A stretch of DNA of 64,000 nucleotides, taken from Branchiostoma floridae. Its lineage: Eukaryota; Chordata; Leptocardii; Amphioxiformes; Branchiostomatidae. Position 1 is the stretch's first letter, and each line of letters opens with the position of its first letter. The DNA is taken from assembly GCF_000003815.2 (NCBI RefSeq), contig NC_049984.1:3668504-3732503 (forward strand), in the 5' to 3' direction. Made by a program: the position numbers and the translations under genes. This document shows, piece after piece, positions 1 through 64,000 of the stretch. The notes under the pieces are model-generated. The model made no database searches, had not been told where the DNA came from, and saw nothing but the letters and a program-made list of their open reading frames with translations.

Positions 1-1485
1 AGTGCGACTCCACAGTTCTAAAGACAGTTGTTCCTACAGGTTCGTACAGCAGTGCGACTCGTCAGTTCTAAAGACGGTTGTTCCTACAGGTTTGTACAGC
101 AGTGCGACTCCACAGTTCTAAAGACAGTTGTTCCTACAGGTTCGTACAGCAGTGCGACTCCACAGTTCTAAAGACGGTTGTTCCTACAGGTTTGTACAGC
201 AGTGCGACTCCACAGTTCTAAAGACAGTTGTTCCTACAGGTTTGTACAGCAGTGCGACTCCACAGTTCTAAAGACGGTTGTTCCTACAGGTTTGTACAGC
301 AGTGCGACTCCACAGTTCTAAAGACGGTTGTTCCTACAGGTTTGTACAGCAGTGCGACTCCACAGTTCTAAAGACGGTTGTTCCTACAGGTTTGTACAGC
401 AGTGCGACTCCTCAGTTCTAAAGACGGTTGTTCCTACAGGTTTGTACAGCAGTGCGACTCCACAGTTCTAAAGACAGTTGTTCCTACAGGTTCGTACAGC
501 AGTGCGACTCCACAGTTCTAAAGACGGTTGTTCCTACAGGTTTGTACAGCAGTGCGACTCCACAGTTCTAAAGACAGTTGTTCCTACAGATTTGTACAGC
601 AGTGCGACTCCACAGTTCTAAAGACGGTTGTTCCTACAGGTTTGTACAGCAGTGCGACTCCACAGTTCTAAAGACGGTTGTTCCTACAGGTTTGTACAGC
701 AGTGCGACTCCACAGTTCTGAAGACGGTTGTTCCTACAGGTTTGTACAGCAGTGCGACTCCACAGTTCTAAAGACGGTTGTTCCTACAGGTTTGTACAGC
801 AGTGCGACTCCACAGTTCTAAAGACAGTTGTTCCTACAGGTTTGTACAGCAGTGCGACTCCACAGTTCTAAAGACGGTTGTTCCTACAGGTTTGTACAGC
901 AGTGCGACTCCACAGTTCTAAAGACGGTTGTTCCTACAGGTTTGTACAGCAGTGCGACTCCACAGTTCTAAAGACGGTTGTTCCTACAGGTTTGTACAGC
1001 AGTGCGACTCCTCAGTTCTAAAGACGGTTGTTCCTACAGGTTTGTACAGCAGTGCGACTCCACAGTTCTAAAGACGGTTGTTCCTACAGGTTTGTACAGC
1101 AGTGCGACTCCACAGTTCTAAAGACGGTTGTTCCTACAGGTTTGTACAGCAGTGCGACTCCACAGTTCTAAAGACGGTTGTTCCTACAGGTTTGTACAGC
1201 AGTGCGACTCCACAGTTCTAAAGACAGTTGTTCCTACAGGTTTGTACAGCAGTGCGACTCCACAGTTCTAAAGACAGTTGTTCCTACAGGTTCGTACAGC
1301 AGTGCGACTCCACAGTTCTAAAGACGGTTGTTCCTACAGGTTTGTACAGCAGTGCGACTCCTCAGTTCTAAAGACGGTTGTTCCTACAGGTTTGTACAGC
1401 AGTGCGACTCCACAGTTCTAAAGACAGTTGTTCCTACAGGTTCGTACAGCAGTGCGACTCCACAGTTCTAAAGACGGTTGTTCCT

Positions 1486-1585
1486 NNNNNNNNNNNNNNN
1501 NNNNNNNNNNNNNNNNNNNNNNNNNNNNNNNNNNNNNNNNNNNNNNNNNNNNNNNNNNNNNNNNNNNNNNNNNNNNNNNNNNNNN
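1486..1585. other. Assembly gap (100 N)
   Basis: Exactly 100 N inside the 50-bp minisatellite; the size is a placeholder and the array is probably collapsed here. Confidence 0.99.
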
Positions 1586-2485
1586 AGTGCGACTCCACAG
1601 TTCTAAAGACGGTTGTTCCTACAGGTTCGTACAGCAGTGCGACTCCACAGTTCTAAAGACGGTTGTTCCTACAGGTTCGTACAGCAGTGCGACTCCACAG
1701 TTCTAAAGACGGTTGTTCCTACAGGTTTGTACAGCAGTGCGACTCCACAGTTCTAAAGACGGTTGTTCCTACAGGTTTGTACAGCAGTGCGACTCCACAG
1801 TTCTAAAGTCGGTTGTTCCTACAGGTTTGTACAGCAGTGCGACTCCACAGTTCTAAAGACAGTTGTTCCTACAGGTTCGTACAGCAGTGCGACTCGTCAG
1901 TTCTAAAGACGGTTGTTCCTACAGGTTTGTACAGCAGTGCGACTCCACAGTTCTAAAGACAGTTGTTCCTACAGGTTCGTACAGCAGTGCGACTCCACAG
2001 TTCTAAAGACGGTTGTTCCTACAGGTTTGTACAGCAGTGCGACTCCACAGTTCTAAAGACAGTTGTTCCTACAGGTTTGTACAGCAGTGCGACTCCACAG
2101 TTCTAAAGACGGTTGTTCCTACAGGTTTGTACAGCAGTGCGACTCCTCAGTTCTAAAGACAGTTGTTCCTACAGATTTGTACAGCAGTGCGACTCCACAG
2201 TTCTAAAGACAGTTGTTCCTACAGATTTGTACAGCAGTGCGACTCCACAGTTCTAAAGACGGTTGTTCCTACAGGTTTGTACAGCAGTGCGACTCCACAG
2301 TTCTAAAGACGGTTGTTCCTACAGATTTGTACAGCAGTGCGACTCCACAGTTCTAAAGACGGTTGTTCCTACAGGTTTGTACAGCAGTGCGACTCGTCAG
2401 TTCTAAAGACGGTTGTTCCTACAGATTTGTACAGCAGTGCGACTCCACAGTTCTAAAGACGGTTGTTCCTACAGGTTTGTACAGC

Positions 2486-2585
2486 NNNNNNNNNNNNNNN
2501 NNNNNNNNNNNNNNNNNNNNNNNNNNNNNNNNNNNNNNNNNNNNNNNNNNNNNNNNNNNNNNNNNNNNNNNNNNNNNNNNNNNNN
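2486..2585. other. Assembly gap (100 N)
   Basis: Second run of exactly 100 N inside the minisatellite. Unit phase is not kept across it. Confidence 0.99.
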
Positions 2586-3095
2586 TGTTCCTACACGGTT
2601 CGTACAGCAGTGCGACTCCACAGTTCTAAAGTCGGTTGTTCCTACAGGTTTGTACAGCAGTGCGACTCCACAGTCTAAAGACGGTTGTCCTACAGGTTCG
2701 TACAGCAGTGCGACTCCACAGTCCTAAAGACGGTTGTTCCTACAGGTTTGTACAGCAGTGCGACTCCACAGTTCTAAAGACAGTTGTTCCTACAGATTTG
2801 TACAGCAGTGCGACTCCACAGTTCTAAAGACAGTTGTTTCTACAGATTTGTACAGCAGTGCGACTCCACAGTTCTAAAGACGGTTGTTCCTACAGGTTTG
2901 TGCAGCAGTGCGACTCGTCAGTTCTAAAGACAGTTGTTCCTACAGATTTGTACAGCAGTGCGACTCCACAGTTCTAAAGACAGTTGTTCCTACAGATTTG
3001 TACAGCAGTGCGACTCCACAGTTCTAAAGACGGTTGTTCCTACAGGTTTGTACAGCAGTGCGACTCCAAAGTTTTAAAGACGGTTGTTCCTACAG

Positions 3096-6000
3096 GTTCG
3101 TACAGCAGTGCGACTCGTCAATTCGTATCCCGGTGGAGGACCCGGATGGGGATACCGTCAAGTGCAGGTGGGGTGTTGGCCTAGAGGAATGCGGAGAGGT
3201 CTGCGGTGCCATGCCTAATGTGACGCTAGACGAGGTACGTTGAACCACGAGTGCTGTTTCACGTTGCCGCCTCCTGAAAGTGACTTAGATGGAATAATGC
3301 CAAAGGTACATACTGTTAATGGTAAAGTATATCTTTCTTAATGACCTGGTCCAAAACGAAGTAAATGTAGTTTGTTTTTACTCGCACACAATACGAGCGA
3401 TCACTGTTGTTGTATTCTTATTATCATTAAATCCTCCCCCCTCCCATATCAACACACAGGATTCCTGCACCCTGTCTTACGCGGCGGGATTAGAGGACGG
3501 CTGGTACGCCATTGCTCTTGTTCTGGAGGATTTCTCCCCTGACCCTGCCTGCTCTTCGGGGTGCGGCCCCTACACCGGGATACCGCTCCAGTTCTTAGCT
3601 CTTGGTATGTCAATTCAGTCCAGTTTTTCTGCAACATTCTATAGTCATTTCAGTCCAGTTTTTCTGCAACATTCTATTGTCAATTCAGTCCAGTTTTTCT
3701 GCAACATTCTATTGTCAATTCAGTCCAGTTTCTCTGCAAAATTCTATAGTCATTTCAGTCCAGTTTTTCTGCAACATTCTATTGTCAATTCAGTCCAGTT
3801 TTTCTGCAACATTCTATAGTCATTTCAGTCCAGTTTTTCTGCAACATTCTATTGTCAATTCAGTCCAGTTTTTCTGCAAAATTCTATAGTCATTAATGAT
3901 ATGATGTACAGAGCTCCAAAAATATGGCACATTGCAGTTCAAAGCCTGGGTGAGGTTTCTTCATTTATGAGCGTGGTCTCTAAACAGCTGTTAGCTAATT
4001 AGAAAAGTGGCTTAACTTTAAAAATATTTATTGTTATTCTTTGATTTGTTGACAACTGGTCGGAAATCTCAGCTCAGTTGGGAAGAACCTTCCCCGGGAA
4101 TTTTGTATACATGTAGGCCTCAGTCGTGTCTCCGCATAGGATACTTAACTTAAAGCGAACTTTCGGAATATCATGAAATTTATGTAATTAGCAAGTAGCC
4201 TGTTGCAAAATTCTGGATTTGTCTCACATTGAACACTGTCTTTCCTCGAATATTGCATAGCTTTAAATCTACATCTATTGTTACCTTATTAGTTTAATTA
4301 TACCTTATAGCTACTTGTCGTATACAATATACCTAAGTTGTACATTGTACCCGTTTTACAAATGCTGTGCAATAAACTTTGACTTGACTTGAAATTTCTT
4401 GCCTCTCTTCACCAGTGGAATCCACCTCTACGCCCTGCAACCTCAGTTGTGGCTCCACATACTTAAGTTTAAGCAAACTTTTGGATATTCTTGAAATTTC
4501 GTTTCTTTACCAGTGGAATCCACAGTCATGGCTCCACATTAAGCGAACGTTCGGATGATCCTGAAATTTCTTGCCTCTTTTCACCAGTGGAATCCACCTC
4601 TACGCCCTGCAACCTCAGTTGTGGCTCCACATACTTAACTTTAAGCAAACTTTTGGATATTCTTGAAATTTCGTTTCTGTACCAGTGGAATCCACAGTCA
4701 TGGCTCCACATTAAGCGAACGTTCGGATGATCCTGAAATTTCTTGCCTTTCTTCACCAGTGGAATCCACCTCTACGCCCTGCAACCAACGCCCCATGATT
4801 GTCGGTGACGAGCCCCGGGACCAGAGCTGTGTCGGCGTTCCCACTGGCGACACCTACACCGCCGTCATTCAGGCGCAGGCAGAGGGCGCTGGAGTCACGT
4901 AAGGACCTTTCAAACAACGGAGTTGATACGCCAAAAAGTACTAGTACTTACTCAAAAAACCTGATATGGTTTTGGAAACGGTCAGACGTTTCAACTTCCA
5001 AGTAGTGTTCGTCAGTGACACTGTGTCACTGACGCCAGTGTCACTGACAAAAACTACTGGATAGTAGTTGAAACGTCTGACCGTTTCCAAAACCACAGGG
5101 TGCTGGAGTCAGGTAAGTACCTACGTAAGCAACTGAGTTGATACGCCAAAAAGTAGTTACTCGAGCAACTGGATATCGTTTTGGAAACGGTCAGACGTTT
5201 CAACTACCATCAAGTAGTTTTCGGCAGTGTGTTCAACTACAATACTCTTTCCACGTGCAGAGAGCTAGGCAGAGAAAACAACATGTACCAAGTTTTCGGG
5301 ATGAGTCGGTTTGGATCAAACTCGTGAAACAGAAACATGATCAAAACGTGCTTCTGGATCAATAATAGGACACATGTATGATAGATGAATACAATTTTTT
5401 CTTCCTGCAGGATTGCTGACATCCTGACGACTTCTCCTCTCGGCATGACCAAGTCCAGCCTGGCTGTCGATCCCAACTACGAGCAGCGTGCCTCCGTCAC
5501 CGTCACCTGGACACCGACGGCGCAGCAGGCCGGCCAGCACATCTTCTGCTTCCGGGCCGCGGACACAAACAAGTAGGGACTTATCTATCAATTTAATCCA
5601 TCCATCCATCCATCCATCCATCCATCCATCCATCCATCCATCCATCCATCCATCCATCCATCCATCCATCCATCCATCCATCCATCNNNNNNNNNNNNNN
5701 NNNNNNNNNNNNNNNNNNNNNNNNNNNNNNNNNNNNNNNNNNNNNNNNNNNNNNNNNNNNNNNNNNNNNNNNNNNNNNNNNNNNNNATGCTAGCAGGATC
5801 ATATATGGAATGTTCACTGAGAACAAGATTTGTTTAGGTGCGCATGGATGACATTCGTGCACCAATCGATGTTGTACTGAACAAGAGGGGACCTTCGGAT
5901 AGGTCTGTTAGTAGTTTGTTGACATCGTAACTTTAACAAAATACGAAATGACGTGAAAGGCCATCTTCTGTTTCCGTGCTGTGGACTCAAACGGGTATGG

Positions 6001-9000
6001 CCTTTGTTTGTTTGTTTGTTTATGTGCACATGGATGACATCCGTGTACGTCATTAAACAATTTTTACTTGCCATTTCGGTCATCCAAAGATTCTTTCGGC
6101 AACGCTCAGAAATTTGCTGAGATGGGGCTCCAAGATGTTCAAAGATGCTTATATCATCAATGTAGTTCCTTTTGTCTTGTCATTTGAGTGCCTGAATCAT
6201 CTGTTTTTGTTTTTTTGTTTGTGATGACCGTTGTTATCTTTATATCCCAAAGCATCGAGTCCACCCAACGCTGTTTGACAATTTTAGCAGGAGGTAAGAA
6301 TCTAAATTTTAACCGGAGATGGTAATATTATGTTTTTCCTTAGTTATTTAAACGTTAACATTTACCCGCGTAGTTTCTTGTAACCTTTAGACACGTTGGC
6401 ACAGTTTAGCACAGTATATCAACCAATCTTTCGCAGCTATCAGTATTGACTGAAACGTATCAGACGTGTACGGTACAAGGCGACAGAAAGAATACTGAAT
6501 ACAGAGTTCTGCATGAAACAATGGCAACAGAATCCAATACAGTCTTGCTTGCTTGTTTTCTATGACACCAATACTATAGCTGGCGCCTATTCTGACAGCT
6601 AATGGTTGCGTTAACTTGCATGGCACTGATAACAACTGTGAAGCAACCCTGCTGTTGACTCTGGTCATTATATAAATTGAGTGTTTTGCATATTGCTTTA
6701 TAGGCTCCATCGGTGCCATTTATGCCACCAATGATTAAGCTTTATTGCTTCAAAATGTCATTTCCCGATTTAGCTTTGTCCGATTTGAAATCTGTAAACT
6801 GCATTTTATTTTGGGTGACAAGCGCTATGGTTTAGGTCTAATTTCAATGTGCCATTAATTAAGGAAAAAATTAACTGTGATAGCTTAAGTTAATGAGAAA
6901 AATGTTTGATATTGTGGTATATGCCCAGTGTTAAAGGCAACCTTTGGTATTTCAACAGCGACTCCTCCCGCCGTGGCAACGATGACCCCATCTGGCTCAG
7001 TCCTCTCGACTCAGCAGATCACTTGGTCTTTGACTTTCGACATGGAGGTATTTTTTTATAATATTGTGTTCATAATACAATAATTATGGCATTGTTTATC
7101 ATGATAATTTACTCAACTCACAGATATGGCGTCGTGTGTGGCGTAACTGGTAGAGCGTTCGGCTCGAAATCTATAGGTCATGAGTTCGATCCCCGCCGTT
7201 CCCCCGACGTTGTGCCCTAGCTTGGGAAAGACACTTTACACGACTTTCCTCACTTCACCCAGCTGCAAAAATTGGCACCTGACTTCGGTCAGGGAGGTGA
7301 AAGAAAAGACTACCTTTACCTTCTGTCTGCACTGTGTATGTGGCAATGTTAATATAAGTTACAAAACTAAGTTACTGCAGTGCCACATTGTCCACCTCTG
7401 TCCAAAAGCAAATAAAAAACAAACTGACAGATAGTTTGACGTGAATTGCCACGTGTGGAATCACCCCGTTTAGATTTAAATCACATTATCCATCAAATCT
7501 GATTGCTGATTTATCCTCATGTAGTCAGACGTTTTGACAACGGGTGTTATCTAGAATGTCAGACCGTTTCCAGATCACATCTAGTTGCTTGAGTATCTGC
7601 TTTTTGGGGTATCTTATTGCCTGGATGGCTAACCTTCATCGATGACTTTACTCTTCTACAGCCCATACTGGCAACAACACCCAGGTACATCCGGTTCTTC
7701 AACGACGCGGGCACGGAGGTGCACGCTATCGACACCAGTTCCTCTGACCTCCAGCTGTCCGGAAACACCCTCAGCTTCACCACGGCTCCGAACGTGTTCG
7801 CGGCAGGCGGCCACTACATCCTGGTGGACCAAGGTGTGGTGATGAGCCCGTCATCAGGCTGCGCGACCGGCGGTCCTGCCTTTGCCGGCATCAGCGACAG
7901 CAGTACCTGGACATTCAACGCCAGTAAGTTTTGCCCAGGGCGCCCAAAAATACACCTCTCCTTTCTGACATCACACGCTATCTGTCCCCAAAAAATCAAG
8001 ACCATAGCATGTCCAGGTCAAAAGATACAAAAAATTGACGTTCTGTAGCAGTACCAAGGTCACACACCAGGAGGCACAAAACTGACTTTGACCTTCGTCT
8101 TCCCTACACCTACCCACATAACAAATATCATTACAATCCATTGAGAGGTTCTAAAGTTATGCTGACCACAAATATGCGGAAACACAGACACACCAAAAAC
8201 TATACCTCCATTTTTCATGGAGGTAACTACACAGAAGAATGCTCACTGAGAACTAGATTCCTTGAACACAAACGCCCAGTTCGCTGTCGTCGAAGGTCTC
8301 TCCTCACAGCCACATTAGATACCAGGCCATAACGCTTCACTGGACCAAGTCAGAATACTGGACACGGGAAGACATGTACTTTGTAAGAGGAATAAAGTAG
8401 GCATCAGTGCATGCCATAGCTAATCAGAGGCGGTGGGAATGATACATTTTTAGCACGTTTGACCATTTTGCTGATGTCACGTATCTGCAAGGTCACGTGT
8501 CTGTAACTCTCGCGAGATTACGTTCTTAAGTGATTGGCTATCAGCATTCATCCCGAAGAAGGCAACAGTGGTCTTTGATCCGTGTATACCATTGTGATGG
8601 AAGAAAGTTCAGCATCTTACGAGTCATGTAACCGTGTTTTTCAGGGCCTTGCCCAGAAGGCTATGATTACCAATTCGGCATCCAGAAGTGCCTGCACCTG
8701 CACAGACGTCCCATGACGTACCTTGACGCTAGGGCCTACTGCCAAAGCAGGGGTGGCGGAATCTTTCAGCTCGACGACGCAGCAGACGTGAGCAGGGTGA
8801 AGGCCGCCCTGGCAGGTCGCAGGTGACAATTTTTTTTTCCATTTCATGAAAAACAATATAGTATGCCTACATTATGTTACAATTCTAAGACCATTTATCC
8901 GTGCACAAAATAGAGCGCTTACCAACAAGCTTTCGATCGGCCGTCTGATCCTTCTCAACTTGAAATGACCCAGAGCTTAAGTAACACATCCGGAACGGCA

Positions 9001-9534
9001 GTGTGACGTCAGCAAAGGGTCAAAGGTGCTTGGCAGTCGGTATCGACTTGAATTCTTTGGCGGAAATACTGAGTGCATTCTACTACGCTTTATTCGTGAC
9101 GTGATGAGCTACTCGTATGTCGTGAGAGACACAAATTAGCTATTTCCACATCACACGGGAACTAAACATAAAAATATCATAAAAATAGACCTAATCTAAT
9201 ACTTAGTATAGTGTCCAAAGTCATAGTCCGAATATCTTCGTAAACATTCCAAACTACTGCATCTTTTCTTTCGAAACTCTTCATGTCTGTTGTTATTTCG
9301 TCCAATTCTAGGGTGGGTATGTGGGTCGGTCTGACTGATGAGGTAACCGAAGGGACCTTCGTGTGGGAGGCCGGCACCGCACTGGCCAGCGGGGACTTCA
9401 CGGACTGGGCCGGTGACGGGTTCGACCATAACGGCCGATTCCGCCACTGCGTGCAGATGAAACGGAAGTTCCAGTGGCGATGGGTGGTGCGCAGCTGCAG
9501 GAGGGCGAGAAGCCTCTTCTTCTGCCAGCCCTGA
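3096..9534 (+). CDS. Multi-exon secreted or surface-type protein with C-terminal C-type lectin domain (5' end missing)
   Basis: Nine exons join in phase: about 3096-3234, 3460-3604, 4760-4898, 5411-5572, 6253-6293, 6959-7047, 7662-7923, 8645-8822, 9312-9534 (TGA 9532-9534). All junctions are AG/GT and the phases agree. The N-terminal part is cysteine-containing, with an ECGEVCG stretch and an aromatic-rich segment (exons 1-2). Exons 3-5 form a second module with the motif [10 protein letters not shown] and paired Cys. Exons 6-7 start with [13 protein letters not shown] and end STWTFNA, which resembles the SbsA-type bacterial Ig-like fold (Big_5). Exons 8-9 encode a C-type lectin domain: CPEGYDY start, Cys pairs, [16 protein letters not shown] core, [12 protein letters not shown] end. 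No EPN/QPD or WND calcium-site motif is visible, so calcium-dependent sugar binding is doubtful. No start codon or signal peptide is seen; the 5' exons lie upstream or in the array. I do not recognise an orthologue. The exon structure is firm; the function is inferred. Confidence 0.85.
3611..3890. repeat. 35-bp tandem repeat, 8 copies
   Basis: Eight units of exactly 35 bp alternate caattcagtcc and catttcagtcc starts and end attgt or atagt. The array begins 7 bp after the donor of the second visible lectin-gene exon and lies in that intron. Confidence 0.95.
4391..4784 (+). repeat. 172-bp tandem duplication of an intron end plus exon start
   Basis: The sequence ctcttcaccag|tggaatccacc, the acceptor and first bases of the third visible lectin-gene exon (4760), also occurs with its acceptor boundary at 4415/4416 and 4587/4588, each exactly 172 bp apart. 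The upstream copies keep the exon sequence as far as the codons for TPCN and then diverge into non-coding DNA. Within each unit a shorter half-copy is also present (tttaccagtggaatccacag). Confidence 0.9.
4966..5215. repeat. Inverted-repeat (hairpin) element with a third partial arm
   Basis: ttttggaaacggtcagacg with its flanks near 4970 is repeated in inverse orientation near 5065-5093, forming a hairpin around short internal copies of gtcactgac. A further direct copy lies at about 5178. The same family recurs at 7530-7590, 19001-19210, 38465-38628 and 53190-53310. It lies in an intron of the lectin-type gene. Confidence 0.8.
5597..5686. repeat. (CCAT)n simple repeat
   Basis: A pure tetranucleotide tract runs into a 100-N gap, so its length is unknown. 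The Trp/Met/Asp/Gly reading frames on it are artefacts. Confidence 0.98.
5687..5786. other. Assembly gap (100 N)
   Basis: Exactly 100 N directly after the CCAT tract. Confidence 0.99.
5962..5994 (+). pseudogene. Degenerate copy of the 3' end of a lectin-gene exon
   Basis: catcttctgtttccgtgctg at 5964 onward, then tggactcaaacg and a gtatgg donor-like site, matches the end of exon 5411-5572 (catcttctgcttccgggccg, then gacacaaacaa and gtaggg). It reads [11 protein letters not shown] against [10 protein letters not shown]. No acceptor or upstream exon body is present, so it is an exon-end fragment in the next intron. Confidence 0.6.
7126..7330 (+). mobile_element. tRNA-derived SINE
   Basis: An A-box-like taactggtagagcg near 7144 and a B box gttcgatcc at 7184-7192 are followed by a non-tRNA tail (cttgggaaagacactttaca, cacctgacttcggtcaggga). 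A related tail occurs at about 46800-46940. It lies in an intron of the lectin-type gene. Confidence 0.7.
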
Positions 9535-9565
9535 GCCCTGGACTAGAAACTTCTTTTTTTACATA

Positions 9566-10042
9566 CAGTAGAAGCCTGTTAATTGCACAGCGGATTATCG
9601 CACACTTCTGTTTATTGCACGGAATCACAAATATCCCAAACTAGTGGGGTCCTTATATCCAGGCAGAGCATGCCTGTGCCATTAGATAGTACTGTAAATG
9701 CAGAAATGTTCGCTGTGGATTAATGTGATGATTTCTATAATGGTATTAGACTGCAGTCTATGATTTTACCGCAAAATTAAAACCACCGCGAATAGTCCTT
9801 TTCCCGCTACCGCGAAATTAAATCCCCGCATTTACAGTATCAAAGCCCTGGGCAAGGAGTATAGCTGACCAAAGGGAGTCAGATGGGTTAAGCAGGCTCC
9901 TTGGCCAGCTTTGATACTATCTTATGATCTCTTAAGGGCACCGGCAAATCTGCCTGGAGATTATGGGGTCCACTTTGAACCACCCGGATAACTGCACGAA
10001 ATACACTGGCAAATGGGGCGTGCAATAAAACGGCTTCTACTG
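9566..10042. mobile_element. TA-flanked MITE (pogo/mariner-like) with nested element
   Basis: Terminal inverted repeats CAGTAGAAGCC / GGCTTCTACTG are flanked by TA on both sides, the target duplication typical of Tc1/mariner/pogo elements. It has no coding capacity. A second MITE (9691-9839) sits inside. Copies of the same family are at 12971-13139 and 33393-33563. Confidence 0.8.
9691..9839. mobile_element. MITE with ACTGTAAATGC ends, nested
   Basis: The ends actgtaaatgc and gcatttacagt are inverted repeats. The interior carries the accgcgaa / cgcgaaattaaatcccc motifs shared with copies at 18680-18804, 30587-30779 and 61868-62051. Confidence 0.8.
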
Positions 10043-10129
10043 TAGCTGACAGTCATCAGGTCGGCACATCAATCTTGAAAACATCCTTGCCTTCTTTTGT
10101 ACTACACCACCGTATTTTTCCGCAATTAT

Positions 10130-10345
10130 AAAGTAACGTTTCAACTGTCTGACTACTGCTGTCTTCATCACTCACAAACATTTTGTACCTTGCACCAATA
10201 GGACAAATTTAATTTGCATTGTTTACTTTGGGGGCAATAGCACAGGTCTATTTCGTACTAATATGACAACTTCACTTGTTACTGTTAACACAATGTAATT
10301 TTACAATGATGAAGACAGCATACAGACTGTTGAAACTTTTGTATA
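10130..10345. repeat. Imperfect inverted repeat
   Basis: gtttcaactgtctgactact near 10138 and its inverse near 10317-10340 (gacagcatacagactgttga) can pair as hairpin arms, with tcttcatc/gatgaaga extending them. Confidence 0.6.
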
Positions 10346-10986
10346 CCAGAAAAATTAAGTTGTGTACTAGCAAAATTATGTTGGTAAAATTCCTTTTATG
10401 TATTTCTTCGTTTTGGAGATAATAACGTCATCATCAGATATAAAACTTTAACACGGACTCTATTATACGTTTTTTTCTGCTGCAACTTCACTACTCATCA
10501 CCCCAATCAACCATTATGAATCATTTGAATAAAATCTCTCGATGGTCTCTGTCATGAAACTCAACTTTCAAATGAAAATCCTAATTTTCTCTGACGGTGG
10601 CTTGGAAGACACTTAAATTGCTTGGTAATAGAAATATTTCTTAGCTTTCACCATTTCTTAGGAGACTAGATCTCACAGCTACTTTACCTGGATTCATATT
10701 ACTCTTAACGACAACAATACACACGAAGCGTAGAAATTTGCTCTATATATAACAGTTACTATGAAATTTGTTGAGTGCTCTGTCAAAACCAATTGTCACT
10801 TTTTATCTTCCGAATGAAAATTTCAAAATTTATGAGGTCCCTGAAACTCTTGTTGTATATACGCAGGTGAATATATTAAAAGTATTCTATGCATCATATA
10901 ATATGATATATTATGTGTAACAAAATATAATCTCTATGTCTTAATTTCTGTCCTGAACAAATAGTTTGGTGTATAGTTATACCATT

Positions 10987-11345
10987 AATGCATGATGACA
11001 CAGAATTAAAAATTGTTTTTCATTAGGTATGGGTTAGTCCATACATGCATGATAATACAGAATTAAACATTGTTTTTCATTAGGTATGGATTATTCCATA
11101 CATGCATGATAATACAGAATTAGACATTGTTTTTCATTAGGTATGGGTTATTCCATACATGCATGATAATACAGAATTAGACATTGTTTTTCATTGGTAT
11201 GGGTTATTCCATACATGCATGATAATACAGAATAAGACATTGTTTTTCATTAGGTATGGGTTATTCCATACATGCATGATAATACAGAATTTAAACATTG
11301 CTTTTCATTGGTATGGGTTATTCCATACATGCATGATAATAAAGG
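10987..11345. repeat. 57-bp tandem repeat, about 6-7 copies
   Basis: The landmark catgcatgataat recurs at 11044, 11101, 11158, 11214, 11271 and 11328, a 57-bp period (one step of 56). The first copy, near 10987, is diverged. It is intergenic. Confidence 0.95.
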
Positions 11346-12970
11346 GTTAAACATCATCATCAAATTCAAATTTTGAAGAAAATCCACATTAAGAGAACAG
11401 TTACAGTAAAGACACGCGTACACACGTACGTACGCAAATGCACGCATACAGTATTACCCATAAAGTATTTGTCAATGATATGGTGGGGAATAAAAAGTGA
11501 GGTCACAAAAAAATGTTGTATGTTATTTTTTTTCTGAGCTTCATTTCTTGCCTTTCTGCTAGGTATTTGTGTGCGTGTGTGTGTGTGTATAAAGATCTGT
11601 ATACAATTGTATTTTACCAATTTTCACTATTTTCCGATGACATGTCATGAGGAGCCTGGTAGAGGCTGGCTACTTTAAAACTGACACCCCCTCTCTACTT
11701 CTAATCGAAACCATGTAACTGCTACAGATACGGTATGATGCGATGTATAAAAGCAAGTTTATTCATTGGTCAAAGATCAGTAGAAGTATTTGAAGGTTTC
11801 ACAATCAAGATAAGGGTCTCTTTAGGGAAGTGACAAAAGCATAGTGTAAGAAACCATACCTTGCAAATGTAAAAAGTCTGTAATAATTATACGCATCCCT
11901 TGCCCCACTAAAAGCATTTTATGTGCCATCCATTGCACACAGTACTTTGGCACAGCAGTACTATTTCCCCAACTTAACTAACAATCATTATGCAATGCAC
12001 CATATAAAGTGATTGTACAATTGGCTTTTCCTTATACAAATGCCCACATATTGTAGATATCCTGGTTACAATATTGCACAGAGGATTACATATTCTCCAT
12101 ATAAAAGAGAAAACTACAAGCAGCAAGAGCATGATCATCTAAATATTGTGACTGTTCATTGCATCTCAAATAAAGGTTGTAGAAGAATTACTCAATTGAA
12201 AACCCTAAGTTGCCTGACTCTTTCTAAATCTTAAAATTCACTGGAAAATACTATGAGTTTATCTTTGATTATAAGATAATTCCCTTCCAAAGCACAGTTC
12301 ATTAGTAGAAACTCTGGGGAAACACTGGAGAAACACACCCTGCAGAAGAGGAGATACTCCCTGTGTGTATCTTCCCTTTTTTCCTAGTCAGAGGGTTCCT
12401 AAATGTTTGCTTTGGAGGATATACATCCGAAAGCTTTCCTTATGGCCAATTAGAGACTGTGATTCCAATGTGTTTATCATGAGTTTCATGGTCAATCACT
12501 CCTAGGAGGAGAGCATAGCAGACAGCAGGCTGGCAGGTCCTTCAGTGTCTGTGGGTGGAGCAATTGGTCATGGATATTAGCTATGTTTCCATTGGGTTTC
12601 AAATGTGTGTCCTTCAGTTACACATTAAACTCAGAATAGAAAAGTGTCCCAGTATGTGTCTACTGCATGACTGAGCTTTGCGAGATAATTGCTGCAAAAC
12701 AAGTCCATGCTAACATGCTTGATGTGGACTTCATATCCTTGTTACAACTGTATTACATTAAGCACCAGCTGTAAGTAACAAAACAAGACATATGAAGCTC
12801 TGAGGCTGACGTGTATAGTACGTAGGTGGTCCTTTTTCAAGTACTATTGTCCATTCGTTTTGTCAACAATATACTGTAAGCCAGTTTTAGAAGGAGTTTA
12901 TCACAGGTAAACAACTGTCATATGAAGAAATTTTGTTCTAATCTTACACGGTACAATTAGATACATTGTA

Positions 12971-13139
12971 CAGTAGAAGCCGCTTAATTGCACGGCCTAT
13001 TTGCCAGTGAATTTTGTGCAATTATCCGGATGGTGCAATAATGCAAAGTTATCCAGCTGGACGCACCGGTTTGGGATTTAGTGCATTAAGCAGAAGAGTG
13101 CGATAATCCGTTGAATGTGCAATTAACTGGCTTCTACTG
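12971..13139. mobile_element. TA-flanked MITE (CAGTAGAAGCC family)
   Basis: A clean 169-bp copy with the CAGTAGAAGCC / GGCTTCTACTG ends and TA on both flanks; the arms contain ttaattgcac and gtgcaattaa. Confidence 0.85.
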
Positions 13140-13535
13140 TATATTGAAGGTTGCAAGTCAAGTATATGACATAGTATGCAAGGTTTCACATTGGTTGTTA
13201 CAATCACTTAATAAATGTAATTAGATTAATGATATTGTAAATATTACGTTGATGAAGGTCAGACATCCAGGTAATAAGATATAGTGTAAAAGCTAACATT
13301 GCTGTGGCTGTACATTACAGGACCTGAGTTAGTGCTAATTTATTGCATTGCAAAATATCCACTTATTCTCATTAACAAAATCTCACCTTCATACCTACAT
13401 GTAGTCAAGAGTCTTTTGTCTAAATCACTTCAAATTTGGTTAAAAAATTCACCCATATTTCTACACGATTCCTGCAATTTTTATAGTCTCCCTCAATAGT
13501 TATCAATGTGTATGACTTACAAGTATGTGCTACAT

Positions 13536-13836
13536 TTTTGGATATATGAGAATTCTTGTACACAACCAAAATTAAACTTACTTGCTTACGTTTTTCGGTG
13601 TCTATCAGACACCTTCCTCAGAGCTTCTGACTGGAGTTCTGCTTCTCGTCGCTATATGTAGCCGATGCATAGGTGGCGCTTTTGCGACGAGAAGATTATC
13701 CTTTAATCCACCCGAGTGGTCTGTTGTCTTCCCTGTCTATGACTCCAGTCAGAAGCTCTGAGGAAAGTCTCTGATAGACACCGAAACGTAAGCAAGTTTA
13801 ATTTTGGTTGTGTACAAGAATTCTCATATATCCTAT
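13536..13836. repeat. Long nested inverted repeat
   Basis: Two arms of about 95 bp (ggatatatgagaattcttgt near 13539; acaagaattctcatatatcc near 13816) enclose a second short hairpin, cttctcgtcgc / gcgacgagaag. Arm identity is high apart from small indels. It is probably a foldback transposon. Confidence 0.85.
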
Positions 13837-15280
13837 ATTCTACCATCCTGATGAAATTATTTTCGTATGTACATTTTTGTTTTACCTAAAAGTTTTGAAA
13901 CAGCACATACAGCAGTAGCCCTGACCTTGAGAAATCATGACGTGTGACCTTCATCAGTTGCTGTTTTTGTTGGGCGTTTCCATGAGTTTCAGCAGCAGTA
14001 TTGAACCCTGACTACAAAGTATTGCAGAAGAAAGGCACACTTATTATTTATCGAGAACTATATAAAAAAAACGTGTTAACATCCTTATAAATTTCTATGC
14101 AAATCTATTTCAGAAGTCTGTTCTTGTTAAGATCTGTCAGCTCAATTTCATTTCTTCGCTTTTCCGTAAACAAGAAGTTACCTTTTCTTGATAAAGGATG
14201 GTCGCATATGCTATATACAGTATATATCACATTCTTGTGTCTGTAACTTTATAGTATTTTTATGCATGACATGATGACAATAAGTATTCAAAGGTTTTCC
14301 ATCAAATAACCTGTGTTGAAAAGTTCTGTATAATACAAAGTATAATATAGAATTTACCAGTCCTACATTTCACCAAGTTTTCAAATTACACAATTTTCTT
14401 TTGTCCATTCTCAAATTTCAAAAATTGAATGTCAAACTGCAGACCAGGGGAGCACCAATTTAGTCATTTTTTTCATAGAAAACAATTTCATTTACATTTT
14501 CAGCATCATTTCACCAATTTGAAAGTTAGGCCCTACCAATCTCAAATTAACCCCAAGAGAAGAAACAGAAGATCTAGCCTTTACCTATCAAAAGGTATAT
14601 CCAAAGTCTGGTAGCTTTACAAGGATTTCACCCTGAGAAAGTTGTGCGTTAGTTCAAAGATTTCGCCATCAAGGCTACTGCTCTTGTCCTGCTGTCACAT
14701 CAGATCTGTCAATCATCAGAGATGACACCGCACTATTGCCATACAAAACGGTACAACATGTAGAAAGGTTGGTAGTATCAAAACTGTTTGTTTCTGTGAA
14801 TAAAGAGGTACTCTGGGTACTTGAAGACTGAGATCCGATAACGTTTCTTTCAGGCTTCCTTCACGCTTCCTATTCGGGTTTAAATATGCGAGGAATAGTC
14901 ACAGCCCCTAACACTAATCGGATGGTACGCAGGTTACATATTAAACAGTCTCCCTCAAACTACACCTAACCAAAACACCAGTGGAATCAAGTCTTACCTG
15001 AAATATCTTCTCGACTTTAACCTGATACCTTATTATACTTCAATAATCACTATATTATACACACTGATGGAATACAAAACTTTGGTAATGATTTTGAGCA
15101 TTGAAAATACAGCACAGCAATGTCACAGAGTGAATCATACACTGAAATTAAAGTATTTTGCAACTATTTTCGAAGTCCAAAAAAAACTTAAAAAAACAAA
15201 GTACCAGAATGTGTCAATAAAGATTAGACATCCAGTTAATATCAAAGATACTCCCTCTAACAAAGTGCTTTTTGATTAAA

Positions 15281-16150
15281 TTCCAGGTAACCCCTTTATT
15301 CACAGAAATCTGTAACACTAATTTCAACATGTTGTTCAGATGTTTTGTCAGGATGGTCCAGAGTCATCTTGCTCTTCTTTTTTCTCCTCCTCCTCCTTTC
15401 TTTCTTTTGAGTCAATTCCAGGTAACCCCATTATTCACAGAAATCTGTGACACTAATTTGTACTTGTTGTTTTGTCAGGATGGTCCAGAGTCATCTTGCT
15501 CTTCTTTTTTCTCTTTGTTCTCCTCTTTCTCCTCCTCTGTTTTCTTCTCTTTGTGCTTCCCTTTGGAACTGTAGGCATCAGACAATGTCTCTGCTTTTTG
15601 AATAACTAATGAACAAGACTTCCAGGTAACCTCTTTATTCACAGAAATCTGTAACACTAATTTGTAGTTGTTGTTCAGATGTTTTGTCAGGATGGTCCAG
15701 AGTCATCTTGCTCTTCTTTTTTCTCCTCTTTTTTCTCCTCCCTCTCTTCTGTTTTCTTCTCTTTGTGTTTCCCTTTAAAGCTGTAGGCATTGCTGCCATT
15801 AGACAATGTCTCTGCTTTTTGAACAACTAAATGAAGAAGACTTCCAGGTAACCTCTTTATTCACAGAAATCTGTAACACTAATTTTTACTTGTTGTTTAG
15901 ATGCTTTGTCAGGATGGCCAGGAGTCATCTTCCTCTTCTTTTTTCTCCTGAAGCAGTTCCTCCTTTTTTTTCTTTTTGAGTCAATTCCAGGTAACCCCTT
16001 TATTCACAGAATCTGTAACACTAATCTGTAGTTGCTGAGATGTTTTGTCAGGATTGTCCAGAGTCATCTTGCTCTTCCTTTTTCTCTTCCTTTTTCTCCT
16101 CCTCCTTCTCTTCTGTTTTCTTCTCTTTGTGCTTCCCTTTAAAACTGTAG
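15281..16150 (-). repeat. Five tandem copies of the phosphatase 3'-terminal cassette
   Basis: The landmark ttccaggtaac recurs at 15281, 15416, 15620, 15842 and 15985. Read on the minus strand, units carry a Lys/Glu-rich tail (KGKHKEKK..., EEQDDSG), a stop, and in most copies an AATAAA signal (tttattcac on the plus strand). The unit next to the real last exon is used by the gene. The others lie downstream of the stop; the two best start at a gcctacag sequence matching the exon's own GACGCCTACAG. Confidence 0.85.
15999..16004 (-). terminator. Candidate poly(A) signal of the phosphatase gene
   Basis: AATAAA on the minus strand, about 44 nt beyond the TGA at 16048-16050. Similar hexamers recur in the downstream copies of the cassette, so several alternative 3' ends are possible. 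Confidence 0.5.
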
Positions 16151-19100
16151 GCGTCGTGAGGGAAGGGGTAAAGGTCATCCTCGCAGTACGGGTTCTTCAC
16201 GTGAGCCTCCACGTACGTCTGCAGCAGCTGGCCGATCGCTTCCGCGTCGCTCTGGAACGGGGAGTCGGGGTAGGTGTGCCTCAGCCACGCCCTCTCCTGC
16301 GGAAGGATATATACAGGGTTAGTCTTCCTGCTGATGTTAGGGGAGTCGCTCTTTTTAAATGTCCGATAGAATTTATGAGATTAGGGGTGGGTACTGGTAC
16401 AGAAAATTCAGGTCCAGGTCCGGTTCAGATCCAGAGGATCAGACCCGGGTCTGGACCTGAACCTGATTCAGTATTCAAAACAATGCTCCATTTAGCTACA
16501 AAGAAATATGTTTTGTGGAGTATTCTACTCCCACTGGCATTTTAAAATCTTACAAGGCTAACTGCCTATGTCTACTGGTTGTAAACCTTGGTAGAAATGA
16601 CTATATACTCAACTCTACTCTCAAATAAGCAAAAACGGTTTTGTATATATACTGGTACACCGTATTGGTACTAGTACCCACCCCTATGTGAGATGTATAC
16701 ATGAAACTGTGCATACATCAGCACCTGGTCACACTGCAAAGGAAAGGCGATGTTACATCTACATCAGGACTGTCTCCAGGACCCGTCCTTCCGTCGTGGG
16801 ACAGAAAATAATTCCATGGTGACCCAATCCGTCCTAAAAGTTTAAACTCCATGACAAAAACTGATGAAACAACAGATTTAAGAACAAAAATCAACAATAT
16901 CGGCTCCTAGACTAAACAATTAGTTTCATTTGTATATTTATATGTTTCGAAATGTATGTCTATTTATTTTCTTTGTGATATGCTTTAAATTTATTTCCTT
17001 GTATGTAAATACTGGGCCCTATTGAAAGCCAGTTTCTCTAAAATGAATAGGCCACCCAGGCGTTTGAAAATAAACAAACAAAAACAAAGACAGAAAGAAA
17101 TTAAAGCTGCAGACAGCCCTGATTTACATGACTGACTATTGTATCTCTCTATGTCAGCTGATCTCTCCTAATTTGTCAAGCTCTGTAGTATCTCTGCACT
17201 GATTTGTCATCAGATCGTGCCTCCTTTGTAGACGTCTTCAAAGCGCTGACGTTTATTTTTGCCGGGAGCGCTGATTTGCCATATTCAATATGAGCAGTTT
17301 CTCTGATGCCTGGGCCCCTGGGGTGATCATTGATTATGTGCCTTATTGCAAAAAATCATGAATTTGTCTGGGAAATGAGTCTAATTAGATCAGTGCTGTC
17401 GCTATAAGCCCATATTACAAGCTTGGTGAATGGCAGAAAAACCGTCCAACAGACGTCTTACTTTTTTATAATTAGGCCACACCAATTTAATTTCTTGGTT
17501 CACGGATTTGCTCGCCCCTATTTTTTGAAAAAAATAAAAATAAAAATAAAAATTATCACTCGGCAAATTTTCACCATTAATGAAACCATTCACCAACTTT
17601 CTGGTGTAGCAAATTGGCCTTTATATTATAAGCTCCTTAAAGTGTGGGTACAGGTGCTGTTACTGTATAATAATAGTGTTTTTGTACTTTTTTCAAGCTG
17701 AAAACTTTTTTTCTTTATGTTTTGGATTAGCCGTTACCTTTACCTCAACCATTTTACAATTTTTATTTTTATTTTTATTTCGCCCTCTCGCTCCATATTT
17801 TTAATGAAAAAATCCGTGAACCAAGAAATTAAATTGGTGTGGCCTTAGAAGAAAGTTTTCTCCTAGTAGCTGGTCTTAGAGCAAGATTTCTCTCTGAAAA
17901 TGTCATCTGCCTCTTAATGTTTAAGTAGTAAAGCTGATAATTCTGGTCAACAGGGAAACCCTGCTTGTTAAGTTTCAAACATCCATTATTATGGCCCATA
18001 GTATTAAAAGTGCAAATTAAGGAACCACAAGGTCTAAGTTCCTCTTTTGTAACAGTGATACGATGTTGCTGCTCTTTCACAATCAAGTCTTCTCGACCAT
18101 TGAAATGGCCTAGAGGCATGAAGGCATGAAGGCTGCAGACACAAAAGTACCTTTCGGCTGGAAGAAAAATGACTTTTGTCCACCCGCATGCTTCTCCATT
18201 GCAATCATTGAACTAATCAATCATTCATCAAGCTTGCCACACTCTTAGATAAGGGACAGATCTGGCAAATACTGCACCACAACAAATATGCAACTTTTTG
18301 CATCCTACAAAATGGTATAGTTACTGCATTATACCATGGGCATGGCAATCTGTACAGTTGAACTGTCAATACAGAACTGAAAAAGTTTAACCGTCCAAGT
18401 GTCAGTACAGGCCAATTATAAAGCTGCAGCTCAAACTGGCCATGACATTTGGCGGGTTAAAATGCATACGTCTATCATTATTTGTGTGTAAGCAGGCAGG
18501 CGACAGCATGCCGCGTTCTGTACAGTGTCCTTGCACAGGACTCAGCATACATTGTACATGTGCAACATTGTTTCTAATTCAAGGATACTACAGTCAAACC
18601 TGATTAATTAGGCATCAACCTGGCACAGACAACCACTTCCACAAGCCACATCTTAAAACAGTCATGTCCATTTTAACATACTGTAAATGCATTTAAGTTT
18701 GCAGGGGTTCAATGTTGCGTTTGAGAAGGAGTTATTATAAGCGCTCGGACACTACAGAAAATGCGAACATAAAACTCCAGCAAACATTTAAATGCATTTA
18801 TAGTAGTTAAGCCCACCCTGTCCTGAGCAACAAACCGTCCTCAGCAACCATTTTCCTCAGTCCATTAAGTGGTTACTGAATCTAAGTATGACTGATTACA
18901 ATATGGAGGGCAAAGCATTTCTTTTGTAGCAAAATGTCATAGAATTGCATCCAGCCTTTGTCATGACCCTTACAACTATAATATAATAACAACCAACAAT
19001 ATGCCAAAAAGCAGCTACTCAAGCATCTGGATATGATTTTGGAAACATTAATTACTACGGCCTGTAATGTTCAAAGTGCAAACCAGGGAACCACAAGGTC

Positions 19101-22100
19101 TAAGTTCCTCCTATGTAAGAGTTCCTCTTATGTTTCCAAAATCATATCCAGTTGCTTGAGTAACTGCTTTTTGACATATCTCATTACCTGGATGTCTAAC
19201 TGTCATCGACCCAACCAACCAACCAACGATACATTTCAACTGGAGTATAAAGAAATCAGTCACCCTCAAGCTCATCGGCATTCCTACGTCGTTCCACTTT
19301 CGCTTGTCTGCTCAAACGGTTTCCTCTCCTCTCTTGCCTCTTCGGGAGCCGAGGCAGCCGAGCATCCCAGGCTGCTTCGAAACCTCTGGAAGCAGGTCGG
19401 ATTCCCGCCGCTGGCTTGGGACGTCAGAGCCTCCACCTCAACCAGCAGGTCTTCCGCGATTCCCTCGCCGTCTTCATCGTCTTTTTTAGACCCGGTGATC
19501 ATCCTCATAATGAAGCATTGCCTTTTCTCTGGGCTTTCTGTAGTAGACTTGTCGTACTTCGGTTTGGGACTACTTCTTGGTTGTGTAGTACAGGCTGCCC
19601 CTATGTTATCTGTAGTCTTGGAGGTGCTGGGTTTTACATTATGCCCTCTCCTTGGACTGCCGTTGTGTTTTGGTCCAGAGCTGTTTTTCGCTTTAGAAGC
19701 GTGAACATCCCTTCGTTGAGGATTCTGAGTCCTCGTGGTGTCTCCTACGACACCTGAAAAAGTCGCGCTGCGCTTTTTTCTGGGACTGCCAACATCTGAC
19801 GGCACCTTGCCGTACCCTGTCGCATTACTAGCTATGGAGATCTCCCTCGATAGTCGATGCTGTCTAACCCTTTGAGAGTCCGAATGGCCAGCAGTGGATG
19901 CTGCACTTGTCTGTAGAGCCTTCGTTTCATCTTTCGAGCTTTGCGAAGAAGATGATTTGCTACTGCTGATCGAAGTTCTTTGCTTTCTCAACGGACTTTC
20001 TACACTCGTCCTTTTTGCCAGTGGACTTCTCGGCTCGCCTATCCCACCCGAAACAGTCGCGCTACGCTTTTGACGAGGGCTGTCGATGGCGCTACCCGTC
20101 GTAGAGCGTAGTTTTTGACTTTGGCTGTCCTTTGCCTTCGCGTTCTTTGCCAACGTTGGGCTGTGCTTTGGCCGTGGACTGTCTTTAGCACTTGACGACG
20201 TTTCTGCAGGTTTCACAATCAAGCTCAGGTCTCTTTGGGAGAGTGACAGAAGAGAAAAGCGGTTAAGAGGCAAACAAGGATGACACAAACCGCAGGGTTC
20301 TAGTCAGGATTTTATTTTAGCATAATATAATGGCCAGGAAGCAAAACCACCAATCAAGGGGATTGCGTGGAAAGCCGATATTAGTCCTTCCAGGGTAAGG
20401 TCTTTTTTTTTTAAATGTAGGGTAAGTACTCTTAGATCATGGACTTTCAAGTCTGTCAAGATTTGGGGGATGTTTTTGGTCAATTTGGAGGGTCGTATCA
20501 ACATTTTCATACTTGGTCAGATATTACTCCACAAGTCATGTATATACTAGCAAAGTAGCAGTATGCTAATTGAAAATTAGCGTAGTGGTCCGCATTTAGT
20601 GTGTTGGTCACAATTAAATATTCTAGCGTGGTGACCCGTTATGCTAAAATGAACAAGCTAGAACCCTGGTTGAAACCACATTGGCAGGCAGTTCTTCATT
20701 ACAAACACAACAGTGAGCCACACAGAATGATACAAACACGTAAACCAAATCATACAGTTTTGTGTACCTTATATAGTGCATCAATGTGCAAGGTAGAGTG
20801 TAGATGTATAGTTAAGTTTTTTTCTGTCAAATTTGAGCAGTAGTGGTAGTTATTTGCCAGATCTGTCTCCTGAGGTCTGATACTAGTATGATAACCCTCT
20901 AGTAATACCCTGAGTGTAAATGTCTTTGAAAAGGGAAAAATATAACTATTGAGAAAAAGGATTCAAAGTCAAACACAACAAACATGAGTCTAGCGAGGAA
21001 GAAAATCAAGTTCCCAATATATCCATGAATTCATGTTAAGCAATCAAGTAGAACTTGTATGTATATATCCAAGGTTTGATGGCTTGGAATTGTTCTGCAA
21101 AAGTCCATTGGCATTGCAGGCTTGCCATTGCAAGTTCTCAGAGTTCATTATTGGGTGGGCCGACTACTCTCTATCTTTGCAGTCCAGGGTTGAATTGCCA
21201 GGAGCTAATACAACAGGGTTGTAGCCAGCCTGAAATCATTTTCAGTCCCCTCGATTTTGAATGGGAATCCTATCGAGCACCGAAGGCATGGCGTGGTGTT
21301 GCGCGTCATTTCTAGGGGGTCTGGGTCCCAGAAAATTTTGAAACCTAGACCCTCTGAAACACTATTTCCTGCATTTTGAGGTGCAAATTTTGCTTGTTCA
21401 TTAAGCTGTTCAATGTCATCTGTTTTGGTGAGGAAGAACACATGGGTTTCATTTTTTTATATCTTTACATATCAATTTTTGTCTGTCCCTGGGGACAGAA
21501 TGGAGAAAACTTTTTTCAGTCCCCAGCTGCATAATTCCTTCAAAGGACTGAAGGACAGGTGCTGGCTACAACCCTGGCTTACAATAGGCTGAGCTAAGTT
21601 GCAATGGTCTGGAGCGGATGCCATTCGACGCTAACTTAGGTGACCTCAATATGACATTAACTGCCACAGGTGCAGCCAAAGGACTGAAAGTGCCATGCCA
21701 TGCCATGTACATCTGCACTTTGTGGCTCTATTACAAAGTGTCAGAGCAAAAATCTGAAAGAACAAAGGCGCAACCCACGTATAGTAGTGCAATATAGTCA
21801 TGTACATGTGATGAGCATGATGAGCAGCCATAAGAAAATGTTGCAAAAAACTGCGAGACTGTTGCATAGCCGTACATGTACGTATGTGCATGAGGGTGTC
21901 ATGGTGATGACAGCAAATAACATGCATCCAGTGATCTCATACACTCAGGTAATAAATATATATCATATAATTTCAGCACAAGGCAATCTCCAACTCTATC
22001 TAGGTATACATAGTTTTTTATCATTGAAAGCTAGATTTATAACATCTTTGCACACGGTGCCATCTTAGATATTGCAATACATTTACATGTAGCATGCTGG

Positions 22101-25100
22101 TGGTCAAATATACTCATATCACTCAAACTCGGCTAAACTTGGCTTGAATGTATGCATATGTGAGCATTGGACAGCCATGCCATATTGAGTGACATCACCC
22201 ATGCATGCAAAGATGTTCCACAAATGTGCAAAAAGGCAAACATGAAACATCAATAGCTTATCACAGATACCTCTTATAACTAATGCATAAGTGCTTTGAA
22301 AGCATGTCTGGATAGGGGCAATCCATTGAAAGCTTTTACCAAGACCTAATATGCAATATAGAAGTCTTCTTAAAAGTCTCAAAAGTTCCCAGAAATCAGA
22401 AATCTTGATATCATCTGATTATGTTGTTGTTTCCAGACCTTTGCCACAATACAGCAAAGGGAACACTACTAGTAGGAGAACAGTCTGGTAATGTCATTAG
22501 ACTATCAATAGAAGTGTCTTTTTTCTAAACCCCCAAATTAGCAGGAGCAACTAAACATACATGTGACACTACGTCATGTACATGTATGTGGGGCACCAGC
22601 TGTTGATCTAGATGCCATGACGTCAGTACGGACATGACTTGTGATATTTCACTTTGACTGTGTGACATCATCTTCTATAGGGCGGGTCAGCCCTTGAAGG
22701 GCTGGACAAGTCCTCTGGGCAAGTGAAAGTCATGATCGGGCAAGCGTATGTCCTACCCACTTGCCCGATCAGGCAAGTCATATTTTTTTGATGAGGGGGT
22801 TTTGATGTACCTGTTTTGTCTACTGTCAAACAAAAGTCGAGCACACAATTTTTGCAATTCAGCTTCTGATGATGTAGGATTAAACAAAAGTTTGGGGAGT
22901 ATTTCCTGGCAGATGTTGAAATAATACAAAGCTGAGCTAAATTCTTATGAAATTCTGTCCCACCAGTTTTCGATTAGCATCTATGGTGATGTGAAACTTT
23001 ACAAATAACATTGCAAGCAGACATTTTCAGTGGTGGATTTGGCAAGTGTATGGCTTTGTGACCTATACGTTCATGTAAGGACTAACATTGACAGGTACAC
23101 AAAATAACAGCTGGGAGGTTCAGCTTTGCAAGAAAGAGAGAGAGAAGGGAGAAACAAAGACATAGGATGGGTACACATAAAAATGGACAATAGCCCAAAA
23201 CAGCGAAACGAAAACAGGCGGCTCTCTCTCTCCCAACACACATGATCTATAAAACACTCAAAAAGTTCAATAAAAACTGGCTAATTACAATAGCTCTTTC
23301 ACTGCCTCTTCATCTTCTGAGAAAGGTGAGTGGGGGTACTTTTGGCGCAGCCATTTTCTAAGCTGTATGTGCAAATGGGATAGAGTCAGTGGTTAAAGAT
23401 TCATCGGACAAAAGGTGTGATCAAATGGACGGAAGAAATCGGGATTCGTTAGAATGCGGTGGCGTGAGCTGGGATGGTCAAAAAGACGCAGACATTAGCA
23501 CATGGTGCGGCATCATAAAAAATGCTGCTTTTGCTGCAAAGGCATTATCAAAGGTATGATCCAGAATATGCAGCAGCTTTACATTCCATATATGAACAAC
23601 TCATACTTAGTGGCCGGCAGAATTATCTATCTCAATATGTACCTAAAACAATAATGAGTACTATACTGGAGGAACAAAGGCATTTGAATTGAAAATAAAT
23701 TTGAATGATGGTGACTCTAAAAGTGTAATCATCTAGGTGAAGGATAAATACAAATTCCTTGTTGCAACTTTTTGTCTTCTATTTTTTAAAGTATTTTCGA
23801 ATCTGAAGGCTTTATTTTAGAAATACATTTTTCAGATTCAAAATTGACGATTGGGATAAATTTAAATGGGATGAAACTTATTGCAGCAACGTATAACTTT
23901 GGACAGCTGCACTTGTCAAGTACCCTGCTAGGAGGAGCATTTGAATCATATTTCATTTCACCTATACTATTTATCGAATGACATGTACTATATTGGAATT
24001 AAAAAATCAGCAAATAGCGTCCAATGAATTGGGTCTTTACTTATAACTCAAAATGACATATTCCCATTTTTACAGGAGCTTTGAAGCAAAGAGGCCAGGT
24101 TCTATGATTTATTTTAGCATTCTCATTAAGGATAGAGAGATTGTACAATCATTAAAATATAGCAGTTTTCCGTGGACCATTGATTTTATTTCCAAAGTCC
24201 CAAACATCAAGCTTTCTAGAGGAGCTTTGCACTAAAGCAGCCTGGTACTACTGTTTTAAGTTTGTAGCATTCTCACACTACAAGCATGCAGTGTTAAACA
24301 CAGAAGTTTTATTACAGGGCTGTCTAATTCACAATCCAGAAAGAGCATTAGTAAGGCATTGTGTTATGCTTTCAATTAGAAAAAGTTTAGTTCAATACCG
24401 CAATGATATGGTAATGATAAAGGAAATTTCAGAAAAAAAGTAGTTTAAGAGATTGAAATATAAGTCCAGAACCAATGAATGATATAATGGCTGAGAGTAC
24501 GTTACCTGGTGGATGGCCATCACATGTTGGGACCCAGGATCAAGCACACAAGAGAGATGGAAGAGAGCAAATACGACAGTAAGGATATACAAAGTTGCTT
24601 AGTGACAGGGTTGGACAAGTTTTTTTAAGATTCACTTGTCCGAACGGGAAAGTGCTTTTTTCATTTGTCCGAAATTATGACATTCTTCTATGTATTTTCA
24701 CTTCCAAACCAACTTTTCATTTGTCCGAAATTAAAATGACATTTTTCTCTGTATTTTCACTTCCACCAATGGAATTCTTTTATCATTGGCTTTCTTTTTC
24801 TGTGTTGAACAATGCTTGATGTCATGACTGTGAAAAGTAACAAGTATGAAAATCTCACTCATGGAAAAATCTTACTTGTTGATCAGGCAAGTTTGGTACT
24901 TTCGCTTGCCCGGGACAGCAGCTAATAGACTTGTCCAACCCTGAGTTAAGTAAATCTACTCTTCAAAGAGAAATAAGAACTTTCCAATGACAAAGTATAA
25001 CATACTGTATAGCCAAAGGTTCAGCACCAAGGACAGCGTCTATATGTATTTTTACTCTCTGAGTAGAGGTTAGGCTTTAACTTGTTTCAGACATCTTTCG

Positions 25101-28100
25101 AGACATTTTTATTGGGCTTTCTGTTTTTTTAGGATTTCCAAGTAGTAGAAAGCCCAATAAAAATGCCTGAACAGACATCCCAAACAAGCTGGAGCCTAAC
25201 CTCTGCTTGGAGACAAAAGTAAGCCAAGAGGGAACTGAAACACAGGCACACACAACCAGCCATCATCAGCCATCTAGGACCTGCGGATGACCACAAGTAA
25301 CCAGGATTCAGGAAATGGAATTTTTAAGGAGATCACTGTTCTGGAGCTATAAAAGTCTAGCACACGGTGAATAGATGAAATTTTATAGTTCATGTACAAA
25401 CGTATATAAATTTTGGAGGTGAAACACTCAGTCACACACAACCAGTCTTCATCATCCAGTTCTAGAAGATGCAGCAAAGAGGCAAAGAGCAAAGAGGTCA
25501 AAGTACAATCTCTCTGTTTAGAATTACTTTTTCAACTTAAAGTCACTAGTCCACAGTGTATGTTTTACAGCAGCTATAAAAGGTGAGGAATGTAAAACAT
25601 CATGTTATAGCTTCATACATAACCTATTTTGGAGAATATAGCACCATGTAAACTTCAGGTAGACATGTTCATCAGCATTGTAATTTGGGGAAATTGTCTT
25701 ACAATAGACAAATGTTGTTTCAAACTGCTGTCTTGTTACCTGGACATTTACTGTTTTCTATCTGGAATTATGTTGTAGAAGAGAGTGTAAAGAAAGAAAA
25801 CTGGCAAGGGATTTACATTCCAAAATTACTTATAGCAGCATATAAACTTATAACCATAAGCATGGAGGCTAGACCATATATTCACTGACTGAAATCATGT
25901 AACAGTTACAAAATCAGTGTGGATGGATCCTGGTTCAATGAACACACAGTCAAGGATAAGCTGCAAATGAATTGTATTATTGATGATTTGATTTCTTCCT
26001 GCTGTCATACTTATATGAAACCAAATATAATCTACTGTAACATATGTCAGATTAGGGAAAGGGTTTGCTCGAATACAACTTCACCCAAACAATAGATATC
26101 ATGGCAAAAATGGCCCCAACATAGCATAATACAAACAACAGTAAGCCATGGAAATCGAAGCTAATCTGCGATTCTACTTCAGAATCTAATCTACACAATA
26201 CTAGTCTAAGACAAAAACATGCCCTGGGCATAGCGTCCAGGAAAGCGGCATAAGGTCTAGTAGCAAGATATATTATATATATATGATATAATACAAAACT
26301 GTAAATCAATATACAGTCAAACCTGGATTCAGCAACTACTTACATGTAAGGGACTGAGGAAAAATGGTTACTGAGGACATGTGGCTGTTCAGGGCAGGGT
26401 TAGGATAAACATAGTACCGGTAATTGTAAAAGGATAATTACTACTAGTAGGTGAATTCTTTTATGCAACCAATTTATACATACTTTTCCAAACTGATTGT
26501 ATAAAAGAATTCTCCTATATTATATATTCTACCAACCTGATCATGATAAAATTAATTTCAAAGCATGTACAATTGTAAAAAATCTGCTTGAGACTGGAGG
26601 TCATTGCCTGTACCTGGTGGTTGCCCTACCAGATATGACCGTTACGGTAATAAATGTTATTTTCTGAATAACTGGCCACACTAATTTGGTTCACAGATTA
26701 AAAAAATAAAATGAAAATATGTTTAACTGGAAAAACATCATGAAAACAAAGCCCGAGGACCAAGTTTATGCATAGTGCACTAAATTTTATGAAGTGAATA
26801 CTGTCATATTCAAGTTTTCCTCCCTACCCTCTAGTTTTATGAGGTCCGCTTCCTATATTTTTATTTTTCAAAAACAGTGCACCAAGAAATCAACTTGGTG
26901 TGGCCTAATCAATGAAAGTTACCCACCTCGGATAACCTCATTGCATCAAACTCTTGTAGTTGTCGTTGGAAGCCGAAGTTTGGATTGGCCACGGCGCGGG
27001 CCTGCCGTATCGCCTTCAGTGTGTCCCGCCAGCCGAGATTCGTCACTGTCATCACGTACGCTGCTGCTACGGTTACGCTTCTGGACACACCCGCCAGACT
27101 GAAAGGAAGAGACGAGACATACTCTCATTAAAACAAGGAAGGCTAGGTATATATCATTTTATATCAGACCAAAACATAGCTGTACTCTCTCTCTCTCAAA
27201 AGATAAGAAATGAAGCTTTAACAAATAGCAAATAGAATATTTTACATTTGGACGGTTTCACGAGTTGGTGATAGTTACGCCATTTATTTTCTAATCTAAC
27301 AATTGACAAATATTATTGACAGAAAAGCATTGGCTAACAAATAACTAGTGATAAGAAAGAACCAACTGCAATTTTGTAAAAAAAAAATCTTTTAGTGCCA
27401 AACTTGCAGGTGAGCATCTTTATTTGATTAGTCTTAACCAAAAACAATATCAAAGTCTGACTCTATTACACATAATTCAATTAAACTTGTAGCACCATTG
27501 AATGGAAACTTACCAGTGTATTAAACAGGCACCACCACCAAGTCTGCAGAGGAAATTTAAAAAAAAAAATATTGAAACATACATGTGTTGGACTCAGTGA
27601 GGGACAACATTGTGGGACAATGTTCAATGAGTCGGCATACACTCTAACATAGAGAATCAGCACTCCTGAGGGAAATTTACTTCCCCTGGGCCATGTATAG
27701 ACACACCCTCTTTAATCCAAACTAATTTCAATCAACTCAAAGAAGAAATGAGAGCAGCCTTTCATAAAATATCATACACAAGCAAATATGACCAGGGCTG
27801 TCTCCAGCTTTAAGTTTTTTCTGTCTCGCTCATTGCTTAGGAGCCCAATGGATGTTAATTTTCGTTGTTAAATCTGTCATTTCAAGCTTACAAATTAAAT
27901 ACTTTTTCATCAAGTTCATGTCAAGAAGTTCAGAGTTTGGATGGATAGGGTAAAATCCATGTTCCTCCCAACAAGAATATTTCCACCTCGGGCGGATGGA
28001 AGGATCCTGGAGACGGTCCTGAACCAGACATTGTTTGATTCTAAGCAATTCCATCATCTTCCCAATCAACCTGGTGTCCCTAAATTGCCGACTTGTGATG

Positions 28101-31100
28101 GCAGACACCAGGGCTGTCTCAAGCTTTAATTTTTTCATCATACTCACTGTTTGAAAGCCCATATGATTAACTTTGAATTTGTTGTTGAATATACCATGAT
28201 TTTAAGCTTGGAAATACATATTTGATGTCATCAAGCTCAGATTTAGGGACTGATGGGATGAATTTTTTGTCTGTCCAGACAACCATATTTCCATCCCTAA
28301 ACAGAGGGATGTGTCCTAGAGACAGTCTGGCAGATACAAATCCAAATGTAAGCCACTAGGATCTTCATTAGTGCAATCAACAAATGAGTTGGGGATCTTT
28401 TTAGGAAAAACATAATATTCTACAAAGCCTTGTACTAGGCCTTCAAAAAGCATCATTAGAAATTGTGTAAGTTTGCTGGTTCTAAACATCCTTACCATTC
28501 AATTCAGAGAAAAAAAAACATGAATTTAAAGGTTGCTTTTTGAATTTGTTCAGCAACTTGACTAAACCATACACTTCATACACAGTCATATTATGAACTT
28601 ATGTGTGACTTTAAATATTCGTATGCCTAAATACAATGTACACAATACATTTTACTATTACGTACCTTGACTCATGAATAAATTTGATGGATTTTCTGAA
28701 GTGCTGTGTTCTGAAAAATATTATTTCAGACATGTAAATCTAGTACAACATTGATGTAACATGCATTGGCATAATACCGGTCATAAGCCTTATACCGGTC
28801 GATTAAAAATAGTGGAACTTAAAGAGATCTACACATGCAACAATAGTTATTTCTGAGGTATGCACACTTCAGACATCTAGGTGTCCAATACATCATTTAC
28901 AAAGCATCGATAACAATGCATTCGAAGACAACAAGGCCAAAAGTTTTCAGGTCATTTTCGGGGCAGGCGAGCTCGTCGTGGGACAAACACACTGTCACGT
29001 TCATCGCCAGATTTGTAGATAATAATCAAATGTGCTCACGGCACAAGACGAGCATGATTCAACAGCAATCTTGAATTTCTTTTGGTGACCTACAACTCGT
29101 GTAAAAGTGTGAGGAACCGTTGCATTATCGCCCGGATCTACGGCTGAATGGGTCAAATTGAACGTACGCCGCCATTTTTAATGCTACGGCCAGCAGTAAA
29201 GTTTTACGTCATAGCGGTTGTGACGGACCAAAATTAAATGAAAATTCTTGTCAGTATACGCCCATTTTCTCATGACTTTTTGTATGCTCATGCAGATTTT
29301 TGTTTTGTGCAACTACTAACAGGAAAGAAAGGAACAACAGAGGATGTATAAAGGTACATAGCGGCAGTTAACTGTGCCGTGTTTCGTTCGGCTGGTATAG
29401 TGCACCCCCTTCCAACCACGCGCCTGTTCTCCGTGCAATTCCGCGGTGTGTTCCAATTACGATATTATGTTTTTAGCAGGACCAGAGAGACAAAATAATT
29501 TACACAGAAGAAGTGGCAAAGGTAAGCTGTAACAGCAACATGTAACTGGAGAAAATGATGCGTTGATCATTTGCCAAATTAGCATTGCTTGAGAAATTGC
29601 AGTAAACCGACCGGTATTATGCCAATGGATGTTAACTTGGGTGATCTGCATTTCAAGATAAAAGACTATTCTATTTCTTTCAATACTGTCACATTGAAGT
29701 TAACAGTGTAAATAATAAGAAAATTTAGCACTAATAACCTATAGTACATAATTAGGCACTCCAACCTTCAGTATACTGAAGACAACAATGGCAATGAACA
29801 ATTGTTACAGTGACTGTATTTCATTTTTACATAAAATGTATTCTTGGGAACATCATCCATCCTCTAGAGATGATACATATGGTGATGAGAGGAGACTAGT
29901 TGCCATTTCGGCATCATCACAATAAAGCTTAATGCATCTTAATGACAAAGCTTACAAGTAATATAACACAATGTTGTGTTACATTAGCCACTATATCTAG
30001 TGAGTGATATTTATCTCCATTATACTGGCAATGGTTCCATAATGGTGGGTATAATCAATACACAACACAGCCCAAAATATCGACTGCCCCTCCTTGTGTG
30101 ACATATGCCCTACTTTCCACCGGCCAAGCACCTTAGGCCTGGGAAAAATTGTTGTGTTTCCTGTTTCAGTCCTGAAAAAATTAGGGTCGGTAGGTATAGG
30201 GATTATCTTTTTTTTCTTGTAATTTTTTTTAGGCTGGCCAGACATATTACAATGCAGTTGAACAAAGTAAATTGAAAAGTATGAGGACACTTATCTTTCA
30301 ATGTCAAATTTTAATGTTGTTCATAATTATTGATACATTTATTCTTCATTAGATAGGACAAGCAGTGATTTTACTTGAATAGGAAGCAGGCTGAATAAAA
30401 ATTTGGTAGCCATATGACTCCACTGCCCATCCCAAATAAAGTCTAGGGTTGGCAGGTTTTTCTAGGTATGGAAACAGGAAACACAAGATTTTTTCCCTAG
30501 GCCTTACAAGTACTTACAGGTTTTGATGTGGAGAGTCGGAGGCTGGGATACATAAATAATTCATGTCCTGCAAAGAGAGAGAAAATACTGTAATGCAGAA
30601 ACTTTCACGGTGGTTTAATGTTTGCGGCTTCTGTGGTGGCCACTACCGCAAAGTTAAAACCACCGCGAACATTTTAATATGACAGTGAGATACTTTAGTG
30701 GAATTTAAAACCTCAGCGAAAAGTCCTTTTTCCCGCTACCGCAAAATTAAATCCCCGCGAACTTAAATGCATTTACAGTGCATGTAGCATGTCCGACGAT
30801 CAATACGCGGCGACCTCCTGGTTTCTGTGAGTTGTGTGCCAAGGTCAAACACGTAATTGTAAATAACCAAAACAGCTGCTGTTCATCAGTAACAGGTCTA
30901 ACGGTAGGGGTACATGTCAAAGTACAGTGATATTAATGATGGAAATGAGTTTACCTGATTTTACTCTATTGCAATGAATATGCTGAGAGTCAGTATTGAG
31001 TTGACTGTTCTGATACTGGGTATGTTCAGTGTCAACATGGAAGGGTCTAAAATGTAAATTAGAGAGATTCTGTTTACTGTTCATTGGCAGTAGCTACAGA

Positions 31101-34100
31101 CATTTCACAGTCACACAGAAGACTGGAATGGCATCGTTTAATCATTATTCTTAATCATTATCTATTATGATTATTATCACTCAGTTGTATACCATTCTGT
31201 ACTTCAGGTTCCCTCAGCACATCAATACAATACAATTTCTCAGGAGAAGCCAACACTATGGCAACAGGATTGAAATTCTTTTTGTTAAGTAAAGTCATAT
31301 ACTGTGTTTTGACAAGTTAAGACATAAAGCAGTGCTTGAAATACTTTTTTTTCAGCCAGGTTGCCATGGCAGCAAACTGAGTCAAAAGCCAGGTTGTGCC
31401 ATCAACATTTCAAGTTATTACTTTTTTTTATTACTTATCCATTATCTTTTCTTCAGTTACATACAAGTACTTATGTTTTATCTTACTAAGACTCTTAGCA
31501 AGAAATAAATACAAAAGCTTATGCATGTAGGTGGGGAGAAAGTGGTGCAAAATTTTAGATTGCGCAGTGAGCAACCTGAGTTTAGAATCAAGTTGCGACA
31601 AGCAAAATGTGGTTGCGTTACTTTGCAAGAGGGTATTTTGAGTTCTGCGTAAAACTATAGACATTGTTGAAGTGTAATGATGTCTAGACCACTTCATGCA
31701 TTATTCATACACATGATGTTAACATGGGCAGAAATGTCTGAGTCATGGTCAAACTTTCAGGAGCCCTGCCAAGGCCATGCATATCTGATCACAATTAAAG
31801 CTAAGGCCAAGTGCAGAAACTCTCAATGTGATATTCAGAGGAACTATGATTTTCATCAAACTTGAAACATCTGACAATGATTCGCTGCTACCTGACATCA
31901 TCTGACAACTTCCGGATTAGTGCAGCGAGTCATTCATCTGACGAAGGTTGGAGTCTTCGGCCGGAAATTTATGGTTTCTTTTGTGTTGGAACAAAGTTTG
32001 AACCTTTTCACAACGGAATTTACCAACACAGATGAGCTTTCAGATCTGACAATGCAGTCCAATTGTTTGATGGCAATCTGAGAATTCAAAACATTTAAAG
32101 GGAAATAAACTGGATAACAAAACCTCCGAATTGTATAATGCAAGTAGAGTAAACCTTAGAACTGAAAAATCATATAACTGAATACATCCTCTTTATCTTT
32201 AAATTCTTTCTTCCAAGATTTCTTTCAGTCTTTTCTCTCTTTTTAAAAATATATATCTATAGGCAAAACACATATTATTACTTAAATGTATTACACTGTG
32301 TATTGAAGAAAAGTTTGTAGAAACTAGTAAATAAGCTAGACTGAATACTGTGGCACAAGACTTAAATCAACTTTTAAATTTGAGTTAACTTCTGGAAAAC
32401 TCCCAGCATCAAATTAAACAATGAGGTTGAAGCAGTGTTTATATTACCTCGTGTAGTTTCTTGGCGTTGTCATGGATAGCCAGAATGTGTGTGATTCCGT
32501 GTGTGGTCAGCTGCTCACGGTCTTTGGAATCTGTAGATGATAACACACATTGAAATAATTTCATTGGCTTATTTGACTTCCAACAGTTTCATGTATATCG
32601 CTTTTTTTTTATAAATTCAACGCCTGAAGTTGGTGGAGTATCCCAGGTCAGGGTGACAAGGAGTGTAACACCAGTTCACCTTTATCCGTAGGGTAACCTT
32701 TATCCGTTCTTTTTAAGAACAATGTATTTAGGGATACCATGTCGACAGATGATGGTTTCCAACTGCAATATTGTGAAAATAGTACATTTTGAAATTGCTT
32801 TCCATTGACGTGATATCCCTGGATACCCTGTTTAGCTACACAACGGATATAGGTTACCCTGCGGATAAAGGTGAACTAATGTTTCCAGTACAAACCATTT
32901 TTTTCTTGTTGGACTGGTAAACTGGCAGTTTTATACATTTTGGCGCTAACCAGTTCAAGAAAATAACAAGCAAAATGAGCCATTTTTTTTAGTATCGCCC
33001 ATTTACAACTTCAAAGGTCCAGTTTCAGGTCCAGACCATATCCTCTGGACCTGAACCTTACCTGTACTAGTACCTGAATTTTCTGTACCGGTACCCACCC
33101 CTACTGTAGTACATCAGACTGTTCAATAGAGAGAGACCTCTCATTGACCCAGGGTTATTTACAAAAGTGCTGAGTTCCGTAACAGCGGACTTCTGGTGCA
33201 ATCTCTGATGTTGGCAGTTTCCCAAGGCCCACATTATCCAGACTAAAAGCATGGAGACACGCACAGTTAGCAGACAGTCATCTCCATCTTTACTGAGCTT
33301 ACTCAGAGTTCTGCCCTCGTTAAGGCAATACCAATATGATCCGTGGTTTCTCTTCAGGAAATTATGTTGATGATAATTTCTAAACACATGTACAGTAGAA
33401 ACCAGTTAATTGCGCAACGGATAAAATTTTTGCACACTTCTGCTGATTGCACGAAATCCAAAAATCCTGTGGTCCAGCTTAATAACTTTGCTGTGTTGCA
33501 CTATTCGGATAATTGCACAGAACGCACTGGCAATTGGGGTATGCAATTCAGCAGCTTCTACTGTATAATCGATGAAAGAGTCCAGCTAACACTGTAGTTA
33601 TATATTCATCCCTTCTAACTGTAAGTGCTAAAATTGAGGAAGGTTACCTACCTCTGAAATTGCCAATGTACAGTCCAGGAAGGACCTGTCGATTAAAAGA
33701 AAATTGAATTTCATTAAAATAATCAGAAATCAAGTCAAACTACAGGTTTACATCTTAATATAAATAAGTATATCATGATGGATGTTTCTATCATTACTAT
33801 ATGTCAATCTAAGATATTGCACAGGCTAATAAATATATTTCTAGCTAGTCATAAGCATTCATTCATTCATCCATCTATTCATTCATTCATTTATCCATCC
33901 ATTCATTCGTTCATTCATTCATTCATTCATTCATTTGTTCGTTCTTTCGTTCATTCATTCATCAATTCATCCATCCATCAGTATGATCTGCATGAATGTT
34001 CTATATTTAAATTTTTGACGAATAATGAATTTTTATTGCAAATATGAGGTACGCGGAAGTTCAAACACAGTTTTTTTTTTCAAACACACAGATGCAGGAA

Positions 34101-37100
34101 TATGTGATATATTCTGTTTACCAAAGCTGGCCCAAGGCACAATCAGATAAGTCCTGAGTGAGTGAGAGCTGAAAGCTGAACAGAGAGCACTTCCTGTGAC
34201 AAATCTCACCCTGTCACCTGTGGGCAGCCCTCTGGACAGGGCCTGAGTGCTCCAATATCTTGATAACACAGCCTCTTATATAACTTCCTGTTTAGCGTGG
34301 GCTCTGAATACTAAGTAACTAAAGGGAGCCTAGCTTGGTCGTGAACAACCCATTCTTATTACCTTTGCCAAGAGGGTTGTGTTTTGGGGAGCATGTGTAC
34401 TGTCAGTGAAAAGCATAACTCAAGAAGGCCTCAAAGTTTATCTAAGCCAAAATACAGACTTGATATACGCACAAGTGTGAACAGGGCCTAACACTTTGAC
34501 TTAAACCTAAATAAGAATCCCATAACCTAAAGGAGGTCAAGCATCATCAGCAAATGTATTTCAAAATTATGCAACTCTTTTATAGAAGCACTTGAGTTCT
34601 TATAACTTAAGTTCATAGCACAGTAACAAAGTTGTATTTGTGTTGTGTCAGATGTTTCCTCGCCATTGTGTGAAGTTGCCTTTTCTGCTTTTTTTTTTAT
34701 GACAACAGAAGCCAACTGTCACTCAAATCTCTGGCTGTTCCCAAAGTCTCAAAATTTATATTCCTCAAACAAGTTACAGCTGCAAATAACGGAAGATATT
34801 AAATAAGATGGAAAGATGACATTAGGTACTGCCGTAATCTGTAGATGACGAATGTCCTGCTACAGACACTCTCATCACACACAATCAGAAGATACAAAAT
34901 CATCTCATCGTACTGCCGTAATCTGCAGATGACGAATGTTCTGCTATAGACACTCTCATCGCACACAATCAGAAGATACAAAATCATCTCATCGTACTGC
35001 CGTAATCTGCAGATGACGAATGTTCTGCTATAGACACTCTCATCGCACACAATCAGAAGATACAAAATCATCTCATCGTACTGCCGTAATCTGTAGATGA
35101 CGAATGTTCTGCTACGGACACTCTCATCACACACAATCAGAAGATACAAAATCATCTCATCGTACTGCCGTAATCTGCAGATGACGAATGTTCTGCTACA
35201 AACACTCTCATCACACACAATCAGAAGATACAGAACCATCTCATCGTACTGCTGTAATCTGCAGATGACGAATGTTCTGCTACAAACACTCTCATCACAC
35301 ACAATCAGAAAATACAGAACCATCTCATCGTACTGCCGTAATCTGCAGATGGCGAATGTTCTGCTACAGACACTCTCATCGCAATCAATCAGAAGATACA
35401 GAACCATCTCATCGTACTGCCGTAATCTGCCGATGACGAATGTTCTGCTATAGACACTCTCATTACACACAATCAGAAGATACAGAATCATCTCATCGTA
35501 CTGCCGTAATCTGCAGATGACGAATGTTCTGCTACAAACACTCTCATCACACACAATCAGAAAATACAGAACCATCTCATCGTACTGCCGTAATCTGCAG
35601 ATGACGAATATTCTGCTACAAACACTCTCATCACACACAATCAGAAGATACAGAATCATCTCATCGTACTGCCGTAATCTGCAGATGACGAATGTTCTGC
35701 TACAAACACTCTCATCACACACAATCAGAAGAAACAGGATCATCTCATCGTACTGCCGTAATCTGCAGATGACGAATGTTCTGCTACAGACACTCTCATC
35801 ACACACAATCAGAAAATACAGAACCATCTCATCGTACTGCCGTAATCTGCCGATGACGAATGTTCTGCTATAGACACTCCCATCACACACAATCAGAAGA
35901 TACAGAATCATCTCATCGTACTGCCGTAATCTGCAGATGACGAATGTTCTGCTACAGACACTCTCATCACACACAATCAGAAAATACAGAACCATCTCAT
36001 CGTACTGCCGTAATCTGCAGATGACGAATATTCTGCTACAAACACTCTCATCACACACAATCAGAAGAAACAGAATCATTTCATCGTACTGCCGTAATCT
36101 GCTGATGACAAATGTTCTGCTACAAACACTCTCATCACACACAATCAGAAAATACAGAACCATCTCATCGTACTGCCGTAATCTGCAGATGACGAATGTT
36201 CTGCTACAAACACTCTCATCACACACAATCAGAAGAAACAGAATCATCTCATCGTACTGCCGTAATCTGCAGATGACGAATGTTCTGCTACAAACACTCT
36301 CATCACGCACAATCAGAAGATACAGAATCATCTCATCATACTGCTCAGTGCTGTAATCTGCAGATGACAAATGTTCTGCTATAGACACTCTCATCACACA
36401 CAATCAGAAGATACAGAATCATCTCATCGTACTGCCGTAATCTGCAGATGATGAATGTTCTGCTATAGACACTCTCATCACACACAATCAGAAGATACAA
36501 AATCATCTCATCGTACTGCCGTAATCTGCATATGACGAATGTTCTGCTATAGACACTCTCATCACACACAATCAGAATAGGGGTGGTTACAAAATAGTTT
36601 TTTCTTATTGGTCCGGTCCGGAAAAAACGGACCTAAAAAAATCGGTGGACCGGATGTTGGACCTATTGGTAAATGAACTGATTATATTATCAGGTATTCA
36701 CACGTTTTAGGGCTTACCGGTCGAGGAAAATAACAAGAGCGAAGCAGAGTAGAGTCTATATAGTCATTTGTACCAGGCAGTTAGCCTTGTAAGATTTCAA
36801 AATGCCAGTGGGGAGTCGAATACTCAACAGATTTCTTTGTAGCGAAATGGACCATTGTTTTCAGTATCGTCCATTCCCAAGTACTCACATACTGAATCAG
36901 GTCCAGGTTCAGGTCCGGACCTGGACCTGATCCTTTGGACCTGAACCGGACCTGGACCTGAATTTTCTGTACCGGTACCCACCCCTAAATCAGAAGATAC
37001 AGAACCATCTCATCGTACTGCCGTAATCTGCCGATGACGAATGTTCTGCTATAGACACTCTCATCACGCACAATCAGAAGATACAAAATCATCTCATCGT

Positions 37101-40100
37101 ACTGCCGTAATCTGCCGATGACGAATGTTCTGCTACAAGCACTCTCATCACACACAATCAGAAGATACAGAACCATCTCATCGTACTGCCGTAATCTGCA
37201 GATGACGAATGTTCTGCTACAAACACTCTCATCACACACAATCAGAAAATACAGAACCATCTCATCGTACTGCCGTAATCTGCAGATGACAAATGTTCTG
37301 CTATAGACACTCTCATCACACACAATCAGAAGATACAAAATCATCTCATCGTCGTACTGCTGTAATCTGCAGATGACGAATGTTCTGCTACAAACACTCT
37401 CATCACACACAATCAGAAGATACAGAAATCATCTCATCATACTGCTGTAATCTGCAGATGACAAATGTTCTGCTACAGACACTCTCATCACACACAATCA
37501 GAAGATACAAAATCATCTCATGGTACTGCCGTAATCTGCAGATGACAAATGTTCTGCTACAGACACTCTCATCACACACAATCAGAAGGTACAGGATCAT
37601 CTCATCGTACTGCCGTAATCTGCAGATGACGAATGTTCTGCTAAAGACACTCTCATCACACACAATCAGAAGATACAGGATCATCTCATCGTACTGCCGT
37701 AATCTGCAGATGATGAATGTTCTGCTATAGATACTCTCATCACACACAATCAGAAGATACAGAACCATCTCATCGTACTGCCATAATCTGCCGATGACGA
37801 ATGTTCTGCTATAGACACTCTCATCACGCACAATCAGAAGATACAGAATCATCTCATCAAGACAGCCAGTCTCCATGAACTTCTGCAGATAGGGGTAATG
37901 AAGTAGGGATGCTCCATTTGTTGTGTGTGTGGGATGGCATTCTACTTTGGGATGTTTCATGTAACAATCTTACAGGGTTTGTGTTTCTATAATCGGTACA
38001 TACAGTGTGTACAGGAAAAAGGCCTTACATTGTTCTTTGTAGTTTAATGTGTAACTTGTAGTGCAGAAAAAGTAGTTTTCTAGGGGGTTAGATAGCCAAG
38101 CTGCACAATGGTAGGTAAGAAAAACTTGAAAGTTCATCTGTATTTAAATTGGTAGAAGTCAAGTGTAATTCAACTGTAAATATCAAAAATCGGACTCACC
38201 CAAATTTTCGACTGAACAGCACCAGTCTTATAACCTTCAAACTTCACTTAAGTCAATAAATGTCACTAAGCAACTCATATAGACTTAAATGTATGCACAA
38301 GTGGGAACTAAAGTACATGTAGTGGTAAGTCGGGCAAGGAAATCGAACTGAATCCTTTTCAGCACCAAGGACAGGTTATATAACAACTGCTAAAAGAGTG
38401 TTTCAAGTCACTGTAGACAATAGATTACTGATGTCAATGAAGATTAGACATTTAGGTAATAAGATATGCTAAAAAGCAGTTACTCAACCAACTGGATATG
38501 ATTTTGGAAATGGTCAAATGTTTCAAACAACATCCGAGTGTCACTGACGAAAAACAACGGATGTTGTTTGAAATATCTGACTGTTTCCAGAATCATATCC
38601 AGTTGATTGAATAACTGCTTTTTGGCATGATAGATACCTCACTGCCAAAAAGAACTACAAGGCATACTAAAAAGGGAATCCAAGCTCGTTTGATTATTAA
38701 TAAGATTTCAATGTCTGTTTCAGAGTATAAAAACAGATTTTCAAAATGAGATTTTCAAAGATAGAAAAAGTTGTACAAATACTAACAACTTGTAAACAAA
38801 TGACCAGAGTTATTCAGACATAAGTCATGACTAGCTAATTTTTATTTTGGGGATTAAAAAGATGCAATTGGAATCCAGATGTTTAAGATATGAAACAACT
38901 CCTAGAAAATAGATGAAAATACTATCATATCACAAGCTGTGCATGATAGTAAGTTATGGCACCAAAGGAGAGAAAGAGCTACAGTACACTTTTTATCCGA
39001 TCTGTTTTGAGATATGATCAAATGCTATAGTATACAGTTGTGAACAATAAATAAAACACAGCATTGACAGATCCGTGCGACCGCCCCCCTCAAACAACAT
39101 GCACTCTGTCTGCCCTGTCAGAAGGTTTGATTTACAAGACAGGAAACCATGTGTACCTAACGGATTACATTTCCTTTGTATGTGATGCAAACAGGCTTGT
39201 GCAGTTGTGGTATATTGGGCTAGTTTCCCACATGGGGTTATTTATAAATTATATGCCAAGCAGGTTCTTTCAAGTGGTAGGTCATTGACCCCAGCCTTTT
39301 AAATGTAGGAACAAGTACATCCTGGACCAGTTTGGTGGCACTGCAAAAGGAAGGGGTATATTTTGTTTGGTAGCAGGTCCGAGTAGAATATGTTCACGGC
39401 GGGAAGTGTCAAAAGTGCTGGTACAAAGCCGTGGGAACAGGATTTCTGGACGTGAAAATATTTGTTTATGACAAAGGCATTAAAGTTTTCATGTCTTCAT
39501 ATCATTTTGTGACGCCTGGAAATTAAAAATGAATGTTGTGGCAGTAATTTCCCATAAATCTTACATATTGTTTAAATACTTAATCTAAAATTCACTTTTA
39601 TTACTTTTTGTGCCTTCACTATTTTTCAACATTAACTTTTTTTTATAAAAGTATTAAAACTAAAAATTAAAAGTCTACAACTTACAAGGTCCCAAATGAC
39701 CCAATATATCTTCCCACTCACTGACTGGATGGAAAAAAACAGACTGAAGAAGAAGAACTACATATCTTCAGAAATCTATTCCAGAAAGGCTAACATCATA
39801 TTCATTGGCATCCTGTCCTATTTCAGTCCAAATCTTAATACCGAACGGCTTGAATCAACTTCATACCTGAAAGGATAACAAATCCATGCCGAGAAAAATT
39901 GGATCACAAATATTTTCATTACGAGATTCCGCCTCTGCAAAATCCCTTTTCCAAATTAGGGAGCGGATAGGAGACAGACTGATGAAGCCGGGCGGTCTCC
40001 TCCCGGTGTTTAATGACAATCTTGCCATCTTAATGAATCCTGAGATATTGGGGGCCGGCCCGTCTTTCAGGAGGTAATTTGGTTACTGATTCATCAGGAG

Positions 40101-43100
40101 AATGAAGCTGTCTAGTACAGATGGGTTTCAAGGAGAATTGATTAGAGTTGAGCAAGGGGATTCTAAGAAATGACGTCCCAAGTACACGGTGAAGGAACAA
40201 CTCAAGGTCTTTCTGATTACATTGGTTGAATTAGCTACAGTAACTGCAAAAGGGGAAATGTGTAATTATGATTATGAATTTTGTAACAGTGTTTATTGGA
40301 CATGTACGCATCTATATGTGTATGACTATCACCACACAGTGCTCTTGTCTGATGTGAAATTATGATATTGCAAATAAGAATGATATACACATTAGTATCG
40401 CACATGAGTGAGTAAAACATTAGTATCACAAATGAGTAAAACTTATGCGTTACATGACACTATCCTTGACTAGTAAATGCACCAGGGACTGGTGTGCTTA
40501 AAAGATAACTTCCGTTTTAAAATGCACGTTTTCCTTGGAGCCTTAACCTTGACATGGTCAGCCTGAAGGTCATCTGACAGATTTATAAGGGATGAAGATG
40601 TTATTTTCCCGCCATCAAGGTCACCTTCAGAGAGTGGCACCATCTTGTGACTACCAATGGTAGCCCGGCAGCGATGATGTCATGGCAGACGCACATGTAC
40701 AAGTACATGGGTAGATTTCAGCTTCATATGACCCGGGGTCAGAACTACATCCAGCTAACCTTAACAGATTTGGGCAGTTATGCGAGTTCTTGATAGGAAA
40801 AATATGTCAAGAGCGATTTCCAAGTACCATGTGTGGTAACAAGGCTTGTTGTTGTGTTTTAAAGTATTCCAAAGGCAAGGGGACACACTGGCTATGATTA
40901 GTATGAATGGAGGACAGTTACCATACACACATGCTTGCTCTATATCATCATGTATAGGGGATATGCGTAAGCAATGTGCGTGATACCAACCAAATACAGT
41001 TCTACAACTGTTACATACAAATTTAATGATCGTTTTAATGATAAGATGTTACTAAGTAGGCACCAAATCTATTCACTGCCTAGTATCACCCAAAATTCCC
41101 TGTGAAACCAATTTTAGACAATTACAATTTACGTACGTAACTGTTGTACAGTACTTAATTAAGGACCTGTGTATTTCAGTGATCACAGCACAGTTTTATC
41201 ATTCTCAAGAAATAAATTTCTTTCTTTCCTTTAAATGAAGAGACCTAACTTAAATGAATGAATTAAGTTATAGGAATTTGCAATGAAAAGTATTTCTAAA
41301 TAGGATAGAGCAGCAGTGAGGTCTGCTTCTTTGTTGCCAAGAAAGAAAAGTTGAACTATTGCCTAATAAACGTCTTTCCTCGAATTATATTTGGAAATTA
41401 ACATTCAATATCAACTTTGAACAAAGAAATGCAAAGAAGGGCCCTTTTCCCATAATTGGTAGTCCACTGCAGCTTCCGTTTTTTTAGCACTTCTTTAAAA
41501 TACAAAGCCAGATACTTCCTCCATCTACACAAGGCTCGAAATACCACCTTCATAATTATGCAGGTTAGTGCAGGTAGAATTGAGCTGTACAGGTATTTCT
41601 GGTGTCTACCTGCAAAGGTCCATGTACTGGGTTATATACATAAATGTCTTATGATGTTTGTGTATGTGGATAATGTTATATTAGCTGCATTGACTGTTAC
41701 TACCAAAATAGTATAAAGGAAAAAAATAGTAATGGTTCCTGAACAGTTTTACAGTAGTATGATCCATACTTCCTAAATTTAGTGTGGTGCAGGTAAAATT
41801 TGTCTGGTGCAGGTAATTTTCAATGTTACCAGTGCAGGTATGCAGAAAAAAATGATTTCAAGCCCTGCATCCCCTCCAAGGAATAAGGTACTAACTTATA
41901 TTTGTTATAAGATTAAGGACTCTTCCTACCGCAACATCTAGCTTACGGTTTCTAAGAAGCTATAGCAACCTACTACAAAGACAAACGACCCAAGCCTAAC
42001 TCATTCATCACAGTACATGCTACATAAATCCCCACAGACAGCCAATCCCCAGTATTACCTCAATGGGTTTCCTGTCAGTTACTCTGATCAATACAAACAT
42101 AATATGATGTGTTGAGAGTAGCATTAGCTATAGTAGCCTGACCTATATACATGTTGTGGGCCTCATTACAAGACGTAAAAAAAAAGCTAGCCTGGTACTA
42201 GTATCCAGCCGTATTATAGCTTCCAATTTCGCCAATAATATTATGCTTTGATTCAACAGAGAATGACTGATGATGAAGGCTAGACATCCAGGTACTAGTG
42301 GCATTTTAGGTACACAAGTTAACAGTTGCACAAGCAAACAACTGGATAGATGAGTAGCGATAATCATATCTAGAGGATGACTTTTTTTAGCCTGGTATCC
42401 AGCTGCATTAAGGCTCCCGAGTCTCTTCTGTCATCTCCGAAAATATGTATTTGTGGAGAGGACAGAAGAAACGATAATAGTCTATAAAACGGCTGGATAC
42501 CAGGCTAAAAAAAACAGTCATCCTCTAGATATTGGTACTAGTACTCATCTATCCAGTTGTTAGCTAATGTAACTGTTAACATTGTGTATCTTACCACTAG
42601 TACCTGGATGTCTAGCCTTCATCATCTATGTCATCCTCTGTTGAAGCAAAGCATAATATTGACGAATACTACTCATACTTGTACTGATATTGTGCCAGTT
42701 TGCTTGTCAGTTTTCAAACAAACATACGATGGTGGGCACATATTCCTATTGGTAAGTGAGCTGTAATCCTTTAATTAATTATGCACACCTAGTGTTTATG
42801 CTTAAAGTTCCTATTACAATTCTTTTAAAAACTGAAGGTATATTATTACTAGAACATGCATAGGGAGGGCTCGAACCCCAATCCTCTGGGACCACGACAT
42901 TTGACCCATATTGTGGTTGGCAGGGTTGCAGACCACTAAGCCACGATCTGCCACAAAACAACAGCAATGAATGCTATAGAAGAATTTCAGACTTCTGACT
43001 TCATGTTTTGATAATTATGGAACAAGTTATCAATGGTTAACACAATATGAAACTTTGTTCTTTCGTAAAATTCATATTGTGAGTGGCAGGTCTGCGGACC

Positions 43101-43851
43101 ACTATGCCATGATCTGCCACGAAACAACAGTGCCATAGAAAGATTTTAAGATGTTATGTTTTGATAACTATACAATAAATTATCCATAGTTTAACTTTAG
43201 TTTAATACTTTGTTGTTTCGTAGTACTAGTATTCTGTGTCATGTTGCAAGCACTTTCTATCATCAGCTCTTCTGCATTCAGAGTTCAAGTCGCGAACTTC
43301 GAGGCATTTTTGTCTAAATATTTTGAAAGATGATATATCGGAGGTGACTGGCTACCTTGCACTAAATGTCTGCATTGGGGGTACTGCATTATCAATTACA
43401 AAATAACTATTGGCTCTTTCTTATACACTGTTGCAAGAGTCGTAACGCATCACACAAAATTAAGACACGTCTATAATAATATCAATAAACTGCAATGACA
43501 CCAACCCTTTGCAGTTTTGTTAACTTAACTGTCTAATTATGATTGAAGTAAAAAAACAAGCATACATCATATATGATATAACATACAATTCATTAAAAGC
43601 ATGAAAAAGAGTACAGTATCAAACTAACAGATCTTAATTCACACACACTGTTGATACTCATTCAACAAGGCCATCTGTGATCATTGCAAACTTGACCCTC
43701 AATATTATGTACCTTGGTCAAACACACATAATTTGGCACACACACACACACATACACAAGATACAGTACACACACACAAGTTGCTCTGACAGTAACTAAA
43801 GAAATGTTTACGTAAAGACGTTTGTCTTACCTTGTTCATACCATTTCCCAT
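16048..43851 (-). CDS. DUSP22/DUSP15-like: Dual-specificity phosphatase, DUSP15/DUSP22 family
   Basis: Eight exons on the minus strand: 43831-43851, 33652-33685, 32448-32530, 30518-30567, 28666-28710, 27514-27543, 26927-27098, 16048-16296. All have AG/GT boundaries and compatible phases and give 227 aa. The start MGNGMNK is the N-myristoylation-type start I recall for human DUSP22. The general acid Asp57 (PASDSP) and the signature HCLAGVSRS with Cys88 and Arg94 are at the DUSP22 positions. Members dephosphorylate phospho-Tyr/Ser/Thr proteins and act in JNK signalling or at membranes. The last exon aligns through the conserved WL..Y..SPF region, then adds a charged tail (Lys/Glu runs ending QDDSGQS). 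Intron 1 is about 10 kb. The gene sits head to head with TTLL9, as DUSP15 does in human, so it is probably the pre-duplication orthologue of both vertebrate genes. Confidence 0.95.
16382..16686. mobile_element. hAT-type MITE with 8-bp target duplication
   Basis: Ends TAGGGGTGGG / CCCACCCCTA with flanks tatgagat and tgtgagat (7 of 8 matching). The interior has ggtccaggtccgg motifs shared with 36578-36987 and a partial copy ending at 33103. It lies just upstream of the last phosphatase exon. Confidence 0.85.
17474..17845. mobile_element. Inverted-repeat element, GGCCACACCAATTTAA family
   Basis: About 370 bp with long terminal inverted repeats (ggccacaccaatttaatttc and its complement) next to A/T-rich (aaataaaa)n tracts. 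A near full-length copy lies in opposite orientation at 50188-50556, and shorter relatives at 26673-26907 and 54478-54710. It is in intron 7 of the phosphatase gene. Confidence 0.85.
18680..18804. mobile_element. MITE with ACTGTAAATGC ends
   Basis: Ends actgtaaatgcatttaa and its near complement; a short copy of the family seen at 9691. Confidence 0.7.
19001..19210. repeat. Inverted-repeat element (ttttggaaac family)
   Basis: Left arm atgccaaaaagcagctactc and right arm gagtaactgctttttgacat are inverted copies. The interior contains a second copy of a sequence found at about 17993-18052 (aaccacaaggtctaagttcc). Confidence 0.75.
19284..20232 (-). CDS. Ser/Lys/Arg-rich terminal exon, possible alternative 3' exon of the phosphatase gene
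   Basis: A 949-nt frame on the minus strand opens at an acceptor-like ctcccaaag|A and ends with TAG at 19284-19286 (about 315 aa). It is rich in Ser, Lys and Arg. It has two related blocks (SPRQKRSATVSGGIGE and SPRKKRSATFSGVVGD), other SPR/SPL-K motifs and an acidic segment near the end, and it looks disordered. No ATG lies near its start, so it should be an internal or last exon. It lies in intron 7 of the phosphatase gene on the same strand. The main exon-7 donor is in phase 0 and would not fit. A weaker donor 10 nt earlier (ATGAG|gttatc, exon end 26937) gives phase 2 and joins in frame to RDLSLIVK. It may instead belong to an unrelated gene. The frame itself is solid; the assignment is inference. 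Confidence 0.55.
21214..21576. mobile_element. hAT-like inverted-repeat element
   Basis: Ends CAGGGTTGTAGCCAGC and GCTGGCTACAACCCTG enclose 363 bp with no coding capacity. Flanks taatacaa / gcttacaa are a poor 8-bp duplication (5 of 8), so the copy is old. Confidence 0.7.
22683..22790. repeat. Dispersed repeat fragment (gggcaagtgaaagt family)
   Basis: Contains gggcaagtgaaagt and gatcgggcaagc, also found at 63797-63895 and related to the element at 24606-24943. Only a fragment; no clear ends. Confidence 0.55.
24606..24943. mobile_element. Inverted-repeat element with CAGGGTTGGACAAGT ends
   Basis: cagggttggacaagt at 24606 and acttgtccaaccctg ending at 24943 are inverted repeats. Internal copies of tttgtccgaaatta occur twice. 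The target duplication is unclear. Confidence 0.7.
25026..25207. repeat. Hairpin element
   Basis: gaggttaggctttaacttgt near 25067 and the inverted acaagctggagcctaacctc near 25184 form arms, with an inner arm ttttattgggctttct / agaaagcccaataaaa. A single-arm relative occurs at about 51822-51842. Confidence 0.7.
26673..26907. mobile_element. Short copy of the GGCCACACCAATTTAA element
   Basis: Ends ggccacactaatttgg and the complement ending ggtgtggcct. It lies only 20 bp downstream of the donor of phosphatase exon 7. Confidence 0.7.
27791..28345. repeat. Two direct copies of a dispersed repeat
   Basis: accagggctgtctccagctt (27791) and accagggctgtctcaagctt (28108) each begin about 240 bp of similar sequence. 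The two are diverged by indels. They sit between phosphatase exons 5 and 6. Confidence 0.6.
28759..29632. mobile_element. Segment of about 870 bp flanked by 24-bp inverted repeats
   Basis: acatgcattggcataatacc plus ggtc at 28759 is matched in inverse orientation, 23 of 24 bases, at 29609-29632. The interior around 28950-29450 is unusually CpG-rich for this window and carries gccgccattttt. No reading frame is evident. It is in intron 4 of the phosphatase gene. Confidence 0.55.
30587..30779. mobile_element. MITE with ACTGTAAATGC ends, beside phosphatase exon 4
   Basis: Ends actgtaatgcag and gcatttacagt; internal accgcgaac and cgcaaaattaaatcccc motifs. It begins 20 bp outside the acceptor of exon 30518-30567, so it occupies the region where the polypyrimidine tract and branch point would be sought. 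Confidence 0.8.
33393..33563. mobile_element. TA-flanked MITE (CAGTAGAAGCC family)
   Basis: Ends cagtagaaacc and gcttctactg with TA on both sides; about 171 bp, more diverged than the copy at 12971. Confidence 0.75.
33857..33985. repeat. (CATT)n / (CATC)n simple repeat
   Basis: Tetranucleotide tract of cattcatt with cattcatc interruptions. The reading frames across it are artefacts. Confidence 0.95.
34828..37855 (-). repeat. 84-bp minisatellite, about 31 copies, open in the minus-strand frame
   Basis: Units of 84 bp (actgccgtaatctgcagatg ... atctcatcgt) fill 34828-36577 and 36988-37855, split by a hAT-type insertion. As 84 is a multiple of three, one minus-strand frame stays open for 534 codons (34799-36403), giving 28-residue repeats such as YDEMILYLLIVCDESV. 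A 7-nt excess near 36350 and a 1-nt excess near 37428 break the frame elsewhere. Plus-strand frames are also long but are cut by TAG in units with ctatag. It lies in the first intron of the phosphatase gene on the sense strand. I see no start context or splice link, so I call it a repeat, not a gene. Confidence 0.95.
36578..36987. mobile_element. hAT-type MITE inserted in the 84-bp array
   Basis: Ends TAGGGGTGG / CCACCCCTA with a perfect 8-bp target duplication, aatcagaa at 36570-36577 and 36988-36995. The interior has ggtccggtccgg and ggtccaggttcagg motifs. The duplicated target is part of the minisatellite unit, so the array existed before insertion. Confidence 0.93.
38465..38628. repeat. 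Hairpin element (ttttggaaac family)
   Basis: atgctaaaaagcagttactc and the inverse ending ctttttggcat form arms of about 70 bp. A short loop contains gtgtcactgacgaaa. Confidence 0.85.
38640..42230. other. First-intron sequence of the phosphatase gene, no gene
   Basis: AT-rich intron DNA without a recognisable exon. Two stretches, about 39890-40080 and 40530-40750, are more GC-rich than their surroundings; the second holds several nuclear-receptor-like half-sites. Confidence 0.5.
40564..40741. promoter_or_regulatory. Cluster of nuclear-receptor-like half-sites
   Basis: TGAAGGTCA at 40564-40572, TCAAGGTCA at 40615-40623 and the palindromic TGACCCGGGGTCA at 40729-40741 lie within 180 bp in the first intron. 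TCAAGGTCA is the extended half-site used by NR5A/ERR-type receptors. Motif presence alone is weak evidence. Confidence 0.2.
42237..42660. repeat. Long inverted repeat of about 424 bp with a nested hairpin
   Basis: aatattatgctttgattcaa at 42237 is mirrored by ttgaagcaaagcataatatt ending at 42660. Inner matching segments include gaaggctagacatccaggta / tacctggatgtctagccttc, atctagaggatgac / gtcatcctctagat, and at the core agcctggtatccagc / gctggataccaggct. The last is shared with a separate hairpin at 45450-45530. Confidence 0.85.
42858..42957 (-). mobile_element. tRNA-like SINE fragment
   Basis: On the minus strand, A-box-like tggcttagtgg and B-box-like ggttcgagccc occur at tRNA-Leu-like spacing. 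A second, partial copy lies at about 43085-43130. Acceptor-stem pairing is poor, so a functional tRNA is unlikely. Confidence 0.45.
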
Positions 43852-44751
43852 GTCTCCTTTCCTCTTCCGTTCGTTTGTGTGTCACAATGCAGTGGCCACG
43901 CCCCCCAAATTACCCAACAATTAACACTGCCCGTCCCTATCCGGTGCTCTTGTCGCCTAGCTCGCTCTGAACCACCGTCTGTCGTCCGTTCACGGTCCGT
44001 AATACAATCCCCAAACACTCTGATCAGCCACTAATTTGCCCCGAAAGTGTAGCCGCTGGGAGAAAATCTCGCCAAACTAATTTGGTCCCACCTGAGTGAT
44101 TGATTGACAAGTAAAAGGGACGATGTTATAAACGTTGTCATGCCGCCATCAATCCACTCGGCGGGAAAAAAACTCAATCTTTGCGCGGCTCAGCCGAGCT
44201 CTCGCCTGAAAATACGCATCCTGGCAGTCAGAGGCCGCTCACACGGACTTATAAAGGCTGGTTTCTGGCACGACGTAGGAAATTCTTTGCCCGAATCGGG
44301 ACAGGGTGGCGCCGGGCTGGTTCTGGGCAAAACTGGGCAGCTTCTGTCTCATAGGGGTCACTTCCGGGTCACGGGAGGGCTTCCGGTTAGAAGGTCTTTG
44401 AGCGGTTACCAGTACACTGAAAATGTACTTTGAACGTACATTTATACCGATACAGACTGAATTATGAGGATTTGATGATTTTAGATAGTTTATCACTTAT
44501 CCGATTGCATTGCATATAGTTTAAGGAAACCAAAAATGAAGTTTTGAAAATCATTGTATCTTTCAGAAAACTTTGGAACTCCATACATAGCCTACGCTGA
44601 GAGGGTGTTGGTATGGACGCCAGTTGTTGGTGACACAAAAAAACGACTGTCAACATTGAATATTTTCTCGTCTTCTGCTCTCTTGTAGGGTCGAATTGAA
44701 GTAAAGAAGCCTGTAAGAATTCACTAGGTGATAGTTTTGAAACATCCAGCC
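43852..44751. promoter_or_regulatory. Divergent promoter interval between the phosphatase gene and TTLL9
   Basis: 900 bp separate the two start codons, which point away from each other. The interval is CpG-richer than the flanking introns. It contains a GC-box-like ccacgcccccc near 43896, two ETS-type CTTCCGG motifs (44361 and 44380) and a TATAAA at 44250-44255. The exact transcription starts and 5' UTRs cannot be read from the sequence. The long open frames here are not supported as genes. Confidence 0.65.
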
Positions 44752-54454
<9,703 letters not shown>

Positions 54455-54477
54455 ATTAGATAATGATTACAATGTAA

Positions 54478-54710
54478 TGCCACACCAATTTATTTCCTTG
54501 GTTATTGAATATCAAGACAAATTTTGCAAGCTGTCAAGATGAATACAGATGGCAACTAGGGAGGAAAACTTATTACATTTTATGTATCAGTCCTGAAATT
54601 TTATGCACCAATTAAGGTGAAGCCCTCAGGGTCTGCTCTTGAATTAAGGTTTTAAATAAGTGTTATTTTTTTTAAATCTGAGAACCAACAAATAAAATTG
54701 GTGTGGCCTA
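54478..54710. mobile_element. Short GGCCACACCAATTTAA element after the TTLL9 stop
   Basis: gccacaccaatttatttcct and the complement ending attggtgtggccta; begins 23 bp after the TAG. Confidence 0.75.
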
Positions 54711-55643
54711 ACCATTGTTTGCCATGCTTGATGGTCTATCCAAGTTGCCAGAATTATGATTATTATGAGATTACATCCTTGAACAGTTTCATCAGGTTCA
54801 AAGTTCTTTGTACACAACCAAGTTTGAAGACTGACGTTTCAGACTGCATTGTATTGTAAACCCCACAGGTACTACCTATCTGCATGTGTAAATACTTAAC
54901 ATTTTGGACTGCATCTGTTAACAGGGACACCTACTTGTAACTTGCATAACAGTACCAGTTAGAAGTGTCCTAAGGATCTGACAGATGGTCACTAAAATGT
55001 TAGTATTGAAATGCAATACTTGGTTGCATGGAATTGTGTACAAAAAACTTTGTTATCTATTATGTAATTACAGTAACATAATCATGACATCAGAAACCTG
55101 CACATTTGCAAGTCCAAATATTCCAGGGTTGACCAGACAACATGACATGAAGTACTGACAGCTTATAGCAATAATAGGCTCATGAAATGCCCTTTTTGTT
55201 GAGTTTGTCAAAAAGTTTGTTGTTCTTCCACCAAACAGTTAGTGTGTGTGTGTACGACTACATGCTCAGTTCTAATACAATATGAGGTGCCTAAAGTGAC
55301 CAATCCTGCATAGGAAATAGAGAAACTACATGTATGAGAGAGTAAGTCTGGGATTTTTTTTTACATAATGTGATGCACAATTTTCCCACCAAAAATCTTC
55401 CAACAGGGCTTTTAAGGGTAGAGAATTCTTAAGTTTTTCCCCCATTCTAAACAGTTTATTCTGTTCATTTTTATCGCTTTGTCCATTTTAAGTATGTCTA
55501 AAATTTGTAAATATTCTGTTGGTACTGTATATTGGGAAATTTTGTTTGTGGCAGTATATTGTGTAAATTTGTTTTTGATTCCTTATAGTTCATTTACAAT
55601 ATGTACATTACAGGTGATATAAGAACAAATTCCTGCAAAAGGA

Positions 55644-55649
55644 AATAAA
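55644..55649 (+). terminator. Candidate TTLL9 poly(A) signal
   Basis: AATAAA in ggaaataaagtgag, about 1.2 kb beyond the TTLL9 stop. Confidence 0.35.
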
Positions 55650-55678
55650 GTGAGACAAAACGTCTGGCTTTGTGTGAC

Positions 55679-55684
55679 TTTTAT
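55679..55684 (-). terminator. Candidate poly(A) signal of the zinc-finger gene
   Basis: AATAAA on the minus strand (tttatt on plus), about 1.2 kb beyond the stop at 56911 and 30 bp from the opposing TTLL9 signal. Confidence 0.3.
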
Positions 55685-56479
55685 TAGTATCAAGTGTTAA
55701 AAAAAACAAAGTTAACAACAGTATTATAGTAATATATTATACTTATCAGTCTTATAGGAATTACCTTATTAGTAATATACCCTATTGAGGAATGAATTGG
55801 TGAGGATCTGACGTTAGCTTGAGCTGCAGTACACACAAAGTCTGCTAGGTGATGCTCTTAACTTACAGCTGCCTACAATCATGTGCTAAATTAACTAGTG
55901 TTTAAGTTAACTTTTACTATATCAGTTTGGCCACAAAAGTGAGACATTCCTGCTCATAATCCCTGAAATATAACGCTCATACGTCTAGCAAAGCTTCATA
56001 TGACATGGAGTTCCGATGGATAACCAAATGCATTCCTGAAAGTTCACATGGTTCAGATTATCAACATTGAAACTTAAAACAAATAAACTTGACAACAAAT
56101 CCAGTTATGATCCCCACATTTCTAATGCTGTCGTGGAGCACTTTGAAATTGCTTTCTCTATTGAAACTTTCCATCAAAGCAACAATAAAGTAACTTGTAG
56201 TTCCAACACAATACATAAATAAGGGTATAATTGAGACTGTTGGCAAAAAAAAAAAGTCTCCCTGAAAGAAATATAACCAAAACAGTAACACATGTGTTAT
56301 AACAAAGAGGTTGCCATTGCTGTGATCAATCATAGTCTCACCAACTTCACACATCTTCTCATGATTTAGAAATATGGACTAGTACTACACATCTACCTTC
56401 AGTTCTTGTTGCTGATGATAACCTTTCTACTTTCCTCTGTTGGACTGAGACCTTGTAGAGTTGGGCATAGACTTTTCAG

Positions 56480-56822
56480 CAGGCTTTTAGCCAGGCAGGT
56501 GTACGGGTGTACATTGTACACCCTGTTAAAAAAATAACACAAATTGTACACCCTTACACTGGGGAGCACATCCTCTGACAAGCATGGAATTCTGATTGAC
56601 CAGGGATGCTGCAGGTCACATTTGGCCTGTCTTACAGTAAATTTGCTTCATTCCCCCAAATTTGCACCTCAAAATGTGGGAAATGATGTTTCAGAGAGTT
56701 ATAAATTTCAGAATTTTCTGAGTGAGGATGTCCCCAGACCCCCTACAATACTCGCGCCTGCAGCGCTCGCCTAATGGTAAGAAATTTGGACACCCTATGA
56801 AAAAATCCTAGCTAAAAGCCTG
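56480..56822. mobile_element. hAT-type MITE with perfect 8-bp target duplication
   Basis: Ends CAGGCTTTTAGC / GCTAAAAGCCTG, flanked by cttttcag at 56472-56479 and 56823-56830. The target lies in what was the C-terminal coding tail of the adjoining zinc-finger gene. Confidence 0.93.
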
Positions 56823-56910
56823 CTTTTCAGCACTTCCTGAGGCATCATTAGATTCATCCAAGACATCTTTTGTATCTGCCAGAGCATCAGAATTCTTCTA
56901 AAACACTTTC

Positions 56911-58712
56911 TTAAATGTTTGATTTCTCATCTTCTTTGTTTATATTGGAATTTCCAGGATGGTAGGTTTTCATGTGCCACCTGAGGGAGTTATACTGCCG
57001 TCCGCTGTAGTTACACAGACTACAGTTGAAAGGGTTGTCACCCGTGTGTATCCTCATGTGAACCCTCAGGTGTTCAGATCTGCGGAACATCTTACCGCAA
57101 TACGAACACTGGTGGCTGCGCTCGTCCGTGTGCACTTTGTAATGTGAAGTCATCGTCGACTTGACACCAAACGATTTCTTACAACCCTCATAAGGGCAGT
57201 GGAATCGATTTCTGTCATGGACACTAAGAACATGCATTTCCAAACCACGTTTCTCTCTAAAAGAAGACTTGCAGTTTTCCACATCGCATTTGTACGGTCT
57301 TGCCTCGCTAAGTTTAAGCTTGTGCATCTTCATATTCCAGTTGGTGAAGAACTTTCCGCAATGATCACACAAAAACAACTTGTTCCCCTTCAGGTCCAGT
57401 TTGTCTCTGCTTGGCAGGTGTGTCATCAGGTGCTTGTTGAGTCTTTGTCTTGTGTGAAACTTGTCTCCACAGTATTCACATGTCTCTGGATGGGCCTTGA
57501 GCTTATGTTTGAAATATGACACTTTGCTTGTGAACTTTTCCTTACACTTGCATACCCAGGATGTCTTCTTTTTCCACTTGTTTCCGTTTTGTTTCCTTTC
57601 CAGTTGAAGCCGGCATTCTGTCTGTTCTAAACGATCACTGTTGCTCTTGCGCCTCTTGTTTTTGTTTTTAGAAGATTCTCGCTCACTTTCTTCAAAGTCA
57701 TCTTCTAATTGATCTTCCCCCTCCTTTGCCTCAGTAAACTGAGATGTAGTGTTGTAACAGTTATCAATATTCGTGTCTTGTCCACTTTCCATCTCATCTT
57801 GAATGCCAACTGTGCAACAACCCGACAAGGATGGTGTTTTTGTGCTATAACAATCATCAAGTTTCATCTCTTCTTCGTCTCCCTTCTCAGCATCAGTACC
57901 AATTGGATCACAACTTAGAAGTTGGGCAGTGCTGTTGCAGCAATTAACAAGACTTCTCTCTAGCTCGTCTACTTCCTCCTCCTTGATATCATTTGCGATA
58001 GTACCACAGCTCGGTTGGGATGTTGTGTTGATGTCAACGGTGCCGATCCTTTTCTTTTGGTCATCTTCTTCCTTAACAGTCTGTCCTGTGTCAGGTATCC
58101 TGATTTGTCCAGTTGCGTCTTTGGCCATTGACTTTTTGATAAGCTAAAAGGGTGAACAATTAAAAAAGTTAATTTTGATCTTGAATACTAGTAACATAAT
58201 GCAACTACATGTAAATGTCACAACCAAACTAGATATGACGATATAACTATTATTCTTGAATATAAAATTTAATAAAAATACACACACAAATATACTAGAT
58301 GAATTTATTGGATCTCAGTGTTGCTATTGAATACACAAACTTATGTATAGTGTTTCAACATTATGAATATGATAAATAATACTGATGAGGATGATATAGA
58401 ACCTACATGTATATAACTTCCTTGTCTTAACTTTTAACTCGTTGGGACAAGGAGGTTGGTTGGAAGTGAAACGCATTTCCGTTGCAAGACTTCAAGGTTT
58501 TACAGGAATAAACTATTCATTTATTCATTCCCACTAACCTGTGTCTCAGTCTGGTAAGCGTTGGTATCCAACTTGTCATTTCTTGTTGTTGGTGTGGATG
58601 CGCGGTCAACCTTGCCGGCCAGTATCTTCCTTCTCAGCTGCAGTGCCTGCCTTGCTATCCTTGCCTGTTTGGACTTCTTTCTTCTCACTCGTCTCCTCTT
58701 TTTGTCCCCCAT
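56911..58712 (-). CDS. C2H2 zinc-finger protein, copy A (7 finger-like units)
   Basis: Two exons on the minus strand, 58539-58712 (ATG at 58712) and 56911-58143 (TAA), join in phase 0 to 468 aa. Exon 1 encodes a very basic start (KKRRRVRRKK), a likely nuclear localisation or nucleic-acid-binding segment. The next ~190 residues are acidic and Ser/Thr-rich, with sumoylation-type IKEE. Finger-like units span about residues 254-453. Units 2 and 4-7 are full C2H2. Unit 1 has the unusual CKC spacing. Unit 3 (LFLCDHCGKFF) lacks the second His. The block TDERSHQCSYCGKMFRRSEHL is shared with copy B. It is probably a nuclear DNA- or RNA-binding protein; the target is unknown. An upstream non-coding exon cannot be excluded. 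Confidence 0.92.
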
Positions 58713-60752
58713 GCCGATGGACACTCAAGTATGATTTTCAATGAAAGAAGCAGGCGACACACAGCCAGAGAAGCCAGGAAAATGCGCACGTAGTCAAGAA
58801 ATAGAGCAGGAGAACCGATCAGTCCTAGGAACAACTGGGCTTTCCCTCCCTCCAAAACTATGGCATAATTTGCTGCCAAAAATTGACCTCATATTACTTT
58901 GACTGATACATTTTCTAGTCCCTCGATGCCCCCCGACATGCGTGAAAACTAGATCCAGCTACCTCATCTCCCCACAGCCCTGGAGACTGGTAACTAAGGT
59001 GCCTGACAAGTAAAGATAGATGCAGAAACGTCCAGTCACTAGAGCTAAATTTTCTTCCCGCCACTGTCACAGCTGTCAGCCGCAGTTCCAACATGACCTT
59101 TGACCTAAATGATCTTCCTGGTTCAATGTGTCTAGAAAAGTATGTATTTGTGAGATAAATAAGTAGGTAAAAAAGGTAGGTACAAGGAGGTAAAAAATCT
59201 TTGACCACAAAATTACTTTACTGATGAGAATGTCGACGAAAGCTCCGATAACAGGAGTTATTGACTGATTGCTTGTAGTTTCTCCTAACTGTGGACTATA
59301 CCAAATGTATCCAAAGGTAAAGATGGAAATAATACAGTTAATCATAGTGTTTTGTGCATTTACTTTTTTTATATCATGTGTATGCATATGACTATTTTTA
59401 TATAGTTAAACATTTGGTTGTAGTTTGTAAGCTTTGACACACATATCAAATCATGCTTCAACCCCCTTTAATGTTGGTATCAACTAAATTATCATTAATC
59501 TCCAAGCAGATCCTACGGTGACATAAGAATAGATAGTGTCAAAGCTGGCTAAGGAGGATAGCCGGCCAACGGGAGTCAAACGGGCACCACAGCATACACA
59601 ATCCTAGGCCGGCTTCACTACTCTGTCAGCCTTTGATACTATCTAAGGAACCCAGGACATCTTTCATTAATCTCTGAGCAGATCCTATGGTAGCATATAA
59701 GAATATTATGCTACTGTAGGATCTGCTTGGAGATTAATGAAAGATGTAAGTATAATTTTCTTATGCTACCGTAGCATCTGCTTGGAGATAAATGAATGAT
59801 GCCCTGGGTTTGCTGGATCTTTTCATTATACTGGCCATAAAATTCTATTGGAAACATATATCTAGAGCCTCAACCTCTCTAATTTTATTGTTATGTGGTG
59901 CATGGAGTGGCACTATGCTTTCTAAGTTGAGGAACTTAACTTTCAACTTGAGAAGGAGAAAAAGATATTCATTCATTCCTTTTTTTTAATATGGGTGATA
60001 TCAAGGAGCTTGCTTCATCTTACGAAGGATAGAGGCAGAAATGCCCAAGTACTTGACAATGGAGCTTTCATCATTGGTGATATCAGTGAAAATGCCCTGA
60101 CCTCTACAAGGAAATAAAATGAGAAACTACACACTGCATACATGTTGTACATCTGGTTAGTTTTTATTTGTCTGAGATATAGATATAGGAACTTGTGGTA
60201 ACAACAAGATTATAGGTGTGCAAAAAGTACAAAGGATTAAATTGAAACCCCAAAACAACTAAATATATAAAAGTACAAAGTAACGTTAGACAGAATGACA
60301 TAGTTATAGGTATATTGAATAACATGCACTTCGTGTGCATTATATAATTTCTACCAGAGAAAACTGCTTTCCCCATTAACACATTACACCAATGAGAAAA
60401 GTTTTAGTATTCAAATGGACTTTCAAAAACTTTGATGAGGGTATATTTCAGTTATTCCAATGGAAAACCTGCTTTACTTATTTCCACCATCAGCTTACTA
60501 AAGAGCAAATCGACTTTTCTAGTATCTACACAGATGTGTAGTAGTTTTCCCTAAATGGGAATTGCAAAGTCGTAAGATAAACTGTTGGTCTACCTGAAAG
60601 AATATCATAAACTTTTTCAACAAAATGGCACCTTTTGTTACAAAGAGGTAGCCCTTGCTATAGCTAATCATCATCACCACTTCACATAAAATATTCTCAT
60701 GATTCTTTTAAATCTGCAACGTCAACTTCCAGTTCTTGTCGATTAATGATCT
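58713..60752. other. Intergenic between the two zinc-finger genes
   Basis: No gene recognised. Copy A's promoter should lie just above 58712. A palindromic repeat cluster fills 59485-59810, and the 3' region of copy B lies at the upper end. Confidence 0.55.
59485..59810. repeat. Cluster of inverted and direct copies of a 40-bp motif
   Basis: The motif ttaatctccaagcagatcct and variants occur four times. 59658-59746 is a near-perfect hairpin (catctttcattaatctctga / inverse). Between the first two copies lies a tcaaagctggctaaggag segment related to 9850-9930. Confidence 0.8.
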
Positions 60753-61744
60753 TCATTTTGCCCTGTGGGACCGAGACCTTGTAGAGTAGCACTTTTCACC
60801 ACTTCCTGACACACTATCTAAATTTTCATCTTTATCAGCCAAAGCATCCCTCTCCAAAACTTTCTTCTTTGAGTTTTCATCTTTTTTGTTCCCTGAATTT
60901 TCACAGTGTTCAGGATGGTGGGTTTTCATGTGCCACCTGAGAGAGTTATACTGCCGTCCACTGTAGTTACACAGGCCACAGTTAAACGGGTTGTCGCCTG
61001 TGTGTATCCGCATGTGAACCTTCAGGTGCTCGGATCTCCGAAACATCTTACCGCAATACGAACACTGGTGGCTGCGCTCGTCCGTGTGCACTTTGTAATG
61101 TGACTTCAGCCTCGACTTTTCACCAAACGTTTGCTTGCAACCTTCATGAGGGCAAGGGAACCGATTTCTGTTGTGGACAGTAGCGATATGATTTTGCACA
61201 GCTGCCCTATTCCTAAAAGTAGACTTGCAGTTGTTAACAATGCATTCGTACATTTTTACCTCGTTAAGTTTCAGCTTGTGCCACTGCAACTTTTTTTCGG
61301 TGAAGAACTGCCCGCAATGGTCACACAAGAAAAGCTTGTTACCCCTCAAGTCCAGTTTGTCTTCGCTCGGCATGTGCGTCTTCAGATGTTTGTTGAGTAA
61401 TTGTCTTGAGCGAAAGTTTTCCTCACAGTATTCGCACGTTAAAGGATGGGCCTCTAGTCTATGCTGGTTATATGAGGTTTTGCTCGTGAACTTTTCCTTA
61501 CACTTGCAGACCCAGGATGTCTTTTTTTTCCCCTTTTTTCTGTTCTGTTTCCTTTTATTAAGCTGCCGTAGACGTTCTGTCTCTTCTAACCAATCAGCGT
61601 CATTCTTGTTTGCCCTCTTCTTTCTCGCTGGTTGACCTGTTGTGCTAGTTGTGTTCCCAGAAGCCTGCTCCATGTCTGCTGATGGCGACGTCTCTTCGTT
61701 CTCAGAGCTGGAGCTCTCCAGAACAAGGCTCTTCTTGAACCCCC
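60753..61744 (-). CDS. C2H2 zinc-finger exon, copy B (3' exon)
   Basis: The frame runs from an acceptor attgtttcag|GG at 61744 to the TGA at 60753-60755. An ATG at 61673 would give 306 aa, but the open frame continues upstream to the acceptor (FKKSLVLESSSSENEE), so this is probably a last exon. It carries the same seven units as copy A with the same CKC and His-less third unit, and a longer tail ending STRSRSHRAK. The acceptor is in phase 1. The nearest upstream donor (62267) is in phase 2 in the frame of the second repeat copy, so the join is one base out; see findings. Confidence 0.85.
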
Positions 61745-61867
61745 TGAAACAATGTTAATGAGTTATAATAAATTCTTAGGCAGACATAGTACAACTTCTT
61801 TTAAGTAACAGCATCTCTTGAAGTGAGATTAATGAGAGCATACTTGGCTTAGGGCTGTAAAAATATT

Positions 61868-62051
61868 ACTGTAAATGCATTTCAATTCGCCGGGATTTAA
61901 TTTCATGGTGGTTTTAAGTTCCCTGTAGCACCACATGCTGTAGTCTCTTACTGCCATGGAAAAATGTTTGCGGTGGTTCTAAGTTTGCAGTAAATTTGCA
62001 ATGCAAAAACCACGAACATAAATCCACCGGGAAAATTTCTGCATTTACAGT
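61868..62051. mobile_element. MITE with ACTGTAAATGC ends
   Basis: Ends actgtaaatgcattt and gcatttacagt; interior ccaccgggaaaat and ggtggttttaag motifs. It lies in the intron of zinc-finger copy B. Confidence 0.85.
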
Positions 62052-62266
62052 ACCTCTTTAGGTGCATTGTCCTGACTAAAGCGCCTAGTGTACATGTATA
62101 TGTATCTGAACAAGCATAGTACTACCAATAGTGGACATTATTTTTCTATGTAAAAAAGATAGGTAAATCTCATCCCAAACATGAAATTTAGGACTTCAAG
62201 TGTTTATGTCGAATAATATGTAGATGAATAAAAATAATGCGAATACACAAATACAAATAAATGTAC

Positions 62267-63698
62267 CTTTCCTGCAACAGGTCTGCAGCAGCCGCTGCCC
62301 CCCGGATTCTGGTCTTCTCAGGAGTCATCAGAACTAGGCTTTTCTCGTACCTGATAACCTTGTACCCAACGGGTGGTACGAAAGGTTTGCTTCTCGAACC
62401 TTTTCCCAAACCTCGAACTTCCTGCGATCGTTTAGCCAATGCTCTGTAGCGTTCACGTCTCTCCCTCTTTGTTTGTTTTCTCTTCTTTTTGACTTTCCCA
62501 GCAACCGACTTTTTTACTTTCTGTTCCTGTTTGTAGGTTGGCATGTGTGTTTTCAGGTGTTTTGCAAGCCATTTTATTGAACTAAACGTTTTTCTACAGA
62601 GTTCGCATGTATTTTGGGCAGTTTCTTGCTCATATTTGTTATATGTGTATGACGAGCTCGAGGCAAGGGTTTCGTTGCTTGCAATCCTACTGCTTCTCCT
62701 GTTCATCAATGTCTGATCTTGGCCACCTTCCTCCTCAACCTCAACACCAACTGTACTAGAACTAAACTGGGACTGTGTGTTGGTGTTGTAATAGTTTCCA
62801 GGGTCTATCCCTTGCCAATCCTCTTCAGTGGCAAGTGTACAACTCAACAGATATGGTCTGTTGATGTTGTAACTATCATCGAGCCTCATTGCTTCTTCAT
62901 AAGGTGGTAGGAAAGGTTTGCTTCTGGAACCTTTTCCCAAACCTTGAACTTCCTGCGATCGCTTCGCCAATGCTCTAAAGCGTTCACGTCTCTCCCTCTT
63001 TGTTTGTTTCCTCTTCTTTTTGACTTTCCCAGCAGCTGACTTTTTTACTTTCTGTTCCTGTTTGTAGGTTGGCCTGTGCGTTTCCAGGTGTTTTGCAAGC
63101 CATTTTGTTGAACTAAACATTTTTCTACAGAGTTCACATATATATTTTGGGCTGTCTCTTGCTCATACTTGTTATACATGTATGACGAGGCATTGCCTGC
63201 AATCCGACTGCTTCTCCTGTTCATCCAGGTCTGATCATGGCCACCTTCCTCCTCAACCTCAACACCAACTGTACTAGAACTAAACTGGGACTGTGTGTTG
63301 GTGTTGTAATAGTTTCCAGGGTCTATCCCTTGCCAATCCTCTTCAGTGGCAAGTGTGCAACTCAACGGATACGGTCCGTTGGTGTTGTAAGTATTATCTA
63401 GCATCATCTCTTCCTCATCTTTCACCTCAGCATCAGTACCAACTGCCTCACTACTCAGCAGTTGTTCACTGCTATTCCAAGAAGTCACAAGGCTGTTCTC
63501 TTGCTCATCTACTGGCTCCTCTTTGATATTATTTGCGACTGAACTGCAGCTCAGTTCGGATCTTAGGATGTTGTTGTCACCGTTGCCAAGATTGTTCTCT
63601 TGGTTACCTTCTTCCTTAATAACACTCTGTTGTGTATCAGATGTCGAGGTTTGTCCAGCCTGCTCTTGGGCCATGGGCTGGGGTGACTCTTTCTTGAG
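62267..63698 (-). CDS. Zinc-finger copy B, upstream exon with internal duplication and frameshift
   Basis: The acceptor cactcttccag|CTCAAG at 63698 and the start LKKES match copy A's second exon (LIKKS). The acidic region follows (NNIKEEPVDE; GTDAEVKDEEEM). A unit of about 520 bp holding EEDWQGIDPGNYYN, NRRSSRIA, one CELCRKxF finger and a basic KVKKKRKQTKRERRER stretch is present twice (62887-63405 and 62370-62886). In the first copy the sequence caaaatatatatgtgaactc has two extra bases against the second copy, which shifts the frame and brings a stop after the finger. The second copy is open in the shifted frame to a donor GAAAG|gtacat at 62267. The first exon, equivalent to copy A's MGDKKRRR exon, is not in the window. 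Either the gene is decaying or the assembly has indel errors. Confidence 0.7.
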
Positions 63699-64000
63699 CT
63701 GGAAGAGTGAACAATGTTTAAAAGTCAATTTTTCATCTTGAATAACATAATGGAATCAAATGTGACTATGGATGAATAAGACATGAACTAATGCAGGGTT
63801 GGGCAAGTCCTCTTGTCCCATTGCCCAGGGCAAGTGAAAGTGCTGATCGGGCAAGCCCATGTTCTACCCCAATGTTGCCCAATGGGGCAGGTAAGATTTT
63901 CTACTTGTTACTTCTCACAGTCAAGGCATCAAACATTGGTCAACCCAGAGAAATTGAGCCAATGATACAGGGAATTCCATTACTGTATGTGAAAAAAAAT
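63699..64000. other. Intron or upstream DNA of copy B, repeat fragment
   Basis: Contains ttgggcaagtcctcttgtcc and gggcaagtgaaagtgctgat, the dispersed repeat seen at 22683 and 24606. No exon is seen before the window ends. Confidence 0.55.

Follow-up and report, generated by a model that had tools for sequence, protein, structure and literature searches.

How old is the head-to-head arrangement of a DUSP15/22-type phosphatase gene and TTLL9, to which vertebrate locus does the lancelet copy correspond, and what has kept the two genes together? These questions are raised by a window of 64,000 nucleotides of Branchiostoma floridae DNA, the whole stretch analysed here. We consider it probable that the locus shows, in its chordate form before duplication, a region that whole-genome duplication later copied in vertebrates, and that the pair was maintained in it by one promoter region.

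Structure of the two genes

The phosphatase gene occupies the minus strand and is readable from ATG to stop through eight exons, to which a candidate alternative last exon can be added:

43831..43851, minus strand: DUSP15/22 exon 1, MGNGMNK, an N-myristoylation-type start (ATG 43849-43851), with donor GTAAGA
33652..33685, minus strand: DUSP15/22 exon 2
32448..32530, minus strand: DUSP15/22 exon 3
30518..30567, minus strand: DUSP15/22 exon 4
28666..28710, minus strand: DUSP15/22 exon 5
27514..27543, minus strand: DUSP15/22 exon 6, which terminates within the catalytic HC
26927..27098, minus strand: DUSP15/22 exon 7, with the LAGVSRS signature, so that HCLAGVSRS spans the splice
23285..23362, minus strand: DUSP15/22 exon 8, which carries the stop after LRKWLRQKYPHSPFSEDEEAVKELL
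16048..16296, minus strand: candidate alternative last exon, beginning ERAWLRHTYPDSPF, in the same phase as exon 8

The product contains a DSPc domain (Pfam, E=1.3e-30) and the motif HCxAGxSRS in the form HCLAGVSRS, and it opens with MGNGM, in which glycine 2 is predicted to be myristoylated and which is the same in 1wrm. When the assembly was searched with the DUSP15/22 protein, exon 7 was the best match among the candidates scored. The candidate last exon gave a weak match in the assembly search (E=1.62, 54% identity) and resembles exon 8 at 14 of 25 residues.

On the plus strand, the putative TTLL9 gene was modelled from the following:

44752..44772, plus strand: putative TTLL9 exon 1, MSRTQKQ (ATG 44752-44754)
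47005..47088, plus strand: next TTLL9 coding exon located
47480..54454, plus strand: 13 further TTLL9 coding exons, the first at 47480-47591 and the last at 54375-54454, with the stop at 54452-54454

A first model of 406 amino acids, with one small exon left out, contained a TTL domain (Pfam, E=9.1e-79). Compared with provisional reference sequences, the TTLL9 model is 67% identical over 414 amino acids to human TTLL9 and 45% identical over 379 to TTLL1; its comparison with the PDB matched 23 sequences, among which TTLL9 is not represented. The ATG at 44752 was assigned to TTLL9 because of its position and because human TTLL9 presumably begins MSR. Because exon 1 finishes in phase 0, whereas the exon at 47005 would join it out of frame, at least one 5' exon must be missing from the model; a filtered search for it returned four in-frame candidates, none of them convincing, and the first intron contains an assembly gap of 100 N (45878-45977). 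An earlier note on this DNA described both genes as completely readable, which is true of the phosphatase but not of TTLL9, with its missing 5' exon and gapped intron.

The divergent interval

That note also placed the two starts 900 bp apart on opposite strands, which the sequence and the exon models confirm: the phosphatase gene (minus) and putative TTLL9 (plus) diverge from the following interval, which includes a pair of short motifs:

43852..44751, no strand assigned: divergent interval between the ATGs, 900 bp, GC 0.47, CpG observed/expected 0.91
44361..44386, no strand assigned: a pair of ETS-like sites (CTTCCGG) with a spacing of 19 bp

Measured from ATG to ATG, the spacing lies within the distance of about 1 kb that is usual between the 5' ends of bidirectional pairs. 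The CpG ratio, computed like the GC content on 43852-44752, stands against a window mean of 0.50; of 595 overlapping stretches of 900 bp, 4.2% equal or exceed it. Fifteen patterns were scanned over 43752-44852, and four patterns were tested against 2000 shuffles. We treat CCGGAAG (the ETS motif, two seen, P=0.006) and TATAAA (three seen, P=0.0045) as weak signals, since neither survives correction for 15 patterns; the ETS core CCGGAA was seen twice (P=0.11). An excess of ciliary X-boxes was considered and rejected, there being two loose matches where 1.41 are expected (P=0.41). A promoter shared by the two genes is plausible, and such promoters are common in the lancelet.

The locus in vertebrates and its IRF neighbourhood

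The note gave human DUSP15 and TTLL9 as adjacent and divergent, and printed annotations are consistent with this. A human variant carries the two labels 'TTLL9 intron 1' and 'DUSP15 promoter', and in the pig the listed gene order is MYLK2, FOXS1, DUSP15, TTLL9, PDRG1; the arrangement fits both, each being an indirect witness rather than a reading of a map or of human sequence. By these annotations the human pair, on 20q11, would be like the lancelet pair, with the genes side by side and probably divergent; it differs in that the DUSP15 promoter variant lies within TTLL9 intron 1, whereas in the lancelet 900 bp separate the start codons.

A second linkage involves the IRF genes. Four IRF loci lie in tandem within 38.5 kb on the same contig, on the TTLL9 side of the pair, the nearest being 41.2 kb from the DUSP ATG. 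The genome count is 10 IRF loci, from 19 matches merged by hand, and the probability of such clustering by chance was put at 0.001, an estimate made after the fact and assuming seven independent loci. The DNA-binding domain of the nearest IRF scores 123.5 bits with IRF4, 123.1 with IRF10 and 119.8 with IRF2; the locus at 111.6 kb prefers IRF2 to IRF4 (42.4 vs 38.6), and the IAD at 100.6 kb prefers IRF5 to IRF4 (60.5 vs 53.7). These preferences differ between loci and the scores run close, so that they point to no single subclass for the clustered IRFs.

The vertebrate linkages that we use are taken from print. In the passages of Wotton & Shimeld 2006 (PMC1634998) cited here, DUSP22 lies beside IRF4 and DUSP15 beside IRF10 in a vertebrate paralogon, the DUSP15-IRF10 linkage not being found in teleosts; DUSP15 is likewise placed at the IRF-10 locus in PMC2885996 and PMC5281639. 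As for IRF10 itself, the mouse reportedly lacks it, and in human it is said to be either missing or defective. Since vertebrate DUSP22 adjoins IRF4 and DUSP15 adjoins IRF10, the lancelet locus, which links marker genes of both (TTLL9 at 900 bp and an IRF cluster of mixed subclass scores at 41 kb), is best understood as the state that preceded the duplication which gave rise to both. In the ancestral chordate, DUSP15/22 and the ciliary tubulin polyglutamylase TTLL9 would have stood head to head, with IRFs nearby and a CpG-rich interval of promoter-like character between the two starts. After duplication, one copy would have retained DUSP15-TTLL9 (with IRF10), and the other would have retained DUSP22-IRF4 and presumably lost TTLL9. 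The pair would probably have persisted because both genes use one promoter region.

Gene order has not been kept, because the IRFs lie on the TTLL9 side in the lancelet but are listed next to DUSP15 or DUSP22 in vertebrates. Collinearity is not required for a paralogon, and a single inversion, with the pair kept whole, would explain its changed position relative to the IRFs.

Shared promoter or bystander linkage

The same ancestry can be combined with another mechanism: the pair may be intact through slow rearrangement in lancelet and human, the 900 bp holding two separate promoters with no regulatory tie. We give this appreciable weight, though well short of an even chance. The head-to-head arrangement alone proves little, because in the cited passages of Marletaz et al. 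2018 (PMC6292497) bidirectional promoters account for 25% of neighbouring genes in the lancelet, and the majority of 372 putatively ancestral chordate cases broke up in vertebrates. DUSP15/22-TTLL9 is like those ancestral cases in that the 5' ends of two protein-coding genes face each other over a short distance, in the lancelet and seemingly in a vertebrate; that study uses lancelet CAGE/ATAC data, whereas this pair is known from sequence. Both figures favour a linkage without regulatory meaning, as do the X-box count and the diverging mammalian roles, which for Dusp15 lie in oligodendrocytes and for TTLL9 in cilia. Weighing against it are the CpG-rich interval, the apparent survival of the pair as a whole despite its changed position relative to the IRFs, and the belief, before the oligodendrocyte work, that Dusp15 was restricted to the testis, a tissue rich in flagellated cells.

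The shared-promoter account can also be taken further. The 900 bp might be one pre-vertebrate promoter coupling a myristoylated phosphatase with a tubulin polyglutamylase of the flagellum, the founder of DUSP15/22 having been expressed in ciliated cells or in sperm cells; testis expression would have been kept by DUSP15 and lost by DUSP22 with its TTLL9 copy, and the pair would have been inverted as a whole with respect to the IRFs. We regard this fuller version as speculative and, taken as a whole, unlikely.

Orthology of the phosphatase gene

Among the best 60 of 73 PDB chains, the lancelet protein scores 238.2 bits with DUSP22 (1wrm), 183.7 with DUSP15 (1yz4) and 93.7 with the best chain that is neither (3lj8). 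Human DUSP15 and DUSP22 differ at 69 sites, at which the lancelet protein has the DUSP22 state at 26, the DUSP15 state at 13 and neither at 30, these being three-way site counts. Among the best candidates scored, this is the lone DUSP15/22 gene in the one lancelet assembly, the highest identity beyond the locus being 46% over 70 amino acids among the 29 matches listed. Because the gene is single, is nearer DUSP22 in sequence and has an IRF cluster 41 kb away, its best interpretation is as a co-orthologue of DUSP15 and DUSP22 alike.

The bit scores and shared states would also suit an orthologue of DUSP22, with DUSP15 predating the lancelet-vertebrate split and the lancelet copy of DUSP15 lost. 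This is a decidedly improbable history: the gene adjoins TTLL9, the neighbour of DUSP15; identity between human DUSP15 and DUSP22 (88/157) falls between that of the lancelet protein with DUSP22 (98/161) and with DUSP15 (84/157); and the vertebrate work, in the passages cited (PMC1634998), puts DUSP15 and DUSP22 in one duplicated paralogon. That DUSP15/22 and TTLL9 were brought together separately in the lancelet and in the vertebrate lineage is scarcely credible, as the same two genes would be very unlikely to meet twice head to head at this genome size and the separate IRF link favours common descent.

The proposal that the lancelet gene is the source of the DUSP15 locus was consequently too narrow; ancestry of that locus stands, but exclusivity does not, given a single gene, a sequence nearer DUSP22 and IRFs of the family that flanks both vertebrate genes. 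The pre-duplication reading explains how the gene can be DUSP22-like in sequence and yet occupy the DUSP15 address. It makes the locus an unduplicated point of comparison for an immune-signalling region that vertebrates carry in two copies (DUSP22-IRF4, DUSP15-IRF10), turns the question of which neighbour each vertebrate duplicate kept into a testable case, and allows a direct test of the idea that a shared promoter of ancient origin influenced where DUSP15 and DUSP22 are expressed at present.

The wider neighbourhood

With Pfam, no human 20q11 neighbours were found among ten ORFs (of those listed over 264 kb), eight ORFs of the window and the two gene models. The neighbouring ORFs matched IRF, PKD channel, LRR, zinc-finger or C-type lectin families, and some had no match.

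The region resembles the Fox-cluster paralogon (PMC1634998), in which vertebrate DUSP22-IRF4 and DUSP15-IRF10 are parallel, in that one lancelet DUSP15/22 gene has IRFs in its vicinity and shares its contig with Fox loci. It differs in the lancelet position of the IRFs, on the TTLL9 side; moreover, the lancelet evidence in the cited passages is the Fox cluster and not a DUSP-IRF link, and TTLL9 is not named in them. For a pre-duplication paralogon, a FoxC/F/L1/Q1 cluster would be expected on this chromosome. Seven of 33 Fox loci, counted from 42 matches merged by hand and assigned at the level of the Fox family only, are on this contig, four of them at 8.00-8.51 Mb.

Structure of the divergent pair

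In the window (C6:3668504-3732503), the lancelet DUSP15/22 phosphatase gene and the TTLL9-type tubulin ligase gene lie head to head, and the earlier note's reading of 900 bp between divergent start codons on opposite strands (interval 43852-44751) is borne out by the sequence. The same note held that both genes could be read completely; this is true of the phosphatase, whose eight exons splice into a product of 170 residues beginning MGNGMNK, but not of the ligase, where putative exon 1 has no in-frame join to the exon at 47005.

Exons of the pair (window positions)
43831-43851, 33652-33685, 32448-32530, 30518-30567, minus strand: DUSP15/22 exons 1-4, GT/AG splice sites
28666-28710, 27514-27543, 26927-27098, 23285-23362, minus strand: DUSP15/22 exons 5-8, GT/AG splice sites
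44752, plus strand: ATG of putative TTLL9 exon 1 (MSRTQKQ)
47005 to 54454, plus strand: fourteen TTLL exons, 417 residues

The phase 0 end of putative TTLL9 exon 1 does not fit the exon at 47005, which requires another phase; a filtered script search for a filler exon between them returned four in-frame candidates, none convincing, and the intron following exon 1 contains a 100-N gap.

A probable single lancelet counterpart of DUSP15 and DUSP22

The phosphatase scores 238.2 bits against DUSP22 (PDB chain 1wrm), 183.7 bits against DUSP15 (1yz4) and at most 93.7 bits against any other chain among the best 60 of 73 matches. When the whole assembly (513 Mb, 431 contigs) was searched with the protein, identity above 50% occurred only within its own locus among 29 matches, and reached at most 46%, over 70 residues, elsewhere; one DUSP15/22 gene was therefore found. 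Human DUSP15 and DUSP22 differ at 69 aligned sites; the lancelet protein agrees with DUSP22 at 26 of them, with DUSP15 at 13 and with neither at 30. Pairwise identity is 98/161 for lancelet and DUSP22, 84/157 for lancelet and DUSP15, and 88/157 between the human proteins. These figures fit a single founder gene and a faster-changing DUSP15. The TTLL9 neighbour fits the proposal that the lancelet gene is the source of the DUSP15 locus, but the gene, being single and nearer to DUSP22, would not stand for DUSP15 alone.

The ligase carries a TTL domain (E=9.1e-79) and its top PDB relative is TTLL6 (155.9 bits), with no TTLL9 among the 23 sequences matched, both comparisons having been made with an earlier 406-residue model. 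Against provisional reference sequences for the human proteins, it is 67% identical to TTLL9 over 414 residues and 45% to TTLL1 over 379.

Linkage in vertebrates

The earlier note placed human DUSP15 and TTLL9 on 20q11 as divergent neighbours, and printed variant labels and gene listings agree with this, although none is a direct map reading. PMC4927100 labels a chromosome 20 deletion at 30,461,617 both TTLL9 intron 1 and DUSP15 promoter, and gives 30,434,096 as the position of a variant in the FOXS1 promoter; a DUSP15 gene located between these positions would have its 5' end towards TTLL9. No definition of 'promoter' was found in the searched text of that paper. A pig listing runs MYLK2, FOXS1, DUSP15, TTLL9, PDRG1, XKR7 (PMC10734178), and DUSP15, FOXS1, MYLK2, TTLL9 and TPX2 are mentioned together in PMC5545731 and PMC2937017.

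Wotton and Shimeld (PMC1634998) describe the chromosome 6 region DUSP22-IRF4-EXOC2-Fox and the chromosome 20 region DUSP15-IRF10-FOXS1-MLCK2-TPX2 as duplicates, and an IRF-10 locus with DUSP15 also appears in PMC2885996 and PMC5281639. The sources disagree on human IRF10, which the first places on chromosome 20 and PMC2885996 reports as missing in both human and mouse, where a segment of 210 residues remains. In teleosts the DUSP15 region is described as hardly recognisable.

To the right of the lancelet pair, open frames at a distance of 56-60 kb match IRF and IRF-3 domains. Genome-wide, 19 IRF matches were merged by us into 10 loci, four of them in tandem on C6, the contig of the pair, at 3,753,543-3,792,037 (window +85040 to +123534, right of the window; the fourth has one exon only), the other six falling one each on C3, C8, C12, C13, C16 and C19. 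The start of the nearest locus is separated by 41.2 kb from the ATG of the DUSP gene and by 30.6 kb from the end of TTLL9; the chance of an IRF this near is ~0.001, an after-the-fact estimate from seven independent loci with the C6 group counted as one. With TTLL9 and IRFs nearby, the locus has both a neighbour known from the DUSP15 locus and a family common to both vertebrate loci.

Domain scores of the C6 IRFs point to different subclasses, with IRF4, IRF10, IRF2 and IRF5 all close or preferred. The DNA-binding domain of the nearest scores 123.5 with IRF4, 123.1 with IRF10 and 119.8 with IRF2, a fusion chain ranking on top only through the sum of two domains. At 100.6 kb, IRF4 (as ICSAT, 45.2) is best among single chains for the IRF domain, and IRF5 (60.5) exceeds IRF4 (53.7) for the IAD; at 111.6 kb, the IRF domain prefers IRF2 (42.4 against 38.6).

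The lancelet IRFs lie on the TTLL9 side, whereas in vertebrates the IRF is beside the DUSP gene; an inversion of DUSP-TTLL9 as a unit would convert one order to the other and keep the head-to-head arrangement.

Forkhead matches (42, merged by us into 33 loci) include seven loci on C6, which makes up 28.1 of the 513 Mb. Four of these, at 8.00-8.51 Mb (C6:8002371-8506054) and 4.3 Mb from the pair, are compatible with being the lancelet Fox cluster cited by Wotton and Shimeld (PMC1634998).

The interval between the start codons

The interval has a GC content of 0.47 and a CpG o/e of 0.91 (window means 0.39 and 0.50), the latter equalled or exceeded in 4.2% of 595 overlapping 900-bp stretches. A pair of CTTCCGG sites at 44361-44386 (P=0.006) and three TATAAA (P=0.0045) exceed shuffled expectation, and are weak hints because 15 patterns were looked at; X-box-like sites in the interval are at chance level against shuffles. 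A single promoter region probably serves both genes.

The work connecting ttll9 with Rfx2 we take to have been done in Xenopus. The gene is listed among Rfx2 targets (PMC3889689), TTLL9 is part of a human ciliated-cell signature (PMC3338421), and Dusp15/VHY is myristoylated and was once believed testis-restricted (PMC3394735); a reasonable hypothesis would be that the two genes share activity in cells with flagella.

Since bidirectional promoters hold 25% of neighbouring genes in lancelet (PMC6292497), the divergent arrangement is ordinary in kind there. The same paper counts 372 putatively ancestral bidirectional promoters, mostly lost in vertebrates, and the pair, kept in both lineages, would be one of a lasting minority if the human reading is right. 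The literature searched brought up no account of the lancelet pair; it gave papers on macaque, human, pig and cattle for TTLL9 with DUSP15 and none for TTLL9 with amphioxus, and it did not extend to the supplementary lists of PMC6292497, where the pair might appear.

Other features of the locus

A second possible DUSP15/22 last exon (16048-16296, minus strand) has a phase equal to that of exon 8, resembles it at 14/25 residues and runs to 82 residues with a lysine- and glutamate-rich end, which suggests a duplicated exon giving two C-terminal forms. Between the two candidate last exons, a serine/lysine-rich open frame of 339 aa (19284-20303, minus strand) is without a Pfam match at E 0.01. In the intron between exons 4 and 5, a CpG-rich stretch (28711-29522, o/e up to 1.17) shows, by eye, an ATG on the plus strand (29467) and a GTAAGC donor (29522), and is possibly a nested antisense gene or an internal promoter. 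A long tandem satellite occupies 34800-37860, interrupted near 36580-36990 by ~400 bp of unrelated sequence (by eye); its 534-aa open frame is a product of the tandem repeats and not a gene. On the plus strand, 52510-52578 is by eye a partial copy, ending in a stop, of the TTLL9 exon 52625-52758 directly downstream. Beyond TTLL9, 56914-63755 (minus strand) holds a tandem array of related C2H2 zinc-finger open frames.
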